NCBI GenBank assembly: GCA_003290165.1
Contig: QNQO01000520.1
Span: 186,001 to 250,000 of the forward strand
Source: Berberis thunbergii
Lineage: Eukaryota > Streptophyta > Magnoliopsida > Ranunculales > Berberidaceae
Reading direction: 5' to 3'
Length of the DNA stretch: 64,000 bases
A program made the translations under genes and the position numbers. The notes beneath the pieces are model-generated. The model made no database searches and was not told where the DNA came from. It was given only the letters and a program-made list of their open reading frames with translations. The first letter of the stretch is position 1. Every line of letters begins with the position of its first letter. Below, piece by piece: positions 1-64,000 of the stretch.

Positions 1-363
1 GCGGCTAGGGTTTGTGCGAGGATGCTATGTATGGATGCAGTGGATGAATGTTCTACTGGATGGGTCGATGGATAGGTTGACTTGCTCGATGGGTCGATGG
101 ATCAGTCCGTCAAAGCTAGGTATCTTCCTCCTTTTATTCTTGTTTTCCTCTTTCTGTGGTTTCCTTGTTGTGTGGTTTCCTTGCTTGTGTGAAGTCCTTG
201 TGCAATTAGTATTCCTAAATTGACAATTTGCTTCTATTTTAAAGTATTGTAATTGGAAACCTACACAAACATGAAAATAGCAATTAGTACCATAATTAAC
301 AAATAATAGCTAATAATACACATAGAAATATGGTACTAAAATAGCATAATTATGCCCCTATCA
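1..363 (-). repeat. 3' LTR of copy A, partial
   Basis: Matches about 6360-6706 nearly base for base and ends in the same CCCCTATCA. Short open frames here arise from a GATG-rich stretch and are not genes. Confidence 0.9.
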
Positions 364-380
364 AATTCCCCCACACTTAT
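364..380 (-). other. Polypurine tract of copy A
   Basis: On the minus strand this reads AAGTGTGGGGGAATT directly against the LTR end, the position where plus-strand priming is expected. Near-identical G tracts recur inside the element at about 1310 and 2059, as in copy B. Confidence 0.75.
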
Positions 381-2264
381 CCTTTGCTAGTCCTCGAGCA
401 AATCCAAGAAACAAAAATAAAAGACTCAAATGACTCAACCTATACTTTCCAACATTTGTCTCAGAGATTTTCAACGGATCATGACATGTTAAGATTCTTT
501 GTAAACACGGGATTAAATTCACATCATTCGAAAATTAATACACGTTCATAGCAATGATATAAAAATTTACAATTAAATCAATCCAAGTGACTGTGAAACT
601 CAAGCGCGTGCCAAGAAGAATTAACCCAAAAATCTCACTGAATGCACTCTTTTCTTTTTTCACTGATTGTTTGGTAAAATCACTCTTCCTATTCTAGCTA
701 TATGTGAGAGAATTGATGTGAAAGGGAAACAAATAGCTCACATATGATATAACAAGAAAGAATGACATTTTCTGACTCTTTTTTTTTATTTTTTTTTTAT
801 AGATATATGATCTCATGGAAGGAATGCTACTACTTGAATGCAAGAACTAGTGACACCATATGCTCATACCTCATTCGAATCTCCACATCGTGACATTGCA
901 AGGCACACTCAATCAAAAGGTCTTAATTCGGGTTGTAATGGGGCCAGGGGTCAAGGGAAGAGAAAGAACGGATATGAAGTTTTCAAAGGGCTTGAAGAAA
1001 TTGTGAAAGCATGCAATAAGATTAGAGAAATTAGCAAAGAATCATATGGTTCAAGACATAAGTGGGAAAATGACGAGGTGACTCATTGATAATGAAGAGC
1101 TTCAGCAATTATTTTGTATCTACTTAAAAAGAATTGAACTATCTGTATGGTACTGTAATACTGAATGGATAAAGATAAGACTTGTATCCCTTTGTAACTT
1201 CTTTTTTTCTTTTTCTTTTCTTTTTCTTTTTTCATTTTTTTCATTTTTTTTTTTTTTTTTTTTTTTTGCAACTCATTCTCTTTTTGAACTGTCTACCACA
1301 AGGGTCTTCCCCCACACTTACTTTTCAACATACCTTGAACCACAATAAAGTATCTGCAAATCAAATTATGCTCCACTCGTTTTATTAGGATAGAGAATGA
1401 GGGTAATGAAATAAAAAGGCTTTATACAGGCTCAATGGGGTTAACCTAAAGGAAAAATATTATGGATCGGGCTTATTTGGCAATGGTGGAAACTATGTGC
1501 CTTTATCATGTCAAGCATGTCATGCAATTCAATATGATGCCTTGAACGAAATTAATACAAGTTCTAGTATTTAATTCTTAATTTTGAAAGCAATTCAAGT
1601 AGCAACCAAAACAAACAAAATAGAGATCATGCAACGAATTATTATTGACAAAAGAAATAAAAGATGACCTAACTAAAAACTCTCAAAATCAAAGGAACAA
1701 TAGGCTCAAAACTCACATATGGGTTAGAATGAGTTAAATTCAACTAAGCATGCTATGAGTACCAATTACTAAGTTGATTACATGTGAATTTGCATATGAT
1801 AACCATAAATAACATTAACCAAAGAATAATATTAGATCTTGAATCATGTTTATAATCATCTTAAAGTCATGCAATTAAAAACCAAATCTCATCATTGTGT
1901 TGGAAAGTATCCTAAGACTCAAAAGAAATATAATTTTTTTTATATATATATATTTTTTATTTTTTTATATTTTATTTTTTTAACACTAATACCAACAAAG
2001 AAAATAAAAACCAACAATTTTTTTTTTCAAAATAATTCAAAATAAAACAATGTTTTGTTCCCCCACACTTAAACCTAACATTGTCCTCAATGTTAATAGA
2101 TTATAGCACATGCAATGAAAGATTTAAACGCGGAAAAATAAACTACTAACAAACAAAAACAAAAACAACGAAAATAAAATAAAATGATAAAGAAAGCAAA
2201 TCTGATTGGGTTGCCTCCCAAGAAGCGCTTGTCTTAACGTCGTGCAGCCTGACGGTATCTCCAA
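381..2264 (-). other. Untranslated 3' region of copy A
   Basis: Non-coding between the integrase tail and the 3' LTR, where Athila elements can carry an env-like gene; none is visible. It holds homopolymer T tracts (about 1201-1267 and 1930-1990) and a conserved block at about 2055-2095 that reads, on the minus strand, as an ACATTGAGGACAATGT-like box followed by TTTAAGTGTGGGGG, common near the 3' end of plant Ty3/gypsy elements. The only longer frame is an antisense one at 838-1089. Confidence 0.6.
838..1089 (+). CDS. Antisense 83-codon open frame conserved in both copies (doubtful gene)
   Basis: A plus-strand frame, antisense to gag, of 83 codons starting MQELVTPYAH. Copy B has the same 83-codon frame at 53785-54036 with a few replacements and no frameshift, although the sense genes of both copies carry several. 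It is polar, rich in Lys, Arg and Ser, with no motif I recognise, no signal peptide and no membrane segment. It could be a small antisense gene like those of other Ty3/gypsy elements, or simply a chance frame in sequence that diverged too little to break it. I would not assign a function. Confidence 0.25.
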   Translation: MQELVTPYAHTSFESPHRDIARHTQSKGLNSGCNGARGQGKRKNGYEVFKGLEEIVKACNKIREISKESYGSRHKWENDEVTH

Positions 2265-2267
2265 TTA

Positions 2268-2640
2268 ATCCTCAGAATAAGTGGGAACATGGAGTGATAC
2301 GTCTTCCACGTCATGCTCCACAAATGACTCATAATAGGGCTTAAGTCGATGATGTTTCACTTTAAACTCCTTTCCGGTTGTGACACTCTTAATCTGTATA
2401 GGACCATGAGGAAAAACATTAGTAACAATAAAAGGACCAACCCATTCAGAACACAACTTACCAGTTCTAAGACATGATTGGAAAAGCAAGACTTTCATTC
2501 CAATGACAAAAGTATTTCCATGGATCATCTGATCATGAAAAACTATAGTGTTCTCCTTATAATTGCTTTTACTATCATAAGCCTCATCCTGAATCTTTTC
2601 AAGCTCATTCAACTGAAATTTCTTCCGCTTCTTGTGTCAT
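2268..2640 (-). pseudogene. Integrase C-terminal tail, copy A
   Basis: The frame encodes only the end of a Ty3/gypsy integrase: an N-E-L-E start region, then a GPY/F-type module with WVGPFIVTNVFPHG near the middle and KVKHHRLKPYYES near the end. The zinc-binding HHCC and D,D-35-E core are missing, so this cannot be an active integrase. In copy B the same segment is in frame with the protease. Here a T missing from a T run near 2632 shifts the frame between protease and tail, and a CAA-to-TAA change near 2268 ends it earlier than in copy B. The tail may have been kept because it is structural or simply by descent. Confidence 0.8.
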
Positions 2641-3955
2641 AGGGAACTCCATTGTTATCATATCCAACGGCAGTAGTGATGTTGGTCTCAAGTTCATCCT
2701 CATTTTTGAGGTCTGACAATTTCTGGGCCAAATTGTCATTCACATTAATAGAAAAACAATGATTTTTATCAGGATATCTCGTGGCTTCAAAGATGTTGAA
2801 GCCAATCACATCACCATCAAATTCCATGGTCAGTTTTCCCGCATGTACATCAATATTTGTCTTCGCAGTTTTCATGAAGGGGCGCCCTAAAAGAAGAGGC
2901 AAAGGTGCTGATAATTCCGAATCTTCCATCTCAAGAACATAGAAATCTGCTGGGAATATCAAATGGTTAACCTGCACTAACACATCTTCCAACAAACCTC
3001 GAGGATATGCATTAGAACGGTCAGCCAATTGAATAATAACACCATCATTTTTTAATTTCCCAAGATTCATAGATCGATAAATAGAATACGGCATAACATT
3101 AATTGAAGCACCTAAGTCTAACATTGCATTTTCAATTTTAGTATTACCGATAACACAAGGGATAGTAAAACTACCTGGATCCTTACACTTCGGTGGCAAC
3201 TTCCTTTGAAGAACTGCGGAGACATTCTCACTTACCTTAACTACCTCTCCGTCTCGAAGTCGTCTCTTTGTTGTGCAAAGCTCCTTCAAAAATTTTGCAT
3301 ACTTAGGCACTTGCTTAATAGCATCAAGAAGCGGAATATTGACTTGGACTTTTCGGAAGGTTTCCAAAATTTCCTTATCCTGTTCATCTTTCCTAGATTT
3401 GGCAAACCTACCTGGAAAAGGCACAAAAGGTGGAACAAGATTAGCAGAAACTGAATTTGGAATACTCACCTTCTTACCTTGGAGTTCTGGTTTTTCAATG
3501 ATGGATGGATCATCCTTCTGTAACTCAGCTTTCTTATTTTGACTCTGTTTAGGGACTATTGGCTCATTCTCAATCTGCCTACCACTCATCAATGTAATTG
3601 CTTTTGCAGTTTCAAACCTGCCCTTCGGATTTGGAGTGGTAGAACTAGGAAGTTTTCCTTGCTCGCGAATTTGTCCAATAAACTCAGCTATTTGTCCCAT
3701 CTGTAGCTTCAAATCTGCTATATCTTTTGCTTGATTCTGCTGAGAAATAGTTAATGATTTCAGAATCTCATCATAATTAAGTGGCATACCTGAATTGTGC
3801 TGAGGTGGTTCAGGTGGTCCTTGAAAGAAACCAGGAGGTGGCCGATTCGAAGTCTGTTGTTGAGGTTGTTCTGAATTTCTCCATCCAAAACTTGGGTGAT
3901 TTCTCCAACCTTCGTTGTAGGTGTTCGAATAAGGATTATTTCTATAGTGATTTTC
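2641..3955 (-). pseudogene. Gag C-terminal spacer plus aspartic protease, copy A
   Basis: The first part is a Gly/Pro/Gln/Asn-rich Gag tail (NPYSNTYNEGW, PQQQTSNRPPPG). The second is a retropepsin domain whose active-site loop reads DLGASINVMP at about 3100-3130, followed by the hydrophobic flap region and LPLLLGRPFMKTAKTNID, the usual ILGRPFL-type end of plant Ty3/gypsy proteases. This protease would process the Gag polyprotein. It should be continuous with the Gag part upstream, but a base missing in the C run near 3956 shifts the frame. The normal next domain, reverse transcriptase, is absent and the integrase tail follows directly. Confidence 0.85.
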
Positions 3956-4961
3956 CCCTGAAAACCTATTGCATTGACATTCTCCCAACCGCCATTCTCA
4001 ATCAGTTGAGGACATTGATCAGATGGATGTCCTGGCTTTGTACACACGCCACAAACCTGTGCAACTCCTAGCATATTCGGCTTCCCTAGGGCCTGAGTCA
4101 CAAGTGAGGTAAGATTAGCCATTTGAGCTTCCAAACTAGAATTAGTACTTACCTCATTGACTTGGCGTGAAGGCTCTCCAATTCCTTCATACTGCTGGGC
4201 ATTTAAGGCTCGGTTTGCAATCAAAGTTTTTGCTGCTGCTGGAGTTTTATCAACCAAAGCTCCTCCTGCCGCTGCATCTAACATCTGTCGCTCAAGAGGA
4301 AGCAATCTCTCATAAAAGTATTGAATCAGGAGCTCCCCCTTCATCTGATGCTGCGGGCATGATGCTATGAGAGTTTTGAAGCGCTCATAGTAAGCCGGAT
4401 ATGATTCTCCTGGACCTTGCTGTATACCACTGATTTTCTTCCTCAATAAGATAATTTTGGAAGTTGGGAAGAATTTCTCTAGAAACACCTTCTTCATGCT
4501 TTCCCAAGAATATATTGTTCTGGAAGGTAGTTCATAGAGCCAATCCTTAGCCCTATCAGTCAGAGAAAAGGGGAATGCTCTCAACTTTAGAATGTTTTCA
4601 TCCACATTTATTGGAGTCATACTGGAGCATACTATTTCAAATTCCTTTAAATGTTTATTTGGATCCTCCATGGAAAGACCATGATACTTCGGAATATGAT
4701 GAAGTAGGCTAGATTTCAGCTCAAATGACTCAGTCTTGCCCTGCGCGGCTAATGGGTACTGAATGCACAAGGGTGCGGCATTGTCCAAGGTGGATGCCGA
4801 AAGTTCTTTAATAGATCTATTATCTCCCATGTCGAACTCTTCAGATTCAGATTCAAAGCTAGATGTTTGTAGTTCTTTTGTTTCTCTTCTTCGTCTTCTA
4901 AATGTTTCTCAGGCTCTGAATCGTATTCTACCAAGTTTTCGCTGGATCTCCTATTGTGCAT
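3956..4961 (-). pseudogene. Gag, copy A
   Basis: Capsid-nucleocapsid protein of a plant Ty3/gypsy element. The start ATG at 4961 (MHNRRSSENLVEYDSE) is shared with copy B. A retrotransposon gag domain is visible (FPFSLTDRAKDWLYELP and KVFLEKFFP are typical), then a zinc knuckle CGVCTKPGHPSDQC of CX2CX4HX4C form. A base missing near 4908 shifts the frame shortly after the start, so only the part from an internal ATG at 4830 reads on, and another shift near 3956 separates the Gag tail. Copy B is intact at both of these places, so the damage is specific to copy A. Confidence 0.85.
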
Positions 4962-5057
4962 GAACTAGTACCTGAAATAAAGAATGAAAGAAAAAAGAAA
5001 AAAATCAATAAAAATAAAAATAAATAAAACTAATTAAGCAATCAACAACTTTTCTAA

Positions 5058-5075
5058 TCCCCGGCAACGGCGCCA
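5058..5075 (-). other. Primer binding site, tRNA-Asp, copy A
   Basis: Minus strand reads TGGCGCCGTTGCCGGGGA, five bases from the LTR. It is fully complementary to the 3' end of plant tRNA-Asp(GUC) including the CCA. The same primer is known for Athila elements. Confidence 0.9.
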
Positions 5076-5080
5076 AAAAT

Positions 5081-6706
5081 TGATGCGCTATTTTAGTAGC
5101 ACACAACTTAATACCCTGTTTTGTGATTTGTAGTATAAAACAAGTAGGGATCGTTCTAGACCGGGGATTAGAGGGCGTGTTAATTACACTAATAATAATT
5201 AAAATACAACTAACAACCTAATTAATTAAATAAAAGGGGATTGGATTTTCTAAATTAAATTATGAAAATAACTACGAAAATTAATGTAAAGATAATAAAC
5301 TAAATAGATGACAAAGATGAGAAATTAGCTAAGGGTTTTATCTCCACACACCAAACATATGCTTATAAATTAATCTTCAATAATCACTTGCTAACTCGTG
5401 AGAGACAATGCTCAAGACTAACCGTGACCGCACTGCATTAATCTTATTATTTTCCCAAGTTCGTTGAATTAAACTAAGCGTCGCTTTCAAACTATTCTTA
5501 TCATGCTATCTAAACAGGAATCGCAAGTTAAATAGCAATCTAAGATCATTAAGTTTTGTGGAAAAATATGAACACTGACTAGGCAATCACAAGTATGATC
5601 AGCATCTTGTTCTTGCCTAGGTTTTGACTTAACCTTACCAACGTTCCTTGGTATTTACTACTTGCGAATACAGAATCATAACAATTAGGTGAAATTCTCC
5701 TATACTCTAGCCCCAAATCCTAGCATGCTTACTAAGTTGGCCACCTTAACAAACATAAAAGGAAAAGTTCTCTATAAAGCAGTTAAGCAAAACACAATCA
5801 CTAATAGCAAGGAAGATTAAATTCAACTAATTTATAAAGCACATGTTCGGGGCTTCGAATCCACCCCTAACTAAGAGGAGTTTAGCTAGACATATTAATT
5901 ATGTTTAAACAGTAATCCATAATCAATAATCAAACTAAAATAAATAAAAGAGTTGAGTGATGAAACAAAACACTGATCCGTGGTGGTACTCAATAGAACT
6001 GTGGTGCAAATAGCGCGAAATCCTCCTCCAACACCTTCCTCACGCGAACTGTTCCTTCGCTGTCTGCTCCTTCGCCTTCCTCTCGCGGAATTGCTCGTTC
6101 TCTGCTTCCTTAGCTCCCTTCTTCAATTGCTGCTTCGGCTGTGTTCGTGACGAGAGACTGCGAGAGATGAAGCAGGCGATGGAGGGACGATGATCGGATA
6201 AGAGAGATTAGGTGAGAAGGAGATGCGGACAGTGAAGATGGCGAAGACAGGGGACAGCGAGAATGGGGTTTGATTGGGTTTGATGGAGGCGAGGTGGATG
6301 ATGAACTGAGGACGATGGCTAAGGTGAAAGAGGACGATGGAGATGGATGGTGGGTGATGGCGGCTAGGGTTGTGCGAGGATGCTATGTATGGATGCAGTG
6401 GATGAATGTTCTACTGGATGGGTCGATGGATAGGTCGACTTGCTCGATGGGTCGATGGATCAGTCCGTCAAAGCTAGGTATCTTCCTCCTTTTATTTTTG
6501 TTTTCCTCTTTCTGTGGTTTCCTTGCTTGTGTGAAGTCCTTGTGCAATTAGTATTCCTAAATTGACAATTTGCTTCTATTTTAAAGTATTGTAATTGGAA
6601 ACCTACACAAACATGAAAATAGCAATTAGTACCATAATTAACAAATAATAGCTAATAATACACATAGAAATATGGTACTAAAAATAGCATAATTATGCCC
6701 CTATCA
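5081..6706 (-). repeat. 5' LTR of copy A
   Basis: Begins TGATGCGCTATTTTAG and ends CCCCTATCA on the plus strand; 1626 bases, compared with 1715 and 1717 for copy B. The first 870 or so bases match copy B closely. The block from about 5945 to 6400, GATG-rich, differs strongly, so copy A belongs to a separate LTR subfamily. Confidence 0.9.
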
Positions 6707-7095
6707 GGCATCGAAGTGGAAGCTGTTGAAGTTGTTTACGGAGAAGATTGTGTCGTAATAAAGCGTTTCCCACCGCATCTCCACGTTCATATAAAGCCTC
6801 GAGCTGCCGACGATTCCTCGCAGCAATTTGTGGAAGCGGTTCTTGAATTCCGTGCTAGTCCCCAGTATCTTGACGAATCACCTCATATTAGCGTAATAGA
6901 GTCGAAGGGGCTTGATGAGATACGACAAGCAAGTTTCGTAACTGGCATCAAAGAGAAGGCCAATGAGTTATCCTCATGTCTAATGCTTGTAGCACTCTGT
7001 GAGGAAGCAGTGGAGATGCTCTGTAACATAAACCATCTTGATGGAGATTGTCCATTGTGTTTGTATCCTCTGGTCGAAGGAAATGGGCAAGGAGA
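6707..7095 (+). pseudogene. RWD-RING E3 ubiquitin ligase fragment (RNF25-like)
   Basis: Frame in which most of an RWD domain can be read without a stop: EVEAVEVVYGEDC, FPPHLHVHIKPR, LMLVALCEEAVEML, then the first RING cysteines in DCPLCLYPL. RNF25-type ligases have an N-terminal RWD domain, which binds E2 enzymes, followed by a RING. Here the frame is cut at both ends: the Athila-like LTR abuts it on the left and supplies the apparent ATG, and just after the first RING Cys pair the sequence becomes a PPR gene. The rest of the RING is missing. No intron interrupts the 340-base homologous part, so this may be one large exon or a processed copy. Confidence 0.65.
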
Positions 7096-7247
7096 TCCAT
7101 GGGTTGATTTCTAAATTGGGTTTCGACAATGATGTATTTGTGGCCAATACTTTGATTGCTTTGTATGCAACCCGAGATTTATTTGATGCATCCAATATGT
7201 TTGACGAAATTTGGGAGCGAGACATGGTATCCTGGAATCTTCAATAA
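7083..7247 (+). pseudogene. Pentatricopeptide repeat (PPR) protein fragment
   Basis: A frame overlapping the end of the RWD-RING fragment reads GKEIHGLISKLGFDNDVFVANTLIALYA then DASNMFDEIWERDMVSWN. These are the hallmarks of plant PLS-class PPR proteins (G-IH-G-LI-K-GF, D-FV-N-LI-LYA, A--FDE---RD-VSWN), which bind organellar RNA. Only about one and a half repeats remain, with the usual Gly of YA-CGD lost, and the frame stops right after VSWN. Two unrelated genes joined within 15 bases suggests a rearranged or transposon-carried patchwork. Confidence 0.7.
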
Positions 7248-7321
7248 TTTCTCTTCTCCAATTTGCAATTGCTTGAAAGGGGTTTGAACCCAAGTACATA
7301 GAGGAGTGGAGAAAAGGGAAT

Positions 7322-7550
7322 TGTAGCGGAGGATGTATTAGAAGAACTGAAATTCAATGTGTGGGACACAACAATAGTTTACATCGGGTTCTTGGAGATA
7401 GGTTTTTCACTTTTAAAAGCGATGAAACTTCCAGATTATGCAAATATGTTGAATGCCAACCGCGTGAAGGATTGCGACTTCTGGAGCTGTATTTCAGATG
7501 GAATTAGTGAGTTTTCTTCGTACTCCTTTTATATATATATATTTTTATGA
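7322..7550 (+). other. Unidentified coding-like stretch
   Basis: An open frame VAEDVLEELKFNVWDTTIV followed by LLKAMKLPDYANMLNANRVKDCDFW has protein-like composition and sits just after the PPR fragment in the same orientation. I do not recognise it. It may be another fragment of the same patchwork. It ends in a TA-rich repeat near 7530. Confidence 0.3.
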
Positions 7551-8640
7551 AATGGAGAATGTTGGGAGTGTTAATTATATATGAAATTGTAAGTTATTTC
7601 TTCTGTCTCATCTCGCCCCTTTTGTTCTTCGATCGCAAAGCTTGCTCTGTTGTTGTCCACATGGAGGGTTAGTTCGGGTTTTGTGTAGGTTTGGGTTTTT
7701 GAAAGTAGAGCTAATAGGCAGTCTATTGTTTTGTGCTTTTGGATGTTGCTTGTAGAGTTGGAGGATTGGTTCTTCATATATAGTCAAAATAGGATGCTTT
7801 TTAGTTTATCTAAAATGTTACAGAAATCTTGAGGTGATAGTGACTTAATATTTATGATCATATCATGCCACTATTGTTTGCATAACTGACTTCCTGTTGG
7901 GCATATGTCTATGCAACAAAAGTATGCAACCTATATTATTGTTTGTGTCCTATAAGCTTAGCTACACAATGTAATTTGTAATTGAATTGGTGCTCCAATT
8001 GCGGCGTAGACTAATGTACCTCATGGTAGAAACAGTTAAACACTTCAACAAAAGGTTGAGGGGTAGTGTACATGCACATTTATAATCTTAACATTGTTGA
8101 AAATTATGGCTTGTGGCGTTAGATAAACGGATTTAACAAAGATTTTCATAATGAATTAGAAAGCAAGTTGCTGTAAGACAGTTTTGTTGTCACACTCTGT
8201 CATTCTCAGCAGCTTGTTAGAAGTGGTAGCTTAAGGGATAGTGTCTTGTCTGTATTAGTTTTATGTACGATTAAACCCTTATTTAGTTTTGGGTTAGAAG
8301 AAAATTTCCTAGTAATAGATATTGACTGGAATTTAACTGAGTACTTGTTTTAGTTTGAGTATTTGTATTGTTATGCGAATTGGTGTGCATATTGTTTTTC
8401 ATATGATGCAAAGAGATGAGATATGTGAACTGGCAATGTGTCAAATATTACTTGTTCCCCAAAGGAATGGTGGATATTGTGGTTGATTTATTTATGGTTG
8501 ACAAAGTGTCACCATAAAAGAGTTTTGAGGATTTATTTATTTTTATGCTCTTTTCCACAACTCCGAAAAAAAAAATGTGAAAAGAAAAGAAATTTTTGTA
8601 TACAGATTTGCTTGTATACTTGTGATATTATTGGGTATGC
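7551..8640. other. Gene-free spacer
   Basis: AT-rich, no supported coding frame, no clear repeat structure. I see nothing that can be named. Confidence 0.5.
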
Positions 8641-8649
8641 AGACTTGCT

Positions 8650-9629
8650 TGCATATTAGTGTACTTGCCAGTGATCGACCTTCGGGTGAGATGACATGTT
8701 CCTCGAGGTGGCACCCCACTTGGAACATGTACGCTCCGAATGGTTTCGATGGCAAGGGTGGCACACTTGGGTGAGGTGTGTTCGGTGCACCGTTCCATGT
8801 GTGTTCGGTTGTACGTGTAGATTTAGGAAGAATGCTTGCCATGGATCGAACTTCGGGTGAGATGACATGTTCCTCGAGGTGGCTCCCCACTTGGAACATG
8901 TACGCTCCGAGTGGTTTCGAAGGCAAGGGAGGCACACTTGGGTGAGGTGTGTTCGACACAGGAGGAGAGTGCGATTGTGGAAAAGTAGCGAGATATCTTT
9001 TTGTGTATGTGCGTGAGTACCTTAAAGGAAGAAACTAAATGCTCATTCAACCATTGAATGAGAACTACATGTCTTCCTAAGGGTAGAAAAATGTGTTTTG
9101 TTTAATATTTCAATAATAGTCTAATATGAGTGAATTGTATGGTTGTTGCATTTATGAGGATTGATAACTCATAAACTTCATTTATTAGTAATAAATAATG
9201 CATATTTATTTATTATCATGACAACACCATTGCCTCATTGAGGAACTACCTGATGGTGTGGTTATGTATTGTTTGGTTTATTTTAATGTTGTCACGTGTG
9301 GATTTATTGAATTTTTTTGGATGAAGATTTCTCACACCAGCTTTATTGCTGACCCGAGTGAGCTTTTGCTTCTTGGGTACATTCCTTTTGGAATGTAGCC
9401 GATTAACCTTTCAGGTTTAGAGACTTTGAGTTGCGTTACTGGAGTTCTGCTAGTGAGCTAGCCATACCAGTCTGCTCCGGGTTAGATTTTTATTGGCTTC
9501 AGATATTTAGTTCCTGCTGCTATTTGTTTATGTTATTATTGAATTCTCACGTCCTGAGTTTTGGGGGAAACGGAAAATCCTACGTGGATTTTTGGGATTT
9601 TCGTTTCCTTCGAAAATCGGGGCGTGACA
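8650..9629 (-). repeat. Probable Del/Tekay-type LTR (solo or truncated), left end unresolved
   Basis: On the minus strand the sequence starts TGTCACGCCCCGATTTTCG at 9629, the signature start of Del/Tekay (chromovirus) LTRs. The body has the usual GAGAATTC and GGAAAATCC-like blocks. No primer site, polypurine tract or partner LTR was found nearby, so it is a solo or broken LTR. I could not find a target duplication. It contains a 171-base tandem duplication (next entry). Confidence 0.45.
8675..8960. repeat. Tandem duplication, period 171 bases, two copies
   Basis: The block starting CTTCGGGTGAGATGACATGT recurs 171 bases later (8681 and 8852), with the shared part running through GGCACACTTGGGTGAGGTGT. 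The copies differ at a handful of bases. It produces paired antisense frames that look like repeated proteins but are only the duplication. Confidence 0.85.
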
Positions 9630-10082
9630 AAGGCCAAAGCTAGAAAGGTATTATTTATTGTTATAGTAGTTAATGTATTATCAGTAAATTTATACTAGAT
9701 TTGTCATTAACAATTTAAACCCCCTCTTTGCAGATAGAAGAATTAGAGGATTGTTCCATCAGGCGTAAACGATGATTGAGCTCTGATGAGAAGGTGAGGT
9801 ATAATCATTGGTCATATCTTGGTTTATATAATATAAAATATTGATTTTATGGAATTGACTTAGTTTTTTAACATTGTCTGTCGTACTAAATTGCTTTTTA
9901 CTGTTTTATCTTTAAATATTAGGAACGGTTACAATATTTTTTCACCACCGGTATGGAGCAGGACAAAACCATTTTATAAACTATTTGGTTAATCAATAAT
10001 TGACACCAGTAAAAATTATAATATTTTTCCTTACCAGTTAATAGTGCAAAGAGATCATTTCATGACCAACATTAATTAATAG

Positions 10083-10646
10083 CGATGCGTCCAAAATCGT
10101 TCTCATGTGAGTTTGACCTGTAAAATAATTTTCAGATTACCAAGGACCACCTTTTTGGTGGCCGAAGGCACTCCGATGCTTAAGTCAGTAACTCTGTTGA
10201 AAGAAGGATGTAAATCTGGACAAAATTCAATTAAAGTTGCATACCTTTGTCGAATGTTTTCTTTACCTTTTATAATGGTCGTGGTTAACTCTCCGCGTGA
10301 CTTAAGCGTGTGAGGCGCAACGGAAGGAAATGTTTTTATAACAGTCTCCTCCTAAATGGAGATGCGTTCGTGGAGGCGTAAACCCCTCCACGGCTCTACC
10401 TTGGTGCAATGTTCTCCTTCTTTATGAGGGAACTCGCGTTGGGCCTAAATCCGTATTCTGATCCGTTTGGGTCTGGATTTAGGTCCTGACTGTTTTCCTT
10501 ATTAGCGGGCCTCGTCTGGGCCTATGTAATTATCTTTATTTCTATCGGGCTTCATGATCTGGCCCAATAGGTTGTTTGATGTATCCTCGTGATGGGTCTC
10601 TATGCCACGTGTACGACCATGATCATTCTATTTTGATGTATCATCA
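10083..10646 (-). repeat. Solo LTR related to the Tat element at 13859-23303
   Basis: Similar to the 13859-14545 LTR at both ends and inside: (C)GATGCG near the start, GACCACC with GTGGCCGA and CACTCCGATGCTTAAGTCAG, and GATGTATCATCA at the end. It is flanked by near-matching AATAG and AATAA. The other copy of the local duplication runs across this point without it, which supports the boundaries. Unequal recombination between two LTRs would leave such a footprint. Confidence 0.6.
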
Positions 10647-11129
10647 AATAACATTGGGGTTAATTCTTGTATTAATATCAGTCTAGTACAAAACATCGAT
10701 TTTGAGATGACACCGACTTTAATTTTGTCGACAAATAAGTGATCATTTTAGTTGTAATTACTAATGTATTGGAGATTTTTCTCATTCCATTATTTTAGTT
10801 TTGAACCGAAGAGCATAACACTTTTTCTTTGAGGGACTACGAGCGAACCTAAACTTTAGATTTCGGAAATTAACTTTGATGTCTCTAATCCAATCAAATC
10901 TATTCACCACTCGAATTTAGTTAATCACGAGTTGAACGACGAAACCATTTTATTTCATCGACGACTATAATATAGTGATGACAAATGACTTGTTGGACTT
11001 GTCACTTTTTCATATTTAATGTCGAACTGAAGAGCATGACACTTTTTATTTTTAGGAGCCACGAGCGAACGCAAATTTTGATGTATCCAATCGAATTCAA
11101 TTCTCAACTTGAATTTAGCTATATTAAGA

Positions 11130-11700
11130 GGTGGGCAGGCGGCAAGCAAGTGCCTAGCGCCTAGGCGATTTTAGGTTTTGTATTATAACTTTTATAATTT
11201 ACAAAAGTTAAGCATAATACCTTATCAATTACATCCAATTTAATGCCAAGATACATATGCAAAATTTAAAAACATGGAAAATTAACAATCATGAACAAAA
11301 TTTATTAAAACTCAAATGACTGAAGTTGGTCATGATGGGTACTTTATAAAAAGTTGAATTTGTGGACAAATATCCAAACCTACTCTTTATTTTTCTTCAA
11401 ATTGCATGAATGACCTTAGTCATATTTAATAAAATCTACTTTACTAAAATTGGTACCGGCGGATCATTTGAGAATTCCATTAAGTAATCATCATTTGCTA
11501 CATTCAGACATATACTGAATACAAACAATTAAATTGTTTATTTCCAAAAAATGTGAAAGAAAAATAAAATAAGAACACAATCAGCCATATTAAAAAAAAA
11601 AAAAAAAAAAACTCGCCCAGACTGCCTAGACCCCGTCCAGCCATTAATCTGGGCGTTTCTCTAACGCCTAGGCCATTTTTTAGAATATTGATTAGAATAC
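11130..11700. repeat. CCTAGGCG-bounded repeat, type unknown
   Basis: GC-rich ends in AT-rich surroundings: GTGCCTAGCGCCTAGGCGAT at 11150-11170 and ACGCCTAGGCCATTTTTTAG at about 11664-11683, with an A19 tract in between at about 11592. The GCCTAGGC core is palindromic, so orientation is unclear. It may be a small DNA transposon or SINE relic. I cannot assign a family. Confidence 0.3.
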
Positions 11701-12290
11701 ACTGATGACAAATGGTTTGTTGTACATGTCATTCTTACATATGTACATTTGAATAAAAAAACATGACACTTCTTCTGTACTCACATTTTGGTTTAAAATG
11801 TAATATAAAAATTTTAGTTGTGTTAATGGAATTGACGTGAGTTTTTAACATAGTTTGTAGTACCAAATTTCTTTTTACTGGTTAATCTTTTGTAAACACC
11901 AATGATAGTTATAATCGTTCTACGAATTATTTGGTTAATCAATACTTGGTTAATCAATACTTAACACCAGTAAAGATTACAGTACATCATCCAATAGTCT
12001 AACCAAATCCTTCCTTGACCATCATAAATTTTATAATTGGATTAATTTGTGTAATTTTTTAAATATATTTTGCACAAAAAAACACCAATTTTGAGATGAC
12101 ATCGACTTCAGTTTTGTCGATAAATAAGTGATCAATTTAATCACAATAACTAATATAATTGGAGATTTGTCTCATTCCATTATTTTAGTTTCGTACCGAA
12201 GAACATGACACTTCTTCATTTGGGGGTCACGAGCGAACCTAAACTTTGGATTTCAGATATTAACTTCAAATCAGTCACAACCATTCGTTT

Positions 12291-13779
12291 TGATAGTTAA
12301 GTGAATCAGGGCTGTCGAATTACATGTCTTAAGTCTATAAATAGAGGCAATTTTTCTCATTCATGTATATAGAAAGTTTCTTTGAGTTAATTTGTTTCTA
12401 GAAAATAAGGGATAATCTCCCATTTCATTGTAAGTTGTAAGTTTATTTCAATTGATGCAAAAGTTATTTTTTGAAGTCTTTAGTTTAATTATCCATTTAT
12501 GTTAAGTTCGATCATTTCTTATACATTTTGCATATTGTTCTTAAACATTTAAGTTTAGTCATTGGAAGGCCGAGATCCCTCCCATAAGGCGAGGGATCCA
12601 TCTCCATGCAGAAATAGTTATTCAATTTGCTTGTATTTTAGTTCTTGATTTTCCAATATCTTTTTCAACATCAATTTTCAATTAAAAGTGAGTATGAGAT
12701 CACTTGTTATTCCACATGCGATTCAAGTTATGCCAAGTTAAGATTTTTACTGAACCTTGAGTTGATCTTGGGTTATTTCCTTCACTATAAGGAATCCAAT
12801 GATTTTGGTGGCTGAATGTTATTGTGCAATTACTTGGAGATTTTGCAAGTTTTGAATATAATCCACTAGAGGAAGACTTGTTTCTATCCTCCAATGAAGA
12901 AAAAAAGAAGTAAATTGATTTAAAGGAGTGAGTTGTTATATTCTCTAGGTAGTGGATCCTAATCTTTGATGGTCTCACTTTCATTCATTTTTCAGTACTT
13001 GTTAGTAGTTTTACAGTTTAATTCATTGCCATCTCCATTCTTTCTTTTAAAATTTCTCTTTATTATTTTATTTGTTACATTGATTTTTTTAACTAAGTTC
13101 TCTCTTGGGTTTGATACCTTTGCTTGCTAGTATACATTCTCTTAAGTTTCATTTTGTAGGTTTTATGAAATTTTAACTAGTCATTAATTAAAAGCAACGA
13201 CTTTTAGATCGGTGCAAAATTGGCTTAACTTGCATTTTTTTCTCTCTCCCCCCTTTCTCTCTTGCTAACTTGCGCTTATTCTTCTTCATCCCTCAAATTT
13301 TCTCTTTGAAAGTCTCAGCGATGGTATTCACTCATTTCTTTCAATCATATTCCTAGTTTTACTAGCTAGACCCCAATGCCATCACCTCCAAAAAATCCAA
13401 AACACCATTAATGAGTAAGCGTAAGGGGTAAAAAAGTCATATCACTCTTTTGATGAAAGTTCATATACTCTAAGTGGTTAAAAGTCTTTTGAAGATGATG
13501 GATGATAGGATTGAACATTTTAAAACTGAAAAGTTTATCAAATATCAAGGTGGAAGAAGACAAGCTTTTGGAAAATCTTGATGATTATGCATTTTCAAAT
13601 CAAATAAAAAATGCACGTAAAATGGAAATGCAAAACAAATAGGTGAAATGTTTCATTTTGAATACATTTGGCAACAAAACCTTTTATTTTGAAAACTTTT
13701 GAATTGGAGAGATTAAATAGTGCATACCAGTTTAGTCACGAAATCATGATGAGTTTTCTTGCAATTATGTAAGCCCTAT
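12291..13779. other. Gene-free spacer with a TATA-like element
   Basis: No supported coding frame. CTATAAATAGAGGC near 12336 looks like a TATA box with a suitable initiator region after it, possibly a leftover LTR promoter, but no gene follows. Confidence 0.4.
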
Positions 13780-13858
13780 TGATAAACATATAAATGAGAC
13801 ATTTTATGCCCCTAAATATACAATTGTTAAGTCTCATTATCTAATAAAAATATCTCAT

Positions 13859-14545
13859 TGATGCAATCGTTTTCTGCTATTTACTTTGACTTTGACCTGC
13901 AAACCTGCTGACCTGAACAAGGAACGCATTTGAGCCACATACCACCGTTGTGGTAGCCGATGACACTCTGATGATAAAGTCAGACATGGATCTGAGGAGG
14001 GTGTAATGATGTAAACAGGAAATTTGTATTATACCTTAGCTTACCAACCTCGTGTCTTATTTATAGTGTCGGAGTCCTGGTTCAACCAGACCATCGATGG
14101 CGTAGTTTAGGGAAGAAGATCTGCGTGGAAATCCTTCTATAATTAGGAGTTATGCCGTGGAGGGAAGTTTCCCTGTTAGCCATGTGCTCCTAGATACGCA
14201 GGAGATAATTCTTATTCCGAGAGTGGTTTATACGTAGAAGTCTCCTTATGTGACATATACTTTAGAATCTGCTCCTAGCTGGGAGCAAATAGTTGTTGTA
14301 GTTGTCTGTCCGAAGCTGATCCTCGAGATACTTGCTTTTAGCAGGGCTTACGGGTATTGAGGATAGTTGTGAGACACATGGGCCTAACAAGCTGTAAGAA
14401 TTCGGGTCTGTTTGGCGGGCTGCATTAAGCGGGGTTAGAACCGCTTGGGTCAGATTAGTGTTGGGCTGACGTCGGGCCTCTCTTTTCTCGAGATCATCAT
14501 TACAGTTGTATGGCGTATAGCTGGGACAATTTTGGTGTATCATCA
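13859..14545 (-). repeat. 3' LTR of the Tat element
   Basis: Matches 22615-23303 throughout, with scattered substitutions. On the minus strand it begins TGATGATACACC. Confidence 0.9.
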
Positions 14546-14562
14546 GTTACTCCCCCCCGAGT
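14546..14562 (-). other. Polypurine tract of the Tat element
   Basis: Minus strand reads CTCGGGGGGGAGTAAC directly before the LTR. Confidence 0.75.
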
Positions 14563-14719
14563 TAGTGGACCATCTGCGTCGGTTCAACGGAGAAAAGGCA
14601 TGAATCCTATCCCTATTTAGGTCACCTTTTGTGCGGAGACTAATTCTTCCATTTTCTTGTTTTTAGAGATATTGCTCTATTCATCTTCCGATTATAAAGA
14701 TTATTCATATTTTTCATGG

Positions 14720-17098
14720 TTCAATAAAACCTTCTTGATGACACATTCCTGGCCAAGGGCCTTGAATTTTTTGAAGACATGTTGTTTTCTGAATCAGGCC
14801 TTGTTGAAATTCGTATGAAGTTTGGGATTCCTGAGGACCTGCCATTATATGCTCTGAATGATGATCAGACGCCAATGTTGCCACCGGTGGGGTTCATCTG
14901 CTTGCATCGTGGGATGTTCCAAACCGGAGTCTATTTTCTCGTTTTGAATGTGATTTGGGACTTCTTGGACTTTATCCGGCCCAGTTGGGACCTATTGGAT
15001 ACATGATCATTCTTCTCATTTTGATTAGCGTGAATGAAGCTGGTGCCCGCGAGATTCCACGATTGATCCTGTTATTGACTTATCCTTGGTTGAAGAATAA
15101 CGCTGTCTGAAAAATGACGTCGCCGGCTTGCTTTGCGAATATGCCTGATGACTTCAAGTTCTGGCAAAAGTATTGCTTCTTGGCCCATGTGGATTCAAAG
15201 TACTTCCAGTTCAAGGGTTGTCTGCTCGAGTGGGAGTTCAAGCCACTTCATAAGTACAATTTTTTCTTTCAATTCCATTGCGCTTGATTGTATGCTAATG
15301 TTTATTTGCAAGACGATTTCCCACTACTCTTACCATAGTGGAAAAAAACACAATCGAGACATTCCACGGCTTGTCAACGCAAAATGTGGTGGATGTCACA
15401 TGTGTACAATATTATTCGCAGTATGTTGTGAGACAACTGGCATGTGGCCCCCACTCTCCACCGATCGTCATGAGTTAAGATTGAAGGTGGGACTCTTTGT
15501 AGAAAAAGAAAGGTCGTTGGAGCCAAGGCTCATGCCTTGTCTGATACAGAAGAGTCGTTTGAGACGCTTGCCTCCTTTGTGACCTCGAAGAAGTCACGCA
15601 TTAAGACCGGGTCGTCTTCAAAATAGTCTACTTCAATAAGTGAAGAACGTGAGTCTGATCGGTATGTCAGGGGGTAGGCTGATGTATCTGGCTAGGAGTA
15701 GGACCATCTGCGGTTAGTAGGGGTTGAAGATATATTGGATCTTAGTAGCGTGCGGGTGGAAGCTCTGAGCGAGCAGTTGATGCTAGCTGCATTGGCGGCT
15801 TCTGCTGGTGCCGACCACCCTGGGACCGTTTTGAGAGAAGGATCCCATGAGGATCCACCTAAGGTTCTGGACTGGATGCCGATTGTCCCATTGGTGGGCA
15901 GGCCAGTAGTTGACGTGGTGACACATGCCAAGTTTCTCACAGTCCGCATTGTTTTTCGTCTCGCTTCAGGCTGCATCTCAAGGTGTTGGAGGGTCCATTG
16001 GACAATTTGCTTATTCTTCTTCCTCCGGATTCTGCTGAGTCGTCTCGCACAAAGGGGTCGATTGTCGGCAACAAAGGAAAGGCTCCGGAAGAAGGCCTGG
16101 GAGCAGTGGTGACTACAAGGGGTGGTGCTGGCGTGATCCTTCATCCGGAAGAGCTTCATCCGGATGTGCGAATAAGTCTGTTTTGCACTGGACTTAGTAA
16201 AGATGAGCACTCGGGTCTTGCATCGGGAGGTTAATGTGCACTATGCTTCGAAGAAACATAGAAGCAGGCGTCATAGCTAGCTGTTGGAACATGCTCCAAA
16301 ACTCGATGAAGATACGCTAGAATGGCGGATGGATAAGGGTTTAAAGTACCTTATGCTGGGAATGTCTCACTTGAGCCTAGTGGTCGTTGCTGGGATGGAA
16401 GTCGAGGCGGCCCGTGAGAGAGTGTACACCATGGAGCGTGTCTTCTCGCACATGAAAATGTTGTATTCTGACGCGCTTTATGAGATTGAGCTTCTGAGGA
16501 AGCAGACCGAGGAGGCTGGAACGATCGTCCATTGATGCTGAGGCTCAGAGGGTTCATCTGGACGCTCTTGGGTTTGACCTAGCAAAGGCGAGGTCTGCGA
16601 GAGACATATTTCAGCAGGAGTTGGATATGGCCTGTCGTGATCTGAAGGTTGAGCAGGATGTTGTGGCTGAGGCACATTCTGAGCTGCGATCCCTTGCGAA
16701 GGAGAAATGTCTTGAAGGAGGTCGATTGGGTTGTTTAGAAACAATAATTGGATTTCGATGTGGATATCAATGCTCGGGAGGCACGGAAGACCGAGAACCA
16801 GCTCGAATTGGAGAAACACGAGCTTACTGCTGTGAATAACAGTTTGACTACGGTGCAATCTCAGGTTGATGTGCTGACAGGCAAATTGGAGCTGCTGGAG
16901 CGTGAACTTGCTAACGCGAAGGCGTGCGAGGAAGAGTTCCTCCACGAGCAAGGCAAGTGCAAATTTTGTTGGGTTGTACATGGTAGATTGGAGTTGCTGA
17001 AGCTGATGAAGGAGGAGCATTCGGAATGGAACCTTAATCGCTATAAGAAGATTTCATATGTAGACTTTTCAGTGGCCTTTGCATCGTCAGACGAATAG
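14720..17098 (+). pseudogene. Antisense gene of the Tat element, Transposase_28-like (PF04195) protein, degenerate
   Basis: Plus-strand coding remnants opposite to gag. At 14779-15006 the frame reads FGIPEDLPLYAL, then PPVGFICLHRGMFQTGVYF, matching the G-IP and PPPGFV-LYE-FF-AGLR-P pattern of the plant 'putative gypsy-type transposon' domain. About 15140-15240 contains FKFWQKYCFLAH-like text in another frame. The region 16284-17098 encodes heptad-rich coiled coils (LELEKHELTAVNNSL, LELLERELANA). Frames are broken several times and I cannot place every shift. Extra antisense ORFs with this domain are reported for Tat elements; their role is not known. It lies next to the 3' LTR, the expected place. 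Confidence 0.65.
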
Positions 17099-17734
17099 GG
17101 TGATCCGGACAAGGATGCTTAGACTGCGGTGCGTACGGGCGCGACTCCTATTTCCTTCTCTGCCAAGCTTAGCTCTTTGTTTATGTACCCCCTCTTGATA
17201 AGGGGTGAACTTTGAACACTTGCACTTTTTTTGTTTCAACTATTTAATGAAAACATGTTCACATTGAATACGCATGTATCCATTTTTTACTTGCTAACCC
17301 TATTGTGTATTTTCTGTTTCGCCTTATCATTTTATTTTGGCATAGGCTGGTTGGATCAATAGGAAGTTGAGTGGTCTATCTGCTGTTGAGAGTTTGACCG
17401 TTTGTGTTGGGAGTGACTCAGAGTCACTGTTGCGTAGTCACGTCCAATAGTGGGCATTCCGCGAATGGTTGAGGAGTGGGCTGTGTTTCCCAGCTTTGGC
17501 TCTTTCTCAAGGTAAGCTGTTGGGGGCTTGTTTTGTCTATCTGACTGTCGATCACGGTTACTGGCACGAGTAAAGTGTGGTAGTCCAGCACATGCGTTGT
17601 AATTGGAGCGCTTGTTCCGAGTAAGGTTTCATAAGCTCGATCTAGCATTCCATGTAGCACTCGTTCGCGCGTTGGTGGGACGATTTGTAGGTCGACATGA
17701 ACGTCCTTTTTGGTAATAGAATGCCAGCCCGTGT
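17099..17734. other. Non-coding part of the Tat element
   Basis: No supported frame on either strand. It joins the antisense gene to the tandem arrays; AATGAAAACATG near 17246 could be in its 3' untranslated region. Confidence 0.4.
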
Positions 17735-18045
17735 GAGCGTGAAGACGTCGTTTGAGCTGTGAACATGAAGACACTGTTTGAGCTGTGAAAGTGAAGACGT
17801 TTAAGCCGTGAGCATGAAGCCGATGTTTGAGATGTGAGCGTGAAGGTGTTGTTTGAGCCGTGAGCATGAAGACGTTGTTTCAGCGGTGAGTGTGAAGATG
17901 TTGTTTGAGCCGTGAGCATGAAGATGATGTTTGAGCCGTGAGCGTGAAGACGTTGTTTGAGCCGTTAGCGTGAAGACATTTCTGAGCCCTGAGCGTGAAG
18001 ATGATGTTTGGGCTGTGAGCGTGAAGACGATGTTTGAGCCGTGAT
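17735..18045. repeat. 26-base minisatellite, about 12 units
   Basis: Unit close to TTTGAGCCGTGAGCGTGAAGACG with period 26; for example TTTGAG starts at 17904, 17930 and 17956. Units differ by one to several bases. Open frames on the minus strand here are repeats of the unit, not genes. Confidence 0.9.
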
Positions 18046-18109
18046 TTATCTTTAGGCCGCAGCTTCCAAAGTGAGCGGCAGTTGCGTGGCGAGCCGTCTA
18101 GGGATCCCA

Positions 18110-18840
18110 CCTTCCGTACCATCTACGTCCATGCCTGGTGGACTACAGGTTCGAGGAGTGAGGATTCGACCATCATGGTCTGTTGAAGAGCGATGATTCC
18201 GTGGCGAGGCGTCGACATCAATTTGGGGCTGACTAGTCTCCCACCTTTCAAACCATCTACACCAGTACGTAGCGGGCTACAAGTTTGAGATGAAGGGGTT
18301 CGGTGACCAGGCTGAAAAGCAGTGGTCTCGTGGCAAGCCGTTGGAATCAGTTTCGGACTGACTAGGCTCCCATCTTCCAAATCATCTACACCTGTGCGCA
18401 TTAAGCTACAAATTTGAGAGTTTTCGGCGACCTGTAAAAGAGCAGTGTTCCTGTGGCAAGCAGTTGGAATCAGTTCGGGATTGACTAGGTTCTCACTTTC
18501 TAAATCATCTACGCCCGCGCAATGGGCGCTACAAGTTCAGGGTTGGTAATTTGGCGACCATGATCTGTAGAAGAACAGTGGTCCCGTGGCGAGCCATCAA
18601 AATTAGTTCAGGACTGAGTAGGCTCCCACCTTCTAGACCATCTACACCTGCACAGTGGGGGCTACAAGTCTGGGCTTTGTTCAGAAGTTGTCGTTGCCAG
18701 TCATCATCAGCTAGGCTTACCTGATCGGGTTCGATGACCATTGTCCACGAATGGGGCAACAGTCCCTGGCAAGTCGTTGTCATCAGGTGGGACAACGCTG
18801 ATTGGACTCCCACTTCTTAAACCATCGACATCCGCACTAG
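18110..18840. repeat. Tandem array, period about 123-134 bases, six anchor points
   Basis: A (C/T)CATC(T/G)AC anchor recurs at 18119, 18253, 18382, 18505, 18638 and 18832. Each unit carries GGCTACAAGTTTGAG-like and GACTAGGCTCCCACCTTC-like blocks. The last step is longer (194). Arrays in this part of Tat elements are a known source of satellite DNA. Confidence 0.85.
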
Positions 18841-20670
18841 GCGGACTAGGTGTCCGGGTGAACCAGAAGTCGTAGTCGTTAGCCAAAGCTAACTAAGCTT
18901 ACCTAACCAAATAGGGGCTTCGCCTACTGCGAGCGTGTACCTGTGAGCGGGGTGCGTTGTGCGGATGAGTTATGAAGAAGTACCTTGGATCACATGGTGG
19001 TATGCAGGTGTGATCGGCGTGTCAGAAATGACTAGGGTTCCTCATGCTCGTGTCAGGCTAAAGTACAGTTTGAGGAGTGGGCCAAGCCCATGGTCCCATG
19101 AAGTGAGAACTAGGGCTCTTTGTACGCAAGATGCTAGGTGTATAGCGTAGAATGCACAGTAGCACGTTTACGACATGGATTGTGAGACGATTGGCATCGG
19201 TTACTCCCTCTCAATTAATGGGGTTGGATGCAGCCCCGTTGAGTGGACGAATGTGGACCTGTGCAGTATCCTTGGGAACCGTTGTCTCCTTGTTTCCCAG
19301 ACGTTAGTCAATGCTGATAGTTAATGCCGAGACACCCGTTTTGTGAATCGTTATGTCTATATAATGATGTTTCTCTATAGTTGTAGGCATTATCTTCTGC
19401 AGAGCGTATCTTCTATAATGTTCTAGTTTGAAGATGATGCTTTGGGTTTTTCAAAGGCTGAAGGGAGATTTCCATCATCGGAGTTCTGACATTTGGAGCG
19501 ATCGAGCATGATGAGAATTACTGTTATGCGTGGTCACCTGTTCTGGGTGAGCACGTAGTTGTTTTGTCACGATTCCGTGATTTCTTCTCATATTGCAAAG
19601 AAGAAGTACACATTCATTCCCAAGGGATGAGTCTGTCATTTATTCGCTTGTGTTTTGGTGTTACCTTGTGCTGCTATGCCCGTATGCATGCGGTTCCTGC
19701 TGTTAGCTTAGGGTTGATCGAAGTGTTGGCAGATGTGTGTTGCTTCAGGGGATGATATCTCTCAGTCACCTCGAGTACCGCGCATGGGAAAAGTGTCCTT
19801 GCTTGGCAGCACTGTGAAACCTTTGCCGCTCCGTCGCTTGCATCCATCCTCATATGCCTTATTTGTGAGACCAGAAGAGGAAGTATGCAACCCGTTGCAA
19901 GGTTCGTGTTGTCTTTGTTGGGTTGTTGTTCTGTACTCTCAGCCCCTTCTCGATCTTTCTCCTTGATCTTGGGAAGGAGTCGAGTGAAGTTTACCAGGGG
20001 TTCATTTGCTTTCTATGACGTTGAACTGTTTAAGCGAGTCTTTATGTCGTATCATATTCAGATGCTTGTAGTGTGTAGTTTTTTGTATCCGCCTCGGGGT
20101 GCCAGTTGTTACATCTTTCCAGTAATCAATAGAGTATGTTTTTGGAATTCTTTCTTTATTTCTTAAATGATTACAAATCACATAAGTTTCTAAGAACTAA
20201 AACTCTGCATTGACTATGGAAAGGAGAATTAACAACTGAAATAGACTAACTGTTGGCGAAGAAAAGTCGACCCGACTCTGAAGTGAATTCGCATGGCCTT
20301 TGTTGGATCGTTGACACTTCCAGCGGACTGTTGAGCTTTGCTGATGTCAGTGAGGCCGCTGAAGAGTAAACCTCGTGTGGGAGTTAATCTGTACGCCAAC
20401 GAAATGTCGAGGGGTTGTACTCCCTTCTGTATCGACCTCTCCCTTATGCTAGGTTGAGGGCCAAATTGTTTTTGTGCTACTTGGTTGTTCCTCGTTTCTG
20501 AAACTAGCCATTGTTGTTGGGATCTTGTGCAAGTGGAGTTGTGCGTCCACAGTCGCATGATCTGACTCCTTTTTCAGGTTGCACTGTAGGATCCGGTTGG
20601 ACTTGTGATCATTATATTTGTTTTAATGCAGCATAATGGCAGCTTCGTGCCATAGGTTGGTCTCCAAGTA
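18841..20670. other. Unassigned interior of the Tat element
   Basis: GC content is higher than the spacer but there is no frame I recognise. The reverse transcriptase and integrase expected here in an autonomous element are not seen in any frame, for example no YAKLSKC-like or D,D-35-E pattern. Confidence 0.5.
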
Positions 20671-20674
20671 TCGT

Positions 20675-21075
20675 TCATTCAGAGTGGTTAGCAGTGTACT
20701 TAACGCACTGGTGAAGGGTGAAGACTACTGCTTCCATCTGGTGGAGCCATGGTCTTCCCAAGATAGGTTGTAGGTAGACAACACATCTACTACCATGAAG
20801 TTCAGAAACAAGACCTTTATGAGTTGTGGCTCTCCTGCCACTATTGCTAACCTTATCTTCCCGATCGGGAAGCATTTTCTCTGCTGAATCCGATCAGCGG
20901 GTAGTCTGAGGACGTCAGGCTCTCCTCCTCGAGGTTCATACTACGGAACGCGTTGTAGAACAGAACGTTGAGTGAGCTCTCTTTATCTACTAGGGCTCTT
21001 TTTACCTCCTATTTTGCAATGGAGACCGAGATGACTAAGGCATCATTGTGCGGTGTTCGGACTCCTTCGAGGTCT
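20675..21075 (-). pseudogene. Aspartic protease remnant, Tat element
   Basis: Readable pieces in two frames: PHNDALVISVSIAK, then a stop, then ALVDKESSLNVLFYNAF, and finally LGRPWLHQMEAVVFTLHQCVKY. Tat proteases read DSGSSADILFY at the active site; here the catalytic loop is DKE instead of DSG, so it is dead. The terminal GRPWLH block is typical. A frameshift lies between the loop and the GRPWLH part. Confidence 0.75.
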
Positions 21076-21088
21076 TTGTCTATAAAGG

Positions 21089-22459
21089 TTAAGGTGAGAA
21101 TGGGGATTTGCACCCTCGAGTAGCAAACACATTTATCCTCTTCCGCGGGTTCATCTCCAATAGATTCCGCTTGTGAGACCTGTTCGACTGGTCTTCATCC
21201 GGTCCGACCCCATGAAAAACATAGATTATGCCAGGAGTCTCCTTCTCCATTTCCTTGTCTGACTCTCCCTGGTCCCTAGACTGTTCTAATCGCTTATCAG
21301 AGCTCAGGAATTCTTTCAGTTTGCCCCTACGGGTCCAGTATTCAATATCATACCTTAGACTCTTGCAATCGTTGGTATCATGGCCACCCTCCTGGTGGTA
21401 TGAGCAATACTTGTTGTTGTCGCACTTGGAGGGGTCTCCATGCTGCTTTGGGGACCACTTTAAATCTTTCCAATTTTTTATGGAATTCAGGACATTCGAC
21501 AAGCTAGAATTGAGGGGGGTCATGGCCTTGGACCCAACGTAATTGGATATTTTTTGGCCGGGCCCGGTCAGGATCTGACCTGTTGTCATTGCACTTTCAC
21601 TTGGAGGATGATCTCTTATCTCCTTCTATTTTCTTTTTCACAGTTCTCAACTCCTCTAAGGTGATGTACCTCTGGGCGCTTTTGAGGAGCTCCGTCATAT
21701 CCAAAAGGGGTTCCAGGGTGAAACTTCATAAAGCTTTCCTTATTTCAGGCCCGTAGTAAAAGTCATCACAATTGTGTCATCGCTACAGTCGTCGATGAGT
21801 GCAGCTCATAGTTGAAAAGCTTGACATACTCTATGAGTGTCTCGTTAGATCTTTGTTTGAGAGAGAGTATGTAGTATGGGCCTTTCCTAAGGCGCTGAGT
21901 TTCTACAAAACGTATCAGGAGCTCCTTAGCTAGTGCCTTGAATGAAATGATCGACTTCGGCGGTAGGCTGTGGAACCATGTTAGTGTCGATTTTTTCAGG
22001 CTGGTGGGGAAGGTTCTGCACATGACCGACTCGAATTCTTATTTGAGTGTCATTAGGTTCTGGAAATGGCATAGGTGGTCAAACTGGTCGGTGGTCCCAT
22101 CGTAGAAGTCGAGCTTCAGAGGCGTGAACTTCTTTGGAAGGAGTTCGTTCATGATATGGTCCATGAACGGCGGAACAGAGAGACGGTACAACACGTCTGG
22201 ATTGTGCGCCCCTCTGTGGAGGGGGTTTTGTGGGCCGAGTCTCTCTGCCCGGAGAGTTGGTTCCGCGTTAGCTGCGCAGAGATGGACATCTGTGTTGCTC
22301 CTGATCTCCATTGGCAGGTGGAGGGTTTTGTTGTATGAAAGCCTCCACGACTTTGGTGATTTGCTGCATCTGAGACGACAACAAATCCATCTTGCGGTCC
22401 GACGTCATTGTGGCTGGCGCGTGGGCGTGAGTCTGTGGCCCGTATGCCATCGACATCAC
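21089..22459 (-). pseudogene. Gag, Tat element
   Basis: Three collinear pieces: about 22311-22039 with LPKKFTPLKLDFYDGTTDQFDH, a classic Tat Gag start of the capsid domain; 22023-21766 with TWFHSLPPKSIISF and YILSLKQRSNETLIEYV; and 21589-21089 with a CX2HX4HX4C zinc motif (CSYHQEGGHDTNDC) followed by RRGKLKEFL. A TAA stop near 22036 separates the first two; the second and third differ in frame. Gag would form the particle and bind RNA. Broken, so not functional. Confidence 0.85.
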
Positions 22460-22593
22460 TGAGAGTGGTGGTATAACGCTAGCCGGGGCGTTTGAGGTGT
22501 CCCCTTATTCTCCATTGTTGCGTGATAGGGTGGTCACCATCTCTTCGTAGCCTGAGGAGAGATGATGCCTGTAAAAGGTTAGGAACTTTGTCG

Positions 22594-22611
22594 TCCCCAA
22601 GGAAGGCGCCA
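22594..22611 (-). other. Primer binding site, Tat element
   Basis: Minus strand reads TGGCGCCTTCCTTGGGGA, three bases from the LTR. It fits tRNA-Asp at 13 of 18 positions, including the first seven and last five. Another tRNA ending GGCGCCA is possible. Confidence 0.6.
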
Positions 22612-22614
22612 AAC

Positions 22615-23303
22615 TGATGCAGTCGTTTTCCACTCTCTACTTTGACCTTGACTTGCAAACCTGTTGACCTGCACAAGAAGCGCACGTGAGCCACAGACCA
22701 CCGTTGTGATGGCCGATAACACTCCAATGCTAAAGTCAAAACAGGGATATGAGGAATGTGTAATGTTGTAAAAAGGGAATTTGTAGCATACCTAAGCTTA
22801 CCAACCTCGTGTCTATTTATAGTACAGTAGTCCCCGTTCGACCAGGCCATCGATAACGTAGTTTAGGAAAGAAGATATGCGTGGAGATCCTTCTGTAATT
22901 AGGAGTGGTGTTGTGGAGGGAAGTTTCCCTATTAGCCATGTGCTTCTAGATACGCGGGACATAGTTCCCATTTCGAAAGTGGTCTATAGGTAGAAGTTTC
23001 CTTATGTGACATATACTCTGGAATCCGCTTCCTAGTTGGAAACAAATAACTATTGTAGCTGCCCGTTCGAAGCTGATCCTCGAGATACTTGCCTTTAGCA
23101 GGGCTTACGAGTATTGAGGATAGTTGTGACACACATGGGCCTAGGAGGTTGCAAGAATTCGAGTCCATTTGGTAGACTGCATTTGGCGGGTTTAGAACCG
23201 CTTGGGTCGGATCAGTGTTGGGTTGACGCTGGGGCCTCTCTTTTCTCGAGATCATCATGATACGTGTACGGCGTATAACTGAGATCAATTTGGTGTATCA
23301 TCA
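22615..23303 (-). repeat. 5' LTR of the Tat element
   Basis: Partner of 13859-14545. On the minus strand CTATAAATAG (plus 22812-22821, CTATTTATAG) could be the promoter TATA box. Confidence 0.9.
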
Positions 23304-24700
23304 CTCATTATGTGTATTTTGTATGAAATCAAGCACTAATCTCAAATCATACACTAAATGGCACAATAAGGCTAAGTTCAACAACTAAAAAGCCTATTGG
23401 AAGTTCACATGCATTGTAAAAATGATCTTCAAGCCCAAGATTCATGAAGTCAAGCCCACAAAGCACCACCATCTACGGATCTCGAGGAAATCAGCATGAA
23501 GATTTGGACACCATATAACCAACTTTTTTATAACCAAAATAATCTTTACAAACTTCAAAAGCGTTAAGTCAAACTCTACTATCCATTTTCACATATATTT
23601 TACTCCATAACTTTTACACTCTACCTTATTTCAGTTTTACACTCCATCTTATTTCACTTTTACACTCTTTTTTATTTTTACTCCATCACTTTTACACTTT
23701 ATTTTATTTCACTTTTACACTCTTGCTTATTTTTACCCCATCACTTTTACACTTGACCTTATTTAACCCCAATCCTCCACCTTCCACCCCATTATATCTA
23801 TACATAAATTTCAGCCTTTTTCATCTATAAATACCCCACACATGAACAAACATAGGAAAAGACTTTGAAAACTTGGGAGAGAGAAATAGTTGAAGTAGTT
23901 GTAGTTTAGAGAGAAATAAGTTTAGTTTGGCCTAGAGCTTACCATGTTTGGCTAACATCCCACCTTAGGGTGTGGATGAGTCCATGGGAGGATAGTTCCA
24001 AGAAGGCTCTTTTAGATTAATTTATTTCCATTTTTATGTATTAGAGAATCATGAATAGTTAAATTACTCTTGTAATTTGGTTATGTCATGAACTTATGAG
24101 GTAAGTTAGGTGTTTTGTGTTTCATCATATGAATTCAACTAATGTTTATTCTTCTACTTCTTAAGCTCAAGATTAGATAAGTTTATATACTTGCAATTTC
24201 TCTAACAAACTCCTTACAATATTTACATATTATTAGTCTAAGTTTCATTGTGATTTGCTAAATATTTAGTGTTTCATTTAAGTATAGATTCCTTGTATGT
24301 TTTTAATTAAATCCACACTGGATTCTTAGCTTACTAATACAACTTAAACTTGAAATCATTTTGCTCATAATGCCATATTTTTCATCCTAAGGTAAGATGA
24401 AAAATTTACCTTAGGATGTGTTAATGAATTTGGAAAAGAACAATCTAATAGTAGCCTAATGGTGTCATCTACTCATGATGGTAAACTCAAAAAACACTAA
24501 CTCTCACATTTAGATTTTATTTTGCATTTTTATTTCAAACATTTCACCAATCACTTCTTTTATAACTAAGTTAAGTTTCAAAAGAGATTTATAGATTAGT
24601 TTTTTAAGGCTCTCCTTGTGGGATTCGACTCGTACTTATCGTTATCTAACTCAATAAATAACTGTGCACTTACGGTAAGATTTGAGATTGATCAAGTTTT

Positions 24701-24718
24701 TGGCGCGTTGCCTGGGAG
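24701..24718 (+). other. Primer binding site of the LARD
   Basis: TGGCGCGTTGCCTGGGAG is the tRNA-Asp complement with one base missing and one changed. It begins six bases after the LTR end. Confidence 0.75.
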
Positions 24719-26398
24719 AGCCATGAAAAATGAGTTTTAAAATCAAATTTGAATGCTTATCACTAGCTTAGTTTAGGTTCATTTTCACAGTTTAGGTGCA
24801 TTTGCATTATTTTGATAACATCTCTAGTCTGGAAATTCTGAATATCTTCATGTTTACAATTTTTAGTATCTTTTGTTTGCTTTTTATTTTTTCAATTTTT
24901 TTGTTAAATATTCATGATCTGAACTTTGACAGACATCTTTCCATTTGTTCATTGGATCAAACGTTAGTGATGAATGAATTTTTGAAGTTAGACTGCCTAT
25001 GTGCTTGAATTTGATTGCTGTAGATGACTACTTTTTGGACACATGTTTCTACTGATTGAGAGTTTTGTTTTGTGTGTTTCAAAATCTAAATTTTCTATAT
25101 TTTGTCTAGTTTCTAAATCATCTTTTAAATTTTAATTTGGATAATTGCTCGAAATAGAATTTGAATTCTCGTAGAAACAATTTGGACAATGTAATGTATG
25201 TTTTTGTTCACTTCAACTTTACACTACTTTCTGGCATCCAAATGAATTTTTAGAATTTTTCTAAAAAAAATTTGGTTTGTTAGCAGTCCATGAAAATTTT
25301 TAGATTTTAATTTCATCAAGTATTGAACTCTGCACGATTTTTCAAAGTCGATCTATCAGTTGTGGGAATTTTCATCAATGCACTGCTTTGCTAAATTTGA
25401 ATGATTTTCAAAATTTTGGTTCTATACTTTGTTTTTGAAGCTAATAATCATTTTCCTGGGTTTGTGCAAAAGAAGATACTTGGAGAAGAGCTTTGACGAA
25501 CTTAGTGAATAATGGATGACACTTGGATCATAATTAGGACTTTTTTACGAGTGATTGCGACGACTTAAATTTGTACTATTAAGTTGTAATAGATAAAACA
25601 TGGTTCAAGATACAACCGAAAGCAAAGTACGGTACCTTTCTCAACCCACTTCGAATCTCCTGCAAAAAGTGTTTCTGGAATTTTTTGAGTGTTTACATTT
25701 TTACAAGATATCGAGCTGAGTTAAACTACGTAAGAGTGGACCTGGCTATTTGCAACTGAGTGGGACTTGATCACCACCTCATCACTCCAATTCACATTCA
25801 AACTTGGCCAAATTTAATAAAGTGAACTTAGATAACTAGAGCCAATTAGAACGTTGTTCATAGGACTTCAGAAAAGGAATAGCCACAATTGAACTCTTTT
25901 AAAGTAAGGCTGCTCTATTGCCAGTTGGTATGCGCCGGTAAAGACCATTGTGACTGCACTGCCATTTCTGACATTTTCGCATAGAGAGTGGTGGGGTTTC
26001 TCACAAACATAGTACAATCCGGCTAGAACGCATCTATACCTAGTGTGGTTGTCTAAGGAGTTTTTACATGATAAGTTATCCCTTACTTACAAGACATATG
26101 GAAAATCTAACTAGGGAGATAATTGATTTTGAAATGCTCAAAATCATTTTTCGCTTCAATTAGATTGGGTTTTAAAAATCAATCGTCCATTGCACTTAAT
26201 TGAAGATAATAAACTTGTTGCTTGCTAGATAGATGGATAGGAATTGATTCAGCCTTGTTTGTGTGTCCATGATTAGTGTCCCCCTTTAGGTACATTCACA
26301 TATTGCATTTAGTTTATGTCATATCATCTTAGGTTGCATAAGATTTTAGTCATTTTCAGAATAAGAAAAAAGTACCAAAAAAGAAAGATCCAATCCAT
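24719..26398 (+). other. LARD internal leader, non-coding
   Basis: AT-rich untranslated leader. No frame longer than about 70 codons and none recognisable. Confidence 0.5.
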
Positions 26399-27484
26399 AT
26401 GGATTCAAGTTCAGTGTCAAGGAGTTTCTCTTGTGTTAGGAGCCATACGGTTATGGATTTTCATTTGGAAGATCATGACAATGCCGAGGTAAATTACTTT
26501 TCCTTAGTAAACCAAGGTCAACCCTTAGAATCAAGTTTTGATTATACCAATCATTTTTCACAAAATGGATATAGAAACCAACTACCTTGGAACCAACACC
26601 AACCCAATTGGGATTATGAACCTCTTAGGCCCACACCATCCTTTGATCCCCAATATGTGCATAACAATGAGCATTACCTTAATTATCCTACAATGCATTC
26701 GATAGAGACCAATCCACACTACGTCATGCAAAATATGCAATCATCATCATCTTCATATCCAATTAGCTCATGGAAGAGAACTAACATTTCTCCATCCTTT
26801 CAAGAGATCTTAGATTAATATATGGAATCCTTAAGTCAGTCCATGCGAGAAATAAAACAACGTCAGCAGACCACTGACAAACTTTTGGCTGAGATTTGGG
26901 ATTTAAGGCTTCAAAATGACGCATTGATGAATGTTAGGGATGAATGTGAAGAAAATTTATTAGAGGAAAGTGAGAGATCTGATGAATTGAACCACATTGA
27001 TATATTTATATCAACCCCTCAAATTCTCAAAATAGAACAAGATGATTGGATGAAACATGTGATGGAAAATGATTGTGGCTGAATCATGAGATTTGTGTTT
27101 AAAAGGATAACATTGATAAGCATGGTGAAGTTGTAGAATTTTCTAGTCATTCCTTAGTCGACTCCGTGTTCACTGATGTTATTGTGTCACCCATTATTGA
27201 TCATACATACACTTTAGAGGTTGACAGAAAAAAAAAACCCAGTTAAGCTACCATGTGGTGATATTCATCTTTTGACCATTGTTGGAACATCCATGTCCAA
27301 TACAAATGTGAAACCTAATAAATTTGTTAACATTCTCCCCAGTTTTAGGAAGTTTCTCGAGTTTAGACTTGAATTGCATATTCCAAAAATCTTGGAGGAT
27401 TATTTTGGAAAATGTGAAATAAATTGTGATGAACTTGATAAGGTCGGTGACATATCCATGCCTAACCCATGGCCTCTCCTATAA
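26399..27484 (+). pseudogene. LARD internal coding remnant, possibly gag-derived
   Basis: Three neighbouring plus-strand frames: 26399-26818 (139 codons, Asn/Gln/Pro/Tyr-rich, with QNGYRNQLPWNQHQPNWDYE), 26822-27082 (coiled-coil-like, MESLSQSMREIKQRQQTTDK) and 27221-27484 (88 codons, with VKLPCGDIHLLTIVG). The first two are in the same frame, separated by a TAA. Composition resembles the low-complexity C-terminal part of some plant Gag proteins followed by a spacer, but there is no zinc knuckle or protease loop. I do not assign a function. Confidence 0.4.
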
Positions 27485-29670
27485 CACTAAATTGATTTTG
27501 CTCATTTTGACAAATTGAATTTGTATCATTCTTTTGAAGAAACATTTTCTGAGCTAAAATTAGAATTTCATCTTGAAAGGTATCCTTGGATTCACTTGTG
27601 AGGCATGTTAAATCAGTTGCATCTTATTGTCCCATATACATATGTCTGGTATGACCCACAATTTTTAGGTTGTTATTGTATGATTTATTGTTAGACTAAG
27701 ATTTTAGTGTACATATTAGGTCAACTGAATTAAAAAACAATTTAATTATTTGAATCTTAAAAAAAAAATCACTTTACTATGATTTGATTGGAGCCTATTT
27801 TTAACAGAAGTCATTTGAGCACTCATGTCGTTTAATGGAAACTTTTTCCATTTCTACTTATTATTGTCTCTCTTTTGTTCATCTTCGACCTACAGTGTTT
27901 TAGTTTAGAACATTGAGGACAATGCATGATTTAGGTTTGGAGGGAGAAGTTTCAAAACTTATGTCTTATTTGAAAATGGGTTGTCTTGAGTCAATAAAAA
28001 AATTTGTTTTTGGGTCTTTGTAACTTGAGTACTTGTCCATGATGATATTAGTTTCCGAAAATCTAGTTGAAATGCTTCGGAGTGTAGGATTTGAAACTTC
28101 AAAAGTTATTAGTTTGTCAATATTAGAAAATAGTTTATACTACTCATAAGCTAGGCGTTTTCTAAGAGTTTGCATTGAGAGTTGTGTTTTAGCTTAGATG
28201 TTCATATTTAAAGTTGAAAAAAATGGATTAGTATCTGGTGAACATGAGAATAATAGTTGAGACTTGAACCCTGTGAGCTTTATAGCCTTTCTCTTTTCTG
28301 AAGATTATAAGCTAATTCTGAATTTCTTAAGTCCTACATTATCTTGTTGCATGATCTTTATAATTCTTTGCTTCTGTCAAAAAGTGAAAATAAAACATCA
28401 AAATTGAATCATATCACTACAATATATTCTAAAATTCACCCAAGGCATAAAAACCATGTTATTCTTGAGAAATTATGAAAATTCATTATTTGCCTAGATT
28501 GAGTCTTTTAACCTACCCATGCATTTTTACCCTTGGAACCAATTTGAAGCCAGTTATATTAATAGTTTGTTATTAACCTAGTAATCAATAACCGCAAAAT
28601 AACCCAAGTATGTTTTCCTGACATTGATGTTTTCTTAGAAAGGTTGGAGATAAAAGATTAAATAAGGTTTTATCACCATCAATGTATAGGTATATACCTC
28701 TTAGCCGCAAAACGAATAGAAGAAAGCCTCGCTTTCCATTACCATTTTGTTAAAAAAAAAAAAAAAAAGGTAGCCCTTGTTTTTCACATCAACAAAGATG
28801 TAAAACTCTTTCACCGAAAAAGAGTTAAGCATATCCATGATGTTCAACACTTATAGAAGACCTCTGACCTCATCGAAAGTACTTTGTTTGTTTTTAACCT
28901 TCATTGTTACCCTTTCTTAAGCCTCGTTACTACCTAGTTAAAATCTTCTCTGATCCTTAGGAAAATATGGTCGAACTATGGAGGGTGAATTAAGAAATAC
29001 TGTGGCGAATGAATCAACATTCTCAGTGGATGATATTCCTTCTTAAGATCATATTTATTGTATTCTCGAATTTCAATCTTTTGTTTTGTATGTGAACTAT
29101 CTCTTATTCATTGTTCATTTTATTCACATACATTTGAGAGAAAAATAGCCAAATCTCCTAGTGATTTCATTCTGAGTGATTATATATCTTGTGAGATTTG
29201 AAGTTGAAGCGAATTTTCTAGAGTGTGATCCAGATATATGTCCACTTTTAAAACTAAAATTTGGAACAAAGAAGATGATCAAACCCTTAATAAAAACTTG
29301 AATGAATAATTCCTATGTCTTTTGAATAGTGCTTACTGAAGTCACTTATTGACTTAATATTGATCGATAAGTTACATGATTACATATCTTAAAGCTTACA
29401 CAATCAAGTAGGAACTATTTGAAGTTAAATAAGGAAAAAGTTATATTTTACTAAATTTTGAGTCCGAGTCCCGAGTATTACAAATGTTTGTGGGTGTCGT
29501 TTATGGAAACACTCACAAACTATAACTCGTCCACTAGAGAAAACCTAGAGGTTTAAAGGCTTGTTGCATATCCTGAATGTAATCATGATTCCTACGAATG
29601 TGAGTTAGGTTTTAGTCTTTAATTTATTTTATTTTGCTCGAGGACTTGCAAAATGTAAGTTTGGGATATT
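27485..29670 (+). other. LARD 3' untranslated region with conserved box and polypurine tract
   Basis: ACATTGAGGACAATGCATGATTTAGG at about 27911 is the same kind of box seen in the Athila-like copies. A purine-rich AAGTTTGGGATATT ends at 29670, next to the right LTR. No coding frame. Confidence 0.6.
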
Positions 29671-30451
29671 TGATAAGCATATAAATGAGACATTTTATGT
29701 CCCTAAATATACAATTGCTAAGTCCTATTATCTAATAAAATATCTCATTATGTGTATTTTGTAGAAAATCAAACATTAATCTCAAATAATACACAAAGTG
29801 ACACAATAAGGCTAAATTCAACAATTAAAAAAATCATTGAAAGTTCACACAAGCATTATTAAAGACTAAAGATCTTCAAGCTCAAGATCCATGAAGTCAA
29901 GCCCACAAAACATCACCATTATGGATCTCGAGGAAATCAACATGAAAATTTGGACATCCATAAGGTCAAATTTATCATAACCAAAATAATCTCTACAAAC
30001 TCCAAAAACGTTAAGTCAAACTCCACTATCCATTCTCATATATTTTTTACTCCACTTTTACACTCTACCTATTTCACTTTTACACTCTTCCTTATTTTTA
30101 CTCCATCACTTTTACACTCCATCTTATTTCATTTTTACATTCTTCTTTATTTTTACTCCATCACTTTTACTCTGTACCTTATTTCACTCCAACATTCTTT
30201 CTTATTTAACTCCAACACTCCACTTTCCACCCCTTATCTTTATACATAAGTCTCACCCTTCTTCACCTATAAATACCCCACACATGAACACGCTTTGGAG
30301 AGAGAAATAGTTATAGTTTAGAAAGAAATAAGTGAAGTTTGGCCTAGAACTTACCATGTTTGGTTAACATCCCACCTTAGGGTGTGTGTGAGCCTATGGG
30401 AGGATAGCTCCAAGAAGGCTCTTTTAGATTAATTTATTTCCATTTTCATGT

Positions 30452-30605
30452 CACTATACCAAAAATAGCCATTAGCAACGGTTTTATATCCGAGGACGGT
30501 TGATGCTTTAACCACGGTTCTAAACCGTTGCAAAAATTTTAGCCACAGTTTAAAATCGTTGCAAAAAGTTTAGCCACGGTTTTAAGCCGTGGCAATTTTT
30601 TATTT
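30452..30605. repeat. Left end and subterminal repeats of CACTA 1
   Basis: Short near-palindromic motifs with cores AACGGTT, CCACGGTT and GCCGTGGC in both directions, the probable transposase-binding array. The sequence that follows (about 30605-30760) is shared with element 2, including AATGGAGGCAAAGTAA. Confidence 0.85.
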
Positions 30606-30829
30606 TTTTTACTATCAAATGACTTTTTATTACATCTCATAAGTTTTATGTCTAGAAAATAAAAATTTTAATGTGCCAAAGTTAAACGTTTCCATGAATG
30701 GAGGCAAAGTAACGTAATGTAATTAATTAATAAACTGTATTACATCGAGTCAGGACTTTGTGTTTCAAAAATACAGTTTCATTTCCTGGAAGGCACAGTT
30801 TCATTTCTGCCAATGGACAACTGCTCAAA

Positions 30830-31385
30830 CAATGTCCCAGATTGAGATCTATGAGACAGCTGATCACTGCTTAACTGAGCACTCCTATCCAAATTTACCA
30901 ATTGATCCTCGTAAGGGATAGAGAGTCTAATGGACCAATTCCAATCAACTGAGCCTGATGATAATTAGAAACCTTAGAGACAAATTGACTAGATCTGTCC
31001 ATACAACATAGCTCACCATTATGCCTGCCTTCTTCTACTCCTGCTTGCGGCTTTGATGCCATTGAAAACTGCCTTGCCAGCAGTTGCTCTTGCTGAAGAC
31101 GGAGCTACTGATTCAGAGATGTCTGACCACGCTTTGCACCTGATAAATGATCCAGCAAATCAACATAATGTTCTTATTGGTTGCAACGTCTTTTTTATGC
31201 ATAAAATCTTGATGTCGTAAAAATATTCAGGGTATCTAGGGAATAAACTTTATCAACTTACAGGAGTAGGGACAATGACGCTTTGAGCAAACAAATATTG
31301 GATTGTAGAACTCCCAAAGCTTCTCATATTCCTCTATGTTCCACGCTCCCTTAATTTTGTTGCCACAACTGCATTGTACGAAGCT
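30830..31385 (-). pseudogene. Captured fragment of an unidentified Cys-rich gene
   Basis: Two possible exons. The first, 31385-31262, reads SFVQCSCGNKIKGAWNIEEY then VCSKRHCPYS, with four Cys and a His spaced like a small zinc-binding fold, and is bounded by CAG and GT. The second begins at 31139 after CAG and continues in frame through QTSLNQ, a TAG, then QQEQLLARQFSMASKPQAG and on to about 30900. I do not recognise the gene. A GRF-like zinc domain is a guess. An alternative frame of the second exon also lacks early stops, so the reading is uncertain. Confidence 0.35.
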
Positions 31386-31598
31386 CTGAAACCCAGCCAT
31401 ACAAAAATGACATGCAGCTGCTCGTCTTCATCTGTTCATGGTTATGCATGTTGATCATTCGTGCGTCTCAAGTAACCTTAATTCAAACCTAAACCCCAAT
31501 AAAAAGAAAACCCAAGATTTAAATACAAAGAAAATCTTCAAACTTAACCACACACACACCACCACCACCACAAAAAAGTGAAATTAACAAAACTACAC

Positions 31599-32053
31599 CT
31601 GAACAGGATAAAGATTAGCAAGCATCATAGAACAGGACAGTATCAGAGTAGACACTCTGGAGATCAGCAGTTGACCAGTTTGATCACAAGTCTCTCTTGC
31701 TACCTGACCTCCCAAGGGAGAAGGGGGATCCTTTCCAGGTGGAGCTAGGAGCCTCATAACTTCACTAGATCTGATTTCTGCAATATAGGAACATCATAAT
31801 CATAAGAACATAAATAAGTAAATATATAAAAGCATGCAACAACATGATCCATACCTTCTTCCAGACCTTGGAAGGCATCATTAAGGTGAATATTTATTGA
31901 CATCAATATCTTTTGCATCATTAAGGACCAGTTATCATCATCTCCTCTTGCCTTTGGGAGCATTGCTAAGCATTGGGCAAATTTCTTAACATTGAGTAGG
32001 AAAGCCAGGTCACAATCTAACCAGATGAAATCGAATGCATAATGAAAATTTTC
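31599..32053 (-). pseudogene. Captured RRP12-like gene fragment, two exons
   Basis: Exon 32053-31855 encodes LAFLLNVKKFAQCLAMLPKA then SLMMQKILMSINIHLNDAFQGLEE; exon 31777-31599 encodes SSEVMRLLAPPGKDPPSPLGG, then LLISRVSTLILSCSMMLANLY. Both are bounded by AG and GT. This is the ARM-repeat region of plant RRP12-like proteins (NUC173 family), nuclear factors in ribosomal subunit maturation and export. About 125 residues of a protein of more than 1000 remain, so no function is retained. The intron is present, so the capture was at DNA level. Confidence 0.75.
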
Positions 32054-33851
32054 CTACAATAGCAACACAAAGTTTTTATCTTAAACAACTAGAAATATCA
32101 GTCACCTTTAACACATTTGTACTGCATTTCCCCGACATGATCTTCAAAATAATTACAGCTTCAGCCTGAGAAGAAACATATCAACATCTTATCATGTATG
32201 CATTAGCCTGAGCACTCGAAGTTCATTGTGACAAAGACAAGAAACACCATGTTGGTGATCAAGCAAAAGAAAATAAAATGTATTATTTTCACTTCCTTTT
32301 GCTGAAAGAAATGTTGAATGATCTAAATATTTTTGTGATGATGAATGTACATCATGTTTCAAGGGAAAAAAGGGAACGAAAGCAAGAAGAAGAAGAGCAA
32401 GAAATGGCAGTAAAATAACCAAACATAATCATGTCAATGGTAATCACTATTAATTGTGTGTCTATTTAGATTTGATGTATAATTATTTATTTATTAATAT
32501 CAACTTAAGTCAGTATTGTCAATTTATATATGTCAGGTTAACCTATTTCTCAGAGAAAAAAACAAGATTGTCAAAAGGGTTGCATTAATTATAAATGGGA
32601 TAGGTTTCGGTTGAGGCATGGTGATGCACAATTGCCATCCCTATGAAGCTTATTCCCTGCCTTGCACTCACACTAAATTGCTAGATTGTGGGATGTGGAC
32701 TATTTTGTATAGTACAAGCCTAATTCCCAACTTAAACACCAAGTGGGCATTGGATCTAAGGTTTTCAATTTCATCTAGAAAAGCCTATAGTCTGTGTTCC
32801 ATCACTATCAGTGTTCATCCGAAAAGAATCCCAAAATCTTCAATTTGGCAAGATACAAGTTTCCGTCCATCAACACCTCGCAGTCTTTGCCAAATTAGTC
32901 ATCCAACAGTGTTGAACTTTCTCAAAAACAACTTCCTTGAGAGCATGCACATAAGTCTCTGCTTAAACATTCTATCCCAACTTAACTACTCAGTACCTAC
33001 ACTATTCCCCAACTTAACCACCTACGAAAAACAGGATCGAATGTTGAATTTTCATCTGAAAAGTGCATGGTGCTAGCGGATGGCATCCCATCCTTATTAG
33101 TGTTTCGTGACATCCATTGTGAATTGTCCCACGTGGGACTAATTTTTGACACTTGAACTGAATGAGTGAGCCACAACCCTAACACATTAGTACGTCCTTC
33201 ACAAACTATGCTGACTGTAGGAAATCATGTGCTACTTACCCATTTATCTGGTTCGTCGATGTATTCCGAGCAAAAATAATCAAAACATCAGCAAACGTAC
33301 TGTTTCCTATCCAGCGCTTTTGTCAAGTACCCCACCACCATTGACCTGTTTTAATTCATCAATAAGAAAATCATGTTTAAGACAAATTCACCTTAAAAAC
33401 AAGACCATGTTATTTGTATATCACACATAGGGTAGAGCAGTTGGACCTTTAGATTACTTAAGTCAGATACAGAAACGAAATATTTGACTTCATTGAGGAT
33501 TTGCTCAATATATTAATGTAAATAAAAAATGTGGAGAGTATTTGCTTAGAGATCAAGGCTTTAGTGTGGCATTGACACAATGTTTGGGGCGTCATAAAAA
33601 ATGTAGATTCATGTTTGTATGTTTTGATTGGGAGAGTTTGTTCTCTTTGTAAGCACTGCTCTGCAGTTGCATCTTTCTTTGCTTAGTGACTTCCTTAGTC
33701 ACCTAGCAGTCCATTAATATATACCTACTTGCTTGATTGATTGATCCATAAAAAATAAAAATAAAAACTATGGTTTACACTGATCGACATTGGAAACAGA
33801 AAAGCATTAAGCATTAGCATAACAAAAAAAATGAATAAGTTCAAATATTAC
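32054..33851. other. CACTA 1 interior without recognised exons
   Basis: Possible captured introns. A 152-codon plus-strand frame at 32618-33076 is not recognised and has poor protein character. TCCCACGTGGGACTAA at about 33129 is a short palindrome. Confidence 0.4.
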
Positions 33852-34433
33852 CAATTGTCAGCATCGCTAAAGAATGCACCACAATAAATAGAGAAAAGCT
33901 AGCATCAACTCTAGCAACCTCTGCTAGAGCAACAACACTTCCCATAATGGAGAGCCCTGGACAACCATAACCCTGATAACAGAAATTGTGAAATAGCCAA
34001 TTTACAAAAACAACAAAACGGACAAAGGAAACTGAATTACCTTGATTGTTCCACCACAAAAATTCAAAGCGCCAAGTTTTGGTAAAACGTGAAAAGGAAA
34101 CTTCGCCTCTTCCCAGTACTAGAAAACAATGTGGCAGATATTCAATACATCAAGATAGTCAAGAAAATAACCCTTACCTTTCAACTCAGTTACAAAATAA
34201 AGCCGGTGCTAAGAATTACAAGCAACTAACATATAAACTGAGAAGAAAGTAAAACCCATACATTCCAGCATTAGTTTGTCAAAGGGTTTAACATGTGATA
34301 GACAATTTCAAAGAGAAATGATACCTTGGTCATTATTGGAACAATTTCCTTCACCATTGCCTCTCTGACTTTTTTTTTCTGAGGAGCTTCTCCTCAGGAG
34401 TCAGTAAATCATCAAAATGATAATAATCTGAAG
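33852..34433 (-). pseudogene. ACX4: Captured acyl-CoA oxidase 4 fragment, three exons
   Basis: Exon 34433-34325 (ASDYYHFDDLLTPEEKLLR ... VREAMVKEIVPIMTK), exon 34118-34041 ([20 protein letters not shown]), exon 33972-33852 ([34 protein letters not shown]). ACX4 is the peroxisomal short-chain acyl-CoA oxidase of fatty-acid beta-oxidation; these are its N-terminal helical part. All junctions are AG and GT. The first exon has nine A's where the flanking frames require a different number, so it is shifted, and the third lacks one Ser of the usual HSSLAML. No FAD-binding or catalytic region is present. Confidence 0.85.
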
Positions 34434-35532
34434 CTGCAATTTCAATGCATGGAAATATAAGGGTAGGCTCTTAACCGACAGGAAAATACAATTATTCCTA
34501 CATCGACATATTCCAAAATCTAGATGAAACATTGAGATGGTAATCACCAATTAGTTAGATCCTTGTTGGAGCATTCAGATATCAATATATAGTTATGGTA
34601 GTGTATGGTATTGGTAGAGAATAAAATGGCTGCTGGTGTCGGACTTGTAGGCGAAAAAAATTTAATGAACTAGTAGATTATAAATGCCCAAGTTAAGGAG
34701 ATACCTCATACAGAAAGGAGGGAAAAAAACATTGGATCACTTTCTGCTTCGACTTTTGTGGTAATTTGTGACAATCCATCAAAAGCACATTGAATTCATT
34801 CTATCAAATTCATAGAAATTGAATCAAGGCAAGACTTAGAACCAAATACAGATTCAGGATAAACAATATACAGATAAATAATACATGTCTATGGTCAACC
34901 AGATGAATAATACATGTCTTTACATTAAATAATAAAATACATATTTTGGATTTTGGATATGGTGGAATTGAGTTTGACATTGATTATGGACTTAATGGCT
35001 TAGGGGCTAGGATACGCATTTGCTTGTATGCTTGTTGAATTGTTTCTCAATTGTCGTTGTTGTCATGTTGACATTCGTATTGATAGGGACACTAAAATGA
35101 ATTGGACTCCCTCCCCTCCCAAAAAAAAAAAATATATATATATATATATATCTGTGTGTGTGTGTGTGTGTGTGCAACACTGTTTTTTTTATTGTGAGGC
35201 ACCTGAGACGCTAGGGGACCTCCTTCACACCTCGCCACCCCTGCAAACGTAGTAACCGCCTTCATGGAACCACACAAATCATCAAATAGTTTTAACATGT
35301 TTGGTCTCAAATAAGCAAATCAACCTTTTTTTACTCTCACGGACAACCCATTGACCTTAAAGTCTCCTAAAACATGCACATTTAACGACATCAGTAAGTT
35401 TCTCTAATATCAAATGAAGAACCACACACAAGACCCACAAAGAAATTAGAATAGACTTCCAAGATATATTATGTATCATTTATATATGGGTTTTAAATGA
35501 CGCACAAAAATATAGCACTTTAGAGAACTTAC
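34434..35532. other. CACTA 1 interior with a microsatellite
   Basis: No exon recognised. An A-rich run passes into (AT)n then (GT)n at about 35120-35175. A minus-strand frame, LKLFDDLCGSMKAVTTFAGV at about 35290, is not identified. Confidence 0.4.
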
Positions 35533-37677
35533 CTGAATGGGAAAAGGTGAGAAGTTCTAACCACACGGAAGAGCAGAAAATAGCCCCAATACCCCCAAAA
35601 CAAGCAAGCTCCATAAGCGAACTGTGATAATGCAAATACAATCTCCTTCTCCTGTAGGTGAAAGATTATGAGTATGAAATACAAAGTTGCCAAAACTTTG
35701 ACCATTTTCTCATCCATGTGCATAACAATTGACGTAATGCAGATGTTACCTATAGGTGAAAATGGCACCCCTGCTTGATTAATCATTTGAGGATTATGGT
35801 GTAGGCCATACGTGCCTAAGCATCTCAAACATACTGATTAGTGTGAGTGTGAGTACTTGGCAGAGGCATGGCGCTTCACTGCAGGCTCAGAACAGTTCCT
35901 CAATTAATTTTAGACACTTTATATGCCTAATGCACCCTCCACTTCCCTAAATTTCCCACCAGAAAGATCCAACCTCGTAAAACTAGGCTAATATCACCTC
36001 CAAAGGTAAGATGCGTCGCCAACTTTACTTAGAAGAGCTCTTGAAGAATACAATATCCTTAAAATGTACATCAGACACTTGTATGTATCATCATTTTCAA
36101 GCAGAAATACCCACACTAGCCCCCCTTCCAATGAAATGGAAAAAAGTATAAATGAAAGCAATGGCAGTATTGAAGATATCGATCAATCAAGTAATAACAA
36201 AACAACCTATTTAGGATTACAAGCATGAGAAACTCACAGCAAAAGCATTTGGTTGTTTGATCATTTCGTGAAGAGAATTAGACAAAAATAAATAAATATA
36301 TAATAATAATATTACTAATAATAAATTAAATACACAAGATTGTTCTTCCTGCACTTCAAGCATTAGCTCGAAAGCCTCGAATAAATAAGCAATGTGAAAT
36401 GTCAGGCACTGAAAATTAAATACCATGGAATAAGATAGCTTACCCATATGGATTGGAGATGCTAAGCTTTTGCCACCAAAATATTAATCCACATGTTGCA
36501 GATGTAATCAATATTCCAATTGGCAAAACCAACCAGGCCACTTTCAGTAATTTCGCGGCATTATCTCCTGCTGATGCACCATCGCTGCACAATAGGAAAT
36601 GTATGGAAATGAATAAACTAGCAAAAAAAATGTCTTTCAGGTAATATTCCATATGCATAAAGGATAGAGTTTACCTTATGTAAACAGAATATAGCAAAAT
36701 TGATGCACATGCAGTGTCAGGACCAACCATCCGAGGTTTAACCTAGAGATCTGCTAGGACAAAATGAACTCAAGTCAAATGATTGAACCATCTGTCCCTT
36801 CACATTCTTTTGGATATTAAGGAAAATTATCTGGAATTGATAAAAATGAATACTCATCTTCCCATAAATTCTAAAAGGTTAATTTTGGCCTGAAATGTCC
36901 AAAGTGAATCCTGTCCGATGGTAGTTTTAGACGTGCTGCATGTGTACCATTTGTTTCAATTTGTTTACACAACTTACAGCTCATAGACTACCAAACTACC
37001 ACACCCAAACCAAAAGCAATTGCAGTGAAAGTAAATAGCATAGCAGAAACCCCTTAAGTTAGTCATCCTGTAGTTTTTGAAAACATGAAGAGTTCTTATA
37101 TTTGTCTTACTTGCTTTTTTACACTTGAACCAAAATGAGTGAGAATTGAAGTAATAAATAGCTGAAATTTTACATACAAGGTAAGAGAAATCACCATCTG
37201 ATATCTTCTCACAAGCATGCTCTTCGAAACGCTTCACGGCTAAGAAACAAAATACATGTGACCAAGAGTTGAAATTGCACTGCATAAATCTGTAGTCCAG
37301 TCCAGAAGTTGAAAATTAGATCGAGTGATGATAATCCAAATTTATCAGTTTCATATACTAAAACCGAAACTGATTAACAACATTGCAAAAAAGAAAAATG
37401 ATAGTCATTATTTACCGCGTAGTCATTTTCGTTGAGGCGTCTGACGATCCAAGAATTGAAGATAAAGGGAATTCCTCTGGACAAAAACTGTGTGGCTGAG
37501 TTTCAAGAAAACACACTCACAAATATTAGGTTTTTATTATTATGGAATGAATGAAAGAAAGACAGAGAGAGAGAAGAACTGATCCATGAGGTACTTGAAA
37601 GTGCGAGCGAAGTTGGTACTACTCTCCCCATCTCCAACTCCAACTACTGGAGATGTAACTATTGATTCTTTCGACAT
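35533..37677 (-). pseudogene. RFT1: Captured RFT1 fragment, five exons including the start codon
   Basis: Exon 1 starts ATG at 37677 (MSKESIVTSPVVGVG, ARTFKYLM). Exon 2, 37487-37416, reads FLSRGIPFIFNSWIVRRLNE. Exon 3, 37289-37195, reads YAVQFQLLVTCILFLSREAF. Exon 4, 36584-36444, reads AAKLLKVAWLVLPIGILITS and FWWQKLSISNPYG. Exon 35651-35533 reads EKEIVFALSQFAYGACLFWG. This is the ER membrane protein RFT1, needed for N-glycan lipid precursor flipping. A TGA at 37209-37211 interrupts exon 3, and at least one exon between 36444 and 35651 is missing. The 5' end and probably some upstream sequence were taken with it. Confidence 0.82.
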
Positions 37678-37871
37678 CCCTGATTCAATGATATCTGGGT
37701 GATGTGGTCTGAAAATAAGAGAGACCATTTTTATGTGATGGATGGCAACGGGGCGGATTGGGGCAGATTTTCTTTAGAAACCATCACCACTCCACTCGGA
37801 TTGGCCAATGTTCGTCCCGCCCTCCCCTATTAAACGTTTAAATTTAAAAAAAAATGTCTGAAGAAAGAATG

Positions 37872-38258
37872 GGGAGGGGTGCTTGGAATCCACTTTAGCT
37901 GAACTGGAGGAATCAAAGGGAGGTGCAGCAGCTCCTCCAAGCAATCCACCACCAGAGGCTGCAGCATAGACATCAGATGGATCAATAATTGGAGATGAAG
38001 AAGAAGGCGCATTTCTTCCATTGACATTGACACCACCATTACCACCTCCTCCCAAATGCAAATCAGATATATTTGGAAACCCTTCTCTCCCTTCAATCCC
38101 TTGATCATAAAGAAAACCTTTAAACACATGCCCACCAATCTTCACTACTGCTTGGTATGCATACTCATCTTCTCCATCGTCAATGGCTGTCACTCGCACA
38201 CACTTGAACACTGCCGGTGCTCGCACTTGCCTTGGCAATGTCTCTTTAAAACTTGCAT
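37872..38258 (-). pseudogene. Captured SHI/STYLISH (SRS family) transcription factor, second exon
   Basis: Begins after a CAG acceptor at 38258 and reads [60 protein letters not shown], then [13 protein letters not shown]. This is the IGGH domain and Ser/Gly-rich tail of SRS proteins, which activate auxin-biosynthesis genes and shape leaves and carpels. The first exon with the RING-like zinc finger that binds DNA is missing. The frame stays open past the usual end of the family and runs into sequence of unknown origin to 37774. The IGGH dimerisation part alone could interfere with partners if expressed, but I have no evidence that it is. Confidence 0.88.
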
Positions 38259-38780
38259 CTGTACATACAAAACAAACATCCATAAGATCACAAAAGAGAG
38301 AAAACCATTCAACATGTATATACGTATGAAAAAATATGAACAAGAGAATATAGTACATCCCATTGTTCAACTTGTCCTGATCCATAGATCATAACAAGAA
38401 AATACATTAAAACTTCTTTCATGTATACATTTATAACAAGAGAAACCCATTTCAACTTCTATTGATATACAAGACTTGCATCAAAAGAGAAATCTATTTC
38501 AACTTCTTCTGACCCTATAAGACTACATCAAAAGATAAACCCATTTCAACTTCTTGTGACCTATAGTACTAATTTGGATTTTTCATGTATAAGATGTGAA
38601 CAACAACAGAAAACACTCATTTGAACTTCTTTCAATAAAAAAGAGAGATACCCACTGAAATTTTTTTAGAATTTGATAAAATCCAATATCTCTGAGACAA
38701 AATCCATGATCACCATGCGTCAAGTAAAAGCAATGCCAGTATCTGGAAAGCCACTTACACACACCTATTTCAGCACTTTC
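38259..38780. other. CACTA 1 interior between SRS and RPL24 fragments
   Basis: Contains a short tandem-like pattern in which CCCATTTCAACTTCT recurs at about 38446, 38487 and 38540. Probably part of the SRS intron. No coding frame. Confidence 0.45.
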
Positions 38781-39836
38781 ACTCCCAGAAAACAGGTACC
38801 ATCTATAAAATGATTCTTGGTAGCCCTGTGCCTCTTCTTCACAGCCTCTGCAGCAATGTCCTGCAAACATCACAAGTTCAATCCAATTACATATATTAAA
38901 CAGAAATAAAATGCCACATAAAAAATGACGTTCAACTTGAATAGGTGACAACTATAAGAGATAAGCACCTTCTTATATTGCTTTCTGTACATGGCAGTCC
39001 ATGTAAGCTTCGATGGCTTGAGTCGGTTGTGGAAGTACCTATTGCATTTTGAGTTTGCAAAGAGGAAAACCTACATTTATGAAATAGTTTAGAGTTTCAT
39101 ATTGTTATGATGCGAACATATTAGAAAACTACATCACTCTTGTATTGGGAAACAAATAGTTCATATGGTACCTGTGAATCGGATCGAATAAATCTTATAC
39201 CCTTTCCAGGGTAAATCTTTTGACCTCTAAAACGGTAGAGTTCAGTTCTGAAGAACAAACAATAAAGAATCATTCAATTCAAAACTTTCTGAAAGTTGCA
39301 ATCACAAACAAGAGATAAGTACCCCATATCTCACACACAAAATTTTATATGGTATGCTCAGACAACAAAATATTTGACATTTTCGCGATACATAATGTAC
39401 ACACAGTTTCAAGTCCTTTACATAAAGTGCATACATAATGTACTTGCAATAAAACAAGTCCTATGGTTGAGCCTACTAGTTTACATGGGACAACAATCTC
39501 AAAAAACTAAGATATACATTCTCAAAATAGAACACATAAATCTCAGAAAACAAGTCATATACCCAATCAAAATGAACCCTAACATCCAATCAGATCTAAC
39601 AAGCCAAACCCCATGAAAAATAACGAATACCCATTACAAACAATTATGATTTTTCAAACCCCACTTCAGTATAAAACGATTTCATTCAACTCTACATATC
39701 AAATCAGATCAGAAACTAGATGATAAATGTTAAAACCAACTATAAAACAGAAAACTAACAGAACAAAAAGAGAACAATGAGAGATAGAAGGAAAAACCCA
39801 TATCAAGAATCGAAAATGAACTCACTTGAAAACCAT
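38781..39836 (-). pseudogene. RPL24: Captured ribosomal protein L24 5' half, four exons with start codon
   Basis: Exon 1 (39836-39826, MVFK up to the second base), exon 2 (39247-39172, [20 protein letters not shown]), exon 3 (39070-38969, [34 protein letters not shown]) and exon 4 (from 38860, DIAAEAVKKRHRATK). Introns are GT-AG and the frame is kept across all three, which gives about 78 residues of cytosolic 60S protein L24 (usual length about 160). After ATKN the match to L24 fades near 38800. This is the best preserved fragment of the element. It lies at the right end, reading inward. Confidence 0.9.
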
Positions 39837-40140
39837 TGTGGCTAATCTTCTCTTCTCCTCTACAGTACTGGATTGAAATCACTTGCAATCTTCCATTAAC
39901 TCTCTCTGAAGCTCTCTCATGCTCCTCGATCTCTCCTCTGCGCCAAACCAGAGGTCGAAGAGGTCGCAAACTCTAAACCGCGCAAATCTCTCTCTTTTTT
40001 CGCAAACCCTAAACGAGAGAGAGAGGTCGCAAACTGAGAGATTCAAACCTCTTTCGCAAACCTAAATCAGCGCCAAATTCGTTTTTCCCCAATTTTTTTC
40101 GCCTCAGCGCGAAACTCCACTCTCCAAATCACTCACGGCA
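39837..40140 (-). promoter_or_regulatory. Captured RPL24 upstream region with telo-box
   Basis: Upstream of the L24 ATG are AAACCCTAAA (40004-40013) and a second AAACCTAAA-like block near 40060, plus C/T-rich stretches on the transcribed strand. Telo-boxes (AAACCCTAA) are well known in plant ribosomal-protein promoters. So the element probably carries a promoter that faces inward over all the other fragments. Activity cannot be judged from sequence. Confidence 0.55.
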
Positions 40141-40149
40141 CACGTGCAA

Positions 40150-40399
40150 AACTATTTTGTTTAGCAACGGTTTTTGGCCGTTTCTAATTATAGCCACGAT
40201 TTTTGGCCGTTTCTAATTATAGCCACGGTTTTTTGCCGTGGCTAATGCACCCACGGTTTAGAGCCATGGCCAATCATTTTTATAGCCACGGTTTTAGGCC
40301 GTTGGCCACGTTATCCACGATTTTTTGCCGTGGCAAATAAACCAACGGTTTAGAGCCGTGGCCATCTCAGTGTAGCTAAACATGCCTTTTGGTGTAGTG
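40150..40399. repeat. Right end and subterminal repeats of CACTA 1
   Basis: Repeated TAGCCACGGTTTTTTGCCGTGGC-like motifs up to the end TTTTGGTGTAGTG. Confidence 0.88.
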
Positions 40400-41064
40400 T
40401 GTATTAGAGAATCATGTATAGTTATATTAGTATTGTAGTTTGGTTATGTCATGAACCTATGAGGTAAGTTAGGTGTTTTGTGTTTCATCATATGAATTCA
40501 ACTCATGCTTTCTTCTTCTACTTCTTAAGCTCTAGATTAGATAAGTTTATATATTTGCAATTTCTCTAACAAACTCCTTACAATATTTACAGATTATTAG
40601 TCTAAGTTTCATTATGATTTGCTAGTTATTTAGTGTTTCGTTTAAGTATGGATTCCTTGTATGTTTTTAAATCCACATTGGATTCTTAGCTTACTAATAT
40701 AACTAAAGCTTGAAATCAATTTGCTCATAGTGCCATATTTTCCATCCGAATGTGAGATGAGAAATCTACCTTAGGATGTGTTAATGAATTTGCAAAATAT
40801 TAATCTAAGAGTGGCCTAATGGTGCCATCTACTCATGATGGTAAACTCAAAGCCCTAACTCTCACATTTAGATTGTATTTTGCATTTTTATTTCAAACAC
40901 TTCACCAATCACTTCTTTTTTAACTAGGTTAAGTTTTAAAAGAGATTTATAGATTAGTTTTCCAAATTTTATAGCTATCCTTGTGAGATTTGACCGGTAC
41001 TTGCTGTTATCTAACTCAATAGATAACCGTGCACTTGCGGTAAGATTTGAGATCGATCACCTAT

Positions 41065-41990
41065 CACGATTTTATGTTTACAACTTTGTGACTGTCACAA
41101 AACCGTAACAAAGTGTCGGACCTCACATGTTTGTTATTGTCATCGCGCCTTGTTATCTTTATTGTCAATTTACTTCACATAAATTTCTATTATGCAAATT
41201 ACTAAACTTATTGAGTGACTTTCATGTGTTCTTATTGATACGTCATTTGCATATGTAACTATCAATGTAAGCAAACTATTTTTAGTTTAATGAAGACTAT
41301 TTTCGGTGTTATTACTAGCCTTTTTCCAATAAAAATGAAGTACTACAATGGTGTAGAAAAGTTGGGATGGAAGTGAGTTTTTTAATTATCATTTGAAATT
41401 CTGATAAAGTTGAAAACGAATAAATATCTATATTACTTTTTACAAGTGATAGGGAAAGTAGCTCCCTTCCCGCGTGAGAAAGTTGTGAACAAAAATAACG
41501 ACAAAATGGTAATTGGAAAGAAAGTATGTTGCAGTAAGCCTTTAAAGAAGTCTAGTTGTCCATTCAAGTTGAGATGTCTGGAGTAGGATGCTGACTCACT
41601 GGTTGTTAGTGTCGTGTGTGGTAGTCACAACTATACAGTGGACAAAAACCTTGTGTGCAATGCAAATGTAGGACGACTGAAAGCAGTCAAACAAAGAATT
41701 GTTAGTGATTTGTTATATAAAAACTTCAAGCAAAAAAATATATATTGAAACTCCTGCAAGACAATATGAATAAAATGATCCATGACTTCAACCTTTTAGT
41801 ACTTTCATTCTAAAAATAAATAACTTTGGTTAGAAGATATGATCATAGATACAACACTTGTTTAAGTTTTTAAATAAATTGGCTAAATAAAGCATCACCG
41901 TGAAAACTCCAACAATGATACATCTATGGATCTATTCCTTTGTCATATATTGCAAATACAAGACCAACAAACACCTCATGCCTTTGTTAG
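41065..41990. other. Gene-free spacer
   Basis: AT-rich with no supported gene or repeat. Confidence 0.5.
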
Positions 41991-41993
41991 AGA

Positions 41994-43502
41994 CTAGAGT
42001 ATGCCCCGTGCCGTTGTCACTCCACATAATTTTATTTTTGCTAATTATTTTGTACTGAGCATTTTCGACACTATCCTCATTTTGGTTTTCAATCAGTATT
42101 GAAGTGTAATCCTGTTCAGTCAAATTTGAATCAGTTTGAGGAAAATTTTAAAAGCCGAGAATGAGTTCTCCCCCAATTTTTTAAATTCGCCAAAACATGA
42201 AATTTAGAGTTTTTGTTTAAATGTGCATTAAAATGCCCAACTCATTTTTTATGGTAATGATTGGCCAATCTCATTCCTTTTAAAAATATTGAAAAATATT
42301 AAAGACGTATAATACATTATACGTTTTTTTAATTATGAAATACATATTTTTAATATTTTGGCCATTGTATCGATCATTGATTTTGTTCAAAAGATCTTCA
42401 AAAATACATTTCAACAATACTAAGTTTATCAAAATCCGACAACGATGTATATAGTTATGATAATCTTCATTTTGCTAAAAGGAAAACACAATATTTTCTC
42501 TCTCTGCCACATGTACATTCCACTAAATTTTTTCAAAAGTTTTTCATTATTTTTTTCCTTCTACATGTTTTATATTTACAAATATGTCATCATAAAAAAT
42601 TAATATCAACCTTCAAATTCAATACATTTTCCAACTTTCAATTCTAACCATCTTTTATCTCTAATCATTTCGATTTGACTTTGTCCCAGTAAGTAATGAA
42701 TAGTAAAACACCACTCTGAATTGTAATATAAACTACAGTATGCCCCGTGGCGTTGGCACTCAACATAATTTTATTTTTGCTAAGTATTTTCTATTAAACA
42801 CCATCACTATCCCGTTTTCGCTTTGAGTAAGTATTGAAGTGTAAGCCTATGCTAAGGTAAAATATATATATATTATAAATTTTATGGTTAGACTCGGTCA
42901 AAATTGAACCAGTTGGGGCAAAAATTTAAACGTCGAGAATAAGTTCTCCCCCAATATTTGAATTCGCCAAAACATAAAGTTTAGCATTTTTGCTTAAATG
43001 TGCATTAAGATGCCCAACTCATTTTTTCTGATATGATCAACCCGTCTCATTGCTTTGAAAAATATTAAAGACGTGTAATACATTATACATTTTTTTAATT
43101 ATGAAATACATATTTTTTATATTTTGGCCCTTGTATTGATCATTGATTTTGTTCAAAAGATCTTCAAAAATGCATTTCAACGATACTAAATTTATCAAAA
43201 TTCGATAGCGATGTAGATAGTTATGATAATTTTCATTTTGCTAAAAGGAAAACACAATATTTTCTCTTTCCGCCACATGTACATTCCACCAACTTTTTTT
43301 TAAAAGTTTTTTCATTATTTTTGCCTTTCTACATGTTTTATATTTACAAATATGCCATCATAGAAAATTAATCTCAACCCTCAAAATTAATACATGTCCC
43401 AACTTTCAATCTTAACCATCTTTTATCTCTAATTCTTTTGATTTGACTTTGTCTCAGTCAGCAATGAATAGTAAAACACCACTCTGAATTGTAATATAGA
43501 TA
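41994..43502. repeat. Direct tandem duplication, about 740-770 bases per copy
   Basis: Copies 41994-42733 and 42734-43502. Both start near AGTATGCCCCGTG and end near AAAACACCACTCTGAATTGTA, with matching internal blocks such as TTCTCCCCCAAT and GGAAAACACAATATTTTCTC. They differ by substitutions and small indels. No coding frame. Confidence 0.85.
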
Positions 43503-43911
43503 ATACCTTATACTTTGAAAAACTCTCATTCACAACTTCATACCGTTTGCGAAACAAATAGTTAACCTGTGGCCACAAGCATTCAAAATATTAAAAGAGC
43601 GATATTCAAAATACAAAAAGACTGATCTCATTCAAAATGCAATCAACACTATCACCACTATTCAACGTATCGTCATCACAACTTAAATACCATTACCGCC
43701 ACCTTTTTCGAAATATCACTTCCACCACTTAGAATACTACATCGACACCTTCATTGCCATCTACATTATCATCACCACCTTCATGAGCATCTCCATCACC
43801 AATAACACCCTCCTTGCCATGTATGTTTACCACCATCAACAACATATTTAACATCGTCATCACCATGTTTACCACTACTATCTCAACTAACAGTTATTGT
43901 TGCCTTCAACC
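43503..43911. repeat. CA(T/C)CAC-rich low-complexity stretch
   Basis: About 43640-43900 is made largely of CACCATCATCACCACC-type triplets. No gene. Confidence 0.6.
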
Positions 43912-44330
43912 TGTAACGACTTGATTCACATAGTATAATATTGTTCCCTTTGGGCCCAAGGCTCATACAGCTTTAAAACACGTTGTACAAAGGGGATCCA
44001 ACTTTTCACATAAGTAGCACATCCCCTTCCCTCACCCAGGCAATGTGGGACTAACATCTAGGTAGCTTGTCAACCTCTGAGCTCACCCACTCAAGGTAGT
44101 TGCTAGCCTTTGAGCCCACCCACACAAGGAGTTGTTAGTCTCAGAGCTCCCTGATACAATTATGTAACGACAAGATCCACATGGTACAATATTATCCGCT
44201 TTGGACCCAAGGCCCACACGACTCTAAAACGTGTTGTACCAAGGGGATCCAACCTCGCACATAAGTAGCACATCCCCTTCCCTCACCCAGGCGATGTGGG
44301 ACTAAACACCTATGTAGTCTGCCAACCTCA
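43912..44330. repeat. Tandem duplication ending in an ATGTGGGACTAA motif
   Basis: Copies at about 43912-44060 and 44164-44310 share GTAACGAC, CAAGGGGATCCAAC-like, CATAAGTAGCACATCCCCTT and CCCTCACCCAGGC(A/G)ATGTGGG. The unit resembles a common plant dispersed repeat whose end is a GTGGGAC box. Type unknown. Confidence 0.75.
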
Positions 44331-45565
44331 AAGCCCGCCCCACATAAGGCTGTTACACAACCCTATTTCGATTTATGCGAGATTAGAAATTTTTACTCCA
44401 TTTTCTTCCTCAATTACATCAAATTTAGATGTTTTATTTCCCAAAGCTTCTTTCACTACATGCTTGCGATTTGAAACCGTAGGATTCGATTTGGTTTACT
44501 TGGATGTAGTTGCCTTCTTCAGTTTCATCTTCTTGTAACCATAGGTAGTGAATGAGGGGTTTGTGTTGGAAAATAACAAAGAGTTTAGGGTTTGAGAAAG
44601 TAAATGGGTGAAAAAAATAGGAAGGTGTTATGTTTTGAGAAAAGTAAAATATTCCCTATTATTTTGGTTATATTTACTAACAATCAAAAAGTTATATATA
44701 TATATATATTTCGGGTATAAAACCAGAAGTTTGAGGTTTGAATAAGATTACCCCTACAAAATAGTATGAATATTTTTAGATATAGAGCCTTGTTATGGAT
44801 GCTTTGAATAAATTCATAAATCCGGTATTTTTACTTGTTTGATTATTAGGAAATACTTTATATATAACAATCAAACTAGCTTTTTGTGTTTCAATTTTTA
44901 TTATTATTATATAATACTATTATTTTGTAAGATTTGAACTATAATTGTGTAGGTGCCATTTAGACTTGATAGTCTAAGCATATAAAGTGTGTTAAAGAAA
45001 TAAGCATGAGTCCTTCTACATAGACACTAAAATTTTACATTCTAAATTATAGTATGATATGGCAAGACAATGTTGCAATGAAGTGGAACACAACTTACCA
45101 ATTAAATAAAGGAAAAAAATTACAAAGGAAATTAGCATCATTCTTATTCTTCTTCTATAAAACCTCTCACCTTAACAAGAGAACAATCATATTATTATTC
45201 TTCATCTCTAAAAGCCTCTTGCTTTAACAACAAGAGAACAATCATATTCTCCACCTCTGCATTTTAAGTTGTTAATGAAAGTGTGGGGTATGCACAAGTA
45301 CCCCACTAAAATGCCCTAAGATATGATGAGCAAGACTAGGAGGTGAATAGTCTCTTTTGAAATTCCAAGCACATGTCTGTAAGACTTGGTTGTGATGCAT
45401 CCCACGTGACCGCCAATGTATTCGTAAAACTTGCAAAGTAGAATACTTGGTTTGTATTGACAAGTCTCAAAGGAGCACGATGACTTGACCTTGTGAGGTT
45501 GTTGAACGTTATTTTAGAGTCTAGTTTCTTTTAATCAAGATAATAAAAGCTTGAGGCTTGCAAGC
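44331..45565. other. Gene-free spacer
   Basis: The plus-strand frame at 44296-44538 is not recognised. A TA repeat lies near 44695. CTCTAAAAGCCTCTTG-like text recurs once around 45160-45240. Confidence 0.45.
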
Positions 45566-46555
45566 CCTTTCCACCAAGGAAGTAACTGGTCGGGGCCAAT
45601 CAAATCCCGGCTTAGGCGAACTTCGTTATATCGTGTGCGGTATTGTTTTCTCTTATCTCTTTACATGTTTATGCATGTCTGCTTACCTTACTATATTCGA
45701 TATCTCATCTTGCATGTTTTAAGTAGTATCGATTTTACAAATCATAGTTTAACTCGCTTGATTTTTATATCAAATCTTGGATCTACTTTGCAAAAGTATT
45801 TCCTTATAATCGAATTTTAGATTCCAAGACTTGTGAGACCACCCAGACCAAGAAGTGAATAATTTTGTTCTCTTTACCTATCGTCGATTATTTTTATTAG
45901 TGCTAAGGTCAAGGAAGTTATTTTGAATACCGAGTTTATATAAAGTGTTCATATAGCCTACTAACTTTTGTATTACTTCATAAAAGTTTTTCAAAGAAAA
46001 AAGATTTTTCAAAAAAGAGTATTCACCTCTTTTAGTCTTGTTCATCATATCTTACGACACTCGTGAGTAGTAGTTTAGAGTTACCATTGCACTTTCATAG
46101 AACTCTTTGAGACGGTCATTTTGACGGGTCTTATGCGTGATTCTGACTTACAGTCACAAATATATGATTGTTTGAAGTTCTTAGCATGTTTGCCTTCCCA
46201 ATTGAACAAACTGCCCAATAGCCATCAGCACATCATTCTCCATTGGTTCGAATGAATTCGACCTCAAATTCAGCACTTCCATCATCATCAAAATTTCATC
46301 ATCATCACCGCATCAAGAACACTCCAGTGAAAACTTTTTGTTTGCAAAAACGCCCAAAAGAAAATCCTAAACATGCAAGTTGAACATACAAACAATATTA
46401 ACATTGTAAAGTAAAGACAAGTAATCTAATCTTGCATGGTAAAGTAAATAGAGTAAAGGGAAGAAAAAACAAATGAGACAAAGACATCGGTATATCGAGG
46501 TTCACTTAAATTGAGTTTGATTAGCTTCAACCAGTTACTTCCTCGGTGGAAAAAG
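45566..46555. repeat. Imperfect inverted repeat with LTR-like arms
   Basis: The left arm at about 45566-45660 (CTTTCCACCAAGGAAGTAACTGG, then CGAACTTCGTTATATCG) matches the complement of about 46440-46555 (TTTTCCACCGAGGAAGTAACTGG, CGAACCTCGATATACCG), both followed by T/C-rich text. The arms resemble the R/U5 part of Ty1/copia LTRs, so two opposed LTR remnants are likely. The 780 bases between hold no gene. Confidence 0.5.
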
Positions 46556-46578
46556 CTCATAAACCTCAAATTTCTATT

Positions 46579-47075
46579 CACTACACCAAAAATGGCCATT
46601 AGCAAAGGTTTTAAACCGTGGGGGTAACCCATTGGCACGGTTTAGAACCGTGGGCTGTAGAGGCGTCGCTAAATCCTTACTAACGGCTAAAAACCGTGGC
46701 TAAAATATTAGCAACGGTTTTATTTCGAGGATGGTTGATGATTTAGCTATGGTTATAAACCGTTGCCAAAATCTTAGCCACGGTTCTAAGCCGTCGCTAA
46801 ATCCTTACTAACGGCTAAAAACCGTGGCTAAAATATTAGCAACGGTTTTATCTCGAGGATGGTTGATGATTTAGCTATGGTTATAAACCGTTGCCAAAAT
46901 CTTAGCCACGGTTCTAAGCCGTGGGCAGGAGTAGCCACGGCTTAAAACCGTTGCAAGTTTAGCCACGGTTTTAAGTCGTTGCAATAGCTTTAGCAACGGT
47001 TTTAAGCCGTGGCCAGTACTAGCCATGGTTTTTAGCCGTTGCAATAGTTAGCCACGGTTTAAAAACTGTGGCAAT
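46579..47075. repeat. Left end and subterminal repeats of CACTA 2
   Basis: Dense inverted and direct GGCCACGGTTTTAAGCCGTTGC-like motifs. Within it a unit of about 129 bases is tandemly doubled (46663-46791 and 46792-46920, each starting GTCGCTAAATCCTTACTAAC), differing at one or two bases, so a recent duplication. Confidence 0.88.
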
Positions 47076-47249
47076 TTTTTTTTAATAATTTTTTTTAATA
47101 ATATTTTTTTTTTTTTTTGCTATCAAATGACTTTGAGTCATTGAGTCAAAATCTATCAAATAATGGAGGCAAAGTAATGTAATTAATGGAGGCAAAGTAA
47201 TGTAATTAATAAGAAAATGTATTACATTGAGTCAAAATCTATCAAATAA

Positions 47250-47584
47250 TATCTCAAATACAATGATAGTCAAGGAAATAGTCATCTGAAATGATAGTAG
47301 AAGAGCGAACAGAAGAAACATGGTCTTGGGTTGTGCCTTGAGTAAGAAATAACCGCCAAAGAAGTTGCCCAAAATGCTACCAGCAGCAAGACCCATGAAT
47401 GCATAAGATTGGAGACTGGTCATTTTCCATTTTTGGCCATACTCAGCAATAAGAGCATCTTTTGCGACTTCTGTGATGGAAGCACCAAGGTTGCTAATTA
47501 GCATACATGTCATTAGCGCTGGAAGAGTTCGACTTGCAACTGGGACGAAAGTCAGTGTACCCCAAGATAGAAGCTGGAAAAGAA
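47250..47584 (-). pseudogene. Captured folate-biopterin transporter fragment
   Basis: Single exon after a CAG acceptor at 47584: LLSWGTLTFVPVASRTLPAL, then ISNLGASITEVAKDALIAEY, LQSYAFMGLAAGSILGNFFG and GYFLL. These are the NxGASITEVxxDAxxAE motif and following helix of plant folate-biopterin transporter (BT1/FBT) proteins of the major facilitator superfamily, some in the plastid envelope. It ends in sequence belonging to the transposon's left region near 47240. About 110 of roughly 500 residues remain, covering some three membrane helices. Confidence 0.85.
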
Positions 47585-49376
47585 CTGTCGATATTGATTT
47601 GTATCAGCAACTCACTCATTGTTCAACCTTCATAAATTTATAACCATCTATGACTCTTCACAATAAACCAAACCAACATATTTAGTTTTTATTTGTTTTT
47701 CCCCATCATTTGAAATTCAAAATTTACTTGATACTACTCAATAAAACGCCTAATTACCTTACAAACAAGCCTAAACACATGCTCACCTGTAACGGAATGG
47801 GAGTCATATTTAGTAGTCCTTCCAAACAAATTATGAATGTTATCCTGGTATTACTTCTGAAATCTACACTTGCTACCAGATTGAGTATTTGAAAGTGTTT
47901 TTTGGAAAAGATACATAGAAACATCTTAATATGATATGATATGAGAGACGCAGCTGACTAACCTGTGTTGATTCAGGTTTTCCCTCTTGGACTGATTCTA
48001 TGAGCAGGGTCAGGGACGAACTACGGTTGATGCTGCGGTTGATTCAAGCTATCATTTAGAACAGTGGCAAAGACAAAACATTCTATCCTGAATAAACAAA
48101 TGCAAAAATTCAATACCCAAATTTAGCGCAGCACGCTGAAACGTAGCAGAGTGTCGCAACAGCGTGTTCGCATCAAGGCCACTGCATCGCAGCAGCTCAG
48201 AACACAGCACAGCAACAGGACGCTCTGCGACGCAACAACGTCCATCAGCCTAACGCGTATCCACCATCTCGCCACGGCCTTACCACCAGTCCAAGCCACA
48301 GCACAGTCCGCAGCAACCAGTGCCCAGTCCTTCCAGTCCGCAGCCTCTCCCTGCTCCGAAAAATAGGGGACACTCTGATGGCTTCTACCTTCACCAAGCT
48401 GTAAATGTTATACTACTCAACTTTGATGCCTTCTATTCATAGTACCTGCATGAGCTCAACCACAAGCAAATTAATCACTAGTGTTAAACAAATTTCAAAT
48501 TAGTTCAAGCAGATTCAACCCAAATTACTAAAAGAAGATGCATTTCTATGAACTTAACTGCTAAAGATTGAACTTTAATGGGAAACTACTGGAAAATTTC
48601 ATCTGACATTGCCAAACTTATCCTCAGTGATCTACAAGTTGTCAGGTTTGTTGGTACAAAATTTTCAATGTTTTTAGAAAAGACAATTTTCTTCTTCAAT
48701 TAATTTAGTATGCTAAAGCAGAACTATTGACTTATTGAGAGCTCATAGGATAATACATAAGCTGGATAATTTGTGTGCTTAGTGAGGCATTCAGATGGTT
48801 ACAGCAGTCTTTCGTGAGTATGAGCTTCAAGTTGTTGCAAGCTATATAACAAAAACAGATAGGGAGAAGGTAAAGATCAAGCTCATATAAGCCTACAATA
48901 CAAATGGATACTGGCATCATTGTTTTAAAAGCAAATTACCCGATACAAAAGAAAACATGGATTGAGAGCACTATAATATTTTACTACTGACAGTGAGTAG
49001 GAAAGCCCTGAAAACAGGAAAATTCAAATAAACAAATTGACAAGTATGGTGAGCTCACCTTGGATGCTTCAAGTCCTAGTTCACAAGCTATGCATGAGAA
49101 CTTGAGAAACACTTTTACGCGACTGAATCAAAATTCTGCTTTCTTCTCAATGACTCCAACACTTTTAAGGGACGATCTCCCATAGAACTAGCTCCCCCCA
49201 TAGAAGATTTGACCGTCAGCCTATTCTCTTTAGGGTTTTTTATTTAGCTGGCATGACGTTTAGACCCTAAATTCTCTTTAGTGTTGTGACACAGTTATAG
49301 ATGTTGAACAAGAAAAGTATTTGTCCAAAAAAGTTCAAATTTCATACAAATGTAAGAAAAACATACTTTGTCAAAG
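47585..49376. other. CACTA 2 interior, mostly unassigned
   Basis: No exon recognised with confidence. The stretch 48125-48365 is unusually GC-rich, with CAGCA/CAACA steps (CAGCAGCTCAGAACACAGCA) and one 71-codon plus frame; it looks like repetitive text. A possible exon end (GGACTTGAAGCATCCAAG then GTGAGC) lies at about 49072-49090 on the minus strand. Confidence 0.4.
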
Positions 49377-49647
49377 TCTTTAACCAGATTAGCCTCTATA
49401 GAAGAATTATTCTGATACTCTGCCCAAAGTTCTTGCATCTCCTCAGCTGCAGATAACAAAATATTTGTTAGAGATGATAATGCTTCAATTGAAAAAGTAA
49501 ATTGAAAGAGATTCAGATGAAAATATCAACTATTACCCCTTAATCCTCCACCAAGAACTTCGCACATCTCATTTAAGGCAGCTTGTTCACGCCTACTTTT
49601 TTCTTGTTTAGGCACGCCATCAGCCGGAGTGATATCTCCAACAATAG
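49377..49647 (-). pseudogene. Captured HDDC2-type 5'-deoxynucleotidase fragment, two exons
   Basis: Exon 49647-49537 reads IVGDITPADGVPKQEKSRRE, QAALNEMCEVLGGG; exon 49446-49377 reads AEEMQELWAEYQNNSSIEAN, LVKDFDK. They join in frame. HDDC2 proteins are HD-domain 5'-deoxynucleotidases acting on nucleoside monophosphates; the GDITPADGVPK and EEK-RRE blocks and the EAxLVKDFDK block are family marks, the last carrying the metal-binding Asp. The part with the first HD residues and the C-terminus is missing. Confidence 0.85.
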
Positions 49648-49941
49648 CTGTGAAAGTGAAAAGTTGTGTATCAATGATGAAAACTAAAAACATATAATGG
49701 TCATTTCCATTCAAATATACTGAATGTAACAGGAATTTTACACACCTAAATCTTCCAACTAGTTTCCCCAAAATGAAATAAAATAAGTCAAAGAAGTTGT
49801 GAGCAAACCAAAATTTAAGGTTGCCATTAAAACCTGGAGAAGCAAAACAAGAAATGCACCCAAGATGAAGAATTCTACATTGAGGTAGGAGCTCATATGA
49901 AGCATTAGACAAGCAATGAAAGAAATGATTATATGCAATAC

Positions 49942-50078
49942 CTGTGCTGGAATCCATGTCACTTGACCAATTGCATCCATAGCAGCCTGGCGGAACCCTT
50001 CCACAGAAGCAAACCACTGCTCAGTTGCCCTAAATATTGTCGGCTTCTTGGTTCTCCAGTCATATGGATACTTATGTT
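49942..50078 (-). pseudogene. Captured organellar isoleucyl-tRNA synthetase exon
   Basis: One exon bounded by CAG and [47 protein letters not shown]. The [19 protein letters not shown] block is highly specific for bacterial/organellar-type class I IleRS, located between the editing domain and the KMSKS region. In plants the nuclear gene serves plastids and mitochondria. The frame is intact, but this is 45 residues of about 1000. Confidence 0.85.
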
Positions 50079-50778
50079 CTGCAAAAGAGAACACTTATCT
50101 GAAACAATCAGTTCTTCTTCATCTTCTTGGTTTCCACTCCTCAGTTGCACAAACAATCATGTTCTTCTTCATCTTCTTCCTTTCCTTTTGTTCTTATTTG
50201 AAACAGAGACAGAATAATAACAGAGGAGGAGAGAAACAGAGAGGAAGGACAGAGCACGCACAAAGGGGAGCGTAGACTTCTCTCTTTGTATAGATTGTGA
50301 GAGAGGATTGCCTCTTATTTCCTACAAAGTCATGAAGTTTGTAATATTTTTAGTTACATTGACAATCGTTCTTATTAAACCCAAAAGTTCCGAAACTAAT
50401 AAAATCAAGGAAGTGAAAGTGCATAGTAGTGACTTATGGCCTTTGACTAATCTAAATACAAACACTAATTCTACGCAGCCATTCCCTCGACAGCTATAAT
50501 TTTCCTAAATTCTAACTTCTTGAGCATGCCCAACCCACACATTGTTTATGGGAGAATCGTTCTTAGAAGAATCATATCCGTATTGCGAGAAAATCAGAAA
50601 TCGTAGAAGGTGCTTTGGTTGGCTATAAAAATTTCTCATACTTACCTATTAACATATACAGTCTGGTTGATAAGAAATCAGGTCCATAACTACTTCAACA
50701 TTCAAATTTTCTAGATATCCTCGATTGTTATAGAAAAAAACAATGATTAAAAACCTCTTTAATTTTCCATGGACATAC
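50079..50778. other. CACTA 2 interior without recognised exons
   Basis: Likely intron remnants and joins. CTTCTTCATCTTCTT-like text occurs twice (about 50111 and 50162). Confidence 0.4.
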
Positions 50779-51238
50779 CAGAGTCCATCTGTGATACACC
50801 CCTGCCAAGATCGACGCCATACGAAATAAGGAAAAGGCAACATAAAATTTCCAGTTTGCTGCTGGCCACGGTTTCCCCTACAAATCAAAATGTCCACTAA
50901 AAACTCAGACCCTTGAAAATTGGAAGCCAGAAATGAAGCAATTTAGGATGTCAAGAAAATAATAAAGACAGCTAAAGACAGTCCTTAATACGTATATAAA
51001 CATACGGGGAGCAGGGAAACAAAATTATAAGAAAAAAGTGATGCAACTGACATACACGCAAAGGAGACTAAATATAAAAAAAAGTTAGTATGCAGCCAGA
51101 ATTAACAAACGGTGCTTACAGCTGCAGAGCAATATTCTGCCAGATATTCTGCTTGGGAAAGAACCCCTCAGGAGCACCACTGTATTCAAATCCATCATAG
51201 GATAACACATCATCGAACGTCATATTCACAATGTGCCT
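50779..51238 (-). pseudogene. IBR3: Captured IBR3 (acyl-CoA dehydrogenase-like) fragment, two exons
   Basis: Exon 51238-51120 reads HIVNMTFDDVLSYDGFEYSG, APEG and then, one frame over, LSQAEYLAEYCSAA; exon 50877-50779 reads GKPWPAANWKFYVAFSLFRM, ASILAGVYHRWTL. IBR3 is a peroxisomal protein with an aminoglycoside-phosphotransferase-like N-terminus and an acyl-CoA dehydrogenase C-terminus, acting in indole-3-butyrate conversion to auxin; this piece lies at the end of the first domain. A one-base shift after APEG breaks the first exon. The second is intact. Confidence 0.8.
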
Positions 51239-51586
51239 CTGCCATGAATAGAAGTCAGAATAAATAAACACATTTGTTTTCTAGGATCAAAATGACAACC
51301 AGCATCACATCAAATCCAATTGCTATAGCTGCTTCTACCCTTGCTCCATACACCAACCTCTGCATAACAAAGGTAAACCAAACAACACATTATATGACTA
51401 AGTTGAAGATGGAAATACCAAGAATCAGAAACAAATAAAGATGGAAGGGGGAAGTGTGACCTTGATTCGTGAGAGGTGGATTGCACCAAAACACATTGGG
51501 CAAGGCAAGGCAAGGCTCACAATAAGCGTAAATTTCACATTCTGCGAGCTCAATTTGGTTAAGATTCTTACAGGCCTAGACAAAAG
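51239..51586. other. CACTA 2 interior up to the retroelement insertion
   Basis: Probable intron of the IBR3 fragment. No further exon identified. Confidence 0.45.
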
Positions 51587-51591
51587 TAAAC

Positions 51592-53306
51592 TGATGCGCT
51601 ATTTTAGTAGCACACAACTTAATACCCTGCTTTGTAATTTGTAGTATAGAATAAGTAGGGATCGTTCTAGACCGGGGATTAGAGGGCTTGTTAATTACAC
51701 TAATAATAATTAAAAGACAACTAACAACCTAATTAATTAAATAAAAGGGGATTGGATTTTCTAAATTAAACTATGAAAATAACTACGAAAATTAATGTAA
51801 AGATAATAAACTAAAGAGATGGCAAAGATGAGAAATTAGCTAAGGGTTTTATCTCCACACACCAAACATATGCTTATAAATTAATCTTCAATAATCACTT
51901 GCTAACTTGTGAGAGACAATACTCAAGACTAACCGTGACCGCACTGCATTAATCTTATTATTTTACCAAGTTCGTTGAATTAAACTAAGCGTCGCTTTCA
52001 AACTATTCTTATCATGCTATCTAAACAGGAATCGCGAGTTAAATAGAAATCTAAGATCATCAAGTTTTGTGGAAAATATGAACACTGACTAGGCAATCAC
52101 AAGTATGATCAACATCTTGTTCTTGCCTAGGTTTTGACTTAACCTTACCAACGTTCCTTGGTATTTACTACTTGTGAGTACAAAATCATAACAATTAGGT
52201 GAAATTCTCCTATACTCTAGCCCCAAATCCTAGCATGCTTACTAAGTTGGCCACCTTAACAAACATAAAAGGAAAAGTTCTCTATAAAGCAGTTAAGCAA
52301 AACACAATCACTAATAGCAAGGAAGATTAAATTCAATTAATTTATAAAGCACATGTTCGGGGCTTCGAATCCACCCCTAACTAAGAGGAGTTTAGCTAGA
52401 CATATTAATTATGTTTAAACAGTAATCCATAATCAATAATCAAACTAAAATTAAGAAAAATAGATGTTTAGAGATGAAAATAAAACACTGATCCGTGGTG
52501 GCCTTGAGTGAAACTGGGGTGCAAATAGCAGAACTTTTCCTTCACCCTCCTTGCTCACTTCGCAAGCTGTTCCTTCCTCTTCGATCTGTTTAACCTCTCT
52601 GTTCCTTCCAACTCCTGATCCAGTGAAAAGAGGATGTGAGTGAGGCGACGACGATGGACAACGAAGGAGTGAGGGGATGACGATGTTGGGCTGCTGGCGG
52701 AGAACGGGAAGAAGGGACGAGGAGGGAAGGACGAGGGACTGAGACGGTGGCTAGGGTTTGGCGAGGTGGTTCTGATGGTAATGGCGATAAGGGACAGTGA
52801 GAGAGAGAACTGAGGTGAAGGTTTTTGTGCGAGGAGGTTCTGCTTGAATGAAGAGAGGATGATGAAGGGCTATCACGAGGATGAGGGATCTGCGAGAATG
52901 GGGTTTGATGGAGGCGAGGTGGATGGCTTGCGGTCAGGACGATGGAGATGGATGGTGGGTGACGACGACGGCTAGGGTTTGTGTGAGGATGATCAGGGAG
53001 GAAAAGGAGATGATGGAGGCAGTGGATCAATGCTATTGCTCCATGGGTCGTTTAAGCCAGGTATCTTCCTCCTTTTATTCTTGTTTTCCTATTTCTGTGG
53101 TTTCCTTGTTGGTGTGGTTTCCTTGTTGGTGTGAAGTCCTTGTGCAATTAGTATTCCTAAATTGCCAATTTGCTTCTATTTTAAAGTATTGTAATTGGAA
53201 ACCTACACAAACATGAAAATAGCAGTTAGTACCATAATTAACAAGTAATAGCTAATAATACATATAGAAATATGGTACTAAAAATAGCCTAATTATGCCC
53301 CTATCA
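51592..53306 (-). repeat. 3' LTR of copy B
   Basis: 1715 bases, TGATGCG...CCTATCA. A GA- and GATG-rich block at about 52620-53040 gives Pro/Ser/His-rich antisense frames that are compositional, not genes. Confidence 0.95.
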
Positions 53307-55418
53307 AATTCCCCCACACTTATCTTTTGCTAGTCCTCGAGCAAATCCCAGAAACAAAAATAAAAGACTCAAATGACTCAATCTATACTTTTCAACATTT
53401 GTCTCAGAGATTTTCAACGGATCATGACATGTTAAGATTCTTTGTAAACACGAGATTAAATCCACATCATTCGAAAATTAATACACGTTCATAGCATTGA
53501 TATAAAAAATTTACAATTAAATCAATCCAAGTGACTGTGAAACTCAAGCGCGTGCCAAGAAGAATTTACCCAAAAATCTCACTAGATGCACTATTTTCTT
53601 TTTCACTGATTATTTGGTAAAATCACTCTTCCTATTTTAGCTATATGTGAGAGGATTGATGTGAAAGGGAAACAAACAGCTCACATATGATATAACAAGA
53701 AAGAATGGCATTTTCTGACTTCTTTTTTTTTTTTTTTTTTTTTTTTTTGCTATATGAGCTCATGGAAGGAATGCTACTACTTGAATGCAAGAACTAGGGA
53801 CAAAATATGCTCATACCTCATTCGAATCTCCACATCGTGACATTGCAAGACACACTCAATCAAAAGGTCTTAATTCAGGTTGTAATGGGGCCAGGGGTCC
53901 AGGGAAGAGAAAGAACGGATATGAAGTTTTCAAAGGGCTTGAAGAAATTGTGAAAGCATGCAATAAGATTAGAGACATTAGCAAAGAATCATATGGTTCA
54001 AGACATAAGTGGGAAAATGATGAGGTGGCTTATTGAAAATGAAGAGCTTCAACAATTATTTTGTATCTATTGAAAAGAATTGAACTATCTGTATGGTACT
54101 TTAATACTGAATGGATAAAGATAAGGACTTGTATCCCTTTTGTAACTTCTTTTTTTTTCAATTTTTTTTTTTTTTTTTGCAACTCTTTCTTTTTGAATTT
54201 TCTACCACAAGGGTCTTCCCCCACACTTGCTTTTACACATACCTTGAACCACAATAAAGTATCTGCAAATCAAATTATGCTCCACTCGCTTTATTAGGAT
54301 AGAGAATGAGGGTAATGAAATAAAAGGCTTAATACCCTGCTTTGTGATTTGTAGTATAGAATAAGTAGGGATCGTTCTAGACCGGGGATTAGAGGGCTTG
54401 TTAATTACACTAATAATAATTAAAAGACAATTAACTACCTAATTAATTAAATAAAGTGGGATTGAATTTTCTAAATTAAATTATGAAAATAACTACGAAA
54501 ATTAATGTAAAGATAATAAACTAAAGAGATGGCAAATATGAGAAATTAGCTAAGGGTTTATCTCCACACACCTGTTTTTCAACATACCTTGAACCGCAAT
54601 AAAGTATCTGAAAATCAAATTATGCTCCACTCGTTTTATTAGGATAGAAAATGAGGGTAATGAAATAAAAGGCTCAATGGGGTTAACCTAAAGGAAAAAT
54701 ATTATGGATCGGGCTTATTTGGCAATGGTAGAAACTAGGTGCCTTTATCATGTCAAGCATGTCATGCAATTCAATATGATGCTTTGAACAAAATTAATAC
54801 AAGTTCTAGTGTTTAATTCTTAATTTTGAATGCAATCCAAGTAGCAACCAAAGCAAACAAAATTGAGATCATGCAACGAATTATTATTGACAAAAGAAAT
54901 AAAAGATGACCTAACTAAAAACTCTCAAAATCAAAGGAACAATTGGCTCAAAACTCACATATAAGTTATAATGAGTTAAATTCAACTAAGCATGCTATGA
55001 GTACCAATTACTAAGTTGATTATATGTGAATTTGCATATGATAACCATAAATAAGCATTAACCAAAAAATAATATTAGATCTTAAATCATGTTTATAAAT
55101 CACCTAAAAGTCATGCAATTAAAAACCAAATCTCATCATTGTGTTGGAAAGTATCCTAAGACTCAAAACAACTATAATTTAATTTTTTAAACCATTTTTT
55201 TTATATATATGTTTTTATTTTATTTTTTAATTTTTTTTTATTTTTAATTTTTGTAATTTTTTTATTTTTTATTTTTTGACACTAATAACAACAAAGAAAA
55301 TAAAAACCAACAATTTTTTATTTTTTTTTTATTTTTATAAAACAATGTGTTGTTCCCCCACACTTAAACCTAACATTGTCCTCAATGTTAATAGATTATA
55401 GCACATGCAAGGAAAGAT
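53307..55418 (-). other. Untranslated 3' region of copy B with internal LTR-derived segment
   Basis: Polypurine tract at 53307-53321 and conserved box at about 55352-55390 as in copy A; T tracts at about 53720-53748 and 55180-55340. The antisense 83-codon frame is at 53785-54036. Inserted at 54330-54573 is a piece of the LTR (TTAATACCCTGCTTTG to CTCCACACACC), followed by a second copy of about 100 internal bases (54574-54672 repeats 54226-54327). Copy A lacks both. Confidence 0.8.
53785..54036 (+). CDS. Antisense 83-codon open frame, copy B (doubtful gene)
   Basis: Counterpart of 838-1089 with the same length and start. A few replacements (for example Gly for Val at residue 5 and Asp for Glu in the KIRDISKE stretch). 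No recognised motif. Confidence 0.25.
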   Translation: MQELGTKYAHTSFESPHRDIARHTQSKGLNSGCNGARGPGKRKNGYEVFKGLEEIVKACNKIRDISKESYGSRHKWENDEVAY

Positions 55419-56551
55419 TTAAACGCGGAAAAACAAACTATTAACAAACAAAAACAAAAACAACGAAAATAAAATAAAATGATAAAGAAAGCAAATCTGA
55501 TTGGGTTGCCTCCCAAGAAGCGCTTGTCTTAACGTCGTGCAGCCTGACGGTATCTCCAATTGATCCTCAAAATAAGTGGGAACATGGAGTGATACGTCCT
55601 CCACGTCATGCTCCACAAATGACTCATAATAGGGCTTAAGTCGATGATGTTTCACTTTAAACTCCTTCCCGGTTGTGACACTCTTAATCTGTATAGCACC
55701 ATGAGGAAAAACATTAGTAACAATAAAAGGACCAACCCATTCAGAACGTAACTTACCAGTTCTAAGACATGATTGGAAAAGCAAGACTTTCATTCCAATG
55801 CCAAAAGTATTTCCATGGATCATCTGATCATGAAAAACTATGGTGTTCTCCTTATAATTGCTTTTACTATCATAAGCCTCATCCTGGATCTTTTCAAGCT
55901 CATTCAACTGAAATTTCTTCCACTTCTTTGTGTCATAGGGAACTCCATTGCTCTCATATCTAACGGCTGTAGTGATTTTTGTCTCAAGTTCATCCTCTTT
56001 TTTGAGGTCTGACAATTTCTGGGCCAAATTGTCATTCACATTAATAGAAAAACAAGAATGATTTTTATTAGGATATCTCGTGGCTTCAAAGATGTTGAAG
56101 ACAATCACATCACCATCAAATTCCATGGTCAGTTTTCCCGCATGTACATCAATATTTGTCTTCGCAGTTTTCATGAAGGGGCGCCCTAAAAGAAGAGGCA
56201 AAGGCGCTGATAATTTCGAATCTTCCATCTCAAGGACATAAAAATCTACTGGGAATATCAAATGGTTAACCTGCACTAACACATCTTCCAACAAACCTCG
56301 AGGATATGCATTAGAACGGTCAGCCAATTGAATAATAACACCATCATTTTTTAACTTCCCAAGATTCATAGATTGATAAATAGAATACGGCATAACATTA
56401 ATTAAAGCACCTAAGTCTAACATTGCATTTTCAATTTTAATATTACCGATAACACAAGGGATAGTGAAACTACCTGGATCCTTACACTTCGGTGGCAATT
56501 TCCTTTGAAGAACTGCGGAGACATTCTCACTTACCTTAACTACCTCTCCGT
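55419..56551 (-). pseudogene. Protease fused to integrase C-terminal tail, copy B
   Basis: One continuous frame reads from the protease (active loop DLGALINVMP, where the usual Ser after Ala is Leu; later LPLLLGRPFMKTAKTNID) through YDTKKWKKFQLNELEKIQDE into the integrase tail (WVGPFIVTNVFPHG, KVKHHRLKPYYES). The junction shows that the internal deletion kept the frame. The frame then runs on to a hydrophobic tail (FILFSLFLFLFVNSLFF) that copy A lacks because of an earlier stop. The Leu at the catalytic loop probably weakens or kills the protease. Confidence 0.85.
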
Positions 56552-57133
56552 CTCAAAGACGTCTCTTTGTTGTGCAAAGCTCCTTCAAAAATTTTGCATA
56601 CTTAGGCACTTGCTTAATAGCATCAAGAAGAGGAATATTGACTTGGACTTTTCGGAAGGTTTCCAAAATTTCCTTATCCTGTTCATCTTTTCTAGATTTG
56701 GCAAACCTACCTGGAAAAGGCACAAAAGGTGGAACAAGAGTAGCAGAAACTGAATTTGGAATGCTCGCCTTCTTACCTTGAAGTTCTGGTTTTTCAATGA
56801 TGGATGGATCATCCTTCTGTAACTCAGCTTTCTTATTTTGACTATGTTTAGGGACTATTGGCTCATTCTCAATCTGCCTACCACTCCTCAATGTAATTGC
56901 TTTTGCAGTTTCAAACCTGCCCTTCGGATTTGGAGTGGTAGAACTAGGAAGTTTTCCTTGCTCACGAATTTGTCCAATAAACTCAGCTATTTGTCCCATT
57001 TGTAGCTTCAAATCTGTTATATCTTTTGCTTGATTCTGCTGAGAAATAGTTAATGATTTCAGAATCTCATCATAATTAAGCGGCATACCTGAATTGTGCT
57101 GAGGTGGCTCAGGTGGCCTTTGGGCGAAACCAG
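56552..57133 (-). pseudogene. Gag C-terminal spacer, copy B
   Basis: Reads the Pro-rich and Lys-rich Gag tail (QHNSGMPLNYDEILKSLTIS, QMGQIAEFIGQIREQGKLPS). A TGA at about 56552-56554 replaces the CGA (Arg) of copy A and cuts it from the protease; the change is the C-to-T expected from CpG methylation. Confidence 0.8.
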
Positions 57134-58267
57134 GGGTGGCCGATTCGAAGTCTGTTGTTGAGGTTGTTCTGAATTTCTCCATCCAAAACTTGGGTGATTT
57201 CTCCAACCTTCATTGTAGGTGTTCGAATAAGGATTATTTCTATAGTGATTTTGCCCCTGAAAACCTATTGCATTGACATTCTCCCAACCGCCATTCTCAA
57301 TCAGTTGAGGACATTGATCAGATGGATGTCCTGGCTTTGTACACACGCCACAAACCTGTGCAACTCCTAGCATATTCGGCTTCCCTAGGGCCTGAGTCAC
57401 AAGTGGGGTAAGATTAGCCATTTGAGCTTCCAAACTAGAATTAGTACTTACCTCATTGACTTGGCGTGAAGGCTCTCCAATTCCTTCATACTGCTGGGCA
57501 TTTAAGGCTCGGTTTGCAATCAAAGTTTTTGCTGCTGCTGGAGTTTTATCAACCAAAGCTCGTCCTGCCGCTGCATCTAACATATGTCGCTCAAGAGGAA
57601 GCAATCCCTCATAAAAGTATTGAATCAGTAGCTCCTCCTTCATCTGATGCTGCAGGCATGATGCTATGAGAGTTTTGAAGCGCTCATAGTAAGCCGGATA
57701 TGATTCTCCCGGACCTTGTTGTATGCCACTGATTTTCTTCCTCAATAAGATAATTTTGGAAGTTGGAAAGAATTTCTCTAGAAACACCTTCTTCATGCTT
57801 TCCCAAGAATATACTGTTCCGGAAGGTAGTTCATAAAGCCAATCCTTAACCCTATCAGCCAGAGAAAAGGGGAATGCTCTCAACTTTAGGATATTTTCAT
57901 CCACATTTATTGGCGTCATACTGGAGATTACAACTTCAAATTCCTTTAAATGTTTATTTGGATCCTCCATAGAAAGACCATGATACTTCGGAATATGATG
58001 AAATAGGCAAGATTTCAGCTCAAATGACTCAGTCTTGCCCTGCGCGGCTAATGGGTACTGTATGCACAAGGGTGCGGCATTGTCCAAGGTGGATGCCGAA
58101 AGTTCTTTAATAGATCTATTATCTCCCATGTCGAACTCTTCAGATTCAGATTCAAATTCAGAGATAGATGTTTGTAGTTCTTTTGTTTCTATTCTTCGTC
58201 TTCTAAATGTTTTCTCAGGCTCTGAATCGTATTCTACCAAGTTTTCGCTGGATCTCTTATTGTGCAT
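57134..58267 (-). pseudogene. Gag, copy B
   Basis: Starts MHNKRSSENLVEYDSEPEK at 58267 and is open through the capsid-like domain (FPFSLADRVKDWLYELPSGT, KVFLEKFFPTSKI) and the CX2CX4HX4C knuckle CGVCTKPGHPSDQC to SNRPP, about 375 residues. There a G is missing relative to copy A near 57133 and the frame shifts. This is the more complete Gag of the two. It would package its RNA, and perhaps RNA of partner elements, into particles. Confidence 0.88.
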
Positions 58268-58361
58268 GAACTTGTACCTGAGATAAAGAAAGAAAAAAAA
58301 AATCAATAAAAATAAAATTAAATAAATAAAAACTAATTAAGTAATCAACAACTTTTCTAAT

Positions 58362-58379
58362 CCCTGGCAACGGCGCCAA
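58362..58379 (-). other. Primer binding site, tRNA-Asp, copy B
   Basis: Minus strand TGGCGCCGTTGCCAGGGA, one mismatch from the tRNA-Asp complement, four bases from the LTR. Confidence 0.88.
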
Positions 58380-58383
58380 AAAT

Positions 58384-60100
58384 TGATGCGCTATTTTAGT
58401 AGCACACAACTTAATACCCTGCTTTGTAATTTGTAGTATAGAATAAGTAGGGATCGTTCTAGACCGGGGATTAGAGGGCTTGTTAATTACACTAATAATA
58501 ATTAAAAGACAACTAACAACCAAATTAATTAAATAAAAGGGGATTGGATTTTCTAAATTAAACTATGAAAATAACTACGAAAATTAATGTAAAGATAATA
58601 AACTAAAGAGATGGCAAAGATGAGAAATTAGCTAAGGGTTTTATCTCCACACACCAAACATATGCTTATAAATTAATCTTCAATAATCACTTGCTAACTC
58701 GTGAGAGACAATACTCCAGACTAACCGTGACCGCACTGCATTAATCTTATTATTTTCCCAAGTTCGTTGAATTAAACTAAGCGTCGCTTTCAAACTATTC
58801 TTATCATGCTATCTAAACAGGAATCGCAAGTTAAATAGCAATCTAAGATCATTAAGTTTTGTGAAAAATATGAACACTGACTAGCCAATCACAAGTATGA
58901 TCAGCATCTTGTTCTTGCCTAGGTTTTGACTTAACCTTACCAACGTTCCTTGGTATTTACTACTTGTGTATACAGAATCATAACAATTAGGTGAAATTCT
59001 CCTATACTCTAGCCCCAAATCCTAGCATGCTTACTAAGTTGGCCACCTTAACAAACATAAAAGGAAAAGTTCTCTATAAAGCAGTTAAGCAAAACACAAT
59101 CACTAATAGCAAGGAAGATTAAATTCAATTAATTTATAAAGCACATATTCGGGGCTTCGAATCCACCCCTAACTAAGAGGAGTTTAGCTAGACATATTAA
59201 TTATGTTTAAACAGTAATCCATAATCAATAATCAAACTAAAATTAAGAAAAATAGATGTTTAGAGATGAAAACAAAACACTGATCCGTGGTGGCCTTGAG
59301 TGAAATTGGGGTGCAAATAGCAGAAACTTTTCCTTCACCCTCCTTGCTCACTTCGCGAGCTGTTCCTTCCTCTTCGATCTGTTTCACCTCTCTGTTCCTT
59401 CCAACTCCTGATCCAGTGAAAAGAGGATGTGAGTGAGGGGACGACGATGGACAACGAAGGAGTGAGGGGATGACGATGTTGGGCTGCTGGCGGAGAATGG
59501 GAAGAAGGGACGAAGAGGGAAGGACGAGGGACTGAGATGGTGGCTTGGGTTTGGCGAGGTGGTTCTGATGGTAATGGCGATAAGGGACAGTGAGAGAGAG
59601 AACTGAGGTGAGGGTTTTCGTGCGAGGAGGTTCTGCTTGAATGAAGAGAGGATGATGAAGGGCTATCGCGAGGATGAGGGATCTGCGAGAATGGGGTTTG
59701 ATGGAGGTGAGGTGGATGGCTTGCGGTCAAGACGATGGAGATGGATGGTGGGTGACGACGGCGGCTAGGGTTTGTGCGAGGATGATCAGGGAGGAAAAGG
59801 AGATGATGGAGGCAGTGGATCAATGCTATTGCTCCATGGGTCGTTTACGCCAGGTATCTTCCTCCTTTTATTCTTGTTTTCCTCTTTCTGTGGTTTCCTT
59901 GTTGGTGTGGTTTCCTTGTTGGTGTGAAGTCCTTGTGCAATTAGTATTCCTAAATTGCCAATTTGCTTCTATTTTAAAGTATTGTAATTGGAAACCTACA
60001 CAAACATGAAAATAGCAATTAGTACCATAATTAACAAGTAATAGCTAATAATACATATAGAAATATGGTACTAAAAAATAGCCTAATTATGCCCCTATCA
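58384..60100 (-). repeat. 5' LTR of copy B
   Basis: 1717 bases; near-identical to 51592-53306. Confidence 0.95.
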
Positions 60101-60105
60101 TAAAC

Positions 60106-60811
60106 AAAATTGTAAAACTCAGCATATACTTCAAGACCAAGTTCTTGTTTTAATGAGGTGAGCCAGTAAGCTAAAGGGAATCATTGTTGCTGCTGCGAGA
60201 TGAAAGAAATCGGCTTTCATGAGCATTGCCTTCAAGCCCATCATCTCATCCAAGTGTGCAAGGCAGTTGTCCACGTAAAGTTGCACAAATTAAACATTAT
60301 GAAATTCAAATATAACATCCCCAATTTCTAAGATGACCAGACAGGAATACCAATTTCTAATCCCCACTGTCACCAACAAAGCAATGTGACTTCTCTTGTT
60401 AATTTTTTAACTAATTGAGTTCAGATGGACTTCTCTTGTTAATTTTTTAATCTAGTGTCACACTCTCACCATATATGCATAGGTGTTTTACAGGTTTCAA
60501 AGCTATTGGAAATCAATTTTAAAACATATCTCCCTAATTTATGATTAAAAGTGGTAAGCCCTTCGTTGAAAACAACAACAATTTATTCAAGAAAAAAATA
60601 ATTGGAGTACAAGGAGTTATAGTTCTCAATGATTGAGATAATGTTCCAAAGTTAATGTGCTGATCAACTGATGAAAGACTAACATGATCATGATACAGAA
60701 TAGTCTTTGATGCTCTTTAAGAACAAGAACTTAATTTCAATACTAAATTTTCCCTCAAGAAGGTTTAAAAAGTATACTCTATCTAGGAGAGGAAAGTCTG
60801 AAAAGGCAAAT
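60106..60811. other. CACTA 2 interior, right part, unassigned
   Basis: A minus-strand frame at about 60290-60130 reads DEMMGLKAMLMKADFFHLAA, ATMIPFSLLAHL and looks coding, but I do not recognise it. ATGGACTTCTCTTGTTAATT-like text is doubled near 60385-60445. Confidence 0.35.
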
Positions 60812-60815
60812 ACCA

Positions 60816-60990
60816 ACTTCAGTGGCCCAGTGGATTTTAAACAACCCCCATTGGAGGATCAGATGTCATAGTGCCCTGGGTTCAAGTATTTACGTTCTAC
60901 CGTAAGTATCTTATCATAGTATATCATCTACTTCAATGTCTAAGTCTAGTTTTTTTTTAATAAATAAATAAATATATATATATATATATG
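60816..60990 (+). mobile_element. Possible tRNA-derived SINE
   Basis: TGGCCCAGTGG (60823-60833) resembles a Pol III A box and GGTTCAAGT (60879-60887) a B box at suitable spacing; the unit ends in T-rich then (ATAA)/(TA)n text near 60950-60988. No clear target duplication was found. Confidence 0.35.
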
Positions 60991-61850
60991 TTATCAGGGC
61001 GGATGTGAAGAAGGTGATGGCATTAGACAACTAACAATAGCCATCACAGAACCTGAAAAATACCTCGATAAATAAAATAGAGTAAAAACAAATTTTAGTA
61101 AAGAGACAATCCCTTACTTGTTCAAATAAATAGTTGGCTGAAGCGTCTCCTCATCTCTGCTAATTCCTTTATTGACAAAAATAAACAAATTACAACATTA
61201 AGAGATAGACATGACTTTATGACTTAATTACATAAATACATCAATGTATGATAAGTAGATTGTTAAATATTACAATTTGGAGCACATTTTGCAGGCATCA
61301 TAAAAGGAGAGCAAATGGTAGCAGCTATAACCAGGTAACTACTTCTGTGTTAATGTGTTCAAACAGGCTTTATCATCTGACCAAGACGTGGCCACCATAC
61401 AGGAAGGAATTTGTGAAGTCATTAATTATAGGAAAATAAATTTGCTGCCAAAATTCATTACATATAACAAAGTTCTTCCCCTGATCCCCTCTATGATATC
61501 AGGAGTGTTATTGCCTTACCTAAATGGTAGATTTTTGTTGCAGGCAAGATTGAAGATGTGTGTTCAACAAGAGCAAGGCCAGCTCGCCAAATGGGAATAA
61601 TCTGGCAAAGCATACCAAGGGTGAGTGGAAATTCTCAATATAATAAATTCAAAGTACAAAACTTACAACTTTTTAGCGCTTCAATTATTTCCATGGAAAA
61701 GAGAAGGTTTTATCAAAGTTATATTTCATTGGAAAAGCTTATCAGAATATGTAACAAGAAGAGCTAGAGTAATTAATCACCAGGCTGACACCTGACCATA
61801 CTGTGTCAACACCTAACATGAGAATTAAGTGAGCAAGGCTGCACACTAAC
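60991..61850. other. CACTA 2 interior without recognised exons
   Basis: Short plus-strand frames at 61248-61767 are not recognised. Probably intron sequence of the neighbouring UPP fragment. Confidence 0.4.
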
Positions 61851-62831
61851 CGTGACAGGCTCCCTTGGATTGATAAATTCAACTACAGCTACACCCATTG
61901 GAGACTGAATCTCTCCTGTGACAGTAGGCTGGCACATAAAACCATAGAATTATAAGCACATAACTGAAAATAAGCAACTCTAATTTAGCAATTATAGACA
62001 ATAGTAACAATCAATGAATATTTTCATAACTAAAATAGGTCTGACTGTCCAACTGAAGCATATGTACCAAAATCTTATGGTAGGAGGAATGAGAAGAGAC
62101 TAGAGAGAAGATTCAATAATCAATATTAGAGTAACGGCAAAATGTGCAAGGAGTGGCAACCTTGAATGTATTTAAACCCCATTACAACCACATTCTAGTT
62201 AACATAAAGGAATTCAAAGACATCTCTTTAAAAGAAGGATAAGGGATTCCAATTCCAAAGAGTCAATAACACTTCCATAATCACATTGAAGCCTCATTAT
62301 TTAAGATTCAAGCATTGCGCTCTCACCATATGGTCCAAAAAATGGCAAAAGGAGCCAACTTCCATAGGACTTCCCTTTGGAGAAAGCCTAAATGGGTGAC
62401 TCCAACACCTCAAGATATACACCATCAAACATCCCAAAGAGAAATAACAAGTGAATCCAAATGCTACTCCCCCAAAGTGAAGGAAGAGATGCAAGCAACT
62501 CTCAATCATTGAGGCACAAACAGATCAAATCGCATACTGTTTGAGTAAGGGTCAAGAGCCTGACTCGAGTTTGTACTAAAAGAGCCAATATCTACGAATT
62601 TCTTGGTCTCACTTCCATTTCACCTTGGTCAAATCATGTATTATGTGTTTTCCTATGTACAGAACATTTAGGCAAGTTCATGACCAATGCCACCAAAATG
62701 AATTAAACAAAATTGCATGCTCATGTACTATGAAGAAAGAAGTAGCTACAAATCCCAAAGAATAATTGAAATGAACTTACCAACCAATCCCTCGAGGCTT
62801 CATAGATAAGCAACCTCCCAAGCTCCGCCAT
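61851..62831 (-). pseudogene. Captured uracil phosphoribosyltransferase fragment, two exons
   Basis: Exon 62831-62781 (or starting a little earlier) reads MAELGRLLIYEASRDWL; exon 61928-61851 reads PTVTGEIQSPMGVAVVEFIN, PREPVT. They join in frame over a GT-AG intron of 852 bases. The AMAELGRLL-YEASR-WLPT pattern followed by SPMG-A-VEF-(D/N)PREP is that of plant plastid UPP, which salvages uracil to UMP. The PRPP-binding and catalytic parts that should follow are not seen in the window. Apparent Met is internal in the full protein. Confidence 0.75.
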
Positions 62832-63559
62832 CGCGCTCTCTTCTCAGAAGAAAAATGCAAAAATTAATCCCCCAAAGAAGAAATCTAAAGGGAGGTGGAA
62901 GTGGGAAACTAAGATTGCCATATTTAACCAAAATTATAGTTATAATATTGGTCGACAGATTTGAGAGCTTCTGGCTAGCATGGGAAGTTTCCCAAGATTA
63001 TCATTGGGTTTTGTAATGTAGTTGAAGACCTGTAGAAGTGCAAATGACAAACAATAAGAAAATAGTTGCTCCATGGGAATTAATATGGTACAAATATTCA
63101 GATCAACCCAAACTAGGAAAAAAACTCACCAATATGTGGATTTGCTGATTCATGGATGACAAACGCGAGTGAAAGCCCCACCTACAGTGTCGAATTTCCT
63201 AGATCATATTAATAACACAACAGTAATAAACAAATGTATATGAAGAACAAATTTCTCTTAAGCTTATAGAAACATTAGTTTCATCCATCGAATACATCAT
63301 GCTTGTAAAGAAATTTAATTATATTTAAGTCTGCTGAATTAAATATGTTTTTCTAGCATCCAAGAGAGATGGAGTTGTCATTAGTCATTACAAACTGGAA
63401 AGAAGTTACTAGGTGTTTTCCAGCCAATCAGATGTTAAATCCCCTTTTGTCGTCTTTAGAAGAGTTCTAACAATTATATTTAAATTCAGTGCAAGGTTCA
63501 GAGTAGGGGCTTCAAAAATGATTCATAGAACAAAAAAGATTTCACAATTTAACTAGTAA
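62832..63559. other. CACTA 2 interior without recognised exons
   Basis: No supported gene; likely intron or upstream sequence of the UPP fragment. Confidence 0.4.
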
Positions 63560-63787
63560 GAGCATCTACAATGGAAGACCTCAAACCTAAAATGAGATCT
63601 AGGGGTTCCATTCTCCAATTCCTCCTTAAACCTCAAATATGTTGGGTTTCTTCAATTTTTTGAGAATAGCAGTTCGGTTTTCCGGGTCTATCACCTGCTA
63701 AATAGAAAGATGAAAGGAGCCCAACAAACAGTAGCTATCTCATTTCAATTTTGAGGGAAGATTTAAGGTTTCCCATTAGAGATACTC
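63560..63787. mobile_element. Tourist-like MITE (PIF/Harbinger)
   Basis: 228 bases with imperfect inverted ends GAGCATCTACAATGGAAGACC and GGTTTCCCATTAGAGATACTC, flanked by TAA on both sides (63557-63559, 63788-63790). The TWA duplication and GAGCATCT-type end fit Tourist/Harbinger MITEs. Non-coding. Confidence 0.7.
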
Positions 63788-64000
63788 TAAGCTATAACTT
63801 GATAATGATAATGTAAAGCTAGAGTGATTGGAGAAATGCTAACACTCGAACACTCAAGAAAAATATTATAATAACAATAAGAAAATGAATATAGGAAAAT
63901 AGCTTACTACACATTCTTAAGAGAAGAAGAAGAAAGTAAGCAAAAATGAAGGATATGTTGTGATCTACAATCTAGCAACAAGTAAAATGACAACAAAAAT

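Follow-up and report, generated by a model that had tools for sequence, protein, structure and literature searches.

How DNA transposons capture host genes is an open question, and the locus analyzed here raises it in a particular form, namely why pieces of several unrelated genes should lie within one CACTA element and all point the same way. The element (element 1) occupies positions 30452-40399 of the window, the whole 64,000-nucleotide stretch of Berberis thunbergii DNA under analysis. Several capture states and a strong one-way orientation occur together in this one genome, and dating of sense and antisense pieces could thus separate a capture bias from selection. If the bias lies in capture, gene shuffling would be tied to transcription, which would explain spliceable multi-gene exon arrays.

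The nearest precedent is the one named in the initial annotation, Tgm-Express1, a soybean CACTA element of the wp allele with five unrelated host gene fragments comprising exons and introns (PMC1947982). Element 1 resembles it in its CACTA-type ends and its several unrelated, intron-containing host gene pieces. The Tgm-Express1 fragments should also share one strand, because all five are spliceable as cassette exons of one transcript (PMC1947982). The description available, however, concerns a single element of 5.7 kb, whereas the present one belongs to a family with block states, a common leader and a common RPL24 piece, across whose members orientation is tested here. Pack-CACTA and other Pack-TYPE elements, from Arabidopsis and other plants, are non-autonomous elements with terminal inverted repeats and chromosomal gene DNA, for which nearby insertions in one orientation, and their merger through terminal deletions, have been proposed (PMC8903248, PMC13317346). 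The available text of these two sources states no sense or antisense rule for the load, in contrast to the one-way load found here, and that of the 2026 review (PMC13317346) contains no occurrence of "orientation", "directional" or "sense". The CACTA family Tpn1 of Japanese morning glory likewise combines conserved ends with interiors captured from genes, one of which is known in chimeric transcripts, and its available account makes no statement on load orientation (PMC5105172). Chenopodium CACTA elements (Jozin) differ in having a transposase and single short fragments. Helitrons are rolling-circle elements, without terminal inverted repeats or a target-site duplication (TSD). Those of maize capture several gene fragments stepwise (PMC3288121), as the family here appears to do, yet by a different mechanism.

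Boundaries and class of the element

Element 1 is a single non-autonomous CACTA element, inserted as a unit. Its left end, CACTATACCAAAAA, begins at 30452, the inverted CACTACACCAAAAG ends at 40399, and TGT stands outside both.

23304..24694, no strand: empty paralogue of the target site, in the same window, with one TGT
30449..30451, no strand: left copy of the TSD TGT (right copy 40400-40402; the single TGT of the empty paralogue is 24037-24039)
30452..30600, no strand: left (3') end, comprising the inverted terminal repeat and an array of subterminal repeats
40161..40399, no strand: right (5') end, comprising a subterminal array and the inverted terminal repeat

Both ends carry subterminal arrays of the GCCACGGTTTT type. 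These repeats of 10-20 bp, which occur in both direct and inverted orientation, the inverted CACTA terminal repeats and the 3-bp TSD are those of CACTA (En/Spm) elements. The empty paralogue matches the joined flanks of element 1 (left, 29744-30451, 78%; right, 40400-41059, 89%), so that ends, TSD and empty site agree with the original proposal that complete ends, subterminal arrays and a TGT duplication delimit one element. The transposase, said to be missing, is not among the Pfam families matched on either strand. Host gene DNA with introns thus lies between the ends in the manner of Pack-CACTA, and element 1 is classed as a gene-carrying, non-autonomous CACTA of the Pack type, one member of a large family in a 2.24-Gb plant genome. 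Its mobilisation would depend on a CACTA transposase supplied in trans. The search for other insertions of this element, advised in the initial annotation, led to contig C490 (locus L027), where the same blocks stand in the same order at 94-95% identity, with a TSD of their own, TTT on both sides (right end; left end in L003). C8222:93150-103155 was rejected as a second insertion; it is probably the other haplotype (left flank identical in 1492 of 1504 columns).

Gene pieces within element 1

The minus strand carries pieces of RPL24, SRS/STYLISH, RFT1, ACX4, a RIX1/PELP1-like gene and one gene without a homologue, and probably a seventh captured source, a ubiquitin-conjugating-enzyme (E2) remnant.

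31000..31420, minus: piece without a homologue found; two exons joinable at GT-AG
31599..32165, minus: RIX1/PELP1-like piece; three stretches of exon covering residues ~211-337
32461..33200, no strand: middle block without gene identity, common to L026 and L027 and in part to L012 and L019
33240..34523, minus: ACX4 (acyl-CoA oxidase 4) piece; gapped exon stretches, about residues 40-232 of 436
34524..35006, no strand: stretch missing from L011 and L026 (34523 joined straight to 35007), kept in L027
35500..37716, minus: RFT1 piece; five exon stretches, ATG at 37677
37754..38658, minus: SRS/STYLISH (DUF702) piece; 3' portion of the domain plus sequence downstream of it
38683..38813, minus: ubiquitin-conjugating-enzyme segment, probable remnant
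38814..39861, minus: RPL24 (eL24) piece; starts 25 bp ahead of the ATG (39836) and reaches into exon 4
39862..40160, minus: family leader; no match in RPL24 genes, common within the family

Four of the identities first assigned stand: RPL24 (PF01246, 2.7e-9), SRS/STYLISH (PF05142, 9.7e-23; L013 retains the N-terminal part of the domain), RFT1 (PF04506, 5.3e-26, exons spliced by eye) and ACX4 (PF02771, 0.0016; PDB 2ix5, 2.5e-14). A fifth piece, read as RRP12-like, had to be reassigned. The piece gave no match in PDB or Pfam, but it matches RIX1/PELP1-like proteins (of 30 candidates, 27 match at E ≤ 0.001, and 26 of these have PF08167; tblastn agrees) and has at least 157 exon matches in the genome. 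The sixth is still without a homologue: searches with 31000..31420 matched nothing. Its frame can begin MAGFQSFVQC and holds one in-frame stop, in exon 2, and element positions 471-801 (30922-31252) have dozens of further occurrences elsewhere. The segment 38683..38813 is probably from an E2 gene, because in L013 this stretch adjoins a UQ_con exon (8 of 20 relatives).

That at least five unrelated host gene pieces share one orientation is upheld by the Pfam and PDB matches, all minus (the PDB searches covered the minus strand only), and by a plus strand on which Pfam matched nothing at E of 1 or below. Introns are kept, as had been claimed, and the exon joins fit GT-AG; the tally of GT at 15 of 16 donors (the exception being RFT1 exon 1) and AG at 14 of 14 acceptors is a description rather than a test, since the boundaries were set by eye with GT and AG as guides.

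Parent genes and the common leader

Retained introns and partly open frames would also be expected of ordinary neighbouring genes with no transposon load. However, the RPL24 genes (on C2958, C1646, C959, C3024 and others) and the RFT1 genes (on C171, C2026 and C3340) lie on separate contigs, rather than in the element's order without CACTA ends; the pieces are truncated and fused, and the same blocks recur on C490 with their own TSD. The existence of an empty site refutes this reading, whose probability is negligible. Alignment of exons to parent genes covers RPL24 and RFT1, two of the six pieces, and for both the parents were found elsewhere in the genome, as in Pack-CACTA. The RPL24 genes L043/L044 match element 1 at 94.6/93.9% over 38814-39257 and at 89.9/88.7% over 39529-39861. 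C7873 (L029) was discarded as an RPL24 gene, being a family member whose right-end match stops at 40185.

Similarity to the RPL24 genes begins 25 bp before the ATG, and the RPL24 promoter was therefore not captured; as the driver of element 1 it was rejected, the L043/L044 match ending at 39861 with ~3.0/2.8 kb of upstream DNA compared. For RFT1, similarity to the gene begins some 39 bp ahead of the ATG (163 bp of gene compared beyond the match). The leader is a putative promoter, from which chimeric transcripts of element 1 are predicted. The motif SKCN is found in 15 of 15 element copies of RPL24, and SKCK in gene L043 and PDB plant proteins; the common SKCN suggests that RPL24 was captured once. 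The RPL24 pN/pS is 0.71 among elements vs 0.15 among five RPL24 genes.

Relatives and probable serial capture

The relatives comprise 20 loci, about 15 insertions, and because they were chosen by similarity to the right end of element 1 they sample one lineage, in which captures have a common history. In seven of the 20 the sequence read contains no left end, and one further locus, L010, is cut by the contig start. The counts leave out L015, L028 and L021, probable haplotypes of L013, L024 and L020, respectively; L018 and L022, whose right flank starts alike, were treated with L014, which has an imperfect TSD (AAA/AAG).

The leader and RPL24 are present in all 20 loci, SRS in 16, RFT1 in 10, ACX4 in three, and RIX1 and the piece without a homologue in one. 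The blocks are thus largely nested, outward from the common leader. The E2 exon (8 loci) and the SRS N-half (7) never occur with the RFT1, ACX4, RIX1 or no-homologue blocks, while RFT1-bearing loci share a junction, 38658/38683, at which both are missing; the loci retaining them therefore look earlier. Nesting is not strict, since L012 and L019 retain parts of 32825-33450 without ACX4 exon 2 and L024/L028 a scrap of the ACX4 block, and these out-of-order remnants indicate that some block absences are losses. The nesting fits serial capture, some absences being losses, and so supports the repeated capture proposed earlier from element 1 alone.

Orientation across the family

The window also contains part of a second family member.

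46579..51587, minus: element 2, left end and part of the interior; right end outside the window
47265-47597, minus: BT1 piece
49361-49648, minus: HD-domain gene piece
49921-50052, minus: isoleucyl-tRNA synthetase piece

An apparent LTR retrotransposon at 51588-60100 interrupts element 2.

Orientation was counted by Pfam scans of both strands inside elements, at E up to 0.001 with E-values per frame, and covers conserved domains, since these are what Pfam detects. Twelve sources are sense, running in the direction of the leader, and none antisense (two-sided sign test, 4.9e-4), and element 2 adds two, both sense, with none antisense at the same threshold. A one-way orientation bias exists in this lineage; one element alone could do no more than suggest it, and the pattern extends beyond element 1 to its relatives and element 2.

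Matches above E=0.001 were excluded on the sense strand (ACX4 0.0016, raffinose synthase 0.0016, tRNA-synt_1 0.005, DEAD 0.0099, Helicase_C 0.042 and weaker ones) as on the antisense strand (HAMP 0.02, CENPH 0.24), and Ycf2 and MyTH4 in L026, the same DNA in two frames, were counted once. Outside the sign test stand RFT1, RIX1, the no-homologue piece, and H+-ATPase (L020), pumilio (L011) and the IleRS PDB check, the last three covering the sense strand only. PWI and Ribosomal_L39 are sense matches, unplaced within the sequence. The single antisense match at E up to 0.001 is DUF3537 (2.1e-42, 2 of 27 frames), at L018:3715-4242 as read from open reading frames rather than Pfam coordinates; L022 aligns there. 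The sequence common to L018 and L014 ends at L018:4300, and the 17 kb leading to the L022 right end yielded no left end; for these reasons the DUF3537 match was left out of the captures. If that stretch of L018 is element, DUF3537 would count against a strict sense-only rule.

Could six same-strand pieces, at 1 in 32, be coincidence, with bias absent? The pieces are inherited jointly in the lineage, so independent events may be fewer than the sources counted. The sign test nevertheless disfavours chance, as do the two further sources from element 2 and the AT skew, which agrees without any gene identification, and we consider coincidence highly improbable. Introns are T-rich and would sit on the minus strand, for which reason positive AT skew is expected. 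It is above zero in 11 of 12 unique segments of two-ended elements and in 5 of 8 segments of loci without a left end, and slightly negative in the no-homologue piece of element 1; the controls for these values are centred below zero and thus provide no clean null.

Origin of the one-way orientation

On balance we lean towards a Pack-type CACTA that grows by merger, in which the cost of read-through spares sense pieces. Neighbouring elements of the same orientation would merge through loss of their facing ends, and each merger would put host DNA, or the other element's load, 3' of older content. Merger by terminal deletions is a model reviewed for Arabidopsis Pack-CACTA (PMC13317346, PMC8903248), and its substrate is present in the window, where 6.2 kb separate the co-oriented elements 1 and 2. 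CACTA-like motifs of right-end type occur inside L024, L012 and L026. No locus turned up that combines the precursors of a merger with its product. Read-through transcription would start at the leader, or at a host gene holding the inserted element; antisense or terminator-bearing captures may carry a higher cost, because antisense RNA would target essential genes or polyadenylation would come too early, and sense pieces without gene 3' ends could last long enough for amplification.

Capture may instead be directional in itself, a broken end copying an open transcription bubble or R-loop in sense, mostly from gene 5' parts, a route we hold to be rather unlikely. Every source detected inside elements is sense, the RPL24 and RFT1 similarities begin just upstream of the ATG and the ACX4 piece lies in the 5' half. 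Against a 5' bias, the E2 piece spans positions 66-117 of a 140-position profile, the RIX1 piece is an internal one and the captured beta-galactosidase domain is presumably C-terminal in its protein; the upstream limit of RFT1 rests on the 163 bp compared. Template switching, a published route for animal TIR elements, provides a precedent (PMC8277862), but no capture has been caught in progress and a selection filter would leave the same present-day pattern.

The common leader at one end permits another origin, in which captures entered a transposase-gene intron of an autonomous ancestor, were read through in sense, and passed their order to non-autonomous descendants. CACTA transposase genes (En/Spm) are indeed read from the 5' end. 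We rate this origin very unlikely, no transposase domain appearing in element 1 or in the scanned parts of element 2 and of the relatives' unique segments.

A stricter rule strikes us as distinctly unlikely, namely that the family grows one way, segments being added only behind older ones, only in sense and under the common leader, with capture coupled to the direction of transcription. Were it true, an element would record its captures in order and would generate co-linear arrays of exons from several genes. The leader itself holds TTTSSCGC and TAGGGTTT, which we take to be E2F-like and telobox-like motifs, respectively; judged by these motifs, the family might be active in dividing cells.

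A single inserted element and its gene pieces

Element 1, a non-autonomous CACTA element at 30452-40399 of the window (G000:C520:186001-250000; assembly size 2.24 Gb), is bounded by the inverted termini CACTATACCAAAAA and CACTACACCAAAAG; next to each terminus lies a subterminal array of the motif GCCACGGTTTT, and TGT flanks the element on either side. An empty paralogue of the target, at 23304-24694 in the same window, matches the two flanks joined, with a single TGT. The ends, arrays, TGT and empty target thus identify 30452-40399 as one inserted unit, as the initial annotation had proposed from the first three. Its claim that no transposase is present also stands, as a six-frame Pfam scan found none on either strand. 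The copy on contig C8222, whose left flank is identical in 1492 of 1504 alignment columns, probably represents the other haplotype.

In the six-frame scan, minus-strand frames matched RPL24, SRS (DUF702) and ACX4 (E 0.0016), in agreement with the strand first assigned to these pieces, and the three plus-strand frames matched nothing. RPL24 and ACX4 were backed exon by exon by PDB sequence matches (minus strand only searched), and the RFT1 assignment was upheld by PF04506 (5.3e-26) on exons spliced by eye. The name RRP12-like, given to another piece, has to be replaced by RIX1/PELP1-like: of 30 candidates, 27 match with E no higher than 0.001, the lowest-E one, from Nyssa sinensis, being 76% identical, and the piece spans residues 211-337 in three exon stretches (tblastn, two candidates as queries). 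The leftmost gene piece consists of two exons that can be joined, for which homology searches found no homologue. At boundaries chosen by eye, all 14 acceptors are AG and 15 of 16 donors GT, the sole exception being RFT1 exon 1.

Alignment to parent genes, suggested for every exon, covered two of the six pieces, RPL24 and RFT1, and located candidate parents of both elsewhere in the genome. Two stretches of the RPL24 piece align, across introns as well as exons, to the RPL24 genes L043 (contig C2958) and L044 (C1646): 38814-39257 with 94.6% (L043) and 93.9% (L044) identity, and 39529-39861 with 89.9% and 88.7%. Between them, 39258-39528, in intron 1, is absent from both genes. Since the match begins at 39861, the captured stretch begins 25 bp before the ATG; it ends in exon 4. 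Upstream of 39861 no match occurs within about 3.0 and 2.8 kb of the DNA upstream of L043 and L044. For RFT1, similarity to a gene on C171 begins at 37716, about 39 bp ahead of the ATG (163 bp upstream compared); at 76-80% identity, this gene is possibly a paralogue of the donor rather than the donor itself.

RPL24 exon 4 sequence following on from the captured part (C-terminal peptide query, residues 2-38) recurs in dozens of places, e.g. G000:C363:423134-423244. Some of these lie about 1.1 kb away from a right end of the family; other relatives have kept more of RPL24. Intronless-looking RPL24 copies lie at G000:C1400:36679-36933 and G000:C3017:6943-7197, their exon matches adjoining in the fetched loci L030 and L031.

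Block states in the family

The right 559 bp of element 1 (terminal array, leader and 21 bp of RPL24) served as family query. Among 40 scored places, drawn from 4,296 first-look candidates, 28 matched at full length within one base, including element 1 and the C8222 copy. Twenty of the remaining 26, relatives thus selected by the right end, were compared block by block. They represent about 15 insertions, as L013/L015, L024/L028, L020/L021 and L014/L018/L022 resemble haplotypes or close duplicates.

Blocks of element 1 in relatives and insertions (present if at least half the length was found)
Leader: 20/20 relatives, 15/15 insertions
RPL24: 20/20 relatives, 15/15 insertions
UBC remnant: 19/20 relatives
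SRS: 16/20 relatives, 11/15 insertions
RFT1 exons 3-5: 10/20 relatives, 8/15 insertions
RFT1 exons 1-2: 4/20 relatives
ACX4 exon 2: 3/20 relatives, 3/15 insertions
Middle block: 3/20 relatives
ACX4 exons 3-6: 1/20 relatives
RIX1: 1/20 relatives, 1/15 insertions
Leftmost piece: 1/20 relatives, 1/15 insertions

The UBC exon is kept in 8 of 20 relatives and the SRS N-half in 7, none of which has RFT1, ACX4, RIX1 or leftmost blocks, and RFT1-bearing loci share the junction 38658/38683, which lacks both; the loci retaining them therefore look like an earlier state. The block states speak for the repeated capture initially suggested, but nesting has exceptions: 32825-33450 is partly retained in L012 and L019, which lack ACX4 exon 2, and L024/L028 retain a scrap of the ACX4 block, so that some absences are losses. 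Absences are weaker evidence in L010, which is cut by its contig, and in seven of the 20 loci, in which the stretch examined revealed no left end. The further insertion of the composite element that had been sought exists on C490, where every block recurs in unchanged order at 94-95% and TTT flanks both ends. RIX1 exons, counted exon by exon, have at least 157 matches in the genome, which places the left block in a wider set and gives element 1 the look of a two-lineage mosaic.

Coding constraint on RPL24 is relaxed in this family, with a pN/pS of 0.71 among element copies vs 0.15 among five gene copies (pooled pairs). Together with the reading SKCN in all 15 element copies compared (SKCK in gene L043), this suggests one RPL24 capture, followed by relaxation.

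Orientation of the captured pieces

The common orientation claimed for element 1 extends to its relatives. Sequence of the relatives that recurs neither in element 1, nor in the scanned portion of element 2 (a second family member, 46579-51587), nor in an earlier locus was taken in segments of at least 150 bases (37.8 kb; the 181-base L018:6517-6697 left out) and scanned with Pfam on both strands, sense being the strand read from the leader. Sources with E up to 0.001 per frame were counted inside elements, i.e. with both ends found or element sequence on two sides. Twelve were sense: RPL24, SRS, Ycf2/MyTH4, ABC1, UQ_con, DXP reductoisomerase, bZIP, WD40, NTP_transferase, argininosuccinate synthase, sulfate transporter (placed in L020 by reading ORFs) and beta-galactosidase. 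None inside elements was antisense at this threshold (two-sided sign test 4.9e-4, treating as independent sources that are only partly so, being of one lineage). One-way orientation is thus present in this lineage, within the reach of Pfam, which is blind to fragments that have no conserved domain.

The scanned part of element 2 adds two sense sources by Pfam, BT1 and HD_3, and no antisense one; 60101-64000, its possible continuation, has no Pfam match below 0.01 on either strand. MDD_C, MBD, PWI and L39 are sense, in loci or places not shown inside elements. The lone antisense match, DUF3537, is a probable gene start at L018:3715-4242, immediately beyond the limit of the sequence that L018 shares with L014, and demonstrates that the scan can see antisense genes. 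With these and element 2 added, the wider count is 18 sense vs 1 antisense (two-sided 7.6e-5, kinship ignored).

The sense strand of plant introns is rich in T. AT skew, a check independent of gene identification, exceeds zero in all four parts of element 2 and in 8 of the 9 blocks of element 1 (leftmost piece -0.005). Among the unique segments of two-ended elements, 11 of 12 have positive skew, L024:4653-5718, an insert coding G-rich repeats, being the exception; for segments of loci that lack a left end, the figure is 5 of 8. Skew is negative in 18 of 20 control windows, which all come from the 64-kb window and, centred below zero, give no clean null.

Possible mechanisms and known systems

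Such elements would grow when neighbours inserted in the same orientation merge, a route proposed for Pack-CACTA (PMC13317346, a review; PMC8903248), and under read-through transcription a filter would act against loads that are antisense or carry a terminator. Two family members lie in the window in the same orientation, 6.2 kb apart. Merger and filter, taken as one explanation, are modestly favoured here, the exceptions to nesting keeping confidence lower. The main rival, a capture step that is itself directional, seems rather unlikely. The same exceptions weigh on the reading that the family grows one way, new segments being added only behind older ones and only in sense, which appears improbable.

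The precedent cited for a multi-gene CACTA, Tgm-Express1, is apt: it holds five fragments, all spliceable as cassette exons of one transcript (PMC1947982). Like those of element 1, these fragments by implication share a strand, so that co-orientation is not unique to element 1. No report of sense bias in CACTA loads was found in the open-licence literature, as far as its accessible text extends; none is stated in the accessible parts of PMC8978399, PMC8195511, PMC8903248, PMC1947982, PMC5105172, PMC3288121, PMC2575219, PMC2613891, PMC8277862, PMC2773423, PMC13317346 and PMC1852403. The words "orientation" and "sense" have 0 occurrences in the accessible text of the 2026 review PMC13317346.

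Leader motifs and other content of the window

The leader (39862-40160) carries clustered E2F-like and telobox-like motifs, matches which by themselves are no evidence of function. TTTSSCGC, which we take to be an E2F site, occurs two to four times per copy in all 21 right-end sequences, and TAGGGTTT, presumably a telobox, at least once in each; shuffles of the 298-base element 1 leader give expectations of 0.0095 and 0.017, respectively, the other 20 sequences being related copies of 513-599 bases, terminal array included.

The CACTA right-end motif TTTTGGTGTAGTG also occurs inside elements (L024:2637, L028:2653, L012:773, L026:2786), possibly as a nested element or scar of merger.

Element 2 (46579-51587, perhaps continuing at 60101-64000) belongs to the same family and has the same orientation as element 1.

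Gene pieces of element 2
Minus strand: BT1 piece
Minus strand: HD-domain piece
Minus strand: isoleucyl-tRNA synthetase piece

It is interrupted by 51588-60100, which looks like an LTR retrotransposon with long repeats 98% alike. Two copies of a retrotransposon-like stretch, 94% alike, lie at 1300-6058 and 54552-59369.
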